From: Sphaerisporangium rubeum
GTDB lineage: Bacteria > Actinomycetota > Actinomycetes > Streptosporangiales > Streptosporangiaceae
Direction: 5' to 3'
Assembly (NCBI RefSeq): GCF_014207705.1
Contig: NZ_JACHIU010000001.1
Coordinates: 4,332,501 to 4,396,500 of the forward strand
DNA length: 64,000 bases
This document shows positions 1-64,000 of this stretch, piece after piece. The notes beneath the pieces are model-generated. The model saw nothing but the letters and a program-made list of their open reading frames with translations, did no database searches and was not told the origin of the DNA. Positions within the stretch are counted from its first letter, which is position 1. The number at the start of each line of letters is the position of its first letter. The translations under genes and the position numbers were made by a program.

Positions 1-1029
1 CGAGGCCCCCGGCGGCCATGTGTTCGAGCTCGCGCACGGTGGCGTTGGTGCCCTCGAACGGCCAGAACGGCGGCATGTCGCTGCCGAGCAGCACCTCGAC
101 GCCGGCGGCGAGCGCGGTCGCGTAGCTCTCCAGGTGGCGGGGACCGGCGTCCAGGGAGCGGCGGCGCATCCACTCGGGGACGCCGAGCTCGGCGAAGAAC
201 TCCTCGCACCTGGTGACCAGCAGCGTCGGCACCAGCGCGGTGCCGCGTGCCGCCATCAGCCCGGCGACGGGGCCGGTGAGCTGATAGCCGTGCTCGACGC
301 AGTCCAGGCCGAGTTCGACGGCTTCGGCGATCACCTCGGCGGGGCCGGCGTGCGCGGTGACCTTGCGGCCCCACGAGTGCGCGGTCTCGATGACGGCGCG
401 CGTCTCGTCGGCGAAGAGCTGCCGCGTGCCGATCTGTTCGTGCTCCCCCGCGATGCCACCGGAGATCATCACCTTGATCAGGTCGGCCCCGGCCTTGACC
501 TGGCTGCGGACCCCGCGCCGCAGCCCGTCGGCGCCGTCGCACTCCAGGGTGTCGGTCCCCTCGTGGCCGTGGCCCCCGGTGCAGACGAGCGCACGGCCAG
601 CCGTGAAGACACGCGGCCCCGGCACGCGGCCCGCGGTGATGGCGCGGCGCAGCGCGAAGTCGGCGTGGTCCTTCTCGGCGACGCAGCGCACCGTGGTGAC
701 GCCGCACAGCAGGGTGCGCCGCGCGCCGTCCGCCATGTGGAGGGCCAGGTCGTGCGGCCCCATGTCCTTGACCGTGTCACCGCCGTTCCCCGGCAGGGAC
801 AGCGACAGGTGGGTGTGCATGTTCACCAGGCCGGGGGTGACGTACGCGCCGCCGAGGCCGATCTCCCGCACGTCCCCCGCGGCGCGCGCGACCGCCGCGA
901 CCTCGGCGGCGGGGCCCACGGCGGCGATCCGGTCGCCCCGGACCCACACGGCCGCGTCGGTCACCGGCCCGGCGCCGGTCAGGACCCGCGCGTCCACGAC
1001 GGTGCAGTCCATGAGCAGAGAGTCCATAC
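1..1029 (-). CDS. Amidohydrolase, imidazolonepropionase-like (COG1228), 3' end off window
   Basis: Metal-dependent hydrolase of the amidohydrolase superfamily; the substrate cannot be told. 343 residues are visible before the window edge. The first metal site reads N-M-H71-T-H73 after a beta-strand-rich N-terminal domain. A likely carboxylated lysine is K185 (LIKVMISGG). Later His residues lie in VTAHAG and CVEHGY, followed by an LLGSDMP motif. It lies 88 bp downstream of the 3-hydroxyanthranilate dioxygenase gene, same strand, with its own palindrome in the gap. It is not the COG2159-type ACMS decarboxylase expected after that enzyme. The operon shows no kynurenine formamidase, so a role on an N-formyl intermediate is possible but is pure inference. 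The ATG at 1029 has no obvious Shine-Dalgarno; ATG 1014 is an alternative. Confidence 0.85.
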
Positions 1030-1057
1030 CGCAGTTTTACCAGCACTTAAATATCGT

Positions 1058-1073
1058 GAACAAATGTTCACAC
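1058..1073. promoter_or_regulatory. Palindromic operator candidate upstream of the amidohydrolase gene
   Basis: GTGAACA-AA-TGTTCAC is a perfect 7-bp inverted repeat with a 2-bp centre. It lies about 30 bp upstream of the amidohydrolase start in an A/T-rich patch that contrasts with the surrounding GC-rich DNA. The shape suits a dimeric TetR or GntR repressor. No matching regulator is adjacent. Confidence 0.5.
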
Positions 1074-1117
1074 CAGGTCGATCCGGCGGCTGAGCGGAAG
1101 CGGGCCGCCGGTCGCCG

Positions 1118-1642
1118 TCAGCCCTTGCCGGGGTGCAGCGCGCCGCACCGGCCGCAGGTGCGGGCCGTCTCGTCGTCGTAGAACGCCTGGAACACCGGCG
1201 GCAGGTCCCGCACGATGTCCCGCACCTGCAGCTCGACCTCGTGGACCAGCGCGCCGCAGGAGGGGCAGTACCACTGGAAGCGCTCCAGCGTGCCTTCCTC
1301 GCGTCTGCGCTCCACCACCAGGCCGATGGACCCGGCCTCGGGTCGTTGCGGCGAGTGCGGCACGCCGCCGGGCAGCATCCACATCTGACCCTCGCCGATA
1401 CGGACGCTCCGCAGCCCGTCCTCAGTCATGACGTCGACGTGCATGGTGCCTTTGATCTGGTAGAAGAACTCCTCGTAGGGGTCCACGTGGTAGTCGGTGC
1501 GCCGGTTCGGCCCGCCGACCACCATGACGATGAAGTCCGACCCGCCGGGGAACATCTCCTTGTTCCCCACCGGCGGCTTGAGCAGGTGCCGGTTCTCCTC
1601 GATCCAGCCGGGGAAGCTCACCGGGCCGGCGATGTCACTCAT
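1118..1642 (-). CDS. nbaC: 3-hydroxyanthranilate 3,4-dioxygenase
   Basis: Cupin-fold iron enzyme that opens 3-hydroxyanthranilate to 2-amino-3-carboxymuconate semialdehyde. The 174-residue length is normal for the bacterial family. Visible iron ligands are H52, E58 (HVDPYEEFFYQ) and H96 (GVPHSPQRP); R48 and R100 suit substrate carboxylate binding. The C-terminus has the family's second, rubredoxin-like metal site: C126-P-S-C129 and C163-G-R-C166. It follows the monooxygenase gene by 25 bp in the same operon, so both should be co-transcribed. The symbol follows bacterial usage; haaO is the other common name. Confidence 0.95.
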   Translation of the reverse strand: MSDIAGPVSFPGWIEENRHLLKPPVGNKEMFPGGSDFIVMVVGGPNRRTDYHVDPYEEFFYQIKGTMHVDVMTEDGLRSVRIGEGQMWMLPGGVPHSPQRPEAGSIGLVVERRREEGTLERFQWYCPSCGALVHEVELQVRDIVRDLPPVFQAFYDDETARTCGRCGALHPGKG

Positions 1643-1667
1643 GCTGCGTTCCCTTCCGCGAGTACGG

Positions 1668-2987
1668 CTACGGCCCGCGCCGGACGGCGATCGCGCCGAG
1701 GGCCAGCGCGGCGGCCGCGGCGAGCGCGGCGACCACCTGGTGCTGCCGCCTGACCCGGCGCCGCACCCGCGCGTACGGCACGGTCGAGAACGACACCAGC
1801 TCGTACCGGGAAACGTACCGGCCGGGAAGCGCGCGTTCCAGCGCGTGCTCGGCGCGCCTGCCGAGCTGGAAGAGCGGCGAGGCGACCTTGTCGCGCATCT
1901 CGACGAAGTTGGCGAGCGCCATGTCGGCGATGGCCTCGGTGTCCTCCCGGCGGCGGGCCTCGAACAGCGGCAGCGCCGCCGCGAAGTCGCCGCCGGTGTC
2001 GTCCAGGCAGCGGTCCAGCGCCACGACGTCCTCGAACGCGCAGTTGGCCCCCTGTCCGTAGAAGGGGACGATGGCGTGCGCGGCGTCGCCGACGAGCCCG
2101 ACCCGGCCGGCGGCGTGCCAGGACGCGCAGCGCACCGTGCCGAGCGTCCCCACGGGGTTGCGCAGGTAGTCGTCGCTCAGGCCGGGGATCAGCGGCACGA
2201 GGTCGGGGTACTCGGCCGCGAAGTGCCGTTCGACCGCCTCGGCGGTGGCCAGCGACGCGAAGCCGCCGGGGCCGGTCCGCGGCCAGAAAAGCGTGCAGGT
2301 GAACGACCGGTCGGGGTTCGGCAGCGCGATCACCATGGACGTGCCGCGCGGCCAGATGTGCAGCGCGCCGGGGTCGAGCGCGAAGTCGCCGTCACGCGGC
2401 GGGACGGTCAGTTCCTTGTAGCCGTGCTCCAGGTGGTCGACGTCCTCGGTGAGCGTGCCGTACTCCTTGAGCCGGGCCCGCACGGCCGAGCCCGCGCCGT
2501 CCGCGCCGAGCACCACCGCGGCGGTCGCCTTGGCCTCGCCGTCGCCGGTCCGGAAGACCATCTCCCCGGTCGCGGGGTCCAGTCCGGTGAGGCGGTGGCC
2601 GAAGACCGCGCGTACGCCGGGGAGCGCGGTGGCGGCTTCGAGCAGCGCGTCGTTGAGCGCGCCGCGGCCGATCGAGTTGATGGCGCGGTCGCCGCGCACG
2701 CTGTACGGCTGGAAGCCGGGGGTGCCGTGCACGGGGTGCACCATGCGGCCGCGCATCGGCAGCGCGCCGGCGAGGATCCGGTCGTCCAGGCCGATGCGGC
2801 GCAGCGCGTCGATGCCGCGTTCCGACAGCGCCAGGTTGATCGACCTGCCGCGTTCCGGCGGCCGGCCGCGCGGGTCGGCGCGGCGCTCGTACAGCGTGAC
2901 CTGGTGGCCGCGCCTGGCCAGGAAGCACGCCAGCAGGCATCCGGTGAGCCCGGCGCCGACGATCGCGACCTCGCCGTGCTCGGTCAT
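1668..2987 (-). CDS. kmo: Kynurenine 3-monooxygenase
   Basis: Group A flavoprotein monooxygenase hydroxylating L-kynurenine to 3-hydroxykynurenine with NADPH and O2. The N-terminal Rossmann motif GAGLTG (about residues 10-15) binds FAD, and the second FAD motif is LVGDAAHAIVPFYGQGANC. The 439-residue length matches KMO. The C-terminus ends in a hydrophobic Ala/Leu segment followed by VRRGP, consistent with membrane association as in other KMOs. Its ATG overlaps the kynureninase stop by four bases (ATGA), so the two are translationally coupled. Confidence 0.93.
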   Translation of the reverse strand: MTEHGEVAIVGAGLTGCLLACFLARRGHQVTLYERRADPRGRPPERGRSINLALSERGIDALRRIGLDDRILAGALPMRGRMVHPVHGTPGFQPYSVRGDRAINSIGRGALNDALLEAATALPGVRAVFGHRLTGLDPATGEMVFRTGDGEAKATAAVVLGADGAGSAVRARLKEYGTLTEDVDHLEHGYKELTVPPRDGDFALDPGALHIWPRGTSMVIALPNPDRSFTCTLFWPRTGPGGFASLATAEAVERHFAAEYPDLVPLIPGLSDDYLRNPVGTLGTVRCASWHAAGRVGLVGDAAHAIVPFYGQGANCAFEDVVALDRCLDDTGGDFAAALPLFEARRREDTEAIADMALANFVEMRDKVASPLFQLGRRAEHALERALPGRYVSRYELVSFSTVPYARVRRRVRRQHQVVAALAAAAALALGAIAVRRGP

Positions 2988-4315
2988 CGTGTCTCCTCCA
3001 CCAGCCCGGCGAGCGCGTCCGCGAGGCGCCAGCAGTCGTGGTACGTCGAGTACAGCGGCACCGGTGCGGCGCGCAGGACGTCGGGCTCTCTGGCGTCGGC
3101 GATCACGCCGTACTCGTGCCGCAGGCGTTTGGCCAGTTCACCGGCGTCGAGGCCCACCCGCAGCGAGAGCTGCGCGCCGCGCCGCTCCGGGTCCCTCGGG
3201 GTGATCACGGTGAGGGGCCGGGTGGCGGTGACGTCGCCGAGCAGCCGTTCGAGGTACCCGGTGAGCCGCATGCTGCGGGCCCGCAGCGCCGTCATGCCGG
3301 CCCGGTCGAAGATCTCCAGTGAGGTGCGGACCGGGCCCATGGCGAGGATCGGCGGGTTGGAGACCTGCCAGGCGTCGGCGCTCGCCGGGGGACGGGACAC
3401 CGGTGCCATCGCGAAGCGGGTGGCGGCGTCGGTGCTCCACCAGCCCTCGAACCGCTGGAGCGACGGGTCGCCGACGTGCCGCCGGTGCACGAACACGCCG
3501 GCGAGGGCCCCGGGGCCGGCGTTGAGGTACTTGTAGGAGCACCAGGCGGCGAAGTCCACGTCCCAGTCGTGCAGCGCGAGGGGGACGTTGCCGGCGGCGT
3601 GCGCGAGGTCCCAGCCGACCACGGCTCCGGCGGCGCGTCCGGCCCGGGTGATCGCCGGGATGTCCATCAGCTCGCCGGTCAGATAGTTGACGCCGCCGAG
3701 CAGCACCAGGGCCACCCGGTCGCCTTCACGTTCCAGGTAGGCGAGCACGTCCTCGGTGCGCAGGGTGTCCTCACCGTCGCGGGGCCGCAGCCGCACCACG
3801 GCCTCATCGGGGTCCAGGCCGTGGAAGCGGGCCTGGCTGCGCACGGCGTAGCCGTCGGAGGGGAAGGCGCTGTCCTCGATGACGATGCGGTGCCGCGCGC
3901 CTCCGGGACGGTAGAACGACACCATCAGCAGGTGCAGGTCGACCGTGAGCGAGTTCATCACCACGGTCTCCTCCGGGAGCGCGCCGACCAGCCGGGCCGC
4001 GGCGCCGGTGAGGTACTCGTGGTACGGCAGCCACGGCCGCGTGCCTTCCAGGTGGCCCTCCACGCCGAGGGTGGCCCAGGCGTCGAGGTCGGCCAGCAGG
4101 TCGGCGCGGGTCGCGCGCGGTTGCAGGCCGAGGGAGTTGCCTGCCAGGTAGGCGGTCTCGGCGTACCGGCCCCCGGTGGCCGGCGGCACGTGGAACAGTT
4201 CACGGTGACCGGGATCGGCGGCGTCCAGGCGCCTGGCCTCCGCCTCGCCGTCCCCGCTCACCTGAGGATCCGTGCTCACCTGAGGGTCCGTGTTCACCTG
4301 AGGGTCCGTGTTCAC
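2984..4315 (-). CDS. kynU: Kynureninase
   Basis: PLP enzyme cleaving kynurenine or 3-hydroxykynurenine to (3-hydroxy)anthranilate and alanine. The PLP lysine is K262 (CSYKYLNAGPG). D236 in GWDLAHA pairs with the cofactor pyridine nitrogen, and the N-terminal LAGNSLGLQP signature is present. Normal core length. The first 18 codons are three tandem copies of (N/S)TDPQV, each beginning with an in-frame GTG, so the true start could be any of four GTGs between 4315 and 4259. The outermost overlaps the dioxygenase stop as GTGA. Coupled downstream to kmo. Confidence 0.93.
   Translation of the reverse strand: MNTDPQVNTDPQVSTDPQVSGDGEAEARRLDAADPGHRELFHVPPATGGRYAETAYLAGNSLGLQPRATRADLLADLDAWATLGVEGHLEGTRPWLPYHEYLTGAAARLVGALPEETVVMNSLTVDLHLLMVSFYRPGGARHRIVIEDSAFPSDGYAVRSQARFHGLDPDEAVVRLRPRDGEDTLRTEDVLAYLEREGDRVALVLLGGVNYLTGELMDIPAITRAGRAAGAVVGWDLAHAAGNVPLALHDWDVDFAAWCSYKYLNAGPGALAGVFVHRRHVGDPSLQRFEGWWSTDAATRFAMAPVSRPPASADAWQVSNPPILAMGPVRTSLEIFDRAGMTALRARSMRLTGYLERLLGDVTATRPLTVITPRDPERRGAQLSLRVGLDAGELAKRLRHEYGVIADAREPDVLRAAPVPLYSTYHDCWRLADALAGLVEETR
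4262..4315 (-). repeat. Three tandem 18-bp repeats at the kynU start
   Basis: Unit GTGAACACGGACCCTCAG occurs at 4315-4298 and 4297-4280 exactly, and at 4279-4262 with two changes. A further GTG follows at 4261. Each unit adds six codons and one possible start codon, so copy-number slippage would keep the frame. Confidence 0.9.
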
Positions 4316-5211
4316 ATGAGGGTCCGCGCGGACAGCAGTTCGGGGAACACCACCAGGTCAAGGCCGCGGCGCAGCCACGCCACGCCGGCCGAACCGCCGC
4401 TGCCGGCCTTGCCTCCCATGGCGCGCTGCGCGGCCTTGAGGTGCTCGTACCGCCAGTCGGAGAAGCGTTCGGCGACCTCCGACAGGGCCTCGCCGAGCAT
4501 GCGCAGGTGGTTGTCCGGTGTGTCGTCGCGGTAGATCGCGACCCAGGCCGCCTCGACCGCCGGGTGGCTCTCGTGCGCCTCGGTGAGGTCACGGCCGAGC
4601 ACCTCGGCGGGGATGGCGAAGCCGCGCCGGGAGAGCAGCGCGATCACCTCGTCCCACAGGCTGGGGACCCGCAGGTCGCGCACCAGTTCGGCGTGGACGG
4701 ACGGCTGGCCGCGGAACGGCCGGGCCAGCGCGGCGTTGCGCAGGCCGAGCGCGAACTCCAGCCGCCGGTACATCGCCGACTGGAAGCCCGAGCCCTCGCC
4801 GAGCAGGTCGCGGAACCGGTTGAAGTCGGACGGCGTCATCCAGCGCAGCCCGCGCCACGCCGCGTTGAGGCCCTCAAGGTCGTACGCGGCCCTGCGCAGG
4901 GGACGCAGCGCACCCCACACGTCGTCGTCACGCAGCCGCGCGGCGGCCTCGTCCACCTCGAAGCGGGTGAGGCCGAAGTACAGCTCCATGATCTGGGTGA
5001 TCATGAGGAAGGACATCTCGCCGGGGTCCTCCCCCAGCGGCTCCTGCAGGCTGTGCAGCGTGCCGGCCCGCACGTAGGCGTCGTACGGCAGGGACTCGGC
5101 GAACTCCAGGGTCGGCTCTCCCGCGTTGGCCGACGCGCGCTCGTCGCGCTCCCCGGCGCCGACGGGACGCACGCGGTACCCGGCGCGGATCTTCGTCTCG
5201 GTGCCGTCCAT
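4312..5211 (-). CDS. kynA: Tryptophan 2,3-dioxygenase family protein, divergent
   Basis: Haem protein expected to open the indole ring of L-tryptophan to N-formylkynurenine. Family hallmarks: Y-x-x-Y then EMSFLMITQIMELYFG (helix B), FNRFRDLLGEGSGFQS with the substrate-binding Arg, and a C-terminal DWRYEHLKAAQ with proximal haem His, followed by GSGGSAGVAWL. The usual F-I-x-x-H-Q-x-x-E-L-W-F-K segment reads F-L-M-I-T-Q-I-M-E-L-Y-F-G, so the distal active-site His is Thr72. Start at 5211 is chosen because AGGAGGCGAGAG precedes that ATG; longer starts add an Arg-rich tail. 299 residues. First gene of the kynurenine operon, overlapping kynU. The symbol is by context; some TDO-like enzymes carry out other Trp oxidations. 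Confidence 0.85.
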   Translation of the reverse strand: MDGTETKIRAGYRVRPVGAGERDERASANAGEPTLEFAESLPYDAYVRAGTLHSLQEPLGEDPGEMSFLMITQIMELYFGLTRFEVDEAAARLRDDDVWGALRPLRRAAYDLEGLNAAWRGLRWMTPSDFNRFRDLLGEGSGFQSAMYRRLEFALGLRNAALARPFRGQPSVHAELVRDLRVPSLWDEVIALLSRRGFAIPAEVLGRDLTEAHESHPAVEAAWVAIYRDDTPDNHLRMLGEALSEVAERFSDWRYEHLKAAQRAMGGKAGSGGSAGVAWLRRGLDLVVFPELLSARTLM

Positions 5212-5356
5212 CTCTCGCCTCCTCGTCCGCCGTGGTGTCCTTCCTGCCGATCCTCCCTCACACCCGGTGGCCTGCTGAATGGCCATCAAAAGGGATATAT
5301 GCCCGCTAACCTCGACATCCCCCGCCGCCGAGCGAACCGACTTTACGAACGCAAGG

Positions 5357-6355
5357 TCAGCGGCGCAGGGCCGGCAGCACGGCCGTCCCGAGCAGATCCA
5401 CGCCGCCGTCGCCGGTCAGCCCGTGGGGGGTGCCGAACTCGACACGGCGCACCCCGGCGTCGATCAGCGCCTGCGCCTGCGCGGCCACCTGGTCGGGGGT
5501 GCCGGAGAACGCGAACAGGTCGAGGACGTCGTCCGGCACCAGGCGGCCGGCCTCCTCGTGCCTGCCGTCGTCCACCAGGGACGACACCCGGGCCACCAGG
5601 TCGCGCGGCACGCCGGCCACCGGGTCAAGATCGGCGACCACGGCCAGGTACATGGCGACCTCGGTCCGCGCCAGCGCTCTGGCCGCCGCGCCGTCGGCGT
5701 CCACGACGGTCACCGCGCCGAGCACCACACCGACGTCCCCCGCGGTCCGGCCCGCGGCGAGCTCACCCTGCCGCACCCGGTCCGCGACGATCCTCACCAT
5801 GGCGGGGTTGGCGCTGCCGCCGACCTTGATCTCCGACGCGATCCGGCCCGCGAGCGCCGCGCCTTTCGGCCCCCAGGCGCCGAGCAGCAGCGGCGGATCG
5901 GGCCGCCGCACCGCGTACCGCAGCGCCGTGCCGGGGGCCAGCCGGAACACCGTCCCCTCGTAGCCGGAGGCGTCGCCGCGCAGCAGCCGGTACACGACCG
6001 CGGCCGCCTCCTCCACGGTGGCGAGCGGCCGTGGCTGCGGGACGCCGACCGCGTCCAGCCAGGTGCCGCGGGCCAGGCCGAGGTACGCGCGGCCGTCCGA
6101 GGCCAGGTCCAGTGCGGCGACCTGGCCCGCGATCTCGTACGGCGCCATGGAGTAGGGATTGAGGCACGCCGCGCCGAGCCGCACGCGGCGCGTCACGGCC
6201 GCCATCTCCAGCAGCGGGAAGATCGGCGGCTGGTACATGAGGTCGCCGAAGACGCTCAGCACGTCGAACCCGTGCTCCTCGGCCTTGCGCGCCAGCCTCG
6301 CGTAGTCCCCCGGCCGCTTGTCGCTCTGCAGCCCGAGGCCGATCTCGGCGCTCAC
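5357..6355 (-). CDS. LLM-class F420-dependent oxidoreductase
   Basis: Luciferase-like (beta/alpha)8 flavin/F420 oxidoreductase, 332 residues. The N-terminus IGLGLQSDKRP and helix ARLARKAEEHGFDVLSVFGD are typical of the Mer/LLM family. GSANPAMVRIVADRVRQGE and the C-terminal VRRVEFGTPHGL also fit. The substrate is not predictable. The GTG start at 6355 forms a GTGA overlap with the stop of the TIGR04076-like gene, so the two are coupled; longer in-frame extensions are Arg-rich and not credible. Confidence 0.85.
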   Translation of the reverse strand: MSAEIGLGLQSDKRPGDYARLARKAEEHGFDVLSVFGDLMYQPPIFPLLEMAAVTRRVRLGAACLNPYSMAPYEIAGQVAALDLASDGRAYLGLARGTWLDAVGVPQPRPLATVEEAAAVVYRLLRGDASGYEGTVFRLAPGTALRYAVRRPDPPLLLGAWGPKGAALAGRIASEIKVGGSANPAMVRIVADRVRQGELAAGRTAGDVGVVLGAVTVVDADGAAARALARTEVAMYLAVVADLDPVAGVPRDLVARVSSLVDDGRHEEAGRLVPDDVLDLFAFSGTPDQVAAQAQALIDAGVRRVEFGTPHGLTGDGGVDLLGTAVLPALRR

Positions 6356-6831
6356 GTCAGGTCCGCCGAGTTCATCCGCCGCCTGCCGGTGCGTTCCACC
6401 CGCATGACGAGCCGCTCCTCGGGGTCGGGGCAGGCGAACAGCGAGTCGCGCGCCAGCCAGTCCCCCGCCGCGAGGTCCCGCTGCTTGGCGGCGAGGAACG
6501 GCAGGACGGCCGCGAGCGCGTACACACAGAAGTGCCGGCCGTGCGGCAGCGTCAGGTGCGCGCTGTCGGTCAGGTCGAAGTGATCCCCCACACGCATGCC
6601 GCACACCGACCGGCCCTCGATCCGGTCCACCCGGACCCGCAGGTCGTACAGCTCCATGTCGCCGTCGTCCCCGTGGCCGCCGGTCTCCCCACGGTCCCCC
6701 GAGTCCCCGCGGCCTCCGGTTTCTCGCTTTTCTCCGTGTTCCCTGTGTTCCCTGTGGTCTTGGTGTTCTCCGGCGTTACCGGCGTCCCGCTCGTCCTCGG
6801 CCCCACCCGGCTCGCTCTCCGGCCGCGCCAT
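6352..6831 (-). CDS. TIGR04076-like small protein with low-complexity N-terminus
   Basis: The conserved part begins near residue 59 (MELYDLRVRVDRIEGRSVCGM) and resembles the TIGR04076 family of about 100-residue proteins of unknown function with a conserved Cys. It is preceded by about 58 very hydrophilic residues rich in Gly, Asp, Glu, Arg and His (HREHREHGEKRETGGRGDSG). AAAGGAG sits correctly before the ATG at 6831, whereas the internal ATG at 6657 has no good site, so the tail is probably translated. The overlap with the F420-type oxidoreductase gene suggests the two act together. Family assignment is from sequence memory only. Confidence 0.7.
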   Translation of the reverse strand: MARPESEPGGAEDERDAGNAGEHQDHREHREHGEKRETGGRGDSGDRGETGGHGDDGDMELYDLRVRVDRIEGRSVCGMRVGDHFDLTDSAHLTLPHGRHFCVYALAAVLPFLAAKQRDLAAGDWLARDSLFACPDPEERLVMRVERTGRRRMNSADLT

Positions 6832-6927
6832 CGCGGATCTCCTTTCCGCAGTTCACGGCCGCGATGCGGGCCGCCACCGTACGGTAACCGGCCCCCGCCG
6901 GCGCCGGACGAGCGGCTCCGCCGTACC

Positions 6928-6958
6928 CCCGGCGGCGCGGCCGGGCCGCGCCGCCGGG
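6928..6958 (-). terminator. Hairpin terminator after the GH12 cellulase gene
   Basis: 15-bp perfect inverted repeat (6928-6942 / 6944-6958) with a single-base loop, about 35 bp past the cellulase stop. It has no T-tail, as is common for actinomycete terminators. Confidence 0.65.
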
Positions 6959-6992
6959 ACCGGGGCCGGAGGGGCCCCGGGACACGGCCGGG

Positions 6993-8165
6993 TCAGGAGA
7001 CGGCGACCGAGTACGCCGTGGTGTCGAGGCGGCCCTGGCCGACGAAGATCTCGGTGCCGGCCTGCACGCTGGTCAGGTACTTGGACGAGGACAGCCAGCC
7101 CCTGGAGGTCAGCACGTTGAGGAAGTCACGCAGGTTGAGCTGCACGCTGCTGGTGTTGCCGGTGCGGACGAACGAGTAGACCTCCCAGCCGACGTTGCCG
7201 CGCCACAGCTCCCAGGTGGTCCCGGCGACGGTCACGGTGGCCTGGCGGCTTCCCACCGGGGAGGCGCCGCCACCGCGGTAGGTCCAGATCATGACCTCGT
7301 CGGAGGGGTTCTCGGTATTGGGACTGGCGTTGGGGTGCAGCCACAGGTCATAGGCGACGTTGAGGGTGTTGGTGCCCCCCTGGAGGCTCAGGTTGTAGTT
7401 CCAGGTGGTGTTCACGTTGCGGCCCGCCGACACCTGCACCGGCAGCCCGCTCCCCGGGACCTTCCAGCCCCAGTGCCAGCCGAGCACCGCGCTGACGTAC
7501 GACTTCACCTGGCTCGGCGAGTTGCTCCACGTCCAGCTCGTGCCCCACGAGATCGTGTTGCCGTTGGTCGACCCCGACCAGACGCACTGGCGGCCGGTGC
7601 CGGAGCTCTGGCCCCAGAGGTTGTTGTTGAGCCAGTACTTGCCCATGGTGACCGAGTCGCCGGAGGTGCAGAGCTGGTTGCCGGGGGTGGACGGCGTGGG
7701 GGTGGGGGTGAAGGTGGGGCTGGCCGTGGCGGTGGGGGTGGGAGGCGGGGTCGGGTTCGGGTTGCCGCAGGCGACCCCGTTGAGGGTGAACGCCGTCGGC
7801 ACGGTGTTGGCGCTGCCGCTCACCGAGGCGTTGAACCCGAAGGTGGCGGTGGCGTACGTCCCGAGGCTGCCGTTGTAGCTCGCGTTGACCGCGGTGACCT
7901 GCGCGCCGCTCTGGGTCACCGTGGCTCCCCACGCCTGGGTGATCTGCTGGCCGTTGGCGAAGGACCAGCGCAGCGTCCAGGAGGAGATGGGGTCGCCGAG
8001 GTTGCGCACCGTGACGTCCCCGTTGAACCCTCCGGGCCACGAGGACGCGACCTTGTAGATGATCTGGCAGCCGGCGGCGGCACGTGCGCTCGTCGTGATC
8101 GACACCGCCGCCGCCAGGCCGACGACCAGAGCGGCCAGCACGGCGGCCGTTCTCCGGATGGACAT
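6993..8165 (-). CDS. Secreted cellulase: CBM2 plus GH12 endoglucanase
   Basis: Extracellular beta-1,4-endoglucanase. 390 residues from the ATG at 8165, preceded by GGAAGGAG. Signal peptide 1-31 (ARAA-A). CBM2 cellulose-binding module about 33-133 with exposed Trp W43, W63 and W79 and terminal Cys. Pro/Thr-rich linker about 135-162. GH12 domain about 165-390 with nucleophile E290 (DEVMIW) and acid/base E372 (AGTEIF). The order CBM2-linker-GH12 is the reverse of the GH12-CBM2 order seen in several Streptomyces cellulases. Single-gene transcript; no CebR-like TGGGAGCGCTCCCA box was seen upstream. Confidence 0.93.
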   Translation of the reverse strand: MSIRRTAAVLAALVVGLAAAVSITTSARAAAGCQIIYKVASSWPGGFNGDVTVRNLGDPISSWTLRWSFANGQQITQAWGATVTQSGAQVTAVNASYNGSLGTYATATFGFNASVSGSANTVPTAFTLNGVACGNPNPTPPPTPTATASPTFTPTPTPSTPGNQLCTSGDSVTMGKYWLNNNLWGQSSGTGRQCVWSGSTNGNTISWGTSWTWSNSPSQVKSYVSAVLGWHWGWKVPGSGLPVQVSAGRNVNTTWNYNLSLQGGTNTLNVAYDLWLHPNASPNTENPSDEVMIWTYRGGGASPVGSRQATVTVAGTTWELWRGNVGWEVYSFVRTGNTSSVQLNLRDFLNVLTSRGWLSSSKYLTSVQAGTEIFVGQGRLDTTAYSVAVS

Positions 8166-8270
8166 CGCCGACTCCTTCCACCCGCCGCTCGCCGCGCGCG
8201 GGGACATTGGAGATCCTCGTCGCCGCCGCCACGGCACCCGCGCAGGTCCCGCCACCGGACGTACGGCGAC

Positions 8271-8319
8271 CGTGGCGATTATGTTAGGTGTCCATCCAAA
8301 CTATTCTCATGTCGCCACG
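8271..8319. promoter_or_regulatory. Inverted repeat around the AT-rich cellulase promoter region
   Basis: CGTGGCGA (8271-8278) and TCGCCACG (8312-8319) are exact inverted repeats flanking a 33-bp A/T-rich stretch in the 240-bp gap upstream of the GH12 gene. This is the only AT-rich part of the gap, so it probably holds the promoter. A regulatory role is inferred. Confidence 0.35.
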
Positions 8320-8406
8320 AACCCCCTCACCGTCCGGCCCCCGGGTGACGTGCGGACGGCCCGCCTCCGCGCCGGAAAGTTTCACGGCGGTAGCGCCGGC
8401 ACCCCG

Positions 8407-9114
8407 TCACTCCCGCGCGGCGAGCGCGCCGTGGAGGAACAGGTCGACGATCTCGGCCGGGGTGATCTCGGCGACGTCGTGGCCGGTGAGGCGGCCCCGT
8501 GAGAACGCGGCGGACATGAAGACCTGCGCGCAGCGCTCAGGCGACAGGCGCAGCGCGTCCCGGTCGGGTTCGAAGAGATCGGTCAGCGCGTCACGGACGG
8601 CGGCCGTCGACGTCTCGCGGTCCAGCCCCGGCTGCCGTCCCTGCGGCGACGGCCGGTCGCGTCTCGGCGCGCGGCCGGACGCCATCAGCGCACCCGCCAC
8701 CGCACCCATGCGGTTCAGGTAGGCGCGCAGCGACTCGATGGCCTCGACGAGCCGGTCCGCGAGAGGCTGCTCCAGCGAGATCGACACGAGCTCGCGCAGC
8801 ACCCGGTCCGGGGACGCGGCCTCGGCCATGCAGGCGCCGAGCACCTCGTCCTTGTCCGCGAACACCCGGAAGATCGTCCCCTCGCCGATGCCGGCGGCCC
8901 GCGCGATCTGCGCGGTGGTCACCGCCGCGCCGTACTCGGCCACCAGCGGTAACGCCGATTGCACGATCATCTGCCTGCGTTCGTCGGCGCTCATCGCCGG
9001 TGCGCGGCGCCGCCTCTCCCCGCTCTCGTCCGGGGTCGGCTCCCCGGCCGCGCCGGTGGCCCTCGCGGCCCTCAGTGCCATGGCCTTGCCGGTGTCCTCG
9101 TCTGTGTTCATCAT
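8407..9114 (-). CDS. TetR-family transcriptional regulator
   Basis: DNA-binding repressor of 235 residues. After about 45 disordered residues comes a TetR HTH: VAEYGAAVTTAQIARAAGIGEGTIFRVFADKDEV. The C-terminal half is a ligand-binding helical bundle without recognisable specificity. The mRNA is probably leaderless: TTGACA at 9150-9145 and TAGAAT at 9126-9121 place +1 at about the A of the ATG at 9114. The operator palindrome sits over this promoter, so autorepression is likely. The target is not obvious; the divergent small gene at 9232 is the closest candidate. Confidence 0.9.
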   Translation of the reverse strand: MMNTDEDTGKAMALRAARATGAAGEPTPDESGERRRRAPAMSADERRQMIVQSALPLVAEYGAAVTTAQIARAAGIGEGTIFRVFADKDEVLGACMAEAASPDRVLRELVSISLEQPLADRLVEAIESLRAYLNRMGAVAGALMASGRAPRRDRPSPQGRQPGLDRETSTAAVRDALTDLFEPDRDALRLSPERCAQVFMSAAFSRGRLTGHDVAEITPAEIVDLFLHGALAARE

Positions 9115-9120
9115 GAGAGG

Positions 9121-9168
9121 ATTCTACGGAGTGAGCACTCACTCTGTCAATGAGTGAGTGCTCACTCC
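9121..9168. promoter_or_regulatory. TetR operator over a leaderless promoter
   Basis: GGAGTGAGCACTCACTC (9128-9144) and its exact reverse complement (9152-9168) flank TGTCAAT. Each arm is itself nearly palindromic. One arm exactly fills the space between the minus-strand -35 TTGACA (9150-9145) and the -10 TAGAAT (9126-9121). This is a textbook autorepression layout for the adjacent TetR gene. Confidence 0.85.
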
Positions 9169-9231
9169 ATTAGTCGACCACCTCGGCGGAACGCAGCCCA
9201 TATCGACTGATGAGCAGGCATACTGCGGAAT

Positions 9232-9411
9232 ATGAGCATGCGGGATGACGCGTCGGCCGAAGCCGGGGACGTGCGGTTCACCTCGTCCGGTGAGATCGAG
9301 GTCTTCGACGGCCGCCGCTGGAGGCGGTACGACGGGCTGCCGGCGGACACCGCGAACGACAACCGCGACGACCCCGAGACCGGCCTGGACCGTTCCTCCG
9401 GCGAGAAGTGA
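9232..9411 (+). CDS. 59-residue protein at the head of the NB-ARC/cyclase locus
   Basis: A short acidic protein not recognised. A central beta-like segment VRFTSSGEIEVFDGRRWRRYDGLP is followed by an Asp/Asn-rich tail (DTANDNRDDPETG). The ATG at 9232 lies 64 bp past the TetR operator, and the stop is 19 bp before the large NB-ARC gene. The reading frame, spacing and GC-biased third codon positions support a real gene. FDGxxWxxY-type small proteins are seen beside large NTPase conflict proteins in actinomycetes; that link is from memory and unverified. Confidence 0.6.
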   Translation: MSMRDDASAEAGDVRFTSSGEIEVFDGRRWRRYDGLPADTANDNRDDPETGLDRSSGEK

Positions 9412-9430
9412 CAGGCCCGGTGCCGGGCCG

Positions 9431-12400
9431 ATGGACCAGCCGGAGGGCACACGGCGGCTGCTGGACCTCGTCGAGGAGCCGCAGCGGTCCGCGCTGAAGG
9501 CGTGGATGCGCCACACACGCGTCGAGCTGCGGCTCCTGACGTGGCCGGGAAACGGGGACACCACGACAAGCCTGCTGGCCGCGTGCACGAAACCGCGCGA
9601 GGGCCCGCCGCTCAAAGTGATCGTGCAGCCGCACCCGGCCGGGCCGGAGCCGGGCCCGCTCGCGGGAGGCCCGCTCCATGGGCTTGAGCCGTTGTCGCGG
9701 CCGCTGGAGAAAGGCCTCGCGGCGTTCGCCGCCGTCGCGCCGGTCTGCGGGCAGATCATGACGCTGGCCCTGGCGGGGTGGAATCCCGGCGGGCCGCGCC
9801 TGGTGGAACGCACCGTGCCGGAGTTCCTGACCTCGGTGCTCGGTGACCGCGTGGCCGGCGGCGGCACGATCCACGAGTGGCTGCGCGACCCGGCGAACCA
9901 CGCGCCGCCCCTGCCAGGCGGCGGGCCGGTCCTGCCCGATCCGCTGATGCTGCTCGACGAGGCCGGGCCCGCCGCGACGATCAGGCTGCCGGTGCTCACC
10001 GGCAACGCGCACGGCGACCTGCGTCCCGGGAACGTCATCGTCTCCACGGACCCGGACGCCGACCCCCCGGAGCGGTGGTTCGCCGGCCTGTCGCGGTTCG
10101 GCACCGACGCGCCGCTGACGCACGACCCCCTGCACTTCGTCATGGCGATGATCGCGCCGTGCCTGCCGGGCCTGCCGCAACCGCAGCGGGTGGCGCTCGG
10201 GGAGTTCCTCATCGACCCGGCCGGCGGCCACCGGGCCCTGGTGCCGAACGGCCTCAGCGACCTCGTCACGAGCACGAGCCTCGCCACCTCCGCGTGGGCC
10301 CGCTCGGTGAAGAGGACCGGCGAGTGGGAGGACCTCCACCTGCCGTCCGTGGTGGCCTGCGCCTTGCTGTACGCCGGCCGCGCCGTCCTCCCGGCCGAGG
10401 ACCGCCTCTGGTTCACCTGGCTCGCCGGCCGGGCCGCCGCCGCGTTCCTCGCCTCCCGTGAACCTCTCACCTCCGGCGTCCCCGCCGCCGGCGCCGCGGC
10501 CCTCCCGCCGCGGGCTCCCCTTCCCGCGGCGGACGTCCCGGTGGCCGGGTCCGCGGCCCCCGCCGGCGGCTTCCACACCGGCGTCCAGATCGGCGACGCG
10601 TTCTACCAGGCCCAGACGATCCACGTCCATCCCCGCGAGCATCCCCCGCGGGCCTTCGGCGCGGAGGTGCCGGGAGCCGCGTGGCCCGACCCCCGGGTGC
10701 CGGAGTCCGGCGCGCCGCGGCGGGTGCGGTACTTCGTCGGACGGGAACGGGAACTGACCGAGCTGCGGGGCTTGATGGAGGCCGGACGGGCCTCGGCGTC
10801 GGTAGTGGCGGTGCACGGCATGCCGGGCATGGGGAAGACGCAGTTCGCACTGGAGTACGCACGCAGGTTCTCCGCCGATTACTCGCGGATGTGGTGGATC
10901 GCGGCCGGACGGCCCGAGTTGCTCGGCGAGCAGTTCGGCGGCATGGCCACGGCGCTCGGGCTGGCCGTCCAGGGGGACATGCGCACGGTGTGCGCCGTGC
11001 TGTTCGACGCGCTGCGTGATCACGGCCGCTGGCTGCTGGTGTTCGACGACGCGCCGGACGCCGAGGCCGTGCAGGCCTACGTCCCCGCGAGCGACGCTCT
11101 CCACGTGCTGATCACCTCACGCAATCCCGAGTGGTCCGCGCTGGCCGCGCCGCTGGCCCTCGGCCCGCTCGCGGCCGAGGAGTCGCGCGAGCTGATGTCG
11201 GCCCTGCTCCACGAGCCCGGCACCACGCGGGCCGCGCCGATCGCCGAGAGGCTCGGCCATCTGCCGCTCGCGGTGGCGCAGACAGCGCTGTTCCTGCGAG
11301 GAGCGCCGCTCGATCCCGAGGAGTACGCCGAGGAGCTCGGCTCGCGGACCGCCGGCGCGCTCGACACCAAGCCCGTGCCGGGGTACGGCCGGACGCTCGC
11401 GGCCGTGTGGACGCTGAGCATGGACTCCCTGGCCAGGAGCAGCCCCGCCGCGGCGGAACTGCTGCGGGCCTGCGCGTACCTCGGTGACGCGCCGGTGCCG
11501 TGGAACCTGCTGGCCGCCGCGGCGGCCGACCTGCCCGAGCCGCTGCGCGCCGTGGCGGCGAGCCCGTTGCGCCTCGCCGAAGCGGCCACGGACGCGGCCC
11601 GTCTCGGCCTGCTGCGCATCGAAGGGACGTCGGTGCGCGTGCACGGCCTGCTCCAGGCGTTCCTGCGTGACACGGATCCGGGGCCCGTACCCGACCTGCG
11701 GCCGGCGCTGGCCCGCGCGCACCCCGGCGACCCGCGCGACCCGTGCTCCTGGCCCGGGTACGGAACGGTGCTGCCGCACGCGCTGGCACTCGACCTGCCG
11801 GGGTCGGACGACCCCGCCTGCCACCGGCTGCACCTGGACGCGTTGCGCTACCTCGCGGTGCGCGGCGACACCCGTACCGTGCTGCGCCTCGCGACCGAGG
11901 TGCGCGACCGCTGGCGTGACACCCTCGGGCCGGACGCCGAGCCGGTGCTCGACGCCGCCGGCCTGCTGTCCCGCGCACATCACGACCTCGGCGCGCACCG
12001 CGAGGCGCTGGTGCTGGACCAGGAGGTGTACGACCGGCGCGGCCGGCTGCTCGGCCCCGGCGACCCGGCCACGCTGACCGCCGGCCACAACCTGGCGGTC
12101 GACCTGTCGGCGCTGGCGCGCGGCGGCGACGCGCCGGCCGGGATCGCCGCGCGTGCCGTCGAGCTGCTGGAGACGGTGGTGGACGCGCGCCGCGAGGTCC
12201 TCGGCCCCCGCCATCCCGAGACACTGCGATCGGTGCACAACCTGGCCGCGGAACTGCACGCCGAGGGCCGGCGCGACCAGGCGAGGGAGCTCTGCGAGGA
12301 GGCGCTGTCCGGCCTGACCGAGGCGCTGGAGCCCGACCACCCGGACGTCCTGCGTTCGGCGCACCTGCTCGCGCTGCTGCTCGCCGGCGACGAGCCGGAA

Positions 12401-12862
12401 CGGGCCCGCCGCCTCAACGAGGACACGCTGCGCCGTCGTGCCAAGGTGCTCGGCCCCCGCCACCTGGACACGTTGCGTTCCGCGCACAGCCACGCGCGCG
12501 ACCTGCTGCTGGCGGGCTTCCCGGTGCTCGCGGCCGGCCAGGCCAAGGAGACGTGGCTGGCGGTGTGCGCGACGGCCGGTGAGGACCACCCCGAGGCCCT
12601 GCGCGCGGCCGGCCTGACGGCACGCGCGCTGCGCGCCACCGGCGACCACGCCGGCGCGTACCGCCTCAGTGAGGACACCTACCGCCGCAGCGTGCGCCTG
12701 CTCGGCGAGGACCACATCGAGACCCTGCGCGCCGCCGACCAGTACGCCACCGACCTGCGCACCGCCGGCGAACTCGCGACGGCCGGCGACCTCACCCGCC
12801 GCACCACCGCGGCACTGGCCCGGCTGGTGCGCAGCCGGCGTCCGTCCCCGCCGGACGCCTGA
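9431..12862 (+). CDS. Large signalling NTPase: pseudokinase, shared tag, NB-ARC, TPR
   Basis: 1143 residues, cytoplasmic. Residues about 20-360 resemble an aminoglycoside-phosphotransferase/kinase fold. The catalytic loop H194-G-D196-L-R-P-G-N201 is kept, but the expected D of the DFG-like strand is Gly (FAGLSRFGTDAPLTHDP), so it is probably a pseudokinase. A Pro/Ala linker leads to the tag GVQIGDAFYQAQTIHVH (384-400), also found in the cyclase-like protein downstream. NB-ARC/STAND NTPase about 425-700: Walker A G463-MPGMGK-T470, Walker B LLVFDDAP, then VLITSRNPEW. C-terminal about 330 residues are kinesin-light-chain-type TPRs (LGPRHPETLRSVHNLA repeats). The architecture fits STAND sensors of conflict or developmental signalling systems. 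The ATG at 9431 has a weak ribosome site; coupling to the small upstream gene is likely. Confidence 0.85.
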   Translation: MDQPEGTRRLLDLVEEPQRSALKAWMRHTRVELRLLTWPGNGDTTTSLLAACTKPREGPPLKVIVQPHPAGPEPGPLAGGPLHGLEPLSRPLEKGLAAFAAVAPVCGQIMTLALAGWNPGGPRLVERTVPEFLTSVLGDRVAGGGTIHEWLRDPANHAPPLPGGGPVLPDPLMLLDEAGPAATIRLPVLTGNAHGDLRPGNVIVSTDPDADPPERWFAGLSRFGTDAPLTHDPLHFVMAMIAPCLPGLPQPQRVALGEFLIDPAGGHRALVPNGLSDLVTSTSLATSAWARSVKRTGEWEDLHLPSVVACALLYAGRAVLPAEDRLWFTWLAGRAAAAFLASREPLTSGVPAAGAAALPPRAPLPAADVPVAGSAAPAGGFHTGVQIGDAFYQAQTIHVHPREHPPRAFGAEVPGAAWPDPRVPESGAPRRVRYFVGRERELTELRGLMEAGRASASVVAVHGMPGMGKTQFALEYARRFSADYSRMWWIAAGRPELLGEQFGGMATALGLAVQGDMRTVCAVLFDALRDHGRWLLVFDDAPDAEAVQAYVPASDALHVLITSRNPEWSALAAPLALGPLAAEESRELMSALLHEPGTTRAAPIAERLGHLPLAVAQTALFLRGAPLDPEEYAEELGSRTAGALDTKPVPGYGRTLAAVWTLSMDSLARSSPAAAELLRACAYLGDAPVPWNLLAAAAADLPEPLRAVAASPLRLAEAATDAARLGLLRIEGTSVRVHGLLQAFLRDTDPGPVPDLRPALARAHPGDPRDPCSWPGYGTVLPHALALDLPGSDDPACHRLHLDALRYLAVRGDTRTVLRLATEVRDRWRDTLGPDAEPVLDAAGLLSRAHHDLGAHREALVLDQEVYDRRGRLLGPGDPATLTAGHNLAVDLSALARGGDAPAGIAARAVELLETVVDARREVLGPRHPETLRSVHNLAAELHAEGRRDQARELCEEALSGLTEALEPDHPDVLRSAHLLALLLAGDEPERARRLNEDTLRRRAKVLGPRHLDTLRSAHSHARDLLLAGFPVLAAGQAKETWLAVCATAGEDHPEALRAAGLTARALRATGDHAGAYRLSEDTYRRSVRLLGEDHIETLRAADQYATDLRTAGELATAGDLTRRTTAALARLVRSRRPSPPDA

Positions 12863-13201
12863 CACCGGTCACGATCCGGTGTGCGTGTACGGCACCCAGA
12901 GGCTCGGCCGTGAGAGGTATCCGGCTCTGAGCGGCCGGATCACCAGACCCAGCGTGCGGGCCGCGCCACCGGGTCGAACCGTCCGCCGGCGGTGAGCCTC
13001 TGCCGGTCAGCCGGGTCGGTGCCGTTCCTGGAGTCGTGCCACCGCCTTATCCCGGGTTTCCGTCCATGGGACGGAAACAACCTCTCCGTACGCCTGACCG
13101 TCATTTCTATTATTTATACAAGGTGCGATCTTCCCGCTGACTGTCATACTTGCCCCATCACGGCGGGGACGCCGTCGGCGGCCTATGGGGGAAGAACGTT
13201 C
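12863..13201 (+). promoter_or_regulatory. Intergenic region with hairpins and AT-rich promoter of the cyclase-like gene
   Basis: No gene. A short hairpin, CACCGG/CCGGTG, lies just past the NB-ARC stop. A perfect 10-bp inverted repeat GTTTCCGTCC-ATG-GGACGGAAAC is at 13056-13078. An A/T-rich island at 13101-13125 with TATACA at 13115-13120 is the likely -10. The cyclase-like gene may therefore have its own promoter. Confidence 0.45.
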
Positions 13202-14548
13202 ATGGCCGGTTCCTCCTGTCCCGTGGAAATCCGTACGCGAATCGTGCCGGGAGGTCCGGTGGCCGCACGTCCTCAACTGGTCGACCGGTTCGTCGTCGGG
13301 GTGGACGTCAGCGGGTACAGCTCCCGGACCACCCGCAGGCAGCTCGAGGTGCAGCAAGACCTGGACGAGATCCTCACCGCGGCGGCGGAGCGGTCGGGGA
13401 TGGACAGGAGCAGGTGGGTCCGCCAGATGAGCGGGGACGGCGAGCTGGCCGAGTTGCCGGAGGGGACCGATCCGGTCGCGGTGGTGGGCCGGTGGGTGGC
13501 CGAGCTCGACGAGTTGCTGCGCGACCACAACGACGGTCACGCGCCGGGGAACGCGATACGGCTGCGGGTGGCCATGCACACCGATGTGCTGGCACGCAGC
13601 AGTCTCGGCGCGGCCGGGCCCGCGCTCGTCGTGGTGAGCCGCCTGCTCGACTCCGCGCCGGTGCGCGCGGCACTGGCGGCCGCGCCGAACGCGTCCCTCG
13701 CGTTGATCGTCTCGGACGCCGTGTACCGCAAGGTGGTGCTGTCGGAGTTCGGCGGCCTGCGACCCGCCGCCTTCCGCGAGGCCGGGGTCGACCTGCCTGG
13801 CAAGGGCTTCCACGAGCTCGCCTACATCCACGTCCCCGGCTTCCCGCTCGCGGGCGATCGCGGGGACCCGCCTGGCGGGACGACCGCCGCACCCGGCGGG
13901 CCCTCCCCGTACGACGGCCGTCCGTCCGGCGGGCCTGGCGGTCCCGCCGCGCCGCCGCCGCAAGCCGCCGCCGGACCGGCCGCGCCACCGTCATGGGACG
14001 CCGCCGGACGAGCCGCGCCACCGTCACGGGACGCCGGCGGCCCGGCCGCGTTGTTCAGTGTCGGCGCGCAGTACGGCGAGACGTTCTACCAGGCGCAGAC
14101 CATCCAGATCCACGCGCCGGCCGAGCGTCCCGACCCGTTCGGCCTCGGTCTGAGCGCCTTGCGCGCGCGGCGGTACGCGGCGGCGCGGCGGCGCATGGCC
14201 GAGGCGCGCGAGCTGGACCCCGGCGACCCGCGGGTGTGTTACTACCTGGCGCTGGCGATGCTCGGCGGACACCGGCCGCACCTGCACCACCGCGCGTCCG
14301 TCGAGGAGATCACGTCGCTGCTCGACGGCGCGCGTGACCGGCTGCCGGAGGCCGGAGCGCTGTGGTGCCTGGTGCTGGAGGACCACCGCATGAGCTGGAC
14401 GCCGCACACGGCGGTCCCCCCTGAGCTGGTCCGGCTGGTGGACACGGTGCCGCCTGACCGGGCCGCCGAGATCACCGGCCAGTTCACGGCCGAGGAGAAC
14501 CAGGTGTGGCGGCTGCTGGCGGCGCGAGCGGAGCGGAGCGCCGGGTGA
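13202..14548 (+). CDS. Nucleotidyl-cyclase-like domain, shared tag and TPR protein
   Basis: 448 residues. N-terminal class III cyclase-like domain about 28-213: both metal Asp positions are kept (D35 in VVGVDVSGYS, D79 in QMSGDGE), as is an Arg (R147 in VVVSRLLDS). The usual transition-state Asn is Val, so activity may be altered or lost. A Gly/Pro/Ala linker about 214-285 follows. The tag G288-AQYGETFYQAQTIQI-H304 matches the tag in the NB-ARC protein upstream at 11 of 17 positions. C-terminal TPR-like helices (LRARRYAAARRRMAEARELDPGDPRVCYYLALAM). GGGGGA precedes the ATG at 13202; a GTG at about 13259 with GGGAGG is an alternative. The 3' end overlaps the convergent Rrf2 gene by 65 bp. Confidence 0.8.
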   Translation: MAGSSCPVEIRTRIVPGGPVAARPQLVDRFVVGVDVSGYSSRTTRRQLEVQQDLDEILTAAAERSGMDRSRWVRQMSGDGELAELPEGTDPVAVVGRWVAELDELLRDHNDGHAPGNAIRLRVAMHTDVLARSSLGAAGPALVVVSRLLDSAPVRAALAAAPNASLALIVSDAVYRKVVLSEFGGLRPAAFREAGVDLPGKGFHELAYIHVPGFPLAGDRGDPPGGTTAAPGGPSPYDGRPSGGPGGPAAPPPQAAAGPAAPPSWDAAGRAAPPSRDAGGPAALFSVGAQYGETFYQAQTIQIHAPAERPDPFGLGLSALRARRYAAARRRMAEARELDPGDPRVCYYLALAMLGGHRPHLHHRASVEEITSLLDGARDRLPEAGALWCLVLEDHRMSWTPHTAVPPELVRLVDTVPPDRAAEITGQFTAEENQVWRLLAARAERSAG

Positions 14549-14918
14549 TGTCGGCGAGGGTGACGTCCGACAGCAGGGCCTGTTCGTGGTCGCGCAGTGC
14601 GTCCCAGACGTCGGCGAGCGGGCCCGCCACGCCGGGGAAGCCGCCGTGGTCGCCGCCTTCCGGTACGCCTTCGACGATGCGCACGATGTCGGCCAGGCTG
14701 ATCTGGTCGGGAGCGCGGGCCAGCCAGTAGCCGCCGTCGGGGCCGCGGCGGCTGCGCAGCAGGCCGGCTCGGCGCAGTTGCAGCAGGATGTTGTCCAGGA
14801 ACCTGCGGGGGATGCCCTGGGCCTCGGCGATCTTGTCGGCCGGCAGGGGGCCCGGCGAGGCGGCGGCCAGTTCGGCCGCCGCTCGCAGGGCGTACTGTGT
14901 CCTGGCGGAGATCCGCAT
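14484..14918 (-). CDS. Rrf2-family regulator without cysteines
   Basis: 144-residue winged-helix protein: MRISARTQYALRAAAELA start, recognition region IAEAQGIPRRFLDNILLQLRRAGLL, wing SRRGPDGGYWLAR. All three are diagnostic for Rrf2. There is no Cys at all, so unlike NsrR or IscR it cannot carry an Fe-S cluster. In the same family CymR also lacks a cluster and controls cysteine metabolism. It sits 13 bp after the ABC permease gene as last gene of a sulfonate-type operon, so control of sulfur acquisition is likely. ATG 14918 is chosen over longer frames. Confidence 0.88.
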   Translation of the reverse strand: MRISARTQYALRAAAELAAASPGPLPADKIAEAQGIPRRFLDNILLQLRRAGLLRSRRGPDGGYWLARAPDQISLADIVRIVEGVPEGGDHGGFPGVAGPLADVWDALRDHEQALLSDVTLADITRRSAPLAPPAAATPGSPRP

Positions 14919-14931
14919 CGCCGCCGGGCCT

Positions 14932-15810
14932 TCAGTTGGTGACCTGGTGCAGTCCCCAGCGGCGGCGTAGCGCGTTGTCGGCCGCACCGAAGACCCGGTC
15001 GACCACGATTCCGATCACCAGGATGATGATCATGGTGGCGAGCAGGCCGGGTGAGTCGGCGAGTTCGCGCGCGAAGTGGAGCTGCTCGCCGAGCGAGGGA
15101 CGGTTGGCGATGATGACGAGCAGTTCGCCGGCCATCAGGGAGCGCCAGGCGAAGGCCCAGCCCTGCTTGAGGCCGGCGAGGAACGACGGCAGCGACGCCG
15201 GCAGGATGACGTGCCGGTACAGCGACAGCCGGCGGAACCCGAGCATGTGACCCGCGCGCAGCAGGATCGGCGGGGTGTAGTCGACTCCGGCGATCAGGCC
15301 GTTGGCGATGGACGGCGCGGCGCCGAGCACGACGACGAACAGGATCGCGCTCTCGGTGAGGCCGAACAGCAGGATGGCGAGCGGGAACCACGCGATGGAC
15401 GGCATGGTCTGCAGGCCGGTGATGAGCGAGCCGACCGCGCGGCGCAGCGGCCCGATGCGCGACACCAGCGCGCCGACGACCAGGCCCACCGCGATCGCGA
15501 GCGCGAAGCCGACGATGGCGCGGCGCATGGTGACGGCGACCGCCTGGTAGAACTCGGCCTCCCCGAGCCGGTGCGCGAGGTCGGTCAGCGTGGTGACGGG
15601 CCCGGCGAAGACGTACTCGGGCCACCAGCCGGCCCACACCACGCCTTGCCAGATGACGAGCACGATGGCGATGGCCGACAGCACCGGCCACGCCGCGGCC
15701 CAGGCGCGGGTGGGGAGGGCCGTCCTACGCGGTGCCACGAGCTCCAGCGCGTCGAGGCCGGCGAGTTGCCGCGCGTGCGCGTCGGCCGCGCGGGTCTCAG
15801 TTGCCGCCAT
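14932..15810 (-). CDS. ssuC: Sulfonate/nitrate-type ABC transporter permease
   Basis: Inner-membrane permease of the SsuC/TauC/NrtB family, 292 residues with six hydrophobic segments. The cytoplasmic EAA-like loop RAGHMLGFRRLSLYRHVILPASLPSFLAGLKQGWAFAW contacts the ATPase. It overlaps the ATPase gene by 14 bp. The substrate could be a sulfonate, a sulfate ester or taurine; the symbol is by family and context. Confidence 0.85.
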   Translation of the reverse strand: MAATETRAADAHARQLAGLDALELVAPRRTALPTRAWAAAWPVLSAIAIVLVIWQGVVWAGWWPEYVFAGPVTTLTDLAHRLGEAEFYQAVAVTMRRAIVGFALAIAVGLVVGALVSRIGPLRRAVGSLITGLQTMPSIAWFPLAILLFGLTESAILFVVVLGAAPSIANGLIAGVDYTPPILLRAGHMLGFRRLSLYRHVILPASLPSFLAGLKQGWAFAWRSLMAGELLVIIANRPSLGEQLHFARELADSPGLLATMIIILVIGIVVDRVFGAADNALRRRWGLHQVTN

Positions 15811-16591
15811 GGCGCATGACCTCCTGCTTCAGCCGTTCGGTGATCTGAGCCGCCTGCCGTCCCACCTCGGGTGACTCGCCGCGCCGCGGCCGCGGCAACG
15901 TGACGCGGAAGTCCTCGACGACCCGGCCGGGACGGCTGGACAGCAGCACCACGCGGTCACCGAGCCGTACGGCCTCGCGCACGTTGTGGGTGACGAACAG
16001 CACCGCGAGGCCGCGTTCGCGCCAGATGCGCTCCAGTTCGTCGTGCAGCAGGTCACGGGTCATGGCGTCCAGCGCGCCGAACGGCTCGTCCATGAGCAGC
16101 ACGTCGGCGTCCTGGGCCAGGGCCCTGGCGAGCGCGACGCGCTGGCGCATGCCGCCGGACAGCTCGTGCGGACGTTTGGCGCCGAAGTCGCCGAGGTGCA
16201 CGACGCGCAGGAACTCCTGCGCGCGCTCGCGGCGCTCGGCCTTGGCGAGGCCTTTGGCGCGCAGCGCCATCTCGACGTTCGCCGACACCGTCAGCCAGGG
16301 GAACAGCGCGGGTTCCTGGAACATCAGGGCCACCCGTTTGCGATCCACCTCGATGGTCCCGGCCGTCGGCCGGTCCAGCCCGGCGACCAGCGACAGCAGG
16401 GTGCTCTTGCCGCACCCGGACGCGCCGAGCAGGCAGACGAACTCGCCGGGGGCCACGTCCAGCGACACCTCGTCCAGGGCGAGCAGCCCGTTCCTGCCCT
16501 GACCGTAGATCTTGGAGACGGCCGAAAGCCGGATCGCGGGGTTGTCACCCTCGACCCGGCCGCCGGCCTGCTCCACAAGCGGAGCAGTCAT
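15797..16591 (-). CDS. ssuB: Sulfonate/nitrate-type ABC transporter ATPase
   Basis: 264-residue ATPase. Walker A GASGCGKST, Q-loop FQEPALFPW, signature LSGGMRQR, Walker B DVLLMDEPFGALD and switch His in VTHN. AGGAGG precedes the ATG at 16591, 24 bp after the binding-protein gene. It energises the permease and binding protein of the same operon. Confidence 0.92.
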   Translation of the reverse strand: MTAPLVEQAGGRVEGDNPAIRLSAVSKIYGQGRNGLLALDEVSLDVAPGEFVCLLGASGCGKSTLLSLVAGLDRPTAGTIEVDRKRVALMFQEPALFPWLTVSANVEMALRAKGLAKAERRERAQEFLRVVHLGDFGAKRPHELSGGMRQRVALARALAQDADVLLMDEPFGALDAMTRDLLHDELERIWRERGLAVLFVTHNVREAVRLGDRVVLLSSRPGRVVEDFRVTLPRPRRGESPEVGRQAAQITERLKQEVMRHGGN

Positions 16592-16614
16592 GCTCTCGTT
16601 CCTCCTGGATCCGG

Positions 16615-17694
16615 CTACTTGTCGGAGATGGCCTGCTCGCCCTTGGCGGCGAGGACCTCGTTGAGGATCGTCAGGTCGTAGATGCCGTTCAGGTCCACCG
16701 GGTCGAGCAGCCCGACCTTGACGGCGTGGTCGGCGCTGCCGACGAGCGACGAGGCGATCGGGTCGTTGGTGAACGTGATGTTCTTGATCGCCGCGTCGAG
16801 GACCTCCGGCTTGAGCGGCTTGCCGGTGAGCTTCTCCAGTGCGGCGTTGATGGTCTGCGCGGCCCCGGCCGGGTCGGAGTTGATGTAGGCGTTGGCCTCG
16901 ACGTGCGCCTCGATCAGCTTCTTGACGGTGTCGGGGTGCTCCTTGGCGAACTCCTGCCGCACGATCAGGTGGGTGATCACGAACTGCTTGTTCGGCCACA
17001 GGTCGCGCTCGTCGACCAGCACCGTGCCGCCACTCTCTTTGATGAGGCGGCTGGCGAACGGCTCGGGGACCCAGGCGCCGTCGATGTCACCGGTGGCGAA
17101 CGTCTGCACGGTCTGGGAGTTCTCCTGCGGGACGATGGAGACCTCGCCGCCACCCTTGGTGTCGGTCTTGATCCCCTTCTCGTTCAGCCAGTACCGCAGG
17201 GCCACGTCCTGGGTGTTGCCGAGCTGCGGGGTCGCGATCTTCTTCCCCTTGAGGTCCTCGACGGACTTGATCTCCGGCTTGACCACGAGGAACACGCCGC
17301 CGGACGCCGCACCCGCCACGATCTTGATGGCCTGGCCCTTGGACTTGGACCACGCGTTGATCGCCGGGTTCGGGCCGACGTAGGTGGCGTCGATGGCGCC
17401 GGAGAACACCGCCTCGATGGCGGCCGGGCCGGCGTTGAACTGGCTGGTCTTCAAGGTCGTGCCACTGCCGAGCTGCTTGGCGAAGAAGCCCTTCTCCACC
17501 CCGACGAGCGCGGTGGCGTGCGTGATGTTGGGGAAGAACCCGAGCCGTACCTCGGCCGGGCCCGCCGCCGCCGATCCACCGGCCCCTCCGCCGGCCGGAG
17601 TGCCGGCGTCCGTGCCCCCGCAGGCCGCCGCCAAGGTCGTGAGCGCCAGAGCGGCGGCGACCGCCACCACCCCGCGAACCCTGCGAGCGTTCAT
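16615..17694 (-). CDS. ssuA: Sulfonate-type ABC transporter binding lipoprotein
   Basis: Periplasmic-type receptor anchored by lipid. Signal peptide ends in the lipobox LAAAC25 and is followed by a Gly/Ala-rich tether. EVRLGFFPNITHATALVGVEKGFF and the domain with GVFLVVKPEIKSVEDLKGKKIATPQLGNTQD are typical of SsuA/TauA/NrtA-like NMT1 receptors. 359 residues. First gene of the operon; GGGAG lies five bases before the ATG. It reads divergently from the leader peptide and dioxygenase across an AT-rich promoter area (17705-17745). Confidence 0.9.
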   Translation of the reverse strand: MNARRVRGVVAVAAALALTTLAAACGGTDAGTPAGGGAGGSAAAGPAEVRLGFFPNITHATALVGVEKGFFAKQLGSGTTLKTSQFNAGPAAIEAVFSGAIDATYVGPNPAINAWSKSKGQAIKIVAGAASGGVFLVVKPEIKSVEDLKGKKIATPQLGNTQDVALRYWLNEKGIKTDTKGGGEVSIVPQENSQTVQTFATGDIDGAWVPEPFASRLIKESGGTVLVDERDLWPNKQFVITHLIVRQEFAKEHPDTVKKLIEAHVEANAYINSDPAGAAQTINAALEKLTGKPLKPEVLDAAIKNITFTNDPIASSLVGSADHAVKVGLLDPVDLNGIYDLTILNEVLAAKGEQAISDK

Positions 17695-17844
17695 CTAAAC
17701 TCCCTATTTCCCACTTATTTAGTAGATTTACTCGTTTATAGAGCTACCGGCGCGAGACGTCAACCCGGCAGAGCCGCCACGGCCACATCCGGACAGCGAC
17801 CGCACACGCACCGTCGCTTAAACCTGCATTCCCTACCGGTTGTG

Positions 17845-17878
17845 TTGACTTTACGCGGCGCGTCCTACGGTGAGGGAC
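17845..17878 (+). promoter_or_regulatory. Promoter of the leader peptide-dioxygenase transcript
   Basis: TTGACT (17845-17850) and TACGGT (17866-17871) are separated by 15 bp. The predicted +1, about seven bases later, falls on or next to the GTG at 17879, so the leader peptide would be translated from a leaderless mRNA. Confidence 0.5.
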
Positions 17879-17959
17879 GTGACCACCACCTCCCTGATCA
17901 TCCGAGGTCACGTGGACTTCTGCCGCGTGGCCAGCGCGCTGTGTCCCCCCTTCCGCTGA
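17879..17959 (+). CDS. Cysteine-containing leader peptide upstream of the dioxygenase gene
   Basis: 26-residue open frame, too short for routine calling, ending 34 bp before the dioxygenase ATG. Its sequence carries R9-x-H11-x-D13-x-x-R16-x-x-S19-A-x-C22, the signature of short actinobacterial putative leader peptides found ahead of sulfur-assimilation genes. Two Cys codons (15 and 22) near the end suit ribosome-mediated attenuation by cysteine supply. GTG 17870 would add three residues. The mechanism is inferred; the motif match is direct. Confidence 0.7.
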   Translation: MTTTSLIIRGHVDFCRVASALCPPFR

Positions 17960-17993
17960 GACCCCACGTCCCCTCCCGGAAGGAACCATCTCC

Positions 17994-18893
17994 ATGTCCC
18001 TGAACGTCACCCCCGTCGCGGGCCGCATCGGCGCCGAGATCTCCGGCGTGCGCCTCGGCGGCGACCTGCCGGCCGGACAGGTCGCCGAGATCCGCCGGCT
18101 CCTGCTCACGCACAAGGTCGTCTTCTTCCGCAGCCAGTGGCACCTCGGCGAGGAGGAGCAGGTCGCCTTCGCGCGCCTGCTCGGCGAGCCGACCGGCGCG
18201 CACCCGACCGTCCCGGCCCTGCACGGCAATGCGCACATCCTCGACCTGGACTACAGCGCAGGCCAGAAGGTCGACCGCTGGCACACCGACGTCACCTTCG
18301 TCGACCGGCCGCCGCTCGCGTCGGTGCTGCGCGCGATCACCGTCCCGCCGGCCGGCGGCGACACGCTCTGGGCCAACACCGTGACCGCCTACGAGAACCT
18401 GCCGGAGGCGCTGCGCGACCTCGTGGACCGGCTGCGGGCCGTGCACACCAACCAGTTCGACTACGCGCGGGTCGCCGCCTCCGACGATCCCGAGCGCACC
18501 AAGAAGTACGCCGAGGTGTTCTCCGCCACCACCTACGAGACCGAGCACCCGGTGGTGCGGGTGCACCCGGAGACCGGTGAGCGGTCGATCCTGCTCGGCG
18601 ACTTCGCCAAGCGGATCTCCGGCCTGTCGGCGCAGACCTCGGCGTCGATCATCGCTCTCGTCCAGGAGCAGGTCACGCAGGTGGAGAACACGGTGCGCTG
18701 GCGCTGGTCACCGGGGGACGTGGCCGTCTGGGACAACCGGGCCACGCAGCACCGTGTGGTCCACGACTTCGGCGACCAGGCCCGGCGGCTGCACCGGGTC
18801 ACCATCGCCGGGGACGTCCCCGAGGGTGTCGACGGACGGCCGAGCGTCGCACTGGCCGGGGACGCCTCCGCGTACTCGCCGCTCGCCGCCTGA
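17994..18893 (+). CDS. TauD/TfdA-family Fe(II)/2-oxoglutarate dioxygenase
   Basis: Likely alpha-ketoglutarate-dependent sulfonate or alkylsulfatase-type dioxygenase that releases sulfite or sulfate from an organosulfur compound. 299 residues. The iron triad is H97-x-D99 (WHTDVTF) and H253 (TQHRVVHD); RRLHR at 264-268 supplies the 2-oxoglutarate and substrate anion Arg pair, as in TauD. GGAAGGA precedes the ATG. It is preceded by the leader peptide, and the sulfonate transporter is divergent. The exact substrate cannot be read. Confidence 0.88.
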   Translation: MSLNVTPVAGRIGAEISGVRLGGDLPAGQVAEIRRLLLTHKVVFFRSQWHLGEEEQVAFARLLGEPTGAHPTVPALHGNAHILDLDYSAGQKVDRWHTDVTFVDRPPLASVLRAITVPPAGGDTLWANTVTAYENLPEALRDLVDRLRAVHTNQFDYARVAASDDPERTKKYAEVFSATTYETEHPVVRVHPETGERSILLGDFAKRISGLSAQTSASIIALVQEQVTQVENTVRWRWSPGDVAVWDNRATQHRVVHDFGDQARRLHRVTIAGDVPEGVDGRPSVALAGDASAYSPLAA

Positions 18894-18906
18894 CCCCGGG
18901 GACACA

Positions 18907-18936
18907 CCGGCCGGCCCTCCACCCGGGGCCGGCCGG
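18907..18936 (+). terminator. Hairpin terminator after the dioxygenase gene
   Basis: CCGGCCGGCC (18907-18916) and its exact complement GGCCGGCCGG (18927-18936) lie 14 bp past the stop with a 10-base loop. No T-tail. Confidence 0.65.
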
Positions 18937-18997
18937 CTCGGCCTCACGCCGAGCAATCACCTATTGACCTTGTAGGAATTAGCGGGATGCTGGGAAA

Positions 18998-20383
18998 ATG
19001 GCACTCTGGACACCGGACCCCACGTTCTACCCTTCACCACGGGACGCCGCGTCCGCACCGGCGGAACGCCTGGCCTACGTCGCGGCCTTCGACCGGCAGG
19101 CATCCCGTCCCGACGCGATAGCCGTGCTCGACACCGACCCCGGCTCCCCCGCCTACGGCGAAGTGGTCGGCTGGACCGACCTGCCGTACACCGGCGACGA
19201 GCTCCACCACTTCGGCTGGAACGCGTGCAGCAGCGCGCTGTGCCCGTACGCGCCGCACCCGCACGTCGAGCGGCGCTACCTCGTCGTGCCGGGGCTGCGG
19301 TCGTCGCGGCTCTACATCCTCGACACCAAGGACCGTGTCAGCCCCGAGATCGTCAAGGTGATCGAGCCGGAGCAGTTCGCCAGATCCGGCTACTCCCGGC
19401 CGCACACCGTGCACTGCGGGCCCGAAGGGCTGTACGTCTCGGCGCTCGGCGGCGCGGACGGCGAGGAGGGCCCCGGCGGCATCGCGGTCCTCGACCACAC
19501 CTCGTTCGAGGTGCTCGGCCGGTGGGAGGTCGACCGCGGGCCGCAGTACCTGGCGTACGACTTCTGGTGGCACATCAACCACGACGTGCTCGTCACCTCC
19601 GAATGGGGCACCCCCTCGATGATCGAGGACGGCGTGGTGGGTGAGCTGCTGCTCGGCCGCAAGTACGGTCACCGGCTGCACTTCTGGGATCTGCGCAAAC
19701 GCCGGCACCTGCAGGAGGTCGACCTCGGCGACCAGTACCAGATGCCGCTGGAGCTGCGTCCCGCGCACGACCCGACGCGGACCTACGGCTTCGTCGGCGT
19801 CGTCACCAGCGTCGAGGACCTGTCGGCGTCGGTGTGGACGTGGTTCCACGAGGACGGCCGGTGGCAGGTGCGCAAGGTGATCGACATCCCGGCCGAGCCC
19901 GCCGATCCGTCGGTCCTGCCGGACGTGCTCAAGCCGTTCGGCGCGGTGCCGCCGCTCGTCACCGACATCGACCTGTCGGTGGACGACCAGCGGCTGTACG
20001 TGTCGTGCTGGGGCACCGGCGAGATCAAGCAGTACGACGTGTCCGACCCGTTCAAGCCGATTGAGCTCGGCTCCCTGCGCATCGGCGGCATCGTGGGCAA
20101 CACGCCGCACCCGGCGCTCGCGGCCCCGTTGCGCGGCGGCCCCCAGATGGTCGAGGTCAGCAGGGACGGCAAGCGGGTCTACGTCAGCAACTCCCTGTAC
20201 GGGGCCTGGGACGACCAGTTCTACCCCGAGGGGGTCGGCGCCTGGCTCGCCAGGATCGACGCCGACTCGTTCACGTTCGACGAGCGGTTCTTCCCCAACG
20301 GCGACGCGTTCCGCGGCCTGCGTCCCCACCAGGTGCGGCTGCAGGGAGGCGACGCCTCCTCCGACTCCTACTGCTACCCGTGA
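18998..20383 (+). CDS. mtoX: SBP56-family protein, probable methanethiol oxidase
   Basis: 461-residue selenium-binding-protein-56 family protein, full length, with beta-propeller repeats. Family motifs: GDELHHFGWNACSSALCP, LVVPGLRSSRLYILDTKD, SRPHTVHCGPEGLYVSALGG and DFWWHINHDVLVTSEWGTP. Bacterial members oxidise methanethiol to formaldehyde, H2S and H2O2 using copper. The upstream organosulfur genes support this role. No selenocysteine is involved. It ends in a GTGA overlap with the membrane-protein gene. The symbol follows the characterised bacterial enzyme and is inferred. Confidence 0.85.
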   Translation: MALWTPDPTFYPSPRDAASAPAERLAYVAAFDRQASRPDAIAVLDTDPGSPAYGEVVGWTDLPYTGDELHHFGWNACSSALCPYAPHPHVERRYLVVPGLRSSRLYILDTKDRVSPEIVKVIEPEQFARSGYSRPHTVHCGPEGLYVSALGGADGEEGPGGIAVLDHTSFEVLGRWEVDRGPQYLAYDFWWHINHDVLVTSEWGTPSMIEDGVVGELLLGRKYGHRLHFWDLRKRRHLQEVDLGDQYQMPLELRPAHDPTRTYGFVGVVTSVEDLSASVWTWFHEDGRWQVRKVIDIPAEPADPSVLPDVLKPFGAVPPLVTDIDLSVDDQRLYVSCWGTGEIKQYDVSDPFKPIELGSLRIGGIVGNTPHPALAAPLRGGPQMVEVSRDGKRVYVSNSLYGAWDDQFYPEGVGAWLARIDADSFTFDERFFPNGDAFRGLRPHQVRLQGGDASSDSYCYP

Positions 20384-20970
20384 CCCTGCTGACCGCCGCG
20401 CTGCTCGGCGCGTTCCACGGTCTCAACCCCGCCATGGGGTGGCTGTTCGCCGTCGCACGTGGCCTGCAGGAACGCGACAGGAGCGTCGTGCTGGCGTCAC
20501 TGCCGGCCATCGCCGCCGGCCACCTCGGCTCGGTGGCGGTGGTGGCGCTCGCGGTGACCCTCACCGGCTCCCTGGTCACCGCGACCGTGCTGTCCATCCT
20601 CGGAGGGACGGCCCTGGTGGCGTTCGGCTTGTGGCGGCTGCTGTCCACCCGGCACTTCCGCTGGGTGGGGATGCGGCTGTCACTGCCGCAGCTCGCCGCC
20701 TGGTCGTTCCTGATGTCCTCGGCGCACGGCGCCGGCCTGATGCTCATCCCGCTGTTCACCGGGCTCCAGGCCGAGGGCCGCGCGCTGCCCGGTGGGCTGG
20801 AGCTGGCCGTGCTGCACACGCTCGCGATGTTCACCGTCGCGGGGGTGATCGCGGTCGTCGTGTACCAGGTGGCCGGGCTCGCCGTGCTGCGGCGCGCCTG
20901 GTTCGACGTGGACCGGTTGTGGGCCGTCGCCCTGGTGGTGGCCGGCGGCCTGACGCTGGCGCAGGCGTAG
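20380..20970 (+). CDS. Six-helix membrane protein coupled to SBP56
   Basis: 196 residues, about six transmembrane segments. GAFHGLNPAMGW in helix 1 and SSAHGAGLMLIP in helix 4 put His-Gly pairs inside the membrane, loosely recalling metal-ion transporters of the NicO type. Copper or another metal supply for the SBP56 protein is a guess. The GTG start overlaps the SBP56 stop by four bases, so the pair is co-translated. Confidence 0.7.
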   Translation: MTLLTAALLGAFHGLNPAMGWLFAVARGLQERDRSVVLASLPAIAAGHLGSVAVVALAVTLTGSLVTATVLSILGGTALVAFGLWRLLSTRHFRWVGMRLSLPQLAAWSFLMSSAHGAGLMLIPLFTGLQAEGRALPGGLELAVLHTLAMFTVAGVIAVVVYQVAGLAVLRRAWFDVDRLWAVALVVAGGLTLAQA

Positions 20971-21005
20971 CGCGACCCGTGCGGATCGGTCGCGCTCGTG
21001 AAGCC

Positions 21006-21140
21006 ACCGGGTGGGGTCCCGCGGTCGCGGCCCGGCCGCGGGACCCCACCCGGTCTCTCCGTGGTACGGCGAAGGAGGGCACCGCCGTACCACGTGTCCC
21101 CGGGGTGCCTCAGTCGTGCCGGCGCGCACCCCGGGGACAC
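21006..21140. terminator. Array of three perfect hairpins between convergent genes
   Basis: Hairpin 1: 19-bp arms (21006-21024 / 21036-21054). Hairpin 2: 12-bp arms (21060-21071 / 21083-21094). Hairpin 3: 15-bp arms (21094-21108 / 21126-21140). All are perfect. They fill the space between the end of the membrane-protein gene and the end of the convergent lectin-like gene (21146) and probably terminate both transcripts. Confidence 0.8.
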
Positions 21141-21145
21141 ACCCT

Positions 21146-21925
21146 CTAGCAGCCGACGCGGCGGGTGCCGAGAGCGATGTCGTCCATCCAGACGTCGTAC
21201 GAACCGGGGGTGGGGTTCCCCTGGTAGAGCTGCCAGCCGATCTTGACGGTGTCGAACTTCGGGAAGAGGAAGTCGACCTGGTTGCCGCCGTGCTGCTTGG
21301 TGGAGACCGTGAGGTCGGGCTGCGGCACGCCGTCGAACCACAGCGTGACACGGTTGTCGGTGGCGTCCATGCGCCACTCCACGCACTGCCACACCCCCGC
21401 GCGCGACGGGGCCGACTGCCGCCAGTTGGTCCAGTCACCGGTGGGGCCGCCGTCCGCGCCGACCCCCCACAGCGCGACGCGGCCCTCGGGGACGTACTGG
21501 CCGCCGAGGGGCCGTACGATCTCCGGCCCGGCGCCGGTCGTCTCGATGAGCGTGTAGTGGGCCCAGTCCGGGGCCGTCGGGAACGCCTTGACCTTCAGCC
21601 GGACCCTGCCGTAGAAGCTGTTCCCCGGCGCCGCGAAGTCGTCGACCTTCAAGAACGCGCGGCCGTTGCCCTCGGTCCGCACGTGCAGCACCTTCTCCCC
21701 GCGCCTGCCGTCCCGCTCGACGCTGAGCATCCCGTGCTTGGTGTCCACCCCCCACTTGAGGCTGCTCGCTCCCCCGATCGCCTCCCCCTGGAAGTCCTCA
21801 CAGAACAACAACCCCCTGCCGCCGCACGTCCCGCTCTCGTGCCCCCGGTCGGAGGCCGTGGCCCCCTGCACTCCGGCCAGCGCCGCCAGCAGAGCCGCCC
21901 CGGCCACCGCCACCCACTTACGCAC
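21146..21925 (-). CDS. Secreted concanavalin-A-like jelly-roll protein
   Basis: 259 residues. Signal peptide RKWVAVAGAALLAALAGVQGATA. The mature protein (GLLFCEDFQGEAIGG, FYGRVRLKVKAF, YDVWMDDIALG) has the layout of polysaccharide-lyase-like or Cip1-like beta-sandwich proteins that bind or cut plant polysaccharides. Catalytic residues cannot be assigned. GTG 21925 is chosen: GGGAG lies six bases before and the signal peptide starts there. Stand-alone gene among secreted polysaccharide-acting proteins. Confidence 0.65.
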   Translation of the reverse strand: MRKWVAVAGAALLAALAGVQGATASDRGHESGTCGGRGLLFCEDFQGEAIGGASSLKWGVDTKHGMLSVERDGRRGEKVLHVRTEGNGRAFLKVDDFAAPGNSFYGRVRLKVKAFPTAPDWAHYTLIETTGAGPEIVRPLGGQYVPEGRVALWGVGADGGPTGDWTNWRQSAPSRAGVWQCVEWRMDATDNRVTLWFDGVPQPDLTVSTKQHGGNQVDFLFPKFDTVKIGWQLYQGNPTPGSYDVWMDDIALGTRRVGC

Positions 21926-22061
21926 CTTTTCTCCCTTCCGCCGACAAACAAGCCGCCAAGCTATGACATCGCCGTCCCGTCCCCCAGCGCGGCGACCGAT
22001 ACCGGTCACCGGCGGCGCGGCGACCTGCGCCGACGTCACCGTGCCGTCTGAAAGACTCACG

Positions 22062-22089
22062 CGGCCGCGCGGCGACGGCCGCGCGGCCG
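22062..22089 (-). terminator. Hairpin terminator after the beta-helix gene
   Basis: 12-bp perfect inverted repeat (22062-22073 / 22078-22089) with a 4-base loop, 18 bp beyond the stop of the RICIN/beta-helix gene. Confidence 0.65.
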
Positions 22090-22106
22090 GCTGCCGATGG
22101 CGCGGG

Positions 22107-23750
22107 TCAGCACCAGGTCAGTGACGAGTTGACGCGGGTCACGTTGCGGATGACGTTGTTCGCGCCGCCGCAGGGGTCCTGGCGGATGCCGGTACCCGTG
22201 ACGGTGAGGTTCTGGAACGTGATGCCGGAGGAGATGGGGAACTCGCCGCGTGAGGCGATGCGGACCTCGCCGCCGCCGGTCACGGTTCCGGAGACGCCGG
22301 CGATGGTGACGTTGTAGCAGTTCTCGACCAGGATCGCGTTGTTGCCGGTGTTGGAGATGGTGACCCGGTCGATGACGGCGCCGCCGCTCTCCGACACGCA
22401 GAACACGCCGCGTCCGCCGCCGCTCGCGATGACGTTGCCGACGCGGATGTTGGTGGGATAGCTGTTCCCCACGCGGCCGTTGCGGTTGGCCATGCGGAAC
22501 GCGGCGTAGCCGGTGCCGGTGCCGGCGTTCTGCGCGTCGACCGTGCCGACGGTGGCGTTGATCGTGTCGTTGAGCAGCAGGCCCGAGTCGTGGGTGTTGC
22601 GCGCGGTGACGGTGCCGATGGTGAGGCCGTCCACGCCGTAGGTCTCCACGCCGTGGGTGCCGGTGCCGGACACGTAGACGTCGTCGATGCGGATGTTGCG
22701 CACCTTCACCGCGCGGTCGCCGCCGTGGTTGTCGATGCGGATGCCGAGACCCGCCGACAGGCGCATGTCGATCCGGCCGAGCGTGAGGTTGTTCACGTTG
22801 CGCATGAAGACGCCGTACAGCGGGGTGCCGGTCAGCGTCAGGTTCTGCACCTCGACGTCGGTGGTGCCGCGGGAGTACACCGGCGCCATGTCGCCGGAGC
22901 CCGAGCCGGTCACGTTGATGGTGCCGCACACGTCGAGCATGGTGTAGCTCGGCAGGGACAGCCGTGCGCTCGCCGGCACGTTGCCTGAGCCGCGCACCAC
23001 CACGCGCTGCTTGCTGGTGCGGCCGGCGGTCAGGCCGTTCACGGCGGCCTGCATGGCGGCCAGCATGTCACCGCCGGTGTAGCGGGTCGTGCCGCCGTTG
23101 CGCGCGGTCCAGGCGCCGCCGCTGACGGTGACCTCGCCGTGGAACGTCCCGCTGCCGCACCCGGTCTGCGGAGGGGTGGTGCTCCCGCCGACCTTGACCA
23201 GTTGCCACTGCTGGTTGGCGCCGTCGAGGTCGCTCCACTGCGAGATCCGGCCGCCGTCGGCGGTGGACCACTCGTAGACCTCCAGGGCCAGGTTGCTGTT
23301 GCGGTTGATCAGCCGGACGTAGCCGCCGGCCGAGTCCGCGAGGCGGAACTGCTGGTTCGCGCCGTTGTTGTCGGCCCACTGCACGACGTCGGCGCCGCCG
23401 GCGGTGGAGCGCTCGTAGATGTCGAGGACCTTGCCGCTGAGACGCGACCGCAGCCGGTAGTAGCCGCCACCGGAGTCGACGAACTGCCACTGCTGCTGGT
23501 TGCCGTCGTTGCGGGCCCACTGGACGATCGGGGCCCCGTCGGTGGTGGCGAGGTTGTACACGTCGAGCGCCTTGCCGCTGTGCCGGTTCACCAGCACGTA
23601 GTAGGCGGAGGTGTCGACGGTGGCGGCCATGGCCGGCGGCACCGCGACGACCGCTCCGACGACCGTTCCGACCATGGTGAGGACGACGGCCACGGCGGCG
23701 CCGAGTACGGCACGCAACCGGCGGCTCGCGTGCCTTGGCGGGGAGGGCAT
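22107..23750 (-). CDS. Secreted RICIN-lectin plus right-handed beta-helix protein
   Basis: 547 residues. Arg-rich signal peptide to about residue 42. Ricin-type beta-trefoil (CBM13) about 45-185 with three QxW-like repeats (NQQQWQF, NQQFRLA, NQQWQLV). Parallel beta-helix repeats about 210-547 (NVNNLTLGRIDM, YGVDGLTIGTVTARN, ESGGAVIDRVTISN), as in pectate lyases and polygalacturonases. A sugar-polymer lyase or hydrolase is likely; the active site is not assigned. GGAG precedes the ATG at 23750. Divergent from the GH43 gene and sharing a mirror-image promoter/operator. Confidence 0.8.
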   Translation of the reverse strand: MPSPPRHASRRLRAVLGAAVAVVLTMVGTVVGAVVAVPPAMAATVDTSAYYVLVNRHSGKALDVYNLATTDGAPIVQWARNDGNQQQWQFVDSGGGYYRLRSRLSGKVLDIYERSTAGGADVVQWADNNGANQQFRLADSAGGYVRLINRNSNLALEVYEWSTADGGRISQWSDLDGANQQWQLVKVGGSTTPPQTGCGSGTFHGEVTVSGGAWTARNGGTTRYTGGDMLAAMQAAVNGLTAGRTSKQRVVVRGSGNVPASARLSLPSYTMLDVCGTINVTGSGSGDMAPVYSRGTTDVEVQNLTLTGTPLYGVFMRNVNNLTLGRIDMRLSAGLGIRIDNHGGDRAVKVRNIRIDDVYVSGTGTHGVETYGVDGLTIGTVTARNTHDSGLLLNDTINATVGTVDAQNAGTGTGYAAFRMANRNGRVGNSYPTNIRVGNVIASGGGRGVFCVSESGGAVIDRVTISNTGNNAILVENCYNVTIAGVSGTVTGGGEVRIASRGEFPISSGITFQNLTVTGTGIRQDPCGGANNVIRNVTRVNSSLTWC

Positions 23751-23857
23751 GCGATTCTCCTTCGATCGAGGCGGAGCCACCGGTGCGGTCCCGGCGGCCC
23801 GGCGGCTCCGCGCGCCGTCGTCCGCCTCGGCCTTCTCCGCCGCATTCGGCCGCCTGC

Positions 23858-23886
23858 ATGTTTGCGCTCACATTTACGCATGTCAA
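23858..23886 (-). promoter_or_regulatory. Promoter/operator of the beta-helix gene
   Basis: On the minus strand: TTGACA (23886-23881), four bases, then TAAATGTGAGCGCAAACAT (23876-23858), a LacI-type operator around a central GC. The same arrangement in mirror image controls the GH43 gene. The operator sits where it would block RNA polymerase. Confidence 0.75.
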
Positions 23887-24011
23887 GCACGTGTGGAAAC
23901 CCTCGGCGAATTCCCAAAACACCACGGGTTTTCCGGCGAAATTTTCATCAGACCTCGCGGTGCAGCCGCAGGAGTGACGTGGTGAAGGCGCGATGGCAGG
24001 ACGTCGATTCC

Positions 24012-24040
24012 TTGACAGCCATAAATGTGAGCGCAAACAT
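24012..24040 (+). promoter_or_regulatory. Promoter/operator of the GH43 gene
   Basis: TTGACA (24012-24017), four bases, then TAAATGTGAGCGCAAACAT (24022-24040). The 19-bp operator and its distance from the -35 are identical to the copy on the other strand at 23858-23886. The implied -10 (AAACAT) is weak and lies inside the operator. Confidence 0.75.
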
Positions 24041-24167
24041 CAACGTCGCGCGCGACACACACACGTACCGGACGACACAAAAGGACGCCACGGCTTCGCG
24101 GATCCGCCGCCACGACCACGTACCCATGCCGCTGCGGCGCGCGCGGACGGCCGGAGAGGAACCTTCC

Positions 24168-25610
24168 ATGCCACAGTCCCGTACCCGCAGGCGCGCCGCG
24201 TCCCTCGCCGTCGCCGCCGCGCTGACCGCCGTCCTGCTCCCCGCGCCACCCGCCGCGGCCTCCCCGTCGGTCCAGTTCACCAACCCACTGGTGGAGCGGC
24301 GCGCCGACGCGCAGATCTACAAGCACACCGACGGCTTCTACTACATGACCGCCACCGTGCCGGAGTACGACCGGATCGTCCTGCGCCGCGCGACCACGCT
24401 GCAGGGCCTGTCCACCGCGCCGGAGACCGTCATCTGGCGCCGGCACACCAGCGGCGTCATGGGGGCCCACATCTGGGCTCCGGAGATCCACTTCATCGAC
24501 GGCAAGTGGTACGTCTACTTCGCCGCCGGCGCCACCAACGACGTCTGGGCCATCCGCATGTACGTGCTGGAAGGCACCGGAGCCGACCCGCTGACCGCCG
24601 CCTGGACCGAACGCGGCCAGATCCGCACCGCGTGGGAGACGTTCGCGCTGGACGCGTCGACGTTCGTCGCCGGCGGCGTGCGGTACCTGATCTGGGCCCA
24701 GTCCGAGCCCGGCGTCAACAACAACTCCAACCTCTACATCGCCAGGATGAGCAGCCCGTGGGCCATCACGGGCACCCCCGTGCGCATCGCCACCCCCACG
24801 TACGACTGGGAGCGGCGCGGCTACGCCGTCAACGAGGGCCCGACGGTCATCCAGCGCAACGGCCGGATCTTCCTGACGTACTCGGCCAGCGCCACCGACG
24901 CCAACTACTGCCTCGGCCTGCTCACCGCCTCGGCGTCCGCCAACCTGCTCAGCGCGTCCTCCTGGGTGAAAACCCCGTCCCCGGTGTTCACCAGCAACGC
25001 CGCCACCGGCCAGTACGGCCCCGGCCACAACTCCTTCACCGTCTCCGAGGACGGCCAGAGCGACATCCTCGTCTACCACGACCGCGGTTACCGCGACATC
25101 TCCGGCGACCCCCTGAACGACCCCAACCGGCGCGTCCGCCTGCAGAAGCTCTACTGGAACACCGACGGCACCCCGAACTTCGGCATCCCCGTCCCGGACG
25201 GCGTCACCCCGGTCCGCCTGAAGTCGTACAACTACCCCGACCGTTTCGTACGCCACTGGGACTACCGCGCACGGATCGAGGCGAACGTCACCAACCTCGC
25301 CGACTCCCAGTTCCGCATCGTCCCCGGCCTCGCCGGCAACGGCAGCGTGTCCCTGGAGTCCACCAACTTCCCCGGCTACTACCTGCGCCACCGCAACTAC
25401 GAACTCTGGGTCGAACGCAACGACGGCACCGCGACCTTCCGCTCCGACGCCTCCTTCACCCGCCGCCCCGGCCTGGCCTCCTCGGCCGCCGTGTCCTTCG
25501 AGTCCGTCAACTTCCCCGGCCGCTACATCCGCCACACCGGCCGCGAGCTCTACCTGCAACCGGCGACGGACACGACCGCACAGGCGGACGCCACCTTCAT
25601 CCTGGAATGA
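24168..25610 (+). CDS. Secreted GH43 glycosidase with AbfB (CBM42) domain
   Basis: Likely alpha-L-arabinofuranosidase or arabinanase acting on plant hemicellulose. 480 residues from the ATG at 24168 (GAGAGGA upstream). Signal peptide ends near AAAS32. The GH43 five-blade propeller has its expected three acids: D47 (RADAQIYKH), D162 (LDASTF) and E223 (VNEGPTV). AbfB arabinose-binding beta-trefoil about 345-480 (SYNYPDRFVRHW, STNFPGYYLRHRN, SVNFPGRYIRHT). Co-regulated with the divergent beta-helix gene. Confidence 0.9.
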   Translation: MPQSRTRRRAASLAVAAALTAVLLPAPPAAASPSVQFTNPLVERRADAQIYKHTDGFYYMTATVPEYDRIVLRRATTLQGLSTAPETVIWRRHTSGVMGAHIWAPEIHFIDGKWYVYFAAGATNDVWAIRMYVLEGTGADPLTAAWTERGQIRTAWETFALDASTFVAGGVRYLIWAQSEPGVNNNSNLYIARMSSPWAITGTPVRIATPTYDWERRGYAVNEGPTVIQRNGRIFLTYSASATDANYCLGLLTASASANLLSASSWVKTPSPVFTSNAATGQYGPGHNSFTVSEDGQSDILVYHDRGYRDISGDPLNDPNRRVRLQKLYWNTDGTPNFGIPVPDGVTPVRLKSYNYPDRFVRHWDYRARIEANVTNLADSQFRIVPGLAGNGSVSLESTNFPGYYLRHRNYELWVERNDGTATFRSDASFTRRPGLASSAAVSFESVNFPGRYIRHTGRELYLQPATDTTAQADATFILE

Positions 25611-25755
25611 CCCACCGGCGGCGCTCTCCGTCCTCTCACCGCGCCGTGGGACTCGCGGCGCCTTCCATCGAACGTGTCCGCATGCGGACACCAGGACAAC
25701 TCCGCTGACGCCAGAGCCGTCACCAATCGTCTGCTCTGTCGTAACAGGAGTTGGT

Positions 25756-26616
25756 TTGCGTATCCGGCCGGTTCTCTTGTCCGCCATGCTCGGCGGCGGA
25801 CTCCTCCTCTGTCAGCCCGCGGCTTTCTCCGACGCGTCGGAGAAAGCCGCGGAGACCACCAACCAGGTGCGGTACCGGTGCATGACGACCGGCGCGGCCG
25901 AGACGCAGACCATCGTCGTCAGCGTCGGGCTCACCATGCCGGCGGAAGCGGTCGCCGGACAGCAACTGGTCATCCAGTGGCGGGGAAGCTACGCCGGCAG
26001 CGGGTTGCGTGCCCCCGCCGGAGGGCTCAGCGGCGTCAAGGTGTACGCGTACGCGGCGATCAGCGGCTTCCCCGGGCTGACCTCCGCCACCGGGGTGGGT
26101 CAGCTCGGCACGGTCGGCGCCGGCCAGGAGATCCCGCTGCCTACGGCCGCGGTGGAGCTGCGGACCACGCCGAACAGCGCCGGAACCGGTGCGGTGACCC
26201 CCGCGGCGATCAACATCGGCGAGAGGCCGGCCGAGCCGCTGATCGAGTGTGAGGTCACGAACAAGACAGAGCTCAAGCCGGGCACCCTGACCGTGGCGGG
26301 ACCGGGTGGCAGCCCGACGGCCACCCTCACACCGACCCCGACATCCAGCCCCACCGTCAGCCCGACGACGAGCCCGACCCCGCGGCACACCAGCACCGTC
26401 ACGGCGACCGTGACGCGTTCCCCGGCCCCGGGGGACTCGGCGGAGACACCGGCCCCGGCGGTGACCAGAACCCCGGCGGGAGGCGCGGACACCGGCGGGG
26501 GTGGTGACGCCGGGTGGGACGGACGTCCGCTCGTCGTCACCGGGTCCCTGATCGCCGCCGCCGCGGGAGCCGGGCTGCTGCTGCGTCGCCGTACCGGCCG
26601 GCGCCGGGTGGCCTAG
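25756..26616 (+). CDS. Secreted or wall-associated surface protein with Pro/Thr stalk
   Basis: 286 residues from a TTG start at 25756, supported by AGGAG six bases before. Signal peptide about 1-25, globular domain about 35-175 with two Cys, Pro/Thr/Ser stalk (TPTPTSSPTVSPTTSPTP), then a C-terminal hydrophobic helix and RRRTGRRR. This is a wall-stalk/membrane-anchor layout without LPxTG. The family is not recognised. A 36-bp perfect palindrome (25817-25852) lies within codons about 21-33, near the signal-cleavage site. Confidence 0.7.
   Translation: MRIRPVLLSAMLGGGLLLCQPAAFSDASEKAAETTNQVRYRCMTTGAAETQTIVVSVGLTMPAEAVAGQQLVIQWRGSYAGSGLRAPAGGLSGVKVYAYAAISGFPGLTSATGVGQLGTVGAGQEIPLPTAAVELRTTPNSAGTGAVTPAAINIGERPAEPLIECEVTNKTELKPGTLTVAGPGGSPTATLTPTPTSSPTVSPTTSPTPRHTSTVTATVTRSPAPGDSAETPAPAVTRTPAGGADTGGGGDAGWDGRPLVVTGSLIAAAAGAGLLLRRRTGRRRVA
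25817..25852. repeat. 36-bp perfect palindrome inside the 5' coding region
   Basis: Two 18-bp arms meet with no spacer at 25834/25835 (CGACG|CGTCG centre). It begins CCGCGGCTTT and ends AAAGCCGCGG. It lies 61 bp into the surface-protein gene, reading in frame through the mature N-terminus. Confidence 0.95.
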
Positions 26617-26624
26617 CGGTGGCG

Positions 26625-27245
26625 TCAGGAGGCGGCGTCGAAGCGGATCACGCGCAGGCGGTCGGCGGCGGCGCGGTCCAGGGTCGTGACGCTCGCGGCC
26701 GGGTGGAGCGCGCCGTCTCCGGCGTCGGTCATCAGGGCCTGCCAGCGGCGGCAGTGCCTGGCGAACGTGAGTTCGGTGACGACGCGGCCACGGGAGTACT
26801 GGCCGGCCCTGGCGGTGCGCGGAGGGACGTCCAGGAGGATCACGTGGGTGGCGGCGCCGCGGCGGCGGGTCAGCCAGGCGAAGCCGTGCAGGATGTGCGG
26901 CCAGGTGCCTCGGGTGTGCGCCACGACGGTGTGGCCGTTCATGACGGCGCGCGCGATGCGGACCACGTGGGTGGCGTGCACGAGAGGGGTGCGGACCCTC
27001 GGGGGGACCGGGCCGAGGTAGCGGTTCCACCAGTTACGTGCCTGCCGCGAGTCGACCACGCGCACGTCGCCGGCCGCCAGCGGTACGGTCTCCTCGCCGC
27101 TCATGCCGTACAGGCGCTGCAGGAGGGTGCTCTTTCCGGCGCCTGGCAGCCCGGCGAGGAGCACCAGCGACCCGGCGGGGTAGCGCAGCTCCCGTGCCGT
27201 GAGCTGTAAGGGAGGCGGCCCGGGGGCCGCCTGGTCTGTCGTCAT
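26625..27245 (-). CDS. P-loop ATPase/kinase-like protein
   Basis: 206 residues. Walker A G32-LPGAGKS-T40 after a strand VLLAG; later VILLDVPP may be the Walker B or lid strand. The size and fold resemble small nucleotide or zeta-toxin-like kinases (AAA_33). Ends eight bases from the convergent surface-protein gene. GGAGG precedes the ATG. The substrate is unknown. Confidence 0.7.
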   Translation of the reverse strand: MTTDQAAPGPPPLQLTARELRYPAGSLVLLAGLPGAGKSTLLQRLYGMSGEETVPLAAGDVRVVDSRQARNWWNRYLGPVPPRVRTPLVHATHVVRIARAVMNGHTVVAHTRGTWPHILHGFAWLTRRRGAATHVILLDVPPRTARAGQYSRGRVVTELTFARHCRRWQALMTDAGDGALHPAASVTTLDRAAADRLRVIRFDAAS

Positions 27246-27456
27246 CGGCTCGTCCTCCGCTCAGGAGCCAGGCGCGCGACGTGCGGAACGGCGCCGGTGG
27301 CCCAAGGTGTGTCCGATCAGGAGAACGAATGGCGGGGGGCCTGAGTTTCACGCCGGTCCCCCGTCCCGGAAATATCAAGACATAGTCGATAAAGGTGGAA
27401 CCAGCGCAGGTCGTGGACCGTTGGCCGGTCAGAGACCAGCGAAGAAGGAGTGAGCG

Positions 27457-28227
27457 GTGTTCCGGAAGTTGATGGCCGCGTTCGGTGCCGGCGTAGAGGT
27501 CGACACGGTGCTGCGCACCACGCACGTACGCCCCGGCGGGCTCCTGGAGGGCACGGTGCGCTTCCAGGGTGGCTCGTCCGACCACCGGGTCGACGCGATA
27601 ACCGTGGACTTCACCGCCGTCGTCGAGGTCGAGCAAGGCGACAACGAGTACCGCACCACGTACCCGTTCATGCGTTCCCAGGTCTCCGGCCCCTTCGATC
27701 TGAGGGCCGGCGAGTCCCGTTCCCTCCCGTTCTCCGTCCACGTCCCCTGGGAGACCCCCCTCAGCTCCGTCGGCGGCCACCCCCTGCACGGCATGCGCCT
27801 CGGCGTCGCCACCGAACTGTCCCTGGCCGGCGCACTCGACAAGGGCGACCTCGACCCGCTGTACGTCGAACCCCTCCCCGAACAGGCCCACCTGCTCGCC
27901 GCACTGGACCGCATGGGCTTCCGCTTCAAACGAGCGGACCTGGAGAAAGGCACCCTGCGCGGCTCGACGCTCCCCTTCTTCCAGGAGATCGAGTACTACG
28001 CCTCCCCCGACTGGCGCCGCCACTTCAACGAGCTGGAACTGACCTTCATCGCCGGCCCCCACTCGATGGACGTCATCCTCGAAGCCGACACCCGAGGCGG
28101 CTTCCTCACCTCAAGCCACGACGTCTACAACCGCTTCCGCGTCACCTACGGCGACCACCCCGGCACCATCCAGCAAGCCCTCCACACCGGCCTGACCACC
28201 ATGGCCCACCGCCGCGGCTGGTTCTGA
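27457..28227 (+). CDS. Spo0M-family sporulation-control protein
   Basis: 256-residue cytoplasmic arrestin-fold protein: FRKLMAAFGAGVEVDTVL, VRPGGLLEGTVRFQGG and DHRVDAITVDFTAVVE match the Spo0M family. The C-terminal half carries EIEYYASPDWRRHFNELELTF and DVILEADTRGG. In Bacillus it affects sporulation and cell shape; the actinomycete role is unclear. The GTG at 27457 has GAAGGAG ahead. Confidence 0.9.
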   Translation: MFRKLMAAFGAGVEVDTVLRTTHVRPGGLLEGTVRFQGGSSDHRVDAITVDFTAVVEVEQGDNEYRTTYPFMRSQVSGPFDLRAGESRSLPFSVHVPWETPLSSVGGHPLHGMRLGVATELSLAGALDKGDLDPLYVEPLPEQAHLLAALDRMGFRFKRADLEKGTLRGSTLPFFQEIEYYASPDWRRHFNELELTFIAGPHSMDVILEADTRGGFLTSSHDVYNRFRVTYGDHPGTIQQALHTGLTTMAHRRGWF

Positions 28228-28435
28228 CCCGAACCCCCACCACCCCCCGGGACCCGCCACCACCTGACCCCGCCGGCTCCCGGGGCCCCCGTCCGACAAC
28301 CCTCCGTCCCCCTGCCTCGCCAACCCCCTCAGGCTCACTCCCCCACCGTTCCGGCAGCCCTCCAGGCACCAGCCCCCCACAAAGCCCCGGGGCACGAGGC
28401 CCACACACCCCCCGCCGGAACCCGTACCGCAAGGC
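28228..28435. other. C-rich intergenic stretch, no gene seen
   Basis: 208 bp between Spo0M and the HTH gene. The plus strand is strongly C-biased, with many CCCC runs and few G runs. The bias continues through the convergent gene on its right. No clear terminator stem was found. Confidence 0.6.
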
Positions 28436-28885
28436 TCAGGAGGACGACTCCCCCGCCTCAGCCTCCTGCCTCTCCAACGCGGCCAGCGCGTCGTTCAACA
28501 CGCTCCCGACATGCGACGACCCCGAGACCGGCATCTCGTAGAACCCCTTCTCCGGGTCGTACGCCACATCCATCCCCGCCTCGACCAGCCTGCGAGCCCA
28601 CCGCACCGCCGTGTTGACCTTCACCCGCGGCACCTCACCCCCCTGCGCCACCGCGGAAAGATTCCGCAGATTCGTGGCCGGCCCCGTCTGGTTGTGCACC
28701 CTGCTCAACTTCCACGGAATAGCCCGCCCATGATCGAGCATCGCCCGCGCCAACCCCGCGGCCCGCTTCGCCTGCGACACCCCCGACTCCGTAACCCCGA
28801 ACCGCGCCGCGATCTCCGCATTGGACCACCCCGCCGCGACCAGCCGCCGAAGCTCCACCCGATCGATGAACGCCTTCCGCCCCAT
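28436..28885 (-). CDS. Small HTH protein of unknown role
   Basis: 149 residues from the ATG at 28885 (GGGAGG upstream). An N-terminal HTH (LRRLVAAGWSNAEIAARFGVTESGVSQAKRAAG) resembles terminase-small-subunit or sigma-70 region-4-like helices. The rest, including IPWKLSRVHNQTGPATNLRNL and DVAYDPEKGFYEMP, is not recognised. It lies 90 bp from the tRNA-Pro that hosts the integrative element, on the chromosomal side. Confidence 0.65.
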   Translation of the reverse strand: MGRKAFIDRVELRRLVAAGWSNAEIAARFGVTESGVSQAKRAAGLARAMLDHGRAIPWKLSRVHNQTGPATNLRNLSAVAQGGEVPRVKVNTAVRWARRLVEAGMDVAYDPEKGFYEMPVSGSSHVGSVLNDALAALERQEAEAGESSS

Positions 28886-28975
28886 GCCCCCCATCCTCCC
28901 CCACCCACCGCGGCTCCCGTTACACATGCCCACTGGATCTGCGCTAAGGTTGTTCTCGCCCACCACAAAGGGCAG

Positions 28976-29050
<75 letters not shown>

Positions 29051-29057
29051 AGACGAG

Positions 29058-29105
29058 AAGGTCTGTCGAGCTGAGGGAAACCTCAGGTCAACAGACCTTT
29101 CTTTA
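29058..29105. terminator. Terminator between tRNA-Pro and int
   Basis: Nested stem: AAGGTCTGT (29058-29066) pairs with ACAGACCTT (29091-29099), with an inner CTGAGG-GAAA-CCTCAG hairpin and a T-rich tail TTTCTTTAT. It is one of the few canonical U-tailed terminators here and could serve both tRNA and int. A near copy lies at about 47903-47945. Confidence 0.85.
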
Positions 29106-29129
29106 TGTCGGATCACCGAATGAGCGAGG

Positions 29130-30341
29130 CTACACGGCCCGCAGCCGGGGACCATTTGGGGACCGGCGAGCCGACAGGTGAGCGCTCAACGCTTCGCCGG
29201 CGTCAGCGATCGACCGCGCATCGGGGTGCAAGTAACGCTGCGTCGTGGTCAACGACCCGTGACCAGCGATTTTCCTGAGGACATGGACCGGAACCCCGGC
29301 ATCCGCCATCCAGGTAAGCCCGGTGTGCCGGAGGTCATGACGCCGAAGATGCTCATAGCCGAGCCTCGCCACCACGTCATCCCAATGGGTCGCATCCCGA
29401 AGCACCGCGGTCGTGATCCGTCCACCGCGAGGACCGGTGAACAGCCGCGCCGACTTGTCCGAGCCGATCACGTCGAGGCGACGCGCCACCAGCTCCCGAA
29501 CTTCCGCGATGAGCGGGACGGTTCGAGCCCGCTTGCCTTTGGTGCCCTTATCGACCAGCCCGCCGGGACTCGGCGTGGTCTGCCGGCGCACCGTCCACGT
29601 CCACGAAACAGGGTCGATATCCCCGACCCGCACTCCCGAGACCTCCCCAATGCGTCCGGCGGTGCAAGCGGCGAAGATGACCACCTCACCCCATCCCGAG
29701 TAGTTGTCCGCCGACCGCTCAACCAACGCCGCCGCGAGCCGAGTGAGAGCTTCCCAATCGGGCAACGCCAGAGCACGAGGGTTGTCCAACTCGTCTTCCG
29801 CTCGCTGATACTCACGTCGCCAGCCAGTCACCCGAGCCGGATTGCGATCAATGACGCCGTCCCTGACCGCCTGCTCCATGACTCGCACGAGGACCGCCAA
29901 GCTGTTCTTGACCGTGGACTGACCGCACTCATCGGCGATCCAAGCATGCACCGCCCGATCAACAGCACCATTGGTGATCAGCCGAATCGGAAGGTGCCCC
30001 AAGGCCGGGACCACGCGTTTGCGCCAGCCCGCCATGTACGGATCCAGGGTCTTGCTCTCCAACCCGCGCAGCGCGAGGGACATCACCCGTTCCCCGAACT
30101 CGGCGAGCGTGGCCGTAGCCGAGATCGGATCAACACCGCCCCGAGCAGCGTCCTCTATCTCTTTGATCCACGCTTGGGCAGCTTCGGAGGTGTCCACTGA
30201 TTCAGACTTCGACTTCCGCCGCTTGGTCACCGGATCAATCCAGCGCACACGCGCGCGGTACGGGCGAGGTCTGCCGGCACGGAACTCCACATCCGACGAC
30301 AACGTGACGCCAAGCGGCAAGGCTTGCTGAAGGCTTCCCAT
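29130..30341 (-). CDS. int: Tyrosine recombinase (AICE integrase)
   Basis: 403 residues; integrates and excises the element at tRNA-Pro. N-terminal AP2-like/SAM-like DNA-binding part about 20-180, catalytic domain about 190-380. R230 (CTAGRIGEVSG), H335-D-L-R338 (RRHDLRHTGLTW), H361 (GHGSLTTTQ) and nucleophile Y370 (QRYLHPD). The ATG at 30341 shares one base with the xis stop (TGATG). The 3' end faces attL as in pSAM2-type elements. A decayed copy of its 3' end lies at about 47.9-48.1 kb. Confidence 0.95.
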   Translation of the reverse strand: MGSLQQALPLGVTLSSDVEFRAGRPRPYRARVRWIDPVTKRRKSKSESVDTSEAAQAWIKEIEDAARGGVDPISATATLAEFGERVMSLALRGLESKTLDPYMAGWRKRVVPALGHLPIRLITNGAVDRAVHAWIADECGQSTVKNSLAVLVRVMEQAVRDGVIDRNPARVTGWRREYQRAEDELDNPRALALPDWEALTRLAAALVERSADNYSGWGEVVIFAACTAGRIGEVSGVRVGDIDPVSWTWTVRRQTTPSPGGLVDKGTKGKRARTVPLIAEVRELVARRLDVIGSDKSARLFTGPRGGRITTAVLRDATHWDDVVARLGYEHLRRHDLRHTGLTWMADAGVPVHVLRKIAGHGSLTTTQRYLHPDARSIADAGEALSAHLSARRSPNGPRLRAV

Positions 30342-30586
30342 CAGGCCACCTGTGCAGGGTCGATGCGGCGGCTTTCCAGCCATCGCCGTACGTCGCGCAC
30401 GTCGTAGAGCGTCACCCGCGACGAGAGCTGAACGAACGGCGGTCCCTGAATCGGCCGACCCGTGCGCCATCGCCGAAGCGTCGAAGGATCGACCTTGAGC
30501 ATCTGGGCTAATTCCTCCGTCGTGTACCAGCCATCCACGGACGGACTCAGCGGCTCATTCGGGGAGACCGTCTCGACTTTCGACAT
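30341..30586 (-). CDS. xis: Excisionase-like HTH protein
   Basis: 81 residues, MerR/excisionase-type winged HTH: GWYTTEELAQMLKVDPSTLRRWRTGRPIQGPPF and LYDVRDVRRWLESRRI. ATG 30586 is preferred, with AGGAG seven bases upstream; an upstream TTG is too close to that site. Coupled to int, whose direction of recombination it probably controls. Confidence 0.88.
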   Translation of the reverse strand: MSKVETVSPNEPLSPSVDGWYTTEELAQMLKVDPSTLRRWRTGRPIQGPPFVQLSSRVTLYDVRDVRRWLESRRIDPAQVA

Positions 30587-32036
30587 TCGCAAGCTCCTTT
30601 CTGTGGTGATTTGACGTTCCCGACGAATCCGCGAATCCCAGAGCCAGCGCGGACTCTCCCGGCGTGTAGCCCTGTCCGGCGTAGCTCCAGTGCGCGAGGA
30701 CCAGCGTGCTTCCGGGTGTGCGGCCCTGTCGCTCGGCGAGCTGGAGTTCCCGGAAGTGCGCGCGTGCCTGTCGCAGGGCGGTCAAGGTGGTGGAGTAGGC
30801 GCGGGACCGTGTCGAGAAGTGCCCGCGGAAGCCGAGCATGTGTGCCCACTTGCGCAGCCTCAGTTCCACCAGGTCGGGGTACGTCAGCGGGTCCCCGAGG
30901 TTCCAAGCGGTACGGATCAGGCGTTCGGCGTGCGCGGTGACGCCGAGGTGTCGCAGGCGAGGCAGGTCGGCGGCTTTGACGCGCCGGTTAAGGGTGCCGG
31001 AAGTCTCGGCGGCCTTGGTGGCGTACTTGGCGACGTATCCGGCGACCTTCTGCTCTGACAACTCATCCCCGCCGGCCAGCTCACCCGCTTCGATGGGCCG
31101 GACGTCGACTTGCTCGCCCCAGCTCAGCACGGTCGTGGCCTGTCCCAGGTCGGGAGCGTCGAGGTGAACGGCGGCGACGGCCGAGCGGATCGCGCCGTCC
31201 AGGAGTGCGACGGTGGCCCAGTGAGGCGGGGGCAGGGTCGCGCCGGATTCGTCGCGTCCGTCGAGCCGTATGACGGCGTGGAAGTGGACCACGCCGCGTG
31301 CCTGGTACTCGGCGACCTTGGCGAACGACACCCGCACGGTCCGGTTGAACGTGGAGCGGCTCAGCCCGGACAGCCCGGCCAGGTGACGGCGTAGGTAGAT
31401 GGTGAACCGGCGCCACAGGTCCCCGGCGTGTGCGTTCCACAGCACGTGCCCGGTGTAGTCGTAGGTGCCGGGGTCGATGGGCTGACCGAGCAGGGGTTCA
31501 TCGGCGGTGTGCCGCTGGAAGCAGGCCGGTCCGTTGCGGCGCGGGTGACACACCACCGGCCGGCCGTCCTTGCCGGGACCGCGATGCACGGCCCCGAACG
31601 ATGGCGCGGTCAGCGTGGCGAGCACGCGGGGATGGGTGCGCACGGCATCGGGGACGCCTTTACCGCCGAGCAGCCCGGCGCGGATGAGGTGGTAGGTGTC
31701 GGCCCGGTAGGTCGCGGCGCAGGCGGGACAGCGAGACGCACGCCGGTTGCCGCATCGGATCATGAGTTGCCCGTGCGGTTCGTGCCGGGTGGAGTACTCG
31801 CCGAGCACCTGACCGGTGTCGGGGTCGAGCGTGACGCTGTGGCCGACCAGGCGCACCGGTTCGGCGCAGCCGCCCAGACGCGCGACCTGTTCGAGCCAGC
31901 GGGACAGGTCTTTGCCCGAGTGGCGGGCCAGGTCACGAATGACCGGCCCGACCAGCTCGGCGAGCGGCACGGGAGCGCTCAAGTGGTGATTCCTCCTTAC
32001 CTCGGTGACGTGGGGGTGGGGGTGGTTGACGGTCAT
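30555..32036 (-). CDS. repSA: RepSA-like rolling-circle replication initiator
   Basis: 493 residues from ATG 32036. Zinc-type Cys (C95, C103-P-A-C106) precede the metal motif H251-F-H253 (ARGVVHFHAVIRLDG) of HUH nickases; candidate nucleophile tyrosines Y334 and Y338 lie in VAGYVAKYATKAAE. Similar to pSAM2 RepSA, which starts rolling-circle replication of the excised circle. The ATG forms an ATGA overlap with the methyltransferase gene, but a TTG at 31982 has a stronger AAGGAGG site eight bases upstream and would give 475 residues. The 3' end overlaps xis by 32 bp. Confidence 0.88.
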   Translation of the reverse strand: MTVNHPHPHVTEVRRNHHLSAPVPLAELVGPVIRDLARHSGKDLSRWLEQVARLGGCAEPVRLVGHSVTLDPDTGQVLGEYSTRHEPHGQLMIRCGNRRASRCPACAATYRADTYHLIRAGLLGGKGVPDAVRTHPRVLATLTAPSFGAVHRGPGKDGRPVVCHPRRNGPACFQRHTADEPLLGQPIDPGTYDYTGHVLWNAHAGDLWRRFTIYLRRHLAGLSGLSRSTFNRTVRVSFAKVAEYQARGVVHFHAVIRLDGRDESGATLPPPHWATVALLDGAIRSAVAAVHLDAPDLGQATTVLSWGEQVDVRPIEAGELAGGDELSEQKVAGYVAKYATKAAETSGTLNRRVKAADLPRLRHLGVTAHAERLIRTAWNLGDPLTYPDLVELRLRKWAHMLGFRGHFSTRSRAYSTTLTALRQARAHFRELQLAERQGRTPGSTLVLAHWSYAGQGYTPGESALALGFADSSGTSNHHRKELANVESRDGLPE

Positions 32037-32758
32037 GGCGTGGCCAGGCCGGGGAGTTCGAACTGCACGGGTGCGTCGCCGGCCAGGGCCTTGATCAGGT
32101 GGTGGCCGATATGGCGGGTGTAGGCCGGGGGGATCGCTTCGGCGAGTTCCTTGCGGACGTCGGTCCAGGTGATGCCCATGGCCTGCTGCCATTGGGCGAT
32201 GCTGCCTTTGCCGCCGCCTTGGCCGTAGACGGCCAGGTAGGGGCCGTGGAACCACTCGCCGTGCCGCATGCCGGCCACACGGCCCCGGTGGGCAGGGTGG
32301 TCGGGTTGCGGGATGTGGACGCCGCCGAGTTCGAAGAAGCGATGCCGGATGACCGACAGGGCGAACATCTCGCCGCACAGCCGCAGGTCTTTGCGAACCG
32401 GGGCACCGGCGACGTTCTCGATGACGTACGGTCGGCCGACGTGGCGCAGCGCGTCGCGGACGGCGGGGATCAGTTGCGGGTAGGTGCGGCCTTTGTTGGT
32501 GCCGGCGGTGAGGGTGCATCCGGCCTGACACGGCGGTGAGGCGTGGATAACGTCGAAGGTGTGCCCGTGTTCGCGGACGAACTCGACCGCGTCGCCCTGG
32601 TGGAAGGCGTCGCCGATGTAGTTGGGCTGTGGCCGCAGGTCCACCCCGGTCACGTGGAAACCGGCCTGCTGGTAGCCGCGGGTCGCCCCGCCGGCGCAGC
32701 AGAACAGATCCAGAAGCCGAGGCCGGCCCGCACGGTCGGTGACATCGCAGGCGGCCAT
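32033..32758 (-). CDS. DNA (cytosine-5) methyltransferase, short form
   Basis: 241 residues. Motif I LLDLFCCAGGATRGYQQAGF, motif IV with catalytic C77 (HASPPCQAGC) and motif VI YVIENVAGAP are present. The usual C-terminal target-recognition domain and motif X are abbreviated (ITWTDVRKELAEAIPPAYTRHIG). Element-borne orphan enzymes may mask host restriction sites during transfer. It overlaps the small zinc-protein gene upstream by one base and rep downstream by four. Confidence 0.88.
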   Translation of the reverse strand: MAACDVTDRAGRPRLLDLFCCAGGATRGYQQAGFHVTGVDLRPQPNYIGDAFHQGDAVEFVREHGHTFDVIHASPPCQAGCTLTAGTNKGRTYPQLIPAVRDALRHVGRPYVIENVAGAPVRKDLRLCGEMFALSVIRHRFFELGGVHIPQPDHPAHRGRVAGMRHGEWFHGPYLAVYGQGGGKGSIAQWQQAMGITWTDVRKELAEAIPPAYTRHIGHHLIKALAGDAPVQFELPGLATP

Positions 32759-32949
32759 CACAGGCCCCCGCCGGTGGTCTCGTTCTCGGCGCAGACCTTG
32801 TGACACGGGCTTCCGTTGTCGTCGAGCAGGAAGGTGAGCCTGCGGCAGATGCGGCACGGCCGACGACGATCGCCGTTCCAGTGGTTGACCGCTTTGGGGT
32901 TGCGTCGCTTGTTCCCGCTCCAGTCCAGCCCGCGCGGCGTGCCGGTCAT
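32758..32949 (-). CDS. 63-residue zinc-finger-like AICE protein
   Basis: MTGTPRGLDWSGNKRRNPKA is followed by C-R-I-C...C-H-K-V-C, two Cys pairs that could hold zinc. Not recognised beyond this. ATG 32949 overlaps the stop of the next small gene (ATGA) and its own stop overlaps the methyltransferase start (TGATG), so it belongs to a tight translational chain. Possibly a DNA-binding accessory of methylation or replication; inferred. Confidence 0.6.
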   Translation of the reverse strand: MTGTPRGLDWSGNKRRNPKAVNHWNGDRRRPCRICRRLTFLLDDNGSPCHKVCAENETTGGGL

Positions 32950-33101
32950 CGGCCGCACCGTCCGCAGCGGGTACGGATACGGGGATTGACCGCGCCGCAG
33001 CGACACACCCAGGTCGAGGCGGTACCGGGGGGCAGCCACGGCGCGAGGGTGGTGGTGTTGTGTCGGTGGAGGTGGAGCGCGGTTAACGCGGGATCGCGCA
33101 T
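32946..33101 (-). CDS. 51-residue zinc-ribbon AICE protein
   Basis: Very short gene with a strong AAAGGAG site before the ATG at 33101. C-terminal CRCGAVNPRIRTRCGRCGR forms a compact Cys-rich ribbon; the N-terminus is HLHRHN-rich. Codon 6 is TTA, rare in actinomycetes and read by the bldA tRNA. Overlaps the downstream 63-residue gene by four bases. Function unknown. Confidence 0.6.
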   Translation of the reverse strand: MRDPALTALHLHRHNTTTLAPWLPPGTASTWVCRCGAVNPRIRTRCGRCGR

Positions 33102-33200
33102 ACTGGTGTCTCCTTTGCGAGCAGCGGAGGAGACGCCTCCCCGGTGCGGCGTTGGCCGGCAAGCTCTGGCCGCCCGGTGGAGGCGTCGATTCGAGGTTGG

Positions 33201-33347
33201 TCAGCGGCGAGGTCTGACAGTGGGCTTGGCCGGGAGCCGGACCGGTGCCGGAGGGTTGTCGGCGGGCTTGCGCTTGGGCTTGTTGTCGCGGAGCTGGTTG
33301 TAGGCGATCAGGTCCATGGCGTAGCCCTGTGCGTCCTTGCGGGTCAT
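33201..33347 (-). CDS. 48-residue basic AICE protein
   Basis: MTRKDAQGYAMDLIAYNQLRD followed by a Lys/Arg/Pro-rich tail (KPKRKPADNPPAPVRLPAKP). Starts inside the stop of the 47-residue gene (ATGA overlap). Unrecognised; the tail suggests nucleic-acid contact. Confidence 0.5.
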   Translation of the reverse strand: MTRKDAQGYAMDLIAYNQLRDNKPKRKPADNPPAPVRLPAKPTVRPRR

Positions 33348-33487
33348 CGCTTGGCCGCCTTCCCGGTGGCCTGCTGCTTCTGGTCGGCCTGCTGTGCGTC
33401 GTAGGCGTCGCGGACCGAGGTGGGCTCGCCGCCGGGCCAGATGCCGGGGTGGCCGGGGTCGATGTCGATCGTGATCACGTGCGACAC
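33344..33487 (-). CDS. 47-residue AICE protein
   Basis: GTG start at 33487 with AAAGGAG upstream. SHVITIDIDPGHPGIWPGGEPTSVRDAYDAQQ then a Gln/Lys-rich end. Unrecognised. Part of the chain of tiny overlapping genes between rep and the DUF2637 gene. Confidence 0.5.
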   Translation of the reverse strand: MSHVITIDIDPGHPGIWPGGEPTSVRDAYDAQQADQKQQATGKAAKR

Positions 33488-33507
33488 GGGGGTTTCTCCT
33501 TTGCTGG

Positions 33508-33648
33508 TCAGGGGTGGTCGGGGGTGGGGTGGTTGTCGATGCCGGTTCCGTTGCAGTCGCGGCAGCAGTCGTCGTCGGGGTCGATTCCGGTTCCGTAGCA
33601 GGTGGCGCACATGTAGGCGTGGACCGGGACGTCAAGGGGGTCCGTCAC
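33508..33648 (-). CDS. 46-residue DnaJ-type zinc-finger AICE protein
   Basis: GTG start at 33648 preceded by AAAGGAG. Contains two C-x-x-C-x-G-x-G repeats, CATCYGTGI and CRDCNGTGI, the knuckles of DnaJ-like zinc fingers, each flanked by acidic residues. Likely binds one zinc. Role unknown; similar tiny proteins occur in actinomycete mobile elements. Confidence 0.6.
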   Translation of the reverse strand: MTDPLDVPVHAYMCATCYGTGIDPDDDCCRDCNGTGIDNHPTPDHP

Positions 33649-33712
33649 CTGAGGGGTTCTCCTTTGCGATGTGTGGGGTTCGGGCCAGACGGATGCGCCG
33701 GTGTGCTGCGGT

Positions 33713-34030
33713 TCAGGGGGTGATCGCGTCGGCGTAGCTCATCCATGCGTCGTGTCGGCTCCTGCGCTCGTCGGAGATGGCGACTGCAGCGAGGGCGATG
33801 GGGCCGAAGTCGCGCACGGCCTGGTAGTGGGTGCCGTCGGAGACCGGGGCACCGGTCAGCTCGGCGAACCGGTCCACCGCGGCGCGGCGCTCGCGTTCGG
33901 TGCCACCAGAGAAGAGGTTGATCTCGGTTCCGTGGTTGGGGACCGGCACGTCGGGGTTGTCGGCCAGGAACGCGGCCAGACGGCGAAGCCCGGCGATGTA
34001 CTCGGCGCGGAAGGAGGAGTCGGTGGTCAT
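33713..34030 (-). CDS. Hypothetical AICE protein, 105 residues
   Basis: Mostly helical, acidic: SSFRAEYIAGLRRLAAFLADNPDVPVPNHGTEINLF then ERRAAVDRFAELTGAPV. No recognised domain. Overlaps the DUF2637 gene by four bases (ATGA). AICEs often carry an equivalent small protein at this place. Confidence 0.65.
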   Translation of the reverse strand: MTTDSSFRAEYIAGLRRLAAFLADNPDVPVPNHGTEINLFSGGTERERRAAVDRFAELTGAPVSDGTHYQAVRDFGPIALAAVAISDERRSRHDAWMSYADAITP

Positions 34031-34752
34031 GAAGCGGTCCTTTCGTGGACGGGGGTCGAGGCGGTCAGGTGGCGTAGCACCTGGGTTGCTGTGTCCGGAG
34101 GGATGCGTAACCGGCGGTGCAGGTCGTCGGCCGTGATCGGGGTGTCGTGTAGCCGTGCGTGTTCAGCAGCCAGGTACCGCGCGTCATCGAGCAGCGCGGC
34201 ACTGACCGGCGGAACCGAGTCCGCAGCAGTCGAGGCAAGGTCCGAGGTGGCCGCAGCCAGTTCGGTGCGCGGCTGGTCATGGGGGTCGGTTATCGCCGGG
34301 GTGGCGGTGGCCGGGGTGTGCTGTTCGGCGACCAGTTCGGCATCCAGCACCGCAGCCGCCGGGGTGGCGGTGTGGCCGGCGCGGCGTTCGAGCATCGACA
34401 TGGCGATCAGGAATGCCCCGGCGGGGGTGGCGGCGACGATCCAGCCCCACGGGGTGGGGTCGGCTTCGGCGAGGTTGGCCGCCAGGGTGAGCGTGATGCC
34501 ACCGGCCAGGACCACCGAAGGCCACGACAGCGGCCCGTGTCGTCTACGGCCGGTGCGCTTGTCGCGCTGGATCTCACGCGCGGCCATGACACACATCAGG
34601 TCGATGCACACCGCGACCGCCCACGCCCGCCACTCGATTTGACCATGTTTGGCCGCCAGCTTGCTGATGTGGTCGAAGGAGCCCACTGCGGCGATGGCGG
34701 CCAGCACCAGAACCGGGCCGTTGTCCATCAGCGCGGCTTTGATCCGGCGCAT
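34027..34752 (-). CDS. DUF2637 membrane protein (Spd-type plasmid-spread protein)
   Basis: 241 residues with about four N-terminal transmembrane helices (MDNGPVLVLAAIAAVGSF, AWAVAVCIDLMCVMAA, SVVLAGGITLTLAANLAEA, WIVAATPAGAFLIAMSML) typical of DUF2637. A cytoplasmic C-terminal part follows with a helix-turn-helix-like end (TPITADDLHRRLRIPPDTATQVLRHL). Such proteins help intramycelial spread of AICEs. AGGAAGGA precedes the ATG at 34752. Confidence 0.8.
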   Translation of the reverse strand: MRRIKAALMDNGPVLVLAAIAAVGSFDHISKLAAKHGQIEWRAWAVAVCIDLMCVMAAREIQRDKRTGRRRHGPLSWPSVVLAGGITLTLAANLAEADPTPWGWIVAATPAGAFLIAMSMLERRAGHTATPAAAVLDAELVAEQHTPATATPAITDPHDQPRTELAAATSDLASTAADSVPPVSAALLDDARYLAAEHARLHDTPITADDLHRRLRIPPDTATQVLRHLTASTPVHERTAS

Positions 34753-34793
34753 GGTCGTGTTCCTTCCTGGTTGCTGGGGTGCGGGGTGGCCGG

Positions 34794-35438
34794 TCAGATG
34801 AGGAGTTCGCGCAGCATGGCCGTGTGCGCGGGGAAGATCTGTCCGTGGTAGGCCGTCTGCACGTGGGTCAGCAGCACGGCGTAGGTGTCCGCGGGCATCC
34901 ATACGGCCTGCTTGGCGTCGTCCGCCCCCAGCAGCGCCGGCAGTGTGCCGATCGTGCCGAGATGGACGCGGGTGGGCACGGTTACCATCCAGGCTTCATC
35001 GCTGGCTCTGGGGTCGGGCACATACCGGGGTGCCAGCACCACCCGTCGCGTGTGCTCGATGACCAGGCCGGTTTCCTCACCGAGTTCGCGGAGGGCCGCG
35101 GTTTCGCAGTCCTCCCCCGGCTCGATGCAGCCACCAGGCAAGGCCCATCCGTAGCCGTCCGCCCGCTCCACCATGACCAGCCACCGGCCGCCCCCGATCT
35201 CGGCGGTCACCACCGCATCGGCGCAGGCCTGCTCTCCCCAATGCCCGAGCTGGTTACGGCCGTGGCGGATCCCGGTCGGTCCGCAGGGGTTGACCGGCCG
35301 CCCGTCGAGCACGCTGAACGGGAGCACAGCGGCCCGCTGACGGGCGGTCCAGTCGATTTGCCGGGGGTCGGTGATCGGATCTGCCCACCCCTCCGTGACC
35401 CCTTTGCCCAGCACGTCGGGATGTGTGTAGGTCGTCAT
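34794..35438 (-). CDS. Nudix hydrolase (AICE)
   Basis: 214 residues. The complete Nudix box begins GGCIEPGEDCETAALRELGE and continues ETGL, fitting G-x5-E-x7-R-E-x-x-E-E-x-G. GAGGAG precedes the ATG. Nudix genes are a recurring AICE cargo; the nucleotide substrate is unknown. A second unrelated Nudix gene lies at 38478. Confidence 0.88.
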   Translation of the reverse strand: MTTYTHPDVLGKGVTEGWADPITDPRQIDWTARQRAAVLPFSVLDGRPVNPCGPTGIRHGRNQLGHWGEQACADAVVTAEIGGGRWLVMVERADGYGWALPGGCIEPGEDCETAALRELGEETGLVIEHTRRVVLAPRYVPDPRASDEAWMVTVPTRVHLGTIGTLPALLGADDAKQAVWMPADTYAVLLTHVQTAYHGQIFPAHTAMLRELLI

Positions 35439-35557
35439 GAAAACTCCTCGTCATCAGCGATCGCGCAACACGCGGTGTCATGGACGCGCATCACAAGGCA
35501 CGCCGAACGAAGGGCACGGCAGGAGCACAGCCCCTTCCAGCCCGAGAACTGGTCTTG

Positions 35558-36736
35558 TCAGACCGGAAGGTCTTCCAGGTCCGGAGCGGTGAACTCGTCC
35601 ACCTCGTCGGGGTCGAGGTCATCGGAGGCCACCGCGCCGCGGGTCAGCTCGGCCCACGACGGCGCCAGGTGCGCGTACTCGGCGGCAGCGGCTTCTGCCT
35701 GTTCTTCCAGCACGTGCGCCGAGCGCATGCGATGCCAGCGGCCCTCAGACCCGATCACCACGGCAGTACCGGGCATCGCCGGGGAGATCTCCCGCGCGGC
35801 GACCACCGCGCCGGGGTCCATGTCGCCAAGCGCCATCTTGGCCGTCTCGTCGTCGTTGACCATGTGACACACCCGCCCGGTGAGCTGAGCGCGCAGCGCC
35901 GTCACACCCGGACCCAGGTCCGAGCCGACACGCTGCCCACACACCACCAGGTACACCCCGAACGCACGGCCGAGCTGAGCCACCCGCAGCAGGCGCGTGG
36001 ACACCGCGGCGACCGCGTCTTTCTCGGCTTTGGGGTCGGCCATCAAAAACAGCTCGGCGACCTCGTCCACCAGCAGCACCAGCGGCATCGGCCGCGCGGC
36101 CTCAGGCAGACGGGGGTGCCAGATGTTCTTGACCCGGTGCCGGCGGCACAGCGCCATCCGGTACTTGATGATGCCGATCAGCCCGGCCAGCAGCTCGGCG
36201 CACTCGTCCCGCTCGGTCGCGAGCGCGGACATGCGTCCTTCATAGGGGGTGAACTCGACACCGCCTTTGAGGTCGAACCCCACCAGCGCCACCGGTTGCG
36301 GAGCCAGCCCCACGAACAGCGCGTTCGCCAGGTTCGACTTACCCGACTGCGTCGCACCGACGTTCAGCCAATGCGGGATCGCACGGAAGTCGATGACGAA
36401 CGGCGCACCGGTGTCCATCAGCCCGACCCGCACCCGCAGCAGCCCATCGGACAGCACCGGCAGCGTGACGTGTGCCAGCGGGTCGGCCAAGGTCGCGACC
36501 AGCACGACTTTCCCCGGCTTCCACGAGGCCAGCCGCACACTGTGGACCTTCCACGCATGAGCCAGCTTGTCCAGGACCCGGACGTAGTCCTCCGGTGTCT
36601 GCCCGTCGTGCAACCGCACCCCGACCCGGAAACCCAGCCGGGTTGGCCGGATGAACCCCAGCCGGGGAGCGCGTTCCACCTCCACCCGGCGCAGCCGCCG
36701 ACTCTGAGCGACGGAGATGACCGTGCGACGGCGCAT
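35558..36736 (-). CDS. traSA: FtsK/SpoIIIE-type DNA translocase (TraB/TraSA-like)
   Basis: 392 residues; probable motor moving double-stranded element DNA between mycelial compartments. Walker A G127-ATQSGK-S134, Walker B PLVLLVDEVAELF, arginine region TRLLRVAQLGRAFGVYLVVCGQR as in FtsK motors. No transmembrane segment is seen in it; the small membrane protein just upstream may supply the anchor. Symbol by analogy with pSAM2. Confidence 0.9.
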   Translation of the reverse strand: MRRRTVISVAQSRRLRRVEVERAPRLGFIRPTRLGFRVGVRLHDGQTPEDYVRVLDKLAHAWKVHSVRLASWKPGKVVLVATLADPLAHVTLPVLSDGLLRVRVGLMDTGAPFVIDFRAIPHWLNVGATQSGKSNLANALFVGLAPQPVALVGFDLKGGVEFTPYEGRMSALATERDECAELLAGLIGIIKYRMALCRRHRVKNIWHPRLPEAARPMPLVLLVDEVAELFLMADPKAEKDAVAAVSTRLLRVAQLGRAFGVYLVVCGQRVGSDLGPGVTALRAQLTGRVCHMVNDDETAKMALGDMDPGAVVAAREISPAMPGTAVVIGSEGRWHRMRSAHVLEEQAEAAAAEYAHLAPSWAELTRGAVASDDLDPDEVDEFTAPDLEDLPV

Positions 36737-36739
36737 CCC

Positions 36740-36967
36740 TCAGCCCCCCAGACCCGGGAACCCCGGGAACGTCCAGCGGAACCGCCGCCGACGCCGAGCC
36801 AGCCCACAGCCCGACGCGACCGCACGCCAGGTGCAGTAGACCGTCAGCAGCTTCACCGGGTAGCCCACGACCAGCCAGAACGACAGCCGATGCCACCGAC
36901 GCCAGCACCACAGCGCCAGCGCAACCGCGAACACGTACACGCCGAGGCGCAACAGAAAGTCCGTCAT
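36740..36967 (-). CDS. Small membrane protein upstream of the translocase
   Basis: 75 residues: two hydrophobic segments (FLLRLGVYVFAVALALWCW and FWLVVGYPVKLLTVYCTW) then an Arg-rich tail. GGAGG precedes the ATG at 36967. Only three bases separate it from the translocase gene, suggesting a membrane partner for the motor. Confidence 0.7.
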   Translation of the reverse strand: MTDFLLRLGVYVFAVALALWCWRRWHRLSFWLVVGYPVKLLTVYCTWRAVASGCGLARRRRRFRWTFPGFPGLGG

Positions 36968-37055
36968 ACTGGGGTCCTCCTTCCTTTCCTTTGGTGGTGG
37001 GTGGGAGACCCCGGAGCGGCACGCCGCCAAGCACAGCCGCTCCGGGGACAGAACC

Positions 37056-37241
37056 TCAAAACAGCGCAGGTGTTGCCGGCCGCTGCTCGGGCGGACGACG
37101 CAGACCGCGAAACGGGCGGACCACCTTCGTGCCGTCCGCGCGACGGATCAGCACGTTGCGCGGACCACCGCCAGGCCCCCACTGGATCAGGACCGTCACC
37201 GGCTTCCCCCGCTCCAGATACGTCCGCCCGACGATGCCCAC
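37056..37241 (-). CDS. 61-residue AICE protein
   Basis: GIVGRTYLERGKPVTVLIQWG then GPRNVLIRRADGTKVVRPFRGLRR: a compact beta-rich domain conserved in AICEs beside SCO3933-like proteins. The GTG start shares one base with the upstream stop (TAGTG). Function unknown. Confidence 0.65.
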   Translation of the reverse strand: MGIVGRTYLERGKPVTVLIQWGPGGGPRNVLIRRADGTKVVRPFRGLRRPPEQRPATPALF

Positions 37242-37570
37242 TACGCGGCGCGCTCAGCGGCCGGACGGATCGCCTCGCAGCGAAACCCCATGCCCGCACG
37301 GCCGTTCATCGACCAGAAGAACGCCGCCAGCCCCACCGGGCGAACCTGGATACCCTCCGGGATCTTCGGGAAGTCCGCCGAGGGGAACGTGACCGTGATG
37401 ACCGGGTTACGCCGGTCGTCGTTCGGCTTGGGCAGCAGCGGAATCGTGTACAGATCCCGACCCTCCCCGTCCTTCTTGACCTCCCCCGTCTCGCGGTCCA
37501 TGAGCTTGGGCTCCGGCTCACCGGCGACGATGAAGGCCAGACCCGAGATGTCCACCGGGATGTTCCGCAT
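37241..37570 (-). CDS. SCO3933-family regulatory protein
   Basis: 109 residues, MRNIPVDISGLAFIVAGEPE and PEGIQVRPVGLAAFFW are hallmark segments of this AICE family. GAGGAGG precedes the ATG at 37570. First gene of the leftward transfer/replication operon; the three operator repeats upstream make it the likely controlled promoter. Proposed regulatory role comes from the family name; the biochemistry is unknown. Confidence 0.8.
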   Translation of the reverse strand: MRNIPVDISGLAFIVAGEPEPKLMDRETGEVKKDGEGRDLYTIPLLPKPNDDRRNPVITVTFPSADFPKIPEGIQVRPVGLAAFFWSMNGRAGMGFRCEAIRPAAERAA

Positions 37571-37590
37571 GAGTCCTCCTCTGACATGTG

Positions 37591-37701
37591 TCATAAGTTG
37601 CTTGCTCTTGGAGCTTAACACATATGTCATAAGTTGCAAGCACTGGCGAGTCTGAAAGTTGGTGACCAGGAGAGGTAGGCTCTGACAGAAGTCATAAGTT
37701 G
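37591..37701. promoter_or_regulatory. Three TCATAAGTTG operator repeats
   Basis: Direct copies at 37591-37600, 37627-37636 and 37692-37701, the first two within TGTCATAAGTTGC. They lie between the divergent SCO3933-like and GntR genes and are the probable binding sites of the GntR protein, as KorSA does in pSAM2. Confidence 0.75.
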
Positions 37702-37717
37702 AGGCAGAGGCCGTGAT

Positions 37718-38467
37718 GTGAACTTGGAGACCCCGCGCGCCCGGTACCGTCAGGTAGCCGACGAACTGCGCAATGCCATCAAGCGCGGAGAGCACGCACC
37801 AGGCGAAGCCCTTCCGAGCCAACCCGAGCTAGCCCGAAAGTACGGGCTCAACCAGACCTCGATCAATCGCGCCATCGCCCTTCTGCGCGCTGAGGGGCTG
37901 GTCCGAGTCGAGCACGGCCGCGGAGCGTTCGTTCAGGAAGTACCGACCGTCAAACGTGTGCGCCGCATCCCTCGTGGCGACTCCAACAGCAGCAGCTTCG
38001 CCGAGGAGATGCAGAAGGCCGGCCTGAAGCCACGGGCACCGCTTGTGGAGCTGAAGACGATCTTGGCCCCTCCGGTAGTCGCCGAACGGCTGGAGATCTC
38101 CGAAGACGATCCGGTCGTCATGCGGAAGCGGCACATGTTCGTGGGAGAGCGGCCGGTCCAACTCGCGACGTCCTACATGCCGCTCACCATTGCCGGCGAC
38201 GAGAGCATCGCGCTCCCCGACACAGGACCAACCGGCCTCTACCAACGTCTTGCCAAGCGCGGACACCGCATCACGCGGTTCATCGAAGAGATCGAAGCGC
38301 GTCACCCGACACCGGAGGAAGCCGACTTCCTGAAGCTGACCGAGGCTCAACAGGTCCTCGAAGTGACCCGCATCGCCTACACCGCCGAAGACGTGGCAGC
38401 AGAAACTGTCATCAACGTTTTCCCCAGCCAGCAGTGGCGCCTGTCCTACGAATGGACGAACGGCTAG
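37718..38467 (+). CDS. GntR/UTRA-family regulator (KorSA/Pra-like)
   Basis: 249 residues. N-terminal wHTH (ARYRQVADELRNAIKRGEHAPGEALPSQPELARKYGLNQTSINRAIALL) and UTRA-like effector domain (PVVMRKRHMFVGERPVQLATSYMPL, ETVINVFPSQQWRL). Probably represses its own promoter and the leftward operon through the three upstream repeats. GTG 37718 chosen; AGAGG lies upstream. The Nudix gene follows immediately. Confidence 0.88.
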   Translation: MNLETPRARYRQVADELRNAIKRGEHAPGEALPSQPELARKYGLNQTSINRAIALLRAEGLVRVEHGRGAFVQEVPTVKRVRRIPRGDSNSSSFAEEMQKAGLKPRAPLVELKTILAPPVVAERLEISEDDPVVMRKRHMFVGERPVQLATSYMPLTIAGDESIALPDTGPTGLYQRLAKRGHRITRFIEEIEARHPTPEEADFLKLTEAQQVLEVTRIAYTAEDVAAETVINVFPSQQWRLSYEWTNG

Positions 38468-38477
38468 GAGTTCTCAC

Positions 38478-38903
38478 ATGGCAGACCTTCCACGGCACTC
38501 CGTCAGCGTGACCGCTGTGGTGATCCACCCTGACGGACGAGTCCTAGCCATCCAGCGTGAAGACGACAGGCGATGGGTTCCCCCCGGCGGCATTGTCGAA
38601 CTGGACGAGACACCCGAGCACGCCGTGATCCGCGAAGTACTCGAAGAGACCGGCGTCCAGGTCAAGCCCGAGACTCTCACCGGCGTCTACAAGAACATGA
38701 ATCTAGGCGTTGTCTCTCTGACCTTCAGATGCCACCCGATCAGCGGAACCCCACACGCCAGTGACGAAGCGCTGGAATCCACGTGGCTCACACTCGACCA
38801 GGTCCAGCACCTCATGCCGGAAGCGCGAGCGATCCGCGTACTTGACGCGCTCCGCGATGACGGCCCGTTCGTACGGGTCCACGACGGCACACAGCTCATT
38901 TAG
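38478..38903 (+). CDS. Nudix hydrolase downstream of the GntR gene
   Basis: 141 residues, MutT-like. Nudix box starts GGIVELDETPEHAVIREVLE and continues ETGV. Its ribosome site AGGAG overlaps the TAG stop of the regulator gene, so the two are co-translated. A Nudix gene paired with Pra-type regulators is common in AICEs; the link to replication control is a hypothesis in the field. Confidence 0.88.
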   Translation: MADLPRHSVSVTAVVIHPDGRVLAIQREDDRRWVPPGGIVELDETPEHAVIREVLEETGVQVKPETLTGVYKNMNLGVVSLTFRCHPISGTPHASDEALESTWLTLDQVQHLMPEARAIRVLDALRDDGPFVRVHDGTQLI

Positions 38904-39878
38904 CCGGGATCAGCACCGCAAGATCCGGCCCGGTTACGAATTCCCCTACGTTGTCGAGCCGCCGCTGTCGCGGCGGTGGTCCGCCTGCGGCCGGCGCAGG
39001 AACGAGGGCGAGCAGGAGGGAAACGGGGAGGGCTCTTGCGTGCGCTGATCGTAGGAGCTGACGGGGGATCGCAGGCAGAACCCCGCCGAGCAAGGTGAGA
39101 GTACGGCAAGAGGCAGCCGGGCGGTGAGGTGTCGGCCCCAGGCACCCGCAGGAGTCGAGGAAGGGGCACAGCGCAGCCCTTTATGCCATTCACGGCCGAC
39201 ATGTCCAAGGAACCTGCCCGAACCACCAACCTGGAGTCCGGGGGCCGCGCCCGCCCGCCGGCGGCTGCGGCTCTCCGGCCGGTCCGCCCGCGGTCGGCGC
39301 GCCCCCGCGCCGCAGAGCGACGCGGAGGTGATGGCGGCTGCCGATTGCTGGTGCCTGATCTCTCCAAGGGGTGAAGAGGGGGAGACAGGACACCGATGCA
39401 GGCCAGAGCCGGACATCATGACTCGGAACGCACGGCAGACGCCAAGGCGGGTAAGGAGAGGAAAGGTGGAGGGAGGGGAAAGAGAGCTTGGGGCTCCGCC
39501 CCAAACCCCGGCCCTCCTCGGAGATGGAGGCGATCTTGCAAAAGGTGCGGGCCGGTACGGGGAAGGTGGTCATCTCCTCGCCGGCCACCACACGGGATGC
39601 CAGACCGTCCGCCCGAGGTCAAGCCGTCCTGTGACCGCAGGGCAACCAGCGCGCGAGGAACGGCGACCGGGACACATGGAACACGCGAAGGACGACTTGA
39701 CCCCGAGCTACCGGCCCGGCATGGCTCCACCTGCCCGACGAGGAGATGACCACACAGCCCCACCCTTTGTGCATGGCTAAGCACCGGAGCTATAAGAAGC
39801 AGCCGCATACTAGTCAACGCCCCAAACACAGACATGCACTTAGCGCAACCGTTTTATATCTTTATCATAGCAACCAAA
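38904..39878. other. Gene-poor AICE segment, possible transfer/replication locus
   Basis: 975 bp in which no open frame has convincing protein character. A hairpin CCGCCGC-TGTC-GCGGCGG (38959-38976) probably terminates the Nudix transcript. A very GC-rich block (39240-39330) is followed by purine-rich DNA (39430-39490). In pSAM2-like elements the clt/oriT or double-strand origin can lie in such regions; not demonstrated here. Confidence 0.4.
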
Positions 39879-40139
39879 TCAAAGAATAAGAATCTTGCGC
39901 GGCTTGCCGTCTGATTCGATTACCGCTAAGTCGTTCCCCTGGGCGATCTGCTCTTCGACGAATCCCCATATCGTAATGGCGCGTCGAATGCCCTCCGTGA
40001 TGGATAGACCTTTTCGGTCGATAAGGCCCTTGAATGTCCTTGCAATATCGGGACTCAAATTCACCGATAGTCGGACAAAGCGAGACTTATCTTCCGCCTC
40101 CCCGGATTGAGGCTTTTTTGAGGGATTCTCGGGACTCAT
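39879..40139 (-). CDS. Ribbon-helix-helix (CopG-like) protein, low GC
   Basis: 86 residues. RFVRLSVNLSPDIARTFKGLIDRKGLSITEGIRRAITIWGFV fits a CopG/Arc ribbon-helix-helix DNA-binding domain, with a disordered polar N-terminus. AGGAG precedes the ATG. The codon use is far less GC-biased than its neighbours (for example GATATTGCAAGG), and codon TTA occurs, implying recent acquisition. May regulate transfer or stability. Confidence 0.7.
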   Translation of the reverse strand: MSPENPSKKPQSGEAEDKSRFVRLSVNLSPDIARTFKGLIDRKGLSITEGIRRAITIWGFVEEQIAQGNDLAVIESDGKPRKILIL

Positions 40140-40615
40140 GCTCTCTAACTCCTAGACCCCGTACAGAGGGTGGAGGGACATAGGGTTGCCCATTACTAAG
40201 TGATGATCTCCTGTCACTCACCGTGTTGACAAGGGCAACCAGGCTACTTGCGGTGGACGCTCTTCGCCGAGATCTGTCATCTCTGGAGAGTCCGTACAGG
40301 AGTGCTCATGTTACACATCGGAGTAACATCTTCTACTCTCGGGGCATTCATGTAGTAGGTGTTCCACTCATATGATCCTGCCACGAATTGCGCATGGTCT
40401 CCACACCTGATGTGCGTCTGATGCGCGATAGGCTCTACTCACCCGCAGGAGATCACTGCGGACGGGCATCGAACGAAGGGTGTGTCAAGGCTCCTAGCAC
40501 CCCACGGTCGGGCTCATAGCTCGTACCCCACGAGCGAGGACTGTCAGGAACAACCCGAGGTGGTCCCGGACACCTCTTGCTATCCAGCCAGGACGCTCTG
40601 GCTGGTGGAGGATCG
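40140..40615. promoter_or_regulatory. Regulatory region with inverted repeats, low GC
   Basis: No gene. GGTTGCCC (40184-40191) and GGGCAACC (40233-40240) flank a TTGACA at 40226-40231. ATGTTAC (40308-40314) and GTAACAT (40323-40329) form a second 7-bp inverted repeat. Suitable operator sites for the ribbon-helix-helix protein or another element regulator. The remainder shows no clear signal. Confidence 0.4.
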
Positions 40616-40945
40616 ATGACCAACAGCAGTACACCGCTCGACCCGGAGGAGCCTGAAGGCTCCGAGGATCCAGATCCGGAGTATGAACTTCGGGATCACT
40701 CGCCGCCGCCGGCTGACGATCCAGTCGTCTGCCTGGAACCAGCAGCGGAGCGCCACAGGGGTTGGTTCCTGAAGATCTTTCTGGGGATCTTCGTGGCTGT
40801 GATCGTCGCGAGCATCCTCATGGGCGCCTTCCTCCCCAAGGAGGCATGGGGTCAGGTCGAACCGCAGGTGACCAAGACCATGGACTGGGTCTTCCAGGTC
40901 GGCTTGCTCGTAGCTGGGTATTTGTTCGGCAGGAAGGACAACTGA
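40616..40945 (+). CDS. Small AICE membrane protein, unknown
   Basis: 109 residues. Acidic Pro-rich N-terminus (STPLDPEEPEGSEDPDPEYEL), then two hydrophobic helices (WFLKIFLGIFVAVIVASILMG and WVFQVGLLVAGYLFG). GGAGG sits four bases before the ATG at 40616. Unrecognised; the position near attR suggests accessory cargo. A strong hairpin follows. Confidence 0.6.
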   Translation: MTNSSTPLDPEEPEGSEDPDPEYELRDHSPPPADDPVVCLEPAAERHRGWFLKIFLGIFVAVIVASILMGAFLPKEAWGQVEPQVTKTMDWVFQVGLLVAGYLFGRKDN

Positions 40946-40953
40946 ACCACGCC

Positions 40954-41002
40954 GGAGGGGGTTAGACGGTCTGTACTCGGAGGCGGCCGTCCAACCCCCT
41001 CC
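40954..41002 (+). terminator. Hairpin after the small membrane-protein gene
   Basis: GGAGGGGGTTAGACGG (40954-40969) and CCGTCCAACCCCCTCC (40987-41002) pair at 15 of 16 positions, nine bases after the stop. No T-tail. Confidence 0.65.
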
Positions 41003-41270
41003 GTAGCGGAGAACCGAAGGTGTTGCCGAGCCGGCTGATGGTCACCCAGATCGACCATAGAGGGTTGGTAAACATGCGGACACCGCCGAACTTCTCGGCG
41101 GCCTACCGGGTACGGGGAGTAAGAAACGGCGGACGCGTGTACACGGGAACGCCGGGGACCAGATGGGGACCACACACTATGCGCTTTGCCAAACGATCAC
41201 CACGTGGACACACTCCGTCCTCGCTCGCCTGAAAGTCGTTGAGCTGCCTAAACGTGTAGTCCTACGTCCC

Positions 41271-41311
41271 GGGGGTCAAGGGGTCGCAGGTTCAAATCCT
41301 GTCGTCCCGAC
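41271..41311 (+). repeat. attR: 41-bp core repeat
   Basis: Exact copy of 29010-29050. Here the core is followed by CA, completing a genome-encoded CCA end, and by the original tRNA terminator, so this is the 3' end of the pre-integration tRNA-Pro gene. Confidence 0.95.
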
Positions 41312-41329
41312 CAGGTTTGCTGGTCGGCA

Positions 41330-41361
41330 GGGGTTTCGGAGTCTCTCCGGAGCCCCTTTTT
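41330..41361 (+). terminator. Original tRNA-Pro terminator, displaced to attR
   Basis: GGGGTTTCGGAG-TCT-CTCCGGAGCCCC (two G-T pairs) followed by TTTTT, 19 bp past the tRNA 3' end copy. Confidence 0.85.
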
Positions 41362-41514
41362 CCGATCTCGGGAGCCAGCCGGAGTCAAGTGCGCTCAGGA
41401 TCTTACGTGGGTGGCAGGTTCCTTGTTCGACTCCGTCGGACCTGCCCGACCCCTTGGCCTGTGAGCGGTGGCCAAGCGTCGACGGCGCTGGTTGTCCGCG
41501 ATTCAGCACGTCGT

Positions 41515-42046
41515 TCAGAGCCCCCGTGGGTGTGTGGTCAGCCAGGAACGGTGTCGGTCCCTGAGGGCATCACGTTCGGCCGGGGTGGCAGGATCACATC
41601 GATGCCGCCGTCGTAGGGGTGGTAAAGCCAGCGGAGATTCGCGGGGCCGAGGAGCACGTTGCTGATCTCGTCGTCCGTGACCGCTCGGAGCACGGCGTCG
41701 ATGACACCGGGCCTCTACGGTCGTCTCTCGACGTAGAGCTGCGTGCAGGTGCGGAATTCGGGATCGTCGTGGGGTTCTTCGATGAGGGTTTGCCAGTGCT
41801 GTGCCGTGGGCGTGACCTCTGATCGTCCGGCCGCAGCTGAGGGGTGAGCGCTGGAGTGTTCGTCCACTCGGTCGTGATGACCAGGAGGTCTGGGCCTGGA
41901 TCGAGTTCGGACAGTACGGTGTGGTGGCGGTTGAGCACGATGGCGTATTCCGCTTCATCGTCTGGGTAGCGCTTCGACTCCGGCAGGCTGTGAAATCTGA
42001 TCCAGCGTTCCGGCGATCTCTCCTGATAAGCCCGGAGTTCCGCCAT
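41515..42046 (-). pseudogene. Decayed conserved hypothetical (possibly DUF3885-like)
   Basis: Fragments of one protein are spread over frames: start MAELRAYQERSPERWIRFHSL, then HWQTLIEEPHDDPEFRTCTQLY, then VIDAVLRAVTDDEISNVLLG and LRWLYHPYDGGIDVILP, ending AERDALRDRHRSWLTTHPRGL. At least three frameshifts break it. The family name is from memory and uncertain. It lies just outside attR in a run of damaged genes. Confidence 0.65.
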
Positions 42047-42109
42047 TCATGCCTCGGAAATCCCGGCTGTCGGAACCATTCCGCTGAGATCACCTCATTC
42101 GCCTGAGGA

Positions 42110-42885
42110 AATGGCATATCCGGAATCGGCACGCCCGGGAATCGACAGAGCGGCTCCCGCCCGTCCTCGCCCTCGAATCCTCCGAGAACGCCGGCCCCTC
42201 CCTGACCTGCCAGTACAGCCGCTCGCTCGCGGTCGCGGCCAGCAGCCCGCCGGCCTCCTGGTACGCCTCGGCGAACCGCAGGCCCCACACAGGGCCGTGC
42301 AGCAGCGCGAGATTGGCGGAGCAGTGCGCCACATCGAGATCCGCCTCCCCAGGAGGTGGCCGCCCAGTCGACGACGCCGGTGATCCGGGCACCCGCCGGC
42401 TGCGAGGGCGGCACGTCGAACAGCACGTTGCGGGGCTGGAAGTCCCGGTGCAGGGATCGCCCTTCATGGGGCGGCATGAACCTGCGGATCACGGCGATCG
42501 CCGCGGCCCATGCCGCCGCGTCTGCGCCCTTTGGAATCACGACAGTGTCGGCGGTCGTCAACGCCACATACCTCCGGGGCCGCTCGGCGGGTCGCAACGC
42601 GTGGATCGCCACGAGTTGACGGGCCAGCAGAGGGACGCGCGCTTCCAATCCCTCAGCGTCGAGGACCGTCCGGCCCGCCAGATATGTCATGAGGAGCGAC
42701 GGATACTCGCAATGCGCTGCGGTCGGATCGACCGCTACCAGTCCGGGAGCCGGCGGCCGGTCCCCGGGAGCATGGTCAGGGCGCCTGTCACCCTGTCCAG
42801 CCAGTCCTCGGCGTGCTCCACGTCGACGAAAGTCCGCAGCACCAGGTCACGGGTGCGCCCACCACCGGCGATGCCGTGAAATGCC
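42110..42885 (-). pseudogene. Decayed aminoglycoside-phosphotransferase-family gene
   Basis: Pieces in order: RDLVLRTFVDVEHAEDWLDR; LVAVDPTAAHCEYPSLLMTY after a frameshift near 42737; catalytic loop HRDFQPRNVLFD and GVVDWAATSWG; then after another shift near 42352 ADLDVAHCSANLALLHGPVW. The N-terminus is missing and the C-terminus is altered. It would have been a kinase of the APH/homoserine-kinase fold. Confidence 0.8.
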
Positions 42886-42916
42886 TTTTCCGGTGGGGTG
42901 GGCTATGGTCGGCCCT

Positions 42917-43294
42917 ATGACGGGGCCGTGGAGAACTCCACAGGGGTCCATCGCGTTCGCCGGCGTGATGGGCCTGGTTCTGTTGTCCCTGGTGCTGGTC
43001 GGCGCTTCGTGCAAGGCGAGCTACGGCGGCCCGACGGTCGCGCAGAGTTCGACCTCCGGCCCGGCGTGGGAGCTCGGCGGATGGGACGCCGACCTGTCCA
43101 GCCTGCCGCCGCAGGCGGGTGGCGCCCGCGCGCACCACGTGCTGTCCCTGTGGCCGCCCATGCGCGGCGAACGCCACGGCGAATCCGCACATCTGGCGCT
43201 GCTGCCGACGCCGGGCTCGGACGCGGACACACTGCGCGAGCCTCAGCAGCCGGCTCACCGCGCCACGGGATCGCGCAGCCCGCCGCTGACCTAG
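42917..43294 (+). CDS. Hypothetical secreted or membrane-anchored protein
   Basis: 125 residues. One N-terminal hydrophobic helix (SIAFAGVMGLVLLSLVLVGASC) with a Cys at its end, then a Gly/Pro/His-rich tail. The Cys context is not a standard lipobox. The reading frame after about 43240 loses protein-like character, and a different frame then looks better, so it may be truncated by a frameshift. Confidence 0.4.
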   Translation: MTGPWRTPQGSIAFAGVMGLVLLSLVLVGASCKASYGGPTVAQSSTSGPAWELGGWDADLSSLPPQAGGARAHHVLSLWPPMRGERHGESAHLALLPTPGSDADTLREPQQPAHRATGSRSPPLT

Positions 43295-43666
43295 CCGACG
43301 TCTTCCCGTCGGGCTCCGCGGCCACGCGCGCCGCGGAGTCCGACAACGCGCACCCGACGCACCCACGCGCCCGCATCCAGGCCTTCCCCTGGCGCCGGCC
43401 CGGGTATGCCGTCGCGCCCTGAAGACGTCATGCGATCGTCCCCTTGACAGGGGGGCGGCAGGCCGTCTTCGTCTGAAGCCCGCTCTTGTTCGAGCCGCTT
43501 TGGCCCTGCCGTCTTCTCCTGTCGGCGTCCGCCAGAAGTCGATCATCGTCATGGCCGTTGTCGCATCAGCCCACGCCCGTTCGCGGCCGGAGCCTCCGCG
43601 CCGGCCCGCCGCCTGCCGGCCCGCCGATCCTGCCGCGCGCCCCCGCGCGGCAGAGGGGAGCACGAA
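43295..43666. other. Intergenic region, no supported gene
   Basis: 372 bp. Open frames here are short and Arg-rich. A possible C-terminal remnant of the preceding gene in another frame ends near 43422 (IQAFPWRRPGYAVAP). AGGGGAG just before 43667 is the ribosome site of the MreB-like gene. Confidence 0.4.
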
Positions 43667-44443
43667 ATGAGTCCGACCCGACGCTTGATGGCGCTCGACC
43701 TGGGCACCGCCCGTACCCGGTCGCTGACCGTGTGCGGGCCCACGATCGCCGACCGGCCCTCGAGCATCGTGAGGCGGTCGTCCACCTCCGGTGAGAGGGA
43801 CGTGGTACAGCCCATCCGGCACGGCATGGTAGCCGACCCGGATGCCTGCCTGCGACTGGTGCGCATGGCGGTGCGGGACACCCTTCACTACGGCCCCCGG
43901 CCGCTGGAGCAGGTGCTGGCCGGGGTCCCGGTGGCGGCCTCACCCGGCGACCGCCGGGCGGTCCGCGCCGCGGTCGCCGAGATCGCCGGATGCGAGGTGC
44001 GGCTGGTGGAGGAGCCGCTGGCCGCCGCCGTCGGCGTCGGCCTGGACGTCATCGATCCCCGGCCCTGCCTGCTGCTGGACGTCGGGGCGGGAATCGTCGA
44101 GGCCGTGGCCATCAGGCGGGGAGCCGTCACCGATGCGGTCGCCCTCCAGCTCAGCGCCACCACCAGCGCGGGGCTGGTCGCGTACGCGCTGGAGAACGTC
44201 GTCGACATGACAGCGGGCTTGCTACGCCGCCTGCCCGCCACCTCGTGCCGGGCCGCGCGCGCCCGGGGCGTGGTGGTCACCGGCGGCGGTGCGCACCAGG
44301 AGTTGCTGCTGCGCCGGCTGCGCGCCGTCCTGCGGCTCCAGGTCAGCGCGGCGCCCCAGCCGCAGCACGCCACCGTCCGCGGCCTGATGCGGCTGTGCCT
44401 GCAGCCGGCCCTGGCGGCCGGCCTCGCCCTGTCTTCCCGCTGA
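43667..44443 (+). CDS. Shortened MreB-like actin-family protein
   Basis: 258 residues versus about 340 for MreB. Phosphate-1 motif LMALDLGTARTRS, PSSIVRR, then IRHGMVADPDACLRLVRM, VRLVEEPLAAAVGVGLDV and the adenosine motif GVVVTGGGAHQELLLRRL are all recognisable. Subdomain IB and parts between are reduced. An actin-type ATPase, but filament formation is uncertain. Followed by a DksA-like gene. Confidence 0.8.
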   Translation: MSPTRRLMALDLGTARTRSLTVCGPTIADRPSSIVRRSSTSGERDVVQPIRHGMVADPDACLRLVRMAVRDTLHYGPRPLEQVLAGVPVAASPGDRRAVRAAVAEIAGCEVRLVEEPLAAAVGVGLDVIDPRPCLLLDVGAGIVEAVAIRRGAVTDAVALQLSATTSAGLVAYALENVVDMTAGLLRRLPATSCRAARARGVVVTGGGAHQELLLRRLRAVLRLQVSAAPQPQHATVRGLMRLCLQPALAAGLALSSR

Positions 44444-44526
44444 CGCGCTGCGACGCGCAGGAGACCCCGCGCGAGGCCCTCCATCCTCAACACCTTCCCG
44501 ATCCATCACGGAAAGGATCACTGATC

Positions 44527-44868
44527 ATGACCGACGGTCACACGACATCACATCTCAGTAGTGTGCAGCTCCAGTCGCTGCGCCAGGACCTGCGGGAGCA
44601 ACTGGAGCAGCGCAGCAGACAGCTGCACGGCCTGCGGGCCCAGGAGCAGGACAGCAGCGGCGCCGACGGCACCTGGCAGGAACTGGCCGTTTCAATCACC
44701 ACTGCCGAGCGCACCGTCGCGGAACTGTCCCAGGCCTGCAACAGGCTGGCGGCCGGCACCTACGGCCTCTGCGCTCACTGCCAGGGGCCCATCCCGTTCG
44801 AACGGCTCAAGATCCGGCCGCTGGCACGCACCTGTATCGACTGCCAACGACGGCACGAGGCCGCCTGA
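44527..44868 (+). CDS. DksA/TraR-type zinc-finger protein
   Basis: 113 residues. Helical coiled-coil (SVQLQSLRQDLREQLEQRSRQLHGL) then C4 zinc finger YGLCAHCQGPIP...ARTCIDCQ. The conserved acidic tip of DksA is not clear. Likely binds in the RNA-polymerase secondary channel. Downstream of the MreB-like gene by 83 bp and upstream of a PucR regulator. Confidence 0.85.
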   Translation: MTDGHTTSHLSSVQLQSLRQDLREQLEQRSRQLHGLRAQEQDSSGADGTWQELAVSITTAERTVAELSQACNRLAAGTYGLCAHCQGPIPFERLKIRPLARTCIDCQRRHEAA

Positions 44869-44923
44869 ACACCATGAAAGGGGGCGGAGCAGTCTGCCCC
44901 TCTTCGACCACCCGGAGCTGACC

Positions 44924-46504
44924 ATGATCACATTGGACCGTCTGGTGAATGTGCTCGGCGGGTACGGCGTGCGGCTGTGCGGCCGTCCTGAAGCGCGCTC
45001 GACCTGGCTACGCAGCGTGGCGATACCAGACGCCACCGACCACCACGTCGCGGGCGACGTGCTCCTCGCCGTCGGAACCTCTTCACTCGCCGAGGCGGTC
45101 CAGTGGGCGGCCGCGGCCAAGGCCACGGCGGTCCTGGTACGCCCCGCCCGAACCGGCACCGGCGGTGAGGGCGAGAGCGGGAGCGGCGCGGACGCCGAGC
45201 GGGAGGCCGCCGCGATCGCCGACCGGCATGGGGTGGCCGTGTTGCTGGCCGAGCCCGCTGTCTCCTGGAGTCAGCTGGCCGGCGTGGTGTACGGGTTGGT
45301 GCTGGAGAGCCGCGAGACCGCCTCGGGACGCGGACCCACCGACCTGTTCGCCCTGGCCGACAACCTGACCGACGTCATCGGCGGTGCGGTGACCATCGAG
45401 GACCGGCACTCGCGGGTACTGGCCTACTCCCGCTCCCAGCAGGCGGGAGATCCGGCCCGGCTGGAGACCATCCTTGGACGGCGGGTCCCAGAACGGCTGC
45501 GCGAGCTGTTCCGGCAACAGGAGGTGTTCGCCCGCCTGGCGGCGACGGACGAGCCGGTGTTCGTCCCCGCCGATGCCGAACACGGCCTGACCGGACGGAT
45601 GGCGGTGGCGGTGCGGGCTGGCCGCGAGCTGCTCGGTTCGGTGTGGGTCAGCTGCGCCGGCCCGCTGACTGGTGCCAACCGCCGCGCGCTGGCCGACGGC
45701 GCGCGCACCGTCGGCCTGCATCTGCTGCGCTCCCGGGCCAGCGCCGACCTGGAGCGGCAGGTGGAGTCCGACCTGGTCATCCGGTTGCTGGAGGGCAGCG
45801 CCGATGCCGCGACGGTGATCAGCCAGCTGGGCCTGGCCCCGCAGGCGATACGCGTCATCGCGGTCCGCGCGTACACCCCCGACGATCGCCACGCTGCGCT
45901 GCTGCTGGCCCTCGAGCAGGCCACCAACGGCTTCGGCTGGTCCCGGCCCGGGCGCAGCGCGCTGCTCGGCGACACCCTCTACACCATCCTGCGGGCCGAG
46001 CGGGCCGAGGCGGCCAGGCAGTGGATCGCGGCCCTGCACTCCGAACTGCCCGCCCGGGTGCGCGTCACGGCCGGGATCGGAGCACCCGCCGAGGCGGCGG
46101 ACCTGGCCGCCGGCCGCCAGGAGGCCGACGAGTGCCTGGCGCTGCACGAGAGCGCCGAGCCCGGCGCCGTCCCGCCCGCCTACGACGAGTCCTGGGACGA
46201 CATCCTGCTGCGACGGCTGTGCACGGCCGCGCGGACCGGCCGGGCTCCGGCCCGCGGGCCGGTGAGCGCGCTGCTGCGGCACGACACCCGTCACGGCACG
46301 CGCTTCGTCGCCACGCTGCGGGCCTGGCTGGAGAGCCAGGGCGACCTCACCCTGGCCGCCGAGCGGCTCGCGGTGCATCCCAATACCGTCCGCAACCGGC
46401 TGCGCAGAATGGGCGAGCTCGGCCCGCTGGACCTGGACGACACCCGCCAGCGCCTGGCCATGACCATCATGCTGGCGGCCCTGGAGGACGAACCCCGCCG
46501 ATGA
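44924..46504 (+). CDS. PucR-family transcriptional regulator
   Basis: 526 residues. N-terminal purine-catabolism-type domain (LDRLVNVLGGYGVRLCGR), a GAF-like middle (GGAVTIEDRHSRVLAYS), and the C-terminal PucR HTH_30: RAWLESQGDLTLAAERLAVHPNTVRNRLRRM. The D-amino-acid dehydrogenase gene follows and is the probable target; PucR/CdaR proteins often control amine or amino-acid catabolism. Confidence 0.88.
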   Translation: MITLDRLVNVLGGYGVRLCGRPEARSTWLRSVAIPDATDHHVAGDVLLAVGTSSLAEAVQWAAAAKATAVLVRPARTGTGGEGESGSGADAEREAAAIADRHGVAVLLAEPAVSWSQLAGVVYGLVLESRETASGRGPTDLFALADNLTDVIGGAVTIEDRHSRVLAYSRSQQAGDPARLETILGRRVPERLRELFRQQEVFARLAATDEPVFVPADAEHGLTGRMAVAVRAGRELLGSVWVSCAGPLTGANRRALADGARTVGLHLLRSRASADLERQVESDLVIRLLEGSADAATVISQLGLAPQAIRVIAVRAYTPDDRHAALLLALEQATNGFGWSRPGRSALLGDTLYTILRAERAEAARQWIAALHSELPARVRVTAGIGAPAEAADLAAGRQEADECLALHESAEPGAVPPAYDESWDDILLRRLCTAARTGRAPARGPVSALLRHDTRHGTRFVATLRAWLESQGDLTLAAERLAVHPNTVRNRLRRMGELGPLDLDDTRQRLAMTIMLAALEDEPRR

Positions 46505-46531
46505 CCTGCTCAGGACCCGTCACCGTTCCCG

Positions 46532-46566
46532 GCGCCGCCGTTGTGCCAGATCCACAACGGCGGCGC
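46532..46566 (+). terminator. Hairpin between the PucR and dehydrogenase genes
   Basis: Perfect 14-bp arms GCGCCGCCGTTGTG (46532-46545) / CACAACGGCGGCGC (46553-46566), 28 bp after the PucR stop. It could instead act as an operator for the downstream gene. Confidence 0.6.
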
Positions 46567-46654
46567 TGCGATTGTCGTCCGCTCACAACACCGCTGGTCG
46601 CCGCCCGGGCGATGCTGGACATGACATCGACATTCGTACTGGTTGGAGGTTGGC

Positions 46655-47899
46655 ATGGCCGGCAACTGGCCACGATCGGTGATCGTGGTGGGCGCGGGTA
46701 TCGTGGGCCTGTCGACCGCGTGGTTCCTGCAGGAGCGCGGCGTCCAGGTCGACGTGATCGACCGCGGCGGTGTGGCGGCCGGCGCGTCCTGGGGCAACGC
46801 CGGCTGGATCGCACCCGGTCTGGCCATCCCGCTCAACGAACCCGCGGTCCTGCGTTACGGCCTGCGCTCGCTGCTCAACCCGGCCGCGCCGCTGCACGTT
46901 CCCGCGAGCCTCGATCCGGGTCTGTGGCGTTTTCTGGTCCGCTTCGCCGCCAACAGCCACTGGCGGTCGTGGACCCGCGCCGCGCACGCCAACCTGCCGC
47001 TCAACGACGAATGCGTCGAGGCCTACGAGGTGCTCGCCGCCAACGGTGTGTCCGCACCCGTCATCGCGGCGCCGATCACCGCGGCGTTCCGTACGCCGCG
47101 CCAGGCCGAGAGCCTGCTGCGCGAGCTGCGCAGGCTGCAGACGGCCGGGCAGCGGGTCGAGCACACCGTGCTGGACGGCGACGGGCTGGCCGAGCAGGTA
47201 CCGCTCGCCGGTAAGGCGCTGACGGCGGGGGTACGGATCGACGGCCAGCGTTACGTCGACCCGGGTGCCTTCGTGCACGCCCTGGGAAAGGCCGTCATGC
47301 AACGCGGCGCGACCATGTACGCCGTCGAGGTCGACGAGGTGCGCACCGACGACAGGAAGGTGATCGTCCGCTCGGCCAAGGGCACTGTGCTGTCGGCCGA
47401 TGCGGTGGTGCTGGCCACAGGCGCCTGGCTGCCCCGCCTGGCACGGCAGTGGGGCGTGCGTGTCCCGGTGCGGGCGGGCCGCGGCTACTCGTTCACCGTG
47501 CCGGTCGACCATCCTGTCCCCGGCCCCGTCTACCTGCCCGAGGAGCGGGTGGCGTGCACGCCGTACCGCGACGGGCTGCGGGTGGCGGGCACCATGGAGT
47601 TCCGAGACCCGGACGCCCCGCAGGTGCCCGCCCGGCTGAAGGCCATCGTCGCCTCCGCCCGGCCGCTCCTGCGAGGCGTGCGCTGGGAGGAGCGTACCGA
47701 CGTCTGGGTGGGGTCCCGCCCCATCACCCCGGACGGACGGCCGCTCGTCGGCGCGACGGCGGCTCCCACCGTCTACGTGGCGGGGGGCCACGGCATGTGG
47801 GGCCTGGCCCACGGCCCGATCACAGGCAGGCTGCTGGCCGAGCAGATCACCACCGGCAAGCAGCCCGCCGGCCTGGCCGACCTCGACCCCCTCCGCTGA
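46655..47899 (+). CDS. dadA: FAD-dependent D-amino-acid dehydrogenase-like protein
   Basis: 414 residues, DAO fold. N-terminal VIVVGAGIVGLSTAWFLQERG binds FAD; GASWGNAGWIAPGLAIPL and the C-terminal TPDGRPLVGAT and VAGGHGMWGLAHGP match DadA. Oxidatively deaminates D-amino acids, feeding electrons to the membrane. GGAGG precedes the ATG at 46655. Its stop directly abuts the remnant of a second integrative element. The symbol is by similarity. Confidence 0.82.
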   Translation: MAGNWPRSVIVVGAGIVGLSTAWFLQERGVQVDVIDRGGVAAGASWGNAGWIAPGLAIPLNEPAVLRYGLRSLLNPAAPLHVPASLDPGLWRFLVRFAANSHWRSWTRAAHANLPLNDECVEAYEVLAANGVSAPVIAAPITAAFRTPRQAESLLRELRRLQTAGQRVEHTVLDGDGLAEQVPLAGKALTAGVRIDGQRYVDPGAFVHALGKAVMQRGATMYAVEVDEVRTDDRKVIVRSAKGTVLSADAVVLATGAWLPRLARQWGVRVPVRAGRGYSFTVPVDHPVPGPVYLPEERVACTPYRDGLRVAGTMEFRDPDAPQVPARLKAIVASARPLLRGVRWEERTDVWVGSRPITPDGRPLVGATAAPTVYVAGGHGMWGLAHGPITGRLLAEQITTGKQPAGLADLDPLR

Positions 47900-47902
47900 C
47901 TC

Positions 47903-48143
47903 TGTCGAGCTGAGGGAAACCTCAGGTCAACAGACTTTTCTTCATGTTGGATCACCGAATTGACGAGGTTGAACCGGCCCGCAGCCGGTGACCGCCGAGC
48001 CGGCAGGTGAGCGCTCAACGCTTCGCCGGTGTCAGCGATCGAGCGTGCACCCGGATGCAGGTAGTGCTGTGGCGTGGTCAAGGACCCATGACCGGCGATC
48101 TTCCTGAGAACTTTGACCGGAACCGCGGCATTCCGCCATCCAG
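47903..48143 (-). pseudogene. 3'-terminal remnant of a second AICE integrase
   Basis: About 240 bp closely similar to 29066-29320 of the resident element. It includes the same terminator (CTGAGGGAAACCTCAG core) followed by the integrase end: YLHPGARSIADTGEALSAHLPARRSP resembles YLHPDARSIADAGEALSAHLSARRSP. Similarity stops at the GCCATCCAGG near 48143. Frameshifts and a missing N-terminus show it is dead. Confidence 0.88.
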
Positions 48144-48232
48144 GATTCCCGTCTCTCCGGCCTCATTCCTGAACGGTTGTGTGCGAGACCATTAGCCGCA
48201 CGATGTCGTTCTCGTTCAGGAAGGGCACTCCT

Positions 48233-48760
48233 ATGGCGGCGCCACACCCGCATGAACCGTCCTCGGCCGACGACTCCGCGGCCTTGAGCGTCTCGGTCCG
48301 GCTTCGTTCGGCGGTCGCCGCCGATGTGCCAAGTATCGCGCGCATCTGGCGGGAGGGATGGGCCGACGCGCACCTCGGGAATGTTCCGGCGGCGCTGGTC
48401 GAGGTGCGTACGCCGGGTTCGTTCGCCGAGCGCACGCCGGATCGCCTTGGCGACACGATCGTCGCGGTGCGGGACGGAGCCGTCGTGGGGTTCGTCATGG
48501 TCGACGGCAGCCAAGTGGATCATCTCTACCTGGACCGCTCCGGACGCGGCACCGGTATCGGGGCGGTGCTGCTCGAAGCCGCCGAGCGTGTTGTGCTCGC
48601 GGCGGGCCATCCGCGCGCGTGGCTCGCGGTGGCCACCGGGAACCATGGGGCCCGGCGCTTCTACGCGCGACAGGGCTGGACCGACGAGGGCTCCATCGCG
48701 CATCCGGCACCGGTGAGCGTGGACGTCGACTGCCACCGGTTCGTCAGCCCGCCACGATGA
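48233..48760 (+). CDS. GNAT-family N-acetyltransferase
   Basis: 175 residues. SVRLRSAVAADVPSIARIWR start, VDHLYLDRSGRGTGIGAVLLEAAE is the acetyl-CoA motif A (RGTGIG), and NHGARRFYARQGW is motif B. AGGAAGGG precedes the ATG at 48233. Acceptor unknown. The gene begins 90 bp after the integrase remnant. Confidence 0.88.
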   Translation: MAAPHPHEPSSADDSAALSVSVRLRSAVAADVPSIARIWREGWADAHLGNVPAALVEVRTPGSFAERTPDRLGDTIVAVRDGAVVGFVMVDGSQVDHLYLDRSGRGTGIGAVLLEAAERVVLAAGHPRAWLAVATGNHGARRFYARQGWTDEGSIAHPAPVSVDVDCHRFVSPPR

Positions 48761-48848
48761 GGCGGGGTGAGACCCGAGGCGGCATCTCACCCTGATCTCG
48801 GCTCGGTACGCGCAGGCCTTCCCCGGCTGATCAGCGGACGTGGTCCGA

Positions 48849-48982
48849 TCAGGGCCGTGGGATGTCGTCGAGGAGGCGCTCGGCGACCCGACGCGCCACG
48901 GCGGCGGGGTGGGTGTGGGAGCGGGTCGCCCCGATGGCGAGAGCGCCGTTGACGAGGATGACGAACTGGTCGGCTGTGAGTG
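48849..48982 (-). pseudogene. C-terminal fragment of a TetR-family regulator
   Basis: In frame, TADQFVILVNGALAIGATR and THPAAVARRVAERLLDD are typical of a TetR C-terminal end. The N-terminal HTH half is missing, replaced by the NTF2-like gene. Confidence 0.6.
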
Positions 48983-48994
48983 CCGGTATCCGGC

Positions 48995-49350
48995 ATGTCA
49001 CACCGCACTACAGAAGAGGTCATCGCCTGCTTCAATCAGGTGGTCGCGGACCACGACCCGCGCCGTCTGGCCGAGCTGGTGGCGGACGACTGCGTGATGG
49101 AGGCGATTCAACCCGCCCCGGACGGCGCGCGCACCGTGGGCCGGGATGCCTGCATCGCGTTCTGGGAGAAGCTCGCGAGTGACCGCGCCTCCTTGTTCGA
49201 ACCGGAGGAGGTGATCGTCTCCGGTGATCGGGGACGGTCCGCCGGCGGTATCGCTTCGGCGACGGCCCTTCCGGGTCGATACGTGGTGTGACGCTGATGC
49301 GGGTCCGTGACGGTCTGATCGTCGAAGCGCGTGGATACGTCAAGTCATGA
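48995..49350 (+). pseudogene. Frameshifted NTF2/SnoaL-like protein gene
   Basis: First part MSHRTTEEVIACFNQVVADH and CVMEAIQPAPDGARTVGRDA is an ordinary NTF2-like fold. Near 49230 the frame breaks; the proper end continues one frame over as YRFGDGPSGSIRGVTLMRVR to EARGYVKS, stopping at 49350. A single-base error, biological or in sequencing, would explain it. Confidence 0.75.
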
Positions 49351-49602
49351 TCTCTCCGCCGCTCCGGCAGCGGTCCGGCCGCCACCGCGAGCAGTGGCAC
49401 GCCGAGGATGACGACGGCCGTGAGCCGGACGGAGATCGACAGCGGCGACACGGCCGCCGTGAGGCACGCGAGACCGGTTCGCTGGAGTGCTGTTGGCGCA
49501 ACGTTCATCTGCGCGCACCTTGCCGGACGTCCGCACGGGCAGGGGAAGCCGATGTATGTGGATAGCTTGCACCGCTGATCGACGTGGAGAGGTACGTCCC
49601 AG
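49351..49602. other. Intergenic region, no supported gene
   Basis: 252 bp. A short minus-strand hydrophobic frame (ISVRLTAVVILGVPLLAVAAG) is present but has no ribosome site and runs into the NTF2-like gene. GGAGAGG near 49587 serves the acyltransferase gene. Confidence 0.35.
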
Positions 49603-51675
49603 ATGCGCTCCGGCCGTGCCTTCGTAGGACGTCATGCGGGCTCCGGTGTGGGGCGGAACGTGAAGCGTGCCGACATCGAGGGGCTGCGGGCCGTCGCGGT
49701 CGGGATGGTGGTGCTGGGGCATTGCGGTGTGCCGGTGCTGGCCGGGGGATATGTCGGGGTTGATGTGTTCTTCGTGGTCTCCGGGTTTCTGATCACTTCC
49801 CTGTTGTCCAGGGAGTTGGATGAGACCGGCAGGATCTCGATCGGGGGGTTCTACGCGCGGCGCGCGCTGCGGCTGTTGCCTGCGGCCACACTCGTGCTTG
49901 TCGCCACTCTCCTCGCGTGCCGGGTGTGGCTGTCGCCTGTGCGGTTCCCGGAGTACGCCTGGGACGGGGTGAGCAGCGCGTTCTACGCGGTCAACTTCCG
50001 GCTCGCGGTCATCGGTACCGACTATCTGGCGCAGGCGGGGCCGGCCTCGCCGTTCCAGCATTTCTGGTCGCTGGCGGTGGAGGAACAGTTCTACCTGCTG
50101 TGGCCGCTGCTGATCTGGATCGTGTGGCGGCCGGGCCGGAGCCGCGCGTACCTGGTGGGCTTGCTGTTCGTGCTGTGCGGAGCTTCGTTCGCGGTGAGCG
50201 TCGCCGAGACCGCCAGGTCGGCGTCCTTCGCCTACTTCGGCTCGCACACGCGGGCCTGGGAGCTCGGGTGCGGAGCGCTCCTCGCGCTGGTTCCCTTGCG
50301 CCGGATCCCGGGCCGGGTGGCGGGGCCGATGAGCTGGGCCGGTCTCGCGTCCGTCGTGCCGGCGGGGCTGCTGTTCGACACGACCACGCCGTTTCCCGGG
50401 TATCTCGCGCTGCTGCCGGTGGCAGGCTCCATGATGGTCATCGCGGGTGGGGCCGTGGCGGATCGGCGGGGTGCCGGGCTGGTGCTGGGCCGTGCTCCGC
50501 TGGTCCGGGTCGGTGGGGTCTCCTATTCCTGGTATCTGTGGCACTGGCCTTTCGTCGTGATCGGGCCGAGGGCCCTGGGGCTCTCGCCGTCGGTGCCGCT
50601 CCACCTCGCGTTGAGCGTCGTCAGTCTGGGGGTCGCGGCGGTCACCCTGCTCGCGGTCGAGAATCCGCTGCGGTTCCACCGGGGGCTCCGCGGCCGTCCC
50701 GGCCGGGGGGCCGGTCTCGGCGCCGCGCTGTCCGGGGGGACGGCCGTGCTCTGCCTGCTCGCGATCGGCGTCCCCCAGCAGGTCGCGGCCGGACGGCCCG
50801 CACCCGATCTCGGCGCTCGGCTGTCCGTCTCCACCGACCCGGCGGCCGACCTGCGGGCCGCGCTGGCCGAGCCGCCGTCGGAGCTGCCCGCCAACCTGAA
50901 GCCGGCGCTCACCGAGGTGCGGTCCACCGCGTCCCCGGTGTACCGGGACGGGTGCCACCTGGGTTACGAAAGCGACTGGAGTCCCCCCTGCGTGTACGGG
51001 GATCTCCGGTCGCGGACGACCGTGGTGCTCTTCGGCGACTCCCATGCCGCTCAGTGGTTCCCGGCCTTGGAGAAGCTCGCTCTGGAGCGGCGCTGGAGGC
51101 TCGTCTCGCTGACCAAGGCCTGGTGCAAGGTCGCCGCGGTCACGACCATCAGGAGCGGCCGGCCTTACGCCTCCTGCGACCGGTGGCGGAAGAAGGCGCT
51201 CACGCGGATCGCCGGGCTGCGTCCGGCGATGGTGGTCATGTCGTCGTCGGACGACGGAACGCTCGCGGCGAAGCCCAGGGATCCGCACAAGGCGTGGGTC
51301 ACCGGCTTCCGTGAGACGTTCCGCGCGGTCGCCGCCGCCGGAGCGAAGCCGGTCGTGGTGATGGACACCCCCTGGCCCATGGGGGACGCGCCGGAGTGCG
51401 TGGCCGCTCACCCGTCGCGGCTGGCCCGCTGCGCCAACCACCTGCCCGGCGCCATCGAGGACCAGAGCCGCCGCGACGCGCTCACCGAGGCCGCCGCGGA
51501 CACAGGCGCGACACCGATCGACCCGACCCACTGGCTGTGCTCCATGGCGGGCCTCTGCCCTCCGGTGGTCAGGGACACCCTCGTCTACCGCGACGACAGC
51601 CACATGACCGAGCAGTACGCCGAGTCGCTCGCCCCCGTCCTGGCTCCGCTCCTCCCGTCCCTCCGAGTGCCTTGA
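49603..51675 (+). CDS. OafA-like acyltransferase with C-terminal SGNH domain
   Basis: 690 residues. Acyltransferase-3 membrane domain about 20-370 with ten or so helices: RADIEGLRAVAVGMVVLGHCGVP, DVFFVVSGFLITSLL, FQHFWSLAVEEQFYLLWPL and SYSWYLWHWPFVV. Extracytoplasmic SGNH domain about 440-690: LFGDSHAAQWFPALE (nucleophile Ser) and catalytic pair in RDDSHMTEQYAE. Likely O-acetylates a cell-surface polysaccharide. The ATG at 49603 may be replaced by a GTG at VKRADIEGL. Confidence 0.9.
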   Translation: MRSGRAFVGRHAGSGVGRNVKRADIEGLRAVAVGMVVLGHCGVPVLAGGYVGVDVFFVVSGFLITSLLSRELDETGRISIGGFYARRALRLLPAATLVLVATLLACRVWLSPVRFPEYAWDGVSSAFYAVNFRLAVIGTDYLAQAGPASPFQHFWSLAVEEQFYLLWPLLIWIVWRPGRSRAYLVGLLFVLCGASFAVSVAETARSASFAYFGSHTRAWELGCGALLALVPLRRIPGRVAGPMSWAGLASVVPAGLLFDTTTPFPGYLALLPVAGSMMVIAGGAVADRRGAGLVLGRAPLVRVGGVSYSWYLWHWPFVVIGPRALGLSPSVPLHLALSVVSLGVAAVTLLAVENPLRFHRGLRGRPGRGAGLGAALSGGTAVLCLLAIGVPQQVAAGRPAPDLGARLSVSTDPAADLRAALAEPPSELPANLKPALTEVRSTASPVYRDGCHLGYESDWSPPCVYGDLRSRTTVVLFGDSHAAQWFPALEKLALERRWRLVSLTKAWCKVAAVTTIRSGRPYASCDRWRKKALTRIAGLRPAMVVMSSSDDGTLAAKPRDPHKAWVTGFRETFRAVAAAGAKPVVVMDTPWPMGDAPECVAAHPSRLARCANHLPGAIEDQSRRDALTEAAADTGATPIDPTHWLCSMAGLCPPVVRDTLVYRDDSHMTEQYAESLAPVLAPLLPSLRVP

Positions 51676-51736
51676 GCGGCCGCGTCGATCCAAGGCCACC
51701 TCACTGCCACACACCCGTCCTTGCCAGGAGACCCTC

Positions 51737-51778
51737 TTGACCGGCAGCACAGCGCATGCTTCTGTGTAACTAGTTACA
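51737..51778 (+). promoter_or_regulatory. Promoter and perfect palindrome before the FAD oxidoreductase operon
   Basis: TTGACC at 51737-51742 and, at 51765-51778, the 14-bp perfect palindrome TGTAACTAGTTACA, where +1 would be. The TAAC/GTTA shape suits TetR or GntR regulators better than the LacI encoded in the operon. Confidence 0.55.
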
Positions 51779-51862
51779 TCCGCCGAGGAGCCGCGGCGAA
51801 GTCGTCCTTACCGGTCACGGCCCCGCCATGAGCCCCCCGAGAGACGAGGAGGCCGGATCGGC

Positions 51863-52981
51863 ATGGTCGAGCATGTGGTCGTCATCGGTGCCGGTGTCTA
51901 CGGTGCGGCGGTGAGCGCCGCGCTCACGCGGCGGGGGGCTCGGGTCACGGTCGTGGACGGTGGTGTGCCGGCGGGAGGCACGTCGGGTGCGACGTTCTCG
52001 TGGATCAATTCCTGCGGCAAGCAGCCGCGGTCGTACCACGATCTCAGCGTCGCGGGTATGGCGGCTCATCGCCGGCTGGCCGCCGACGTGCCGCACGGCG
52101 ACTGGTACCACGAGGGTGGCAATCTCGAATGGGCCGGCGACGACGCCGGACGTGACGAGCTACGCGCGAAGGTCGCGGGTCTCCTCGGCTACGGATACGA
52201 GGCGCGGTGGCTCAGCCGAGCGGAAGCGCTGGGGCTGGAGCCCGACATGGACCCCGCCGGGTTGCCGGACGGCGAGATCGCCTACTTCCCGCGCGAAGGC
52301 TGGATCGAGCCGGTACGCCTGGTCGCGCACCTGCTGTCGAGCGCGGTGACCGGTGGGGCCGAGCCGGTGACGCACGACGCCGTCACCGAGCTGGAGGTGA
52401 CGGCGGGTGCGGTGCGCGCCGTGCGGCTCGCCTCCGGACGGCGGCTCCTCGCGGACGCGGTCGTGAACTGTGCGGGACCCCGGGCCGCCGCGCTCGCCGC
52501 GCTCGCCGGGCTGGTCCTGCCCATGCGCAACACCCCTGGTGTGCTCATCGTCTCCTCGCCGGTCGCGGTGTCGATCGCGCGCGTCGTCCATGCGCCTCAC
52601 GTCCACCTGCGGCCGGACGGCGGCGGACGGGTGCTGCTGCACACCCATGAGATCGACGGCGCGGCGTCCGGCACCGGTGAGGCCGGCGTGGACCCAGCGG
52701 CCGTCGCCGAGGTGGTCGAGGCCGGTCGTGCGCTGTACCCGGGGCTGCGGGCCGCGACCGTGGAGAGCGTCCGGGTCGGTCAGCGGCCCATCCCCGGCGA
52801 CGGCCTTCCGGTGCTCGGCCGGGTCGCCGAGTTGCCGAACTTCCACTTCGCGGTCTCGCACAGCGGCGCGACGCTCAGCGTGCACGCCGGTGACCTGGTC
52901 GCCGGCGAGGTACTCGGCGAGGACCACGACGACGCGCTGGCGGCCTTCCGGTTCGAACGGCCGGCACTGGCGGCCCGGTGA
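51863..52981 (+). CDS. FAD-dependent DAO-family oxidoreductase
   Basis: 372 residues. FAD motif VVVIGAGVYGAAVSAALTRRGARV, GATFSWINSCGKQPRSYHDL, and C-terminal RPIPGDGLPVLGRV with HSGATLSVHAGDLVAGEVLG. Oxidises an amine or amino acid. GAGGAGG precedes the ATG at 51863. It overlaps the amidohydrolase gene as GTGA, so both act in one degradative pathway under the LacI encoded next. Confidence 0.85.
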   Translation: MVEHVVVIGAGVYGAAVSAALTRRGARVTVVDGGVPAGGTSGATFSWINSCGKQPRSYHDLSVAGMAAHRRLAADVPHGDWYHEGGNLEWAGDDAGRDELRAKVAGLLGYGYEARWLSRAEALGLEPDMDPAGLPDGEIAYFPREGWIEPVRLVAHLLSSAVTGGAEPVTHDAVTELEVTAGAVRAVRLASGRRLLADAVVNCAGPRAAALAALAGLVLPMRNTPGVLIVSSPVAVSIARVVHAPHVHLRPDGGGRVLLHTHEIDGAASGTGEAGVDPAAVAEVVEAGRALYPGLRAATVESVRVGQRPIPGDGLPVLGRVAELPNFHFAVSHSGATLSVHAGDLVAGEVLGEDHDDALAAFRFERPALAAR

Positions 52982-54381
52982 CGATCACGCGCACGATCGT
53001 CCTGCACGGCTGTGACCTGGTCGACGGCACCGGCACGAAGCCACGGCACGGGGTGGACATCGTCGTCGCGGGAGGTGACGTCCGCGAGGTCGTTCCCTCG
53101 CGACCGGCTGACGTCTACGGCACGGTGGACGAGATCGTGGACGCGGCCGGCATGCTGGCGATCCCCGGGCTGATCAACAACCACACGCACGGCACGGCGT
53201 ACGGGCCGCTGTTCCCCAGCGGACACGTGGGCCTGCCGCACGAGCAGGTCCTCGCCAACCTCGACCGGCACCTGCTTGAGGGGACGACCACGGTGCTGTG
53301 CGTGGACGGTTTCGTCACCGCCGAGGCGCTCGCGCGCACCGATGAGGCGCACCCGGTCAACGTCAGGCTCGCCTCGTGCAACACCCCGGCGTGCCTGGCG
53401 GCGGCGACCGTCGCCGACGGCGGTGGCCTCACGGAAGCGAACCGTGTGTTCACCGCACGGCACGCGGTACGCGACGGCGCGGTGGCGCTCGGCGAGATCG
53501 GGTCGGGGCACACGCTCGGCGGAGGCGGGGCCAGCTACATGTACATCCCGGCGGAGGTCGAGAGACGTACCGGCGTGCGGATCACACCCCGGCAGGCGAA
53601 CGGGCTGAAGATCGCGGTGCTGGGCCGGCACATCTCGGAGAAGGCGTTCGGCCGGGACCGGGTCGATGAGGCACTGGCGAGCGCGGGGCTGACCGGCAGC
53701 CTTTCGATCGAGGACACCTGTGAGATCGTACGCGGCGTCGTGCTGCCGGCCTTCGACATCGCCCTGCGCGGGCTCGCCGAGGCGGCAGCGCAGGCTCGCG
53801 AGGCCGGTGTCCCGGTGCTCGTGCACAACGCGGCGGCGTCGATAGCCCAGGTCGCGTCCATCGCGGCGACGGACGTGACCCTGATCGCCGGCCACTCCAA
53901 CCATTCGAGCTTCGAGCTCCGCGAGGCGGTCGGGCACGCCGTACGGCTCAAGGAGATGGGGGTGATCGTGGACGTCTCCACGCTGGACACCTTCGGGGCC
54001 CGGCGGCTCACGACGGGGCCGGAGCTGCTGTACGCGATGTTCTCCGCGGGGGTGGTCGACACCATCTCGACCGACTACGCGGGTGGCCACCACGACCCGA
54101 TCCTGCTGGCGATCGGCCGGTCCGTGAAGGCGGGTGTGGTGCGCCTGCCTGCGGCGGTCGCGATGGCGACCGCCAACGTCGCCGACGCCATCCCCGGCCT
54201 GGCGCCGCGGCGTGGCCGTGTCGTGCCGGGGACGGTCGCCGACCTCGTGCTGACGGATCCCGCGGAGCTGCACCATGTGGACATGGTCATGGTCAGTGGC
54301 GAGATCGTCGTGAGAGCCGGCCGGCGTGTGGTCGCCAGGCCGGCGCCGGAGGCGGCGGAGGGAGCAGGAGATCGATGGTGA
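52978..54381 (+). CDS. Amidohydrolase of the D-aminoacylase/dihydroorotase type
   Basis: 467 residues from GTG 52978. N-terminal beta domain, then metal site IPGLINNHTHGTAYGP (usual D-x-H-x-H varied to NNHTH), central VPVLVHNAAASIAQ and GHSNHSSF with His, and metal Asp in ISTDYAGGHHDPI. End GRVVPGTVADLVLTDP is classical for cyclic-amidohydrolases and aminoacylases. With the DAO-family partner, a route from an N-acyl or cyclic amide to an amino acid and then oxidation is plausible. Confidence 0.82.
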   Translation: MTITRTIVLHGCDLVDGTGTKPRHGVDIVVAGGDVREVVPSRPADVYGTVDEIVDAAGMLAIPGLINNHTHGTAYGPLFPSGHVGLPHEQVLANLDRHLLEGTTTVLCVDGFVTAEALARTDEAHPVNVRLASCNTPACLAAATVADGGGLTEANRVFTARHAVRDGAVALGEIGSGHTLGGGGASYMYIPAEVERRTGVRITPRQANGLKIAVLGRHISEKAFGRDRVDEALASAGLTGSLSIEDTCEIVRGVVLPAFDIALRGLAEAAAQAREAGVPVLVHNAAASIAQVASIAATDVTLIAGHSNHSSFELREAVGHAVRLKEMGVIVDVSTLDTFGARRLTTGPELLYAMFSAGVVDTISTDYAGGHHDPILLAIGRSVKAGVVRLPAAVAMATANVADAIPGLAPRRGRVVPGTVADLVLTDPAELHHVDMVMVSGEIVVRAGRRVVARPAPEAAEGAGDRW

Positions 54382-55385
54382 GGCGAACCACCATCGGGGA
54401 CGTCGCCGCCGACGCCGGAGTGTCCACGGCGACGGTCTCCCGCGTGCTCAACGGCGGCGCCGTCACCGAGGCGACAGCCACCCGGGTGTGGGACGCGGTC
54501 GCTCGTCTCGAGTACACCCCGAACGCGCTCACCAAGGGGGTCTTCGCCGGACGTTCCAGCACGATCGGCATCGTCATCCGCGACCTGAGCAGCCCGTTCT
54601 ACCTGGACCTGATCCGCGGCGCCGACGAGGTGGCGGCGGCGAACGACAGCCACGTCATGCTCGCCAACACGTTCCGCCGCGCCGACCGCGAGATCGTCCA
54701 GGTGCGGACCATGGACGAGCAGCGAGTGCGCGGCCTGATCGTGACGACCGGTGAGGCGACCGACGACCGGACACGCCGGATGGCCGGGAACGGCACCCCC
54801 TGTGTGATCATCGCGCGCTCCGTCCCGGACCCGCCTCCCGGCATGCACTCGATCACCCTGGATGACATCGAGGCCGGACGGCTGATGGCCGTCCACCTGG
54901 CCGGGTGCGGACGGTCGTCCGTCGGTGTCGTCGCCTCGGGACGCCGCACGTCTCAGCGCAAGCGCACGGCGGGCCTGAGACAGGCCCTCACGGACTGGGG
55001 GCTGCCCCTCCCCGAGGACGCGGTGATGACCGCCGAGACCGAGGACGAGGTGAACGCCGCTGTCGGCACGCTGCTCACCCGCGGCCGGGACCGCGGCAAG
55101 CCGCTGGACGCGATCGTCTGCACCACCGGACGGCTCACCGTCGCGGTCCACACGGCCCTCACCACTCGTGGCATCGCCGTCCCCGGCGACATCGCGTTCA
55201 TCACCATGGACGACTTCCCGTGGGCCACCGCGCTCGGCATCACCGTGGTCGCTCAGCCGTCCTACCAGATGGGCCGGACTGCGGCCGGACTCGTCGTCGA
55301 CCAGCCCGGCGGGCCGGTCGAGCTGGTCTTCGCGCCTACGCTGGTCGCCCGCACCTCGTGCGGGGAGCACCATCCGTCCACATGA
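54375..55385 (+). CDS. LacI-family regulator of the oxidoreductase-amidohydrolase operon
   Basis: 336 residues. HTH TIGDVAADAGVSTATVSRVLNGG and hinge ALTKGVFAGRSSTIGIVIRDLSSPFY; periplasmic-binding-like effector domain to the end. It overlaps the amidohydrolase gene by 7 bp, so it is the third gene of the operon and probably responds to its substrate. The effector is unlikely to be a simple sugar given the neighbours, but the convergent sugar transporter is 56 bp away. Confidence 0.88.
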   Translation: MVRRTTIGDVAADAGVSTATVSRVLNGGAVTEATATRVWDAVARLEYTPNALTKGVFAGRSSTIGIVIRDLSSPFYLDLIRGADEVAAANDSHVMLANTFRRADREIVQVRTMDEQRVRGLIVTTGEATDDRTRRMAGNGTPCVIIARSVPDPPPGMHSITLDDIEAGRLMAVHLAGCGRSSVGVVASGRRTSQRKRTAGLRQALTDWGLPLPEDAVMTAETEDEVNAAVGTLLTRGRDRGKPLDAIVCTTGRLTVAVHTALTTRGIAVPGDIAFITMDDFPWATALGITVVAQPSYQMGRTAAGLVVDQPGGPVELVFAPTLVARTSCGEHHPST

Positions 55386-55441
55386 CGGCGGCATCGGCCA
55401 CCGGCGGCGGACGGCCAGAGCAAGCCGGCGGTCTTTGACAG

Positions 55442-56323
55442 TTATCGCAGGCCGCCGGCGGACAGGCCGCCGCGCCAGTGGCGCTGGAAGGTGAAGAAGG
55501 CGATGATCAAGGGGATGACCGAGACGAGGGAGCCGAGGATGATGAGGCTCCACAGGGAGGTGCTGCCGGAGTTGTTGGCCGAGGCGATGCCCTGCCAGAC
55601 GCCGAGGCCGACGGTGACGGGGAACAGGCGGTTGTCGGAGAGCATGGCGAGGGGCAGGAAGTAGTTGTTCCAGGACGCGACGGCGGACAGGAGAAGGACG
55701 GTCACCACGGCGGGACGCATCAGGGGGAAGGCGACCTGGAGGAAGGTGCGCAGTTCGCCGGCGCCGTCCACTCTGGCGGCGTCGAGGATCTCGCCGGGGA
55801 CGGCGTCGCGCGCGTAGATGTGCATCAGGTAGACGCCGAAGGGGTTGAGCAGTGAGGGGAGGATCACCGACCAGATCGTGTTGGTGAGGCCGAGGCCCGA
55901 GAACATGATGAAGGTGGGGATGACCAGTGCGGTCGCGGGGACCATCAGTGCGCCGAGCATGACGGAGAAGGCGAAGCGGCGGCCGGCGAAGCGGTATCTG
56001 GCGAAGCCGTAGCCGGCGAGCACGGCGAGGACCGTGGCGCCGATCCCCCCGGCCAGTGCGTACAGCGTGGAGTTGAGAATCCACCTGCCGTAGATGCCGC
56101 CGTCGTGGGTGAACAGGCGTTCCAGGTTGCCGAAGTAGTCGATGCTGCCGGTGAACCACAGGGTGTTGCCGCCGCCGAAGAGACCGGGTGCGTCCTTGGA
56201 GCTGTTGACGACGACCCACCAGAACGGCACGAGGAAGTACACGACCAGGAAGCCCAGGAAGATCTGCACCGGGAGGTGGCGCCGCGTCCCCGGACGGCCG
56301 GCGGTGCGGGACAGGGGGGTCAT
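55442..56323 (-). CDS. Carbohydrate ABC transporter permease (MalG-type)
   Basis: 293 residues with six membrane helices. FFLVVYFLVPFW-like first helix (FLGFLVVYFLVPFWWVVVNS), EAA loop EILDAARVDGAGELRTFLQVAFPLMRPA, end FFTFQRHWRGGLSAGGLR typical of CUT1 permease 2. ATGA overlap with permease 1. Confidence 0.9.
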   Translation of the reverse strand: MTPLSRTAGRPGTRRHLPVQIFLGFLVVYFLVPFWWVVVNSSKDAPGLFGGGNTLWFTGSIDYFGNLERLFTHDGGIYGRWILNSTLYALAGGIGATVLAVLAGYGFARYRFAGRRFAFSVMLGALMVPATALVIPTFIMFSGLGLTNTIWSVILPSLLNPFGVYLMHIYARDAVPGEILDAARVDGAGELRTFLQVAFPLMRPAVVTVLLLSAVASWNNYFLPLAMLSDNRLFPVTVGLGVWQGIASANNSGSTSLWSLIILGSLVSVIPLIIAFFTFQRHWRGGLSAGGLR

Positions 56324-57264
56324 CGAAGGAAGCTCCTCCGCTTGCGGGTGAGGAACAGGAAGGCGTAGACGCAGACGAACACGACGCCGCCGAGCGCGAA
56401 GGAGATGGCCGATCCGTAGTTGAAGTTGGCGAGCTTGAACGCCTGCTGGTAGGCGTACATGTTCGGGGTGAAGTCCGGGCCGATCGTGCCGGCCGCGAGG
56501 TAGCGCAGGATCTGCGGCTCGTTGAAGAACTGCAGCGTGCCGATCAGCGAGAAGACGAGGATCAGCAGCAGCGCCGGGGTGATCAGCGGGATCTTGACGC
56601 GCAGCGCGATCTGCCATCGGCCGGCGCCGTCCATGCGCGCCGCCTCGTAGAGCGCCGGGTCGATGCCCTGGAGCGCCGCGTAGATGATGATCATGTAGTA
56701 GCCGGCCCACTGCCAGGTGACGACGTTGACCAGGCCGTAGAAGATCAGGTCGCTGCTGAAGAAGTCCGGAGCGGCGGCGCCGAACAGCCCGAAGACGTCG
56801 GTGAGCGGCCCGAAGCTCTTGCTGTACAGAAAGCCCCACATGACCGCGCCGATGACCGTGGGGATCGCGTACGGCAGGAAGATCATGAGGCGGGAGAAGC
56901 GGGTGAACAGGGTCGTCACGGCGTCCAGGATCAGAGCGGTCGCCAGCGCGACGAGGATCTGGACGGGGATGGCGACCAGCGAGAAGCGGATGACGAACCA
57001 GGCGCCGGACAGGAAGCTCGGGTCGGTGAACGCCTTGGCGTAGTTGTCGAGGAGGACGAAGCTGGTGCCGCCGATCAGTTTCTTCTGGAACAGGCTGAGG
57101 TACAGCGCGTAGGCGAGCGGCGCGATGAGGAACGCGAGGAAGACGATCCCGAACGGCCCGACGAAGAGCCACCCCATCAGGTGCTCACGCAGGCGCGCCT
57201 TGCCGTGCGCCTTGTGTGTCGTGTCCTCGGTGCGCTGCTCGGTCTTCTCTGTCAGGAGTGTCAT
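56320..57264 (-). CDS. Carbohydrate ABC transporter permease (MalF-type)
   Basis: 314 residues. Cytosolic Lys/Glu/His-rich tail (EKTEQRTEDTTHKAHGKARL) then six helices (LFVGPFGIVFLAFLIAPLAYALYLSLF); EAA loop YEAARMDGAGRWQIALRVKIPLITPA. CUT1 family. ATG 57264 chosen. No ATPase in the operon, so a shared MsiK-type ATPase elsewhere probably drives it. Confidence 0.9.
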   Translation of the reverse strand: MTLLTEKTEQRTEDTTHKAHGKARLREHLMGWLFVGPFGIVFLAFLIAPLAYALYLSLFQKKLIGGTSFVLLDNYAKAFTDPSFLSGAWFVIRFSLVAIPVQILVALATALILDAVTTLFTRFSRLMIFLPYAIPTVIGAVMWGFLYSKSFGPLTDVFGLFGAAAPDFFSSDLIFYGLVNVVTWQWAGYYMIIIYAALQGIDPALYEAARMDGAGRWQIALRVKIPLITPALLLILVFSLIGTLQFFNEPQILRYLAAGTIGPDFTPNMYAYQQAFKLANFNYGSAISFALGGVVFVCVYAFLFLTRKRRSFLR

Positions 57265-57345
57265 TCTCGGGCTCCGGGATGAGAGGCACGGAGGGATACG
57301 GAACGGGTGGGCCGGCCGGGGGGACGGCACGGCCCACCGGGGTTC

Positions 57346-58698
57346 TCACTGGACGGTGAACCCTTGCTCCTTGGCGTACGCCGCCACGTCCCGCTGGAGG
57401 TTGTCGGCGGCCTGCGCGCCGGTGACCGAGCCACCGATGATCGCGCTGACCTGCTTGGTCATGGCGTCGAAGTAGTACTGGCCGAACGGGCTGTAGGTGA
57501 CCCCCTTGTAGGCGTCCGCCGCGGGGACGTAGACCTCCTTGTTCGCCTGCTGGCCATGGAAGAAGGCCACCTTGGCGTCGACGAACTCCGAGGACTTCAG
57601 CACCGTCAGGTTCAGCGGGAAGATGATCTGGTTGGTCCAGCCGTCGGCGAGCGACTCGGGGTCGGCGTACAGGCCGTACGCGACCTTCGCCGCGAGTTCG
57701 GGGTTCTTGGCCTGGCTCGTCACCGAGAACGCCGATCCGCCCCAGTTCACCTGCACGGGGTTGGCGGGGTCCCACTGCGGCAGCGGCGCCACCGCGAACT
57801 TGCCGGTGTCCTCACCTTTGCCGACGCCGGCGCCGGTGAGGTAGCCGGGGGCCCAGGCCGCCGAGATGTAGGTGGCGTACTTGCCGTTGATCACGCCGGC
57901 GATGTACTCGGGGGTGAACTGGTCCTGCGTGCCGACCAGGCCCTTGCGCGCGAGGTTCCCCCAGTAGTCGAGCACGTCCTTGGACGCCTGGTCGTTCAGC
58001 TTGACACCGATCGCCTTCGGCTGCGCCGGGTCGTACGTGAAGGGGGCCGCGCCTTTCTGGATCTGCAGCGCCATCGTGAGGGCCGACACGTTGGAGCCGA
58101 GGTCGCCGAACAGCGGGCCGCCGGCGTCCTTGACCTTCTGCGCGGCCTGCTCGTACTCGGCCCACGTCTTCGGCGGGGTGATCTTGTACTTGTCGAAGAC
58201 GTCCGTGCGGTAGATCATCGCCACCGGGCCGCCGTCGACCGGCACGCCGTAGACCGCGTCGCCGACCGAGACGTCCTTCCACGCGCCTTCGCTGTAGTTG
58301 GCCTTGACGGCGTCGAAGCCGTACTTCTTGATGTCGACGAGCGCGTTCTGGATCTGGAAGGTCGGGATCCGGTCCATCTCGACCATGACCACGTCGGGTG
58401 CGCCGGTGCCTGCCGAGATGGCCGTCTGGAACTTCTGGTACTCGTCACCGCCCTGGCCGACGTTGGTCCAGCAGACCTGCACCTCGTTGTTCCGCTTGTT
58501 GAAGTTGTCGACCACGAGCTGCATGTTGGGGTACCAGCCCCACATCGTCACGGCCGGCAGGTTCGTCTTGGTGATCTTGTTCGTGCAGTTGCTCGCGTCG
58601 CCTCCGCCGCCGCCTCCCGCCTGAGGGGAGGAGCAGGCGGCGAGTGCGCTCGCGACGGCCACCGCGGCCACCGCGGCGAGCGGTTTCTTCATGGACAT
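57346..58698 (-). CDS. Carbohydrate ABC transporter binding lipoprotein
   Basis: 450 residues. Lipobox SALAAC22 after MSMKKPLAAV. Gly-rich tether, then AVTMWGWYPNMQLVVDNFNKRN and DVVMVEMDRIPTFQIQNALVDI, typical CUT1 receptors. GGAGG eight bases before the ATG at 58698. Operon with two permeases; the secreted esterase gene lies 77 bp upstream on the same strand and may share the message, suggesting uptake of an ester-decorated oligosaccharide. Confidence 0.9.
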   Translation of the reverse strand: MSMKKPLAAVAAVAVASALAACSSPQAGGGGGGDASNCTNKITKTNLPAVTMWGWYPNMQLVVDNFNKRNNEVQVCWTNVGQGGDEYQKFQTAISAGTGAPDVVMVEMDRIPTFQIQNALVDIKKYGFDAVKANYSEGAWKDVSVGDAVYGVPVDGGPVAMIYRTDVFDKYKITPPKTWAEYEQAAQKVKDAGGPLFGDLGSNVSALTMALQIQKGAAPFTYDPAQPKAIGVKLNDQASKDVLDYWGNLARKGLVGTQDQFTPEYIAGVINGKYATYISAAWAPGYLTGAGVGKGEDTGKFAVAPLPQWDPANPVQVNWGGSAFSVTSQAKNPELAAKVAYGLYADPESLADGWTNQIIFPLNLTVLKSSEFVDAKVAFFHGQQANKEVYVPAADAYKGVTYSPFGQYYFDAMTKQVSAIIGGSVTGAQAADNLQRDVAAYAKEQGFTVQ

Positions 58699-58775
58699 GG
58701 ATCTCGCCTCCGGGATCACGCCGGCACCACCGGGGAACGCGCCGCCCCGGTGGCGCCGGCGCCGAACGGGCTCGT

Positions 58776-60917
58776 CTAGCGCTTGAACAGGCGCGGTGCC
58801 AGGTCGATGAGGTTCTTCTGCCACACGTCCCAGCCGTGCGGCCCTGGGGTGACCCCGTCGAACTCGTACCGGATGCCGAGGCCGTCCAGCGTGGTCAGGG
58901 AGGTCTGGAATATCGGGTACACGAAGTCGGTCCGGTCACCGACGTACAGGCGCAGCAGCTTGGTGCCGTTGTTGATCGCCGCCGCGTCGACGCCGGTGGT
59001 GTCGGTGAATCCGGCGGAGAACGTCGCGACGTAGGCGAACTCCCCCGGATGGGCCCTGAGCACCGCGAAGGTCTGCCAGCCACCCATCGACAGACCGGCG
59101 AGGGCCTGCCGCGCGGGGTCGCGGGAGATGTTGTAACCGGCCCGGGCCGCCGGGACGATGTTCGCAAGGAGCTCGGTGGTGAAGTCGGGGACGTTGCCGT
59201 TGCCCATCACGACGACCATCGGCACCAGCTTCCCGTCGAGGGACAGGTGGTCGAGGATCTGCTTGGCGCGTCCCATCTCGGTCCAGTCGGTGTAGCTCTG
59301 GCCGGCGCCGTGCTGAAGGTAGAGGACGGGGTACGGCTCGGCGCGCCTGGCGTCGTATCCCGGCGGGGTCCACACCAGCGCGGTCCGTTGCTGGTTCGCC
59401 ACGGTGCTCTGGTAGGTCAGGTTCTGGACCTTCCCGCCTCGGCCGGCGGGGACGTCGGTCAGCAGGCGCGCGCGTGGACCGGGGACGAGGAAGGTGCTCC
59501 ACGCCGGCTCGGAGGTCACCTTCGACGGGTTCCCCGCGTCCTTGACCTGCACGCGGTCCACGAAGAACTGGTGGTAGTAGAACCACGGCTCGAGCGGCCC
59601 GATGGTCACGCGCCACCGGTCGCCTTCGAGGGTCATCGGGACACGCAGCCAGCTGCCGCCGGGAGCGATGTTGGCCCACACGGTGACGTGCCGCGCGTCC
59701 GCGTGGCCGGTCGGCGTCTCGAAGGTGACGAAGCCGTCCTTGGTCACGAACGGCGTCGGGGTGGTGCCAGGGGCCGGCGGTGAGAAGCGGCCCTTCAACG
59801 GACCGTGACCGGCGCTCGGGCCGTGGCCGGAGACCTTGCGGAACAGCCGCGGCACGAAGTCGACGAGGTTCTCCCGCCAGGCGTTCCAGTTCCCCCCGGC
59901 GTCGGGATTCACCCCGTCGAACTCGTACCTGACACCGGCGCGGTCCAGCGACCTGGTCAGGCCGACGGTCGCGTTGTACGCGGGGTCGGTGACGTTCCCG
60001 GTGTACAGGCGCAGCAGCTTGATCGCGTGCGGGTCCGGCCGGCCGGTGACCTCGGTCAGCAGGCCGGAGAACGAGCCGGCGTAGGCGAACTGTCCCGGCT
60101 TTGCCAGCGCGGCGCGCAGGGCCCGCGTCCCGCCGTCCGCCACACCGGCGATCGCCTGGTGTGCCGGGTCGTGGTGGACGTGGTACCGGTCGCCGACCGC
60201 CTTGCGCAGGTCCTTGAGTTCCTGGTCCGGCCCGTCACCGATGACGACCACCATCGGCTCCATGGCACCCCGGACCGACAAGTTGTCGAGGATCTGCCTG
60301 GCCCGGCCGAGGTCGAGCCAGTCGGTGGCCGTCACGCCGTCGCCGGACCGCAGGTACAGCACCGGCAGGCCCTTGGCGGAGCGGCGCGGCGGCGTCCACA
60401 CCACGGCCGACCGTTCGGTGGTCCCGGCCCGGTAGGTCAGCGTCTCGACCGTGCCGCCCTGCCCCTGCGGCACGTCCGTGAGCAGGCCCGCCGAGCCGCC
60501 GGGCACCAGGAAGGTGCTCAGGTACGGCTTGGACGCGACGCCGGCGGCGTTCGTCGGGTCCTTGAGGGTCTTGGTGTCGTCACCGGTGACCTGGTAGTGG
60601 TACAGCCCCGGCTCAAGGGGGCCGAGGGTCCCCGACCAGAGGTCGCCCCGGCGGGTCAGGCCGAACTCCGCGAAGGCGGCCGAGGGCCCGAAGTTCCCCT
60701 CGATGACGACCTGTGAGACCTGGCCGAGGTTGTCCTGGATGTAGGCCGCGGGGACGCTGAAGGACGCGAAGCGGTCCTCGGAGACCGTCAGCCACGGCGT
60801 GTCCGCCGCCGCGTGCCGCGGCGCGATCACCCCCGTGGCGATCGTCAGCAGTCCGGCGGCGACCACCGCCAGGAACGGTACGCCGCTCCGGCGTAAGCTC
60901 CCGTGAGAAAGTCGCAT
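58776..60917 (-). CDS. Secreted tandem esterase, first catalytic domain degenerate
   Basis: 713 residues; signal peptide about 1-38 (HAAAD). Two repeats of an E-set/CBM48-like N-domain plus an alpha/beta-hydrolase of the enterochelin/feruloyl-esterase (COG2382) type. Repeat 2 has nucleophile S610 in GLSMGGW. In repeat 1 the same place is GVADGG with Ala260, so the first domain should be inactive. Both keep VLYL...G and the closing FDGVNP/FDGVTP...W...L segments. Probably deacetylates or deferuloylates hemicellulose outside the cell. ATG 60917 begins the signal peptide. Confidence 0.82.
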   Translation of the reverse strand: MRLSHGSLRRSGVPFLAVVAAGLLTIATGVIAPRHAAADTPWLTVSEDRFASFSVPAAYIQDNLGQVSQVVIEGNFGPSAAFAEFGLTRRGDLWSGTLGPLEPGLYHYQVTGDDTKTLKDPTNAAGVASKPYLSTFLVPGGSAGLLTDVPQGQGGTVETLTYRAGTTERSAVVWTPPRRSAKGLPVLYLRSGDGVTATDWLDLGRARQILDNLSVRGAMEPMVVVIGDGPDQELKDLRKAVGDRYHVHHDPAHQAIAGVADGGTRALRAALAKPGQFAYAGSFSGLLTEVTGRPDPHAIKLLRLYTGNVTDPAYNATVGLTRSLDRAGVRYEFDGVNPDAGGNWNAWRENLVDFVPRLFRKVSGHGPSAGHGPLKGRFSPPAPGTTPTPFVTKDGFVTFETPTGHADARHVTVWANIAPGGSWLRVPMTLEGDRWRVTIGPLEPWFYYHQFFVDRVQVKDAGNPSKVTSEPAWSTFLVPGPRARLLTDVPAGRGGKVQNLTYQSTVANQQRTALVWTPPGYDARRAEPYPVLYLQHGAGQSYTDWTEMGRAKQILDHLSLDGKLVPMVVVMGNGNVPDFTTELLANIVPAARAGYNISRDPARQALAGLSMGGWQTFAVLRAHPGEFAYVATFSAGFTDTTGVDAAAINNGTKLLRLYVGDRTDFVYPIFQTSLTTLDGLGIRYEFDGVTPGPHGWDVWQKNLIDLAPRLFKR

Positions 60918-61318
60918 CAGAAACACTCTTTCCGCAACGGCCGACAGCGGGTTGCCCTCCGACTGCCCGGCCTGGCTTCTTCCGGGTCTCGCCGTTCTGG
61001 TGCTGTCTGTCACCCCCTTCCGGGGCGGACCGTCCTCGTCCGGGCCGCCGGCGCGACCGAGGTGACCAGCGCGCGGCACGAACGTTACTGATCACATTTC
61101 CAGCGGTTAACGTAACTGAAAAGAATCACCCACACAAGACCATTGGGATCTTGCGGACATGACCCAAGAGACATGCCGAGATGGCGCAGGACTGCCAAGA
61201 TCAGCAGAAATCCCGCACCCTCCCGGCCGGGCCGTCGACGGCTCTGGCGCGTGCGAACGAAGACGAGGGACGGAGACGTCAGATCTTCGTGCGCGGATCC
61301 CGCGTGGCGGGTGAGCGG
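60918..61318. promoter_or_regulatory. Upstream region of the esterase gene with near-perfect direct repeats
   Basis: 401 bp without a gene. AACGTTACTG (61081-61090) and AACGTAACTG (61109-61118) are direct repeats differing by one base in an AT-rich stretch; the second lies in GGTTAACGTAAC, which has dyad symmetry. Probably promoter/operator for the esterase-transporter genes. The rest, down to the end of the LacI gene, shows nothing. Confidence 0.45.
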
Positions 61319-62344
61319 TCAGGTGAGCGGTTCGCGGGGGCGGGCCGGTGCGGTGGTCTCGCGCAGCGAGATCGGGGGGGCCACGAGGAGGTGGCGGTAG
61401 GGGGCCGCGGGGTCGGCGATGCGCTGGATGAGGAGTTCCACGGCGTGCGCGCCGAGCTCGTCGGCGGGGACGTCGGAGGCGGTGAGCGGGGGGTGGAGGT
61501 TCTCGGCCAGGTAGCGGGCCGCGACGGCGGCGATGGAGAAGTCGCGGGGGATCTGCAGGCCGGCCTGGGACAGCGCGCGGTACATGCCGGGGATGGCGGC
61601 CTCGTTGATGGTGGCGATCGCGGTGAGGCCGGGGGTCTCGGCGAGGAGGCGCTCGGCGCAGGAGACGCCGGACTGCGCGTCGTCGGCGCAGCAGACCTGC
61701 ACGCCGCGCAGCCCGCGTTCGGCCATGGCGCGAGTGAAGCCGGCCTGCGCGCGGTGGCCGGGGCCGTAGCCGGCGGCCACCAGCTCGGTGGAGCGGTTCA
61801 CCAGCGCGATGTGCCGGTGGCCGAGGTCGGCCAGGTGGTGGACGCACCTGGCGATCAGGGTGTCGTAGTCGATGTCGACCCAGGACATCTCCTCCGGACG
61901 CGCGGTGCGGCCGATGCCGACGAACGGCAGGCCCATCTTGCGCAGGCGGGTGACCCTGTCGTCCTCCAGCCTTATCTCCATCAGCACCACGCCGTCCACC
62001 CGCCGGCCGCTGACCACGCGTTCGAACGACCGGTCGTGCTCGCCTCCCGACGGCGACACCAGGACGTCCAGGTCGGCGCTCGCGGCGGCGTCGATGACGC
62101 TGGCCACGAAGCCGAGCTGCACGTCGGTGAGGCGCTGGCTCGCCGGGGGGATGACCAGGCCGATGGTGTGCGTGCGGCCTTCCTTGAGCGCCTTGGCGGC
62201 GGCGTTCGGACGGTAGCCGAGCTCGTCGATGACGGCCTGGATGCGCCTGCGGGTCTCCTCCGACACCGCGCGTTTGCCGCTGAGCGCGTACGACACCGTG
62301 CTGCGCGCGACACCCGACCGCCTGGCGATCTCACCGATGCTCAC
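61319..62344 (-). CDS. LacI-family regulator, divergent from a sugar transporter
   Basis: 341 residues. HTH SIGEIARRSGVARSTVSYALSGKRAVSEETR, hinge PNAAAKALKEGRTHTIGLVIP, PBP-like effector domain. GTG 62344 chosen: GAGGAG lies six bases upstream and it starts directly at the HTH; longer starts add a non-conserved tail. Probably represses the divergent binding-protein gene via the palindromes at 62391-62404 and 62476-62493. Confidence 0.9.
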   Translation of the reverse strand: MSIGEIARRSGVARSTVSYALSGKRAVSEETRRRIQAVIDELGYRPNAAAKALKEGRTHTIGLVIPPASQRLTDVQLGFVASVIDAAASADLDVLVSPSGGEHDRSFERVVSGRRVDGVVLMEIRLEDDRVTRLRKMGLPFVGIGRTARPEEMSWVDIDYDTLIARCVHHLADLGHRHIALVNRSTELVAAGYGPGHRAQAGFTRAMAERGLRGVQVCCADDAQSGVSCAERLLAETPGLTAIATINEAAIPGMYRALSQAGLQIPRDFSIAAVAARYLAENLHPPLTASDVPADELGAHAVELLIQRIADPAAPYRHLLVAPPISLRETTAPARPREPLT

Positions 62345-62390
62345 CTGGCGCTCCTCACCTGATTCGACCGACACGCACCAATCGTAGGTC

Positions 62391-62493
62391 GAACCGATCG
62401 CATGTGCGCACGGCCCATGCCGTACCTGGTCTTTGGCCTGTCCCATTGACGTCCGGCGAATGCGGTCCTATCTTCATGCGAACCGATTCGACA
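62391..62493 (+). promoter_or_regulatory. Divergent LacI operators and promoter
   Basis: TTGACG (62446-62451), 17 bp, TATCTT (62469-62474) is a good promoter for the binding-protein gene. CATGCGAACCGATTCGACA starts just after it (62475-62493), with CGAA/TTCG dyad. A related inverted element GTCGAACCGATCGCATG spans about 62388-62404, near the LacI promoter. Confidence 0.65.
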
Positions 62494-62542
62494 TCATCGA
62501 GTTGAAACAATCGCGTAACACGCGTTCGCGGAGGTCACGATC

Positions 62543-63811
62543 ATGGGAACAGCGGCACCTCGCCGGCATGTGACCGTTCTCGCCTTAACAGCCGCCGGGC
62601 TGCTCGCCGCCGGCTGCGGCTCCTCCCCCGGCGACGGCGCCCCTGCGGCGACGGCGAGCCAGGGTGGCGGAGGCGGGACCTACACCATCTGGGATCCCTA
62701 CCCGCAGCACGACAAGAGCTCCGACTGGGCCAAGCTGCTCGACACCTGCGGCGCGCAGGCGGGGGTGAAGATCGACCGCACCGGGTTCGACACCACCGAT
62801 CTGACGAACAAGACACTGCTCGCCGCGCAGCAGGGCAACGCGCCTGACGTGCTCATCGTCGACAACCCCGTCGTCTCCACCATGGCCGAGGCCGGGGTGC
62901 TGACCACGACGGAGGAGAACAAGCTCGACACCTCCGCCATCGCGCCGAACCTGCTGGCCGCCGGACAGAGCGGCGGCAAGACGTACGGCATCCCCATCGG
63001 CGCCAACACGCTGGCCCTGTACTACAACAAGGCGGTCCTGGACAAGGCGAAGGTCGACATCGCGTCGGTCAAGGACTGGGCCTCGCTGACCGAGGCGCTC
63101 GCCAAGGTCAAGGCGGCCGGCAAGAAGGGCATCACGTTCTCGGCGATCGGCACCGAGGAGGGGAGCTTCCAGTTCCTGCCGTGGTTCTGGGGATCGGGGG
63201 CCCAGCTCACCAAGCTGGACTCCCCCGAGGCGGTGTCCGCGGTCGCGCTGTGGACCGACTGGCTGAAGAAGGGGTACGCCCCCAACTCGGTCATCAACAA
63301 CACGCAGACCACGAGCTGGCAGGAGTTCGCCAGCGGCGACTTCGCCTTCGCCGAGAACGGCACCTGGCAGCTCGGCAACGCCAAGGACGCCGGCTTCGAG
63401 TACGGCATCATCCCCGTCCCCGCCAAGGACGGCGGCACCGCGCCGGCGCCGACCGGCGGCGAGTTCGTCAGCATCCCCGTGCAGAAGGACACCGCGCGCT
63501 ACGCCACGTCGCAGAAGCTCGTGAGCTGCCTGGCCAGCACGGACAACTCGCTCGCCACGACGACCGCGCTGTCCTACATCGCGCCGACCGAGCAGGTGCA
63601 GGCCAAGCAGGTCGAGCAGAACCCCGACCTGAAGGTGTGGGTGGAGGCGGTCAAGGCGGCCAAGGGCCGTACCAGTGACGACCTCGGCACCAAGTACCCG
63701 AAGATCTCCGAGCCGATGTGGGGGGCCGTGCAGGCCGCGCTCAGCGGTTCGAAGGACCCGCGGCAGGCGATGACCGACGCGCAGGCCGCGGCGGCGAGCG
63801 CGACGCAGTAG
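62543..63811 (+). CDS. Sugar ABC transporter binding lipoprotein
   Basis: 422 residues. Lipobox LLAAGC25; TYTIWDPYPQHDKSSDWAKL, APDVLIVDNPVVSTMAEAGVL and IPIGANTLALYYNKAVLDKA fit CUT1 receptors. GGAGG upstream of the ATG. First gene of an operon continuing past the window edge with a permease. Sugar unknown. Confidence 0.92.
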   Translation: MGTAAPRRHVTVLALTAAGLLAAGCGSSPGDGAPAATASQGGGGGTYTIWDPYPQHDKSSDWAKLLDTCGAQAGVKIDRTGFDTTDLTNKTLLAAQQGNAPDVLIVDNPVVSTMAEAGVLTTTEENKLDTSAIAPNLLAAGQSGGKTYGIPIGANTLALYYNKAVLDKAKVDIASVKDWASLTEALAKVKAAGKKGITFSAIGTEEGSFQFLPWFWGSGAQLTKLDSPEAVSAVALWTDWLKKGYAPNSVINNTQTTSWQEFASGDFAFAENGTWQLGNAKDAGFEYGIIPVPAKDGGTAPAPTGGEFVSIPVQKDTARYATSQKLVSCLASTDNSLATTTALSYIAPTEQVQAKQVEQNPDLKVWVEAVKAAKGRTSDDLGTKYPKISEPMWGAVQAALSGSKDPRQAMTDAQAAAASATQ

Positions 63812-63819
63812 AGACCCGC

Positions 63820-64000
63820 ATGAGCCGAGTCGCACAAGCACCGGCCCGTCCCGCCACCGGCCCCGCCGGCCCGGCGGGACGGCGCCGGAGCGGGGGCCGC
63901 GGTGGGGCACGCCCCTGGTCCCCGCAGTGGGCCGCGTGGGGGTTCCTCCTCCCGATCGCCGTGTACCTGCTGGTGTTCTACGCGTTCCCGCTCTACCGCA
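63820..64000 (+). CDS. Sugar ABC transporter permease, N-terminal part only
   Basis: The 60 visible residues comprise a Pro/Gly/Arg-rich cytosolic start then WAAWGFLLPIAVYLLVFYAFPLYR, the first helix and conserved FP-LY turn of CUT1 permeases. It starts nine bases after the binding-protein stop. Truncated by the window end. Confidence 0.85.
   Translation, partial: MSRVAQAPARPATGPAGPAGRRRSGGRGGARPWSPQWAAWGFLLPIAVYLLVFYAFPLYR

Follow-up and report, generated by a model that had tools for sequence, protein, structure and literature searches.

In filamentous actinomycetes, adjacent genes encode NLR-like proteins and effectors that have one short motif in common; in these NLR-Bell pairs, as far as they are described in PMC7889193, the motif, a bacterial amyloid signalling sequence (BASS), precedes the switch in the NLR and follows the effector domain in the partner protein; that effector domain is Bell or, less often, CHAT or TIR. 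The effector-associated domain (EAD) and VMAP ternary systems are described as carrying a small element copied on the core protein and on the effector of an adjacent gene, and cNMP cyclases, inactive kinases, APH-type kinases, AP-ATPase/TPR proteins, GUN4 and Band-7 are reported in VMAP-type systems (PMC7159879). In iSTAND2 systems, a cNMP cyclase is described as joined via EAD/bDLD3 (PMC8195603). Finally, uncharacterised class III cyclase-like proteins from Mycobacteria and other organisms are reported to retain the metal-binding Asp residues (in most) and the Arg, the Asn being replaced by Ile (PMC4886424).

The locus analysed here lies in a 64,000-nt stretch of Sphaerisporangium rubeum DNA, the window (GCF_014207705.1, NZ_JACHIU010000001.1, forward strand 4,332,501-4,396,500), and consists of three genes (Table 1). 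By analogy, its matched-motif wiring is the logic of BASS and of EADs, with a cyclase-like effector. Like the BASS pairs, the window has adjacent NLR-like and effector genes with one short motif in both, on the same side of the NLR switch and of the effector domain, and GVQIGD in the NLR copy resembles the BASS3 peptide GVQVGDGN given in PMC8086366. The window effector, however, is class III cyclase-like rather than of the kinds reported for BASS; its motif is internal in both proteins, with the pseudokinase or cyclase ahead and the NB-ARC or TPRs behind, and an amyloid state is something we infer. The EAD/VMAP systems differ in that the flanking proteins scanned here contain no MoxR or vWA domain, and the window motif is far shorter than a domain. 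As in iSTAND2, a cyclase is tied to a STAND protein through matched elements, although the iSTAND2 match is described as a domain (EAD or death-like) and its core components as different. The NB-ARC-TPR module exceeds the curated cut-off of the FxSxx-COOH family NF040586, whereas the N-domain is different and the 59-aa protein has no FxSxx end. With Pycsar, the pyrimidine cyclase antiphage system, the locus would share a class III cyclase as the proposed second-messenger maker in immunity, but the partner of the window cyclase is an NLR. The class III cyclase-like proteins of Mycobacteria and other organisms show the same pattern as the window family in these residues; no NLR or motif pairing is described for them in PMC4886424 as far as that account goes.

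Table 1. Features of the three-gene locus, in window coordinates
Feature	Position	Strand	Basis
Small protein, 59 aa, VRFTSSGEIEVFDGRRWRRYDGLP core	9232..9411	+	translation
NLR-like protein, 1143 aa: pseudokinase, linker, shared motif, NB-ARC, TPR	9431..12862	+	
Putative degenerate kinase-type (TCAD9-like) N-domain	9431..10465, end approximate (HGDLRPGN 10010-10033; FAGLSRF 10079-10099)	+	alignment with 6 relatives, TCAD9, APH profile
Shared motif, receptor copy GVQIGDAFYQAQTIHVH	10580..10630	+	17-mer comparison, DNA pattern, direct repeat
NB-ARC NTPase domain	10733..11350, end approximate (P-loop GMPGMGKT 10817-10840)	+	Pfam AAA_16, NB-ARC
TPR repeats, kinesin-light-chain type	12128..12859, limits approximate	+	Pfam TPR_12/TPR_10
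Cyclase-like effector gene, 448 aa	13202..14548	+	ORF open from 12992
Class III nucleotide-cyclase-like domain	13277..13846	+	AlphaFold, Foldseek, residue tallies
Cyclase-domain residues	metal Asp codon 13304-13306; GDG 13433-13441; Arg 13640-13642	+	78-sequence tallies
Shared motif, effector copy GAQYGETFYQAQTIQIH	14063..14113	+	17-mer comparison, DNA pattern, direct repeat
Weak TPR-like repeats, C-terminal of motif	14138..14263	+	TPR_19 E 0.0018, below cut-off

Genes and predicted domains

The three genes at 9232..14548 are confirmed as real. The 59-aa ORF, which ends 19 nt 5′ of the NLR gene and whose product ends in SSGEK, is probably a genuine gene, because relatives occur in 3 of 149 other family genomes; one of these relatives adjoins a CHAT-domain gene. 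The NLR ORF begins with the ATG at 9431, in a frame open from 9245. Our provisional start codon for the third gene is the ATG at 13202, because the 210 nt before it include AT-rich sequence and GGGGGAAG stands immediately 5′ of it. Synteny is broken at the locus, and the flanking proteins scanned are luciferase-like, GH12, TetR, Rrf2, an ABC permease and ATPase, NMT1 and TauD. Rfam gave no match over positions 8000-16000 of the window, and PADLOC assigned 0 families to the three window proteins (E ≤ 1).

A sequence-only reading of this DNA had proposed a pseudokinase-type domain, with HGD kept and the DFG Asp lost, at the N-terminus of the large protein, and the motifs agree with it. From the kinase signature (beta3 Lys, HGDxxxxN, DFG Asp) only HGDLRPGN is intact. 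The DFG-equivalent, FAGLSRF, has lost its Asp; the beta3 Lys stretch of six aligned relatives falls on a gap, and LKVIVQPH, which by eye resembles that stretch, has Gln at the Lys place. Relatives of the N-domain retain the DFG Asp (7/7) and, in all 5 that include the N-lobe, the Lys, while one (L124) has HAD instead of HGD. Four of them match Pfam TCAD9 (E 2.6e-8 to 0.038), all under its cut-off of 40 bits (best relative 33.9), and the window domain itself gives E 0.16 and 11.6 bits. The N-domain profile matched APH weakly (Prob 21-27%, P ~0.001; controls 0.2%), in alignments over either the stretch around the Lys or the HGD loop. When the kinase-type profile was searched against PDB sequences, the matches were three weak protein kinases (E ≥ 0.39). 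Together, the motifs, the sub-threshold TCAD9 matches and the weak profile matches support a degenerate kinase-type domain with a predicted kinase fold, which probably serves as a scaffold or as a regulatory or decoy domain.

The NB-ARC domain proposed for the large protein is present (Pfam NB-ARC E 2.8e-7; AAA_16 E 1.2e-8). TPRs had been claimed for both larger proteins: those of the NLR are clear (TPR_12 E 6.2e-25), with kinesin light chain as their PDB matches, whereas those of the third protein stay below the Pfam cut-off (Table 1).

Pfam, given the third protein alone, found no cyclase match. A 78-member profile of its family, however, matched class III cyclases (3mr7, E 2.7e-6; Ma1120, 5.3e-5), the AlphaFold model of the domain has the class III cyclase fold (pLDDT 95.7), and Foldseek placed Ma1120 first (E 7.9e-9), the best 50 of its 133 matches at E ≤ 0.001 all being nucleotide cyclases. 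The class III fold suspected earlier is therefore supported by the model, and an unrelated fold, then named as a refutation, was looked for and is not what the model predicts. The 78-member alignment excludes L098 and L111 (partial matches), weaker second copies, and L019 and L020 (identical to L037 and L039). Further cyclase relatives occur as fusions with TIR or GUN4.

Across the 78 sequences D10, G53, D54, G55, R97 and R122 are invariant, and the two metal-binding Asp residues and the transition-state Arg are each found in 78/78. The transition-state Asn is present in 1/78, with Val or Ile in its place in 76/78. The adenine-binding Asp place, beside a conserved Gly, holds Asp in 26/78 and Pro in the window protein, and the adenine-specifying Lys place holds Gln there (alignment read by eye). 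Synthesis of cAMP by this domain appears doubtful, because the Asn of the Asn-Arg pair is replaced and the adenine-binding Asp place is unconserved. The domain might instead be an NTP- or metal-binding regulator or scaffold, with another protein as the effector. We regard this as a real possibility that falls a little short of an even chance: the Val/Ile substitution and the unconserved substrate-specifying places fit it, as does the report by Kaur et al. (PMC7159879) that, in related systems, several of the cNMP cyclases joined to the vWA component lack catalytic activity, but the two metal Asps, GDG and the Arg have been kept without exception, and Rv1900c has His for this Asn, which the authors of that work take as a sign that the Asn is dispensable (PMC4886424).

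Matched motifs in the window and in related loci

The motif common to the NLR and cyclase proteins had been overlooked in the sequence-only reading. Each copy lies C-terminal of its own protein's N-domain. When the two proteins are compared without gaps, their top 17-mer match has a score of 65, which none of 300 whole-protein shuffles equalled (maximum 52), and a search of the organism's own genome with the cyclase protein matched the large protein where it holds the motif (E 0.0027). A DNA pattern for the FYQAQTI core occurs twice in the S. rubeum genome, once in each gene, and 0 times in 295 other genomes of the class; a reversed control pattern gave 0 matches. The copies form a 51-nt direct repeat, 80% identical; 11 of the 17 residues are the same, 3 of those 11 through different synonymous codons. 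This motif is the strongest evidence that the NLR and cyclase proteins act together. Likeness to BASS3 is suggestive on the NLR side only: compared with one BASS3 peptide, the NLR copy gave p 0.0075, uncorrected, in one of 72 tests and equalled by an unrelated stretch of L022, and the effector copy showed no resemblance (p 0.22).

Motif matching extends to the cyclase's relatives, whose gene starts are approximate because they were called by a simple GC-frame script. For 29 of 79 related-cyclase loci, an adjacent downstream gene of 593-856 residues was taken as the partner, of NTPase/HEAT type where tested. Cyclase tails match partner N-termini, and the motif differs between loci. For 36 pairs the cognate mean was 39.7 versus 27.0±1.1 when permuted, with 0 of 20,000 permutations reaching it, although the permutation partly reflects common ancestry of related loci. 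In shuffles of each locus 22 of the 36 pairs gave p < 0.02 and 14 failed; the window pair, for which the tail and partner regions had been set around the known motif, ranked 1 of 36. This set comprised 29 pairs, the window and six same-genus loci picked for a downstream ORF > 600 aa; inspection by eye had already shown the matches in L024, L026b and L031. An earlier run on the 29 pairs without the window gave 40.1 versus 28.5±1.3 (0/20,000). Those pairs came from 39 loci, L075 and L101 among them, in which the downstream ORF had ≥ 250 aa; ten loci (L034, L038, L048, L054, L069, L080, L089, L097, L098 and L111) were excluded for an ORF that was short, distant or seemingly of another kind. L037 and L039, which duplicate L019 and L020, were omitted as well.

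Within S. rubeum itself, L031 has its own matching motif, with cognate scores of 65 and 39 versus cross scores of 21 and 17. A third matched pair had been seen by eye; the per-locus shuffle backs the window and L031 but not L030, whose cyclase tail has, by this shuffle, no match to its neighbour. In some effectors, L019 and L107 among them, the motif lies ≤ ~25 residues from the protein end, and some pair motifs hold GDGN/QN elements (L042). The model of a canonical partner has a P-loop-like domain and helical repeats; its first Foldseek matches are SAMD9, AVAST5, importin and Avs4, all with low TM-scores. PADLOC, run on 7 related proteins, matched the canonical partners of L107 and L035 weakly to PDC-S73 (E 0.02-0.03); it gave no match for the cyclase proteins of L107 and L019, nor for that of the window.

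Proposed mechanism and alternatives

We favour, as the probable reading, a receptor-effector pair of the actinomycete conflict or regulated-cell-death type: once oligomerised, the NLR would use the motif to template the cyclase or to recruit it. Going by the NB-ARC and TPR families, the TPRs would sense a trigger and free the NB-ARC switch, and the NLR would oligomerise. The oligomer would gather many copies of the 17-residue motif, which has the inert pseudokinase on one side and the NB-ARC on the other, and these may bind the motif of the cyclase-like protein or template it into the same beta or amyloid-like form. The motif match is observed; binding and any amyloid step are what we infer from it. 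Class III cyclases act as dimers, so clustering would pair the cyclase domains, which might then produce a cyclic nucleotide or another metal-NTP-dependent output that would arrest or kill the cell. Catalysis by the cyclase and a role in defence would follow from this scheme. Its strongest form, in which prion-like amyloid templating by the NLR activates a nucleotide cyclase to release a diffusible cyclic-nucleotide signal, with several motif-separated channels per actinomycete cell, we consider rather unlikely.

The motif copies could also dock without amyloid, forming a small beta-hairpin or strand-exchange contact that yields a stoichiometric NLR-cyclase complex, as proposed for EADs. The matched-motif data (the window 17-mer and the 36 pairs) fit such docking equally, and the canonical-partner model has two short strands near the motif, at low confidence. 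EADs, however, are longer than ~17-20 residues, which is the length of this motif; its sequence is linker-like, its size and position are BASS-like, and the GDGN/QN elements of some members also count against docking, which we hold possible, if on balance improbable.

Under the receptor-effector reading, the locus would offer an NLR-to-second-messenger route in bacteria, and the uncharacterised cyclase/NTPase pairs a family whose wiring, the motif, is legible from sequence. The cyclase product would be new information, because the metal site is retained but the usual Asn replaced. If insulated, the motif pairs would be orthogonal signalling tags ready for use; they are also relevant to the origin of amyloid signalling (RHIM, PP, BASS3).

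Two further readings are far weaker. The large protein scores 525 bits against NCBIfam FxSxx_TPR (cut-off 300), and several of its NB-ARC relatives in the genus (29-36% identity) sit in FxSxx-COOH-like loci adjoining radical SAM genes, one recognised by Pfam and the others by eye; that it is the TPR component of an FxSxx-COOH-type maturation or signalling locus is nonetheless highly improbable, and we reject membership, since no radical SAM gene was found among the flanking proteins scanned and the FxSxx end is missing, while the match spans profile positions 2-566 of 830 and the N-terminal part is, by eye, unlike the relatives' N-domains. That the genes are chance neighbours acting separately, the common stretch being a recent duplication or coincidence, is suggested by the direct repeat and by the trio having been found in S. 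rubeum alone, but is very unlikely given the shuffles, the same reading frame and synonymous changes of the copies, the equivalent placing of the motif with respect to the domains, and the recurrence of this arrangement, with other motifs, at many other loci.

Distribution of the components

The earlier placing of the locus among STAND conflict systems is supported in general terms, and a defence role is conceivable on those grounds. That the three genes are conserved together is not supported, because no homologous trio was found outside S. rubeum. The two closest same-genus cyclases have a different, HEAT-repeat partner. The kinase-type N-domain is rare elsewhere (at least 1 of 79 other family genomes and at least 6 of 196 other class genomes) and sits there in other architectures, with TIR or a P-loop NTPase. 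A scan of viral contigs for it gave 22 pattern matches and no relative, and none was found in plasmids. Genome contigs scanned with the whole cyclase protein gave 31 pattern matches and no relative, and the cyclase relatives were found using a 3-sequence domain alignment instead. Phage records gave no match for the cyclase; among plasmids, its domain was found in 5 records (33-38%).

The motif common to the two proteins

The large (1143-residue) NLR-like protein and the cyclase-like protein encoded downstream of it contain a common 17-residue stretch, GVQIGDAFYQAQTIHVH and GAQYGETFYQAQTIQIH, identical at 11 of 17 positions. Both proteins are organized alike around it: an N-terminal domain and a Pro/Ala/Gly-rich linker come first, and NB-ARC or TPRs follow. 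The match scored 65, a value reached by none of 300 shuffles (maximum 52). In the DNA the motif is a 51-nt repeat, 80% identical, with synonymous changes at 3 of the 11 identical residues; an old duplication retained by selection and convergence upon one motif would both fit. The pattern FYQAQTI was found in 1 of 296 genomes, the window's own, with two occurrences, one per gene; reversed, it had no occurrence among the 296.

According to the available text of PMC7889193, pairs with bacterial amyloid signalling sequences (BASS) have a motif common to the NLR N-terminus and the effector C-terminus; their effectors are Bell or, more rarely, CHAT or TIR, and the pairs occur mostly in filamentous actinobacteria and cyanobacteria. 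Amyloid-like aggregation was seen for the Frankia BASS3 peptide (PMC8086366, in part). Portions of Kaur et al. (PMC7159879) cover coupling by effector-associated domains (EADs), cNMP cyclases, inactive kinases and AP-ATPase/TPR proteins, and in an excerpt of PMC8195603 the EADs or bDLD3 of iSTAND2 are also described in fusions with cNMP cyclases. In the literature searched, partly excerpts and with the original BASS paper outside it, no report of short-motif pairing of an NLR with a cyclase was found. By analogy, the locus may work in the manner of a BASS or EAD pair, a likeness that implies no BASS-family assignment. The conflict-signalling role proposed in the sequence-only reading is upheld in part, now with the common motif as a specific link; the trio as a unit had no counterpart in the genomes searched, among which the combination of a pseudokinase NLR with a TPR-bearing cyclase was confined to the window's genome.

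Cyclase/partner pairs in other loci

A cyclase relative was detected at E 1e-15 in 8 of 11 Sphaerisporangium genomes (the window's included), and a cyclase-domain search of actinomycetes returned 78 loci. We examined 79 distinct loci (the window, L019, L020 and 76 others) and in 29 took as partner a downstream gene of 593-856 residues whose start, placed approximately, fell within an interval from 96 nt upstream to 10 nt downstream of the cyclase gene's end. The cyclase tail, C-terminal of the cyclase domain, was compared with the partner N-terminus, and the two matched: they scored 40.1 vs 28.5 ± 1.3 in the 29 pairs and 39.7 vs 27.0 ± 1.1 in a set of 36 that includes the window and six same-genus loci (0 of 20,000 permutations each), a test that overstates independence because related loci have motifs in common. 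Shared locus ancestry does not explain a within-locus match between two non-homologous proteins. Individually, 22 of the 36 pairs had p below 0.02, and 14 failed (L021, L022, L030, L035, L036, L043, L052, L067, L068, L075, L088, L101, L109, L110). Different loci have different motifs: L077 pairs VRADKVVGGDEITYL with VRAQKVVGGDEITYI, and L106 pairs INNVSGAVDARGAVFGI with INNFFAGVQAQGAVFGM. A second cyclase/NTPase pair in the window's own genome (L031) has its own matching motif, NAPVRIRMDVR / DGPVTINPEVR.

Pfam matches of eight partners were weak, with nSTAND3 in three and HEAT in four. One partner, modelled from a 23-member alignment (pLDDT 82.3), appears to combine a P-loop domain with a long helical repeat. 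Its first Foldseek matches listed are SAMD9, AVAST5, importin and Avs4, all at low TM-scores, so STAND-like describes it fairly, though not firmly.

Cyclase domains also occur in other architectures. Two close relatives are fused to GUN4 or a GUN4-like domain, the latter directly followed by a Band-7 gene, and another cyclase-like domain carries a C-terminal TIR; these associations are compatible with conflict systems. A second, more distant cyclase-like ORF lies close by in L097 and L076. Five Saccharothrix loci (L058, L074, L081, L086, L094) have cyclase-like genes with nearly no tail (3-16 residues), and their common next gene, read from its sequence, resembles a GNAT acetyltransferase. They would represent a tail-less branch that lacks a motif partner.

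Domains of the two proteins

The NB-ARC and TPRs ascribed to the large protein were both clear in Pfam. Against the profile of FxSxx-COOH TPR proteins this part scores 525 bits, above the 300-bit cut-off (profile positions 2-566 of 830), and it has genus matches of 29-36% identity; several fetched genus relatives adjoin radical SAM genes (one by Pfam, the rest by eye). No radical SAM gene was found among the scanned flanking proteins (luciferase-like, GH12, TetR, Rrf2, ABC transporter, NMT1, TauD).

The kinase motifs reported for the N-terminal domain were read correctly: HGDLRPGN is kept and the DFG Asp is lost. The Lys stretch is an alignment gap, or Gln if LKVIVQPH is put there by eye. Together these features mark the domain as a degenerate kinase-type family member, and motifs and weak profile matches suggest the kinase fold. 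Relatives were found in at least 1 of 79 further genomes of the family and at least 6 of 196 further genomes of the class, draws that may overlap. They keep the DFG Asp in 7 of 7 cases and the Lys in all five that include the N-lobe. All four relatives scanned match Pfam TCAD9 below its cut-off; in two of them the fusion partner is TIR and in one a P-loop NTPase. An NB-ARC match is also present in 4 of the 7 fetched stretches, one of which spans just 4.3 kb.

The window's cyclase-like protein by itself gave zero Pfam cyclase matches; a 78-member profile of its domain matches class III cyclases. Structure prediction agreed with the cyclase-like assignment: the AlphaFold model was very confident, and the 50 Foldseek matches listed were all nucleotide cyclases (best Ma1120, E 7.9e-9). 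All 78 sequences have both metal Asps, GDG and the Arg, and the usual Asn is replaced by Val or Ile in 76. The available text of PMC4886424 notes Asn to Ile in other cyclase-like proteins, and that Rv1900c functions without that Asn. With the metal site and Arg invariant, and the Asn replaced yet dispensable in Rv1900c, catalytic activity appears possible and ATP specificity doubtful.

Gene layout and genomic setting

Translation confirmed all three ORFs at their proposed positions (see table). The start of the cyclase-like gene was placed, tentatively, at ATG 13202 (448 residues) because AT-rich sequence occupies the upstream part of the ORF. The genome is a single 7.5 Mb contig. Of 10 sister genomes, eight yielded the Rrf2-ABC block that adjoins the locus; the first called gene past Rrf2 is Ser/Thr-kinase-like, as read from its sequence, in seven of these and another member of the shared block in the eighth (L158). 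The window genes had no match at E 1e-20 among the up to six called genes past Rrf2 per sister (1.8 kb of sequence in L157), and therefore synteny breaks at the locus, as for accessory regions.

Features of the window and of compared loci (L-numbers)
Stretch	Feature	Position	Strand	Remark
Window	TetR gene	8407-9114	-	
Window	perfect 17-bp inverted repeat, GGAGTGAGCACTCACTC / GAGTGAGTGCTCACTCC	9128-9168		between TetR gene and trio
Window	59-residue protein gene	9232-9411		
Window	large gene	9431-12862	+	start ATG 9431, 19 nt past end of 59-codon gene
Window	cyclase-like gene	13202-14548		
Window	tRNA-Pro	28976-29050		first feature of region 28976-38467
Window	phage-type integrase	29130-30470	-	
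Window	pSAM2-type RepSA	30555-32531	-	
Window	DUF2637	34027-34902	-	
Window	FtsK/SpoIIIE	35558-36736	-	
Window	GntR/UTRA regulator	37718-38467	+	
L031	cyclase/NTPase pair	9871-12904		
L034	cyclase/GUN4-like fusion	9938-12821		27.2 bits, just below 29.2 cut-off
L038	cyclase/GUN4 fusion	9965-11236		40.5 bits
L097	cyclase-like domain with TIR	9965-11044		Pfam
L076	cyclase-like domain, then TIR-like sequence	9995-11041		by eye
L154	59-residue protein relative	9955-10107		
L155	59-residue protein relative	9879-10019		
L156	59-residue protein relative	4253-4459		

The inverted repeat is probably a TetR operator and possibly also touches the trio locus; it overlaps a minus-strand promoter-like site. 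Elsewhere in the window, the region 28976-38467 resembles an integrative and conjugative element of actinomycete type.

Relatives of the 59-residue protein were found in 3 of 149 other genomes of the family, one relative adjoining a CHAT gene. Their core is GEIEVFDGxxW-like, and two of them (L154, L156) are followed by similar proteins of 236 residues that appear to span the membrane.
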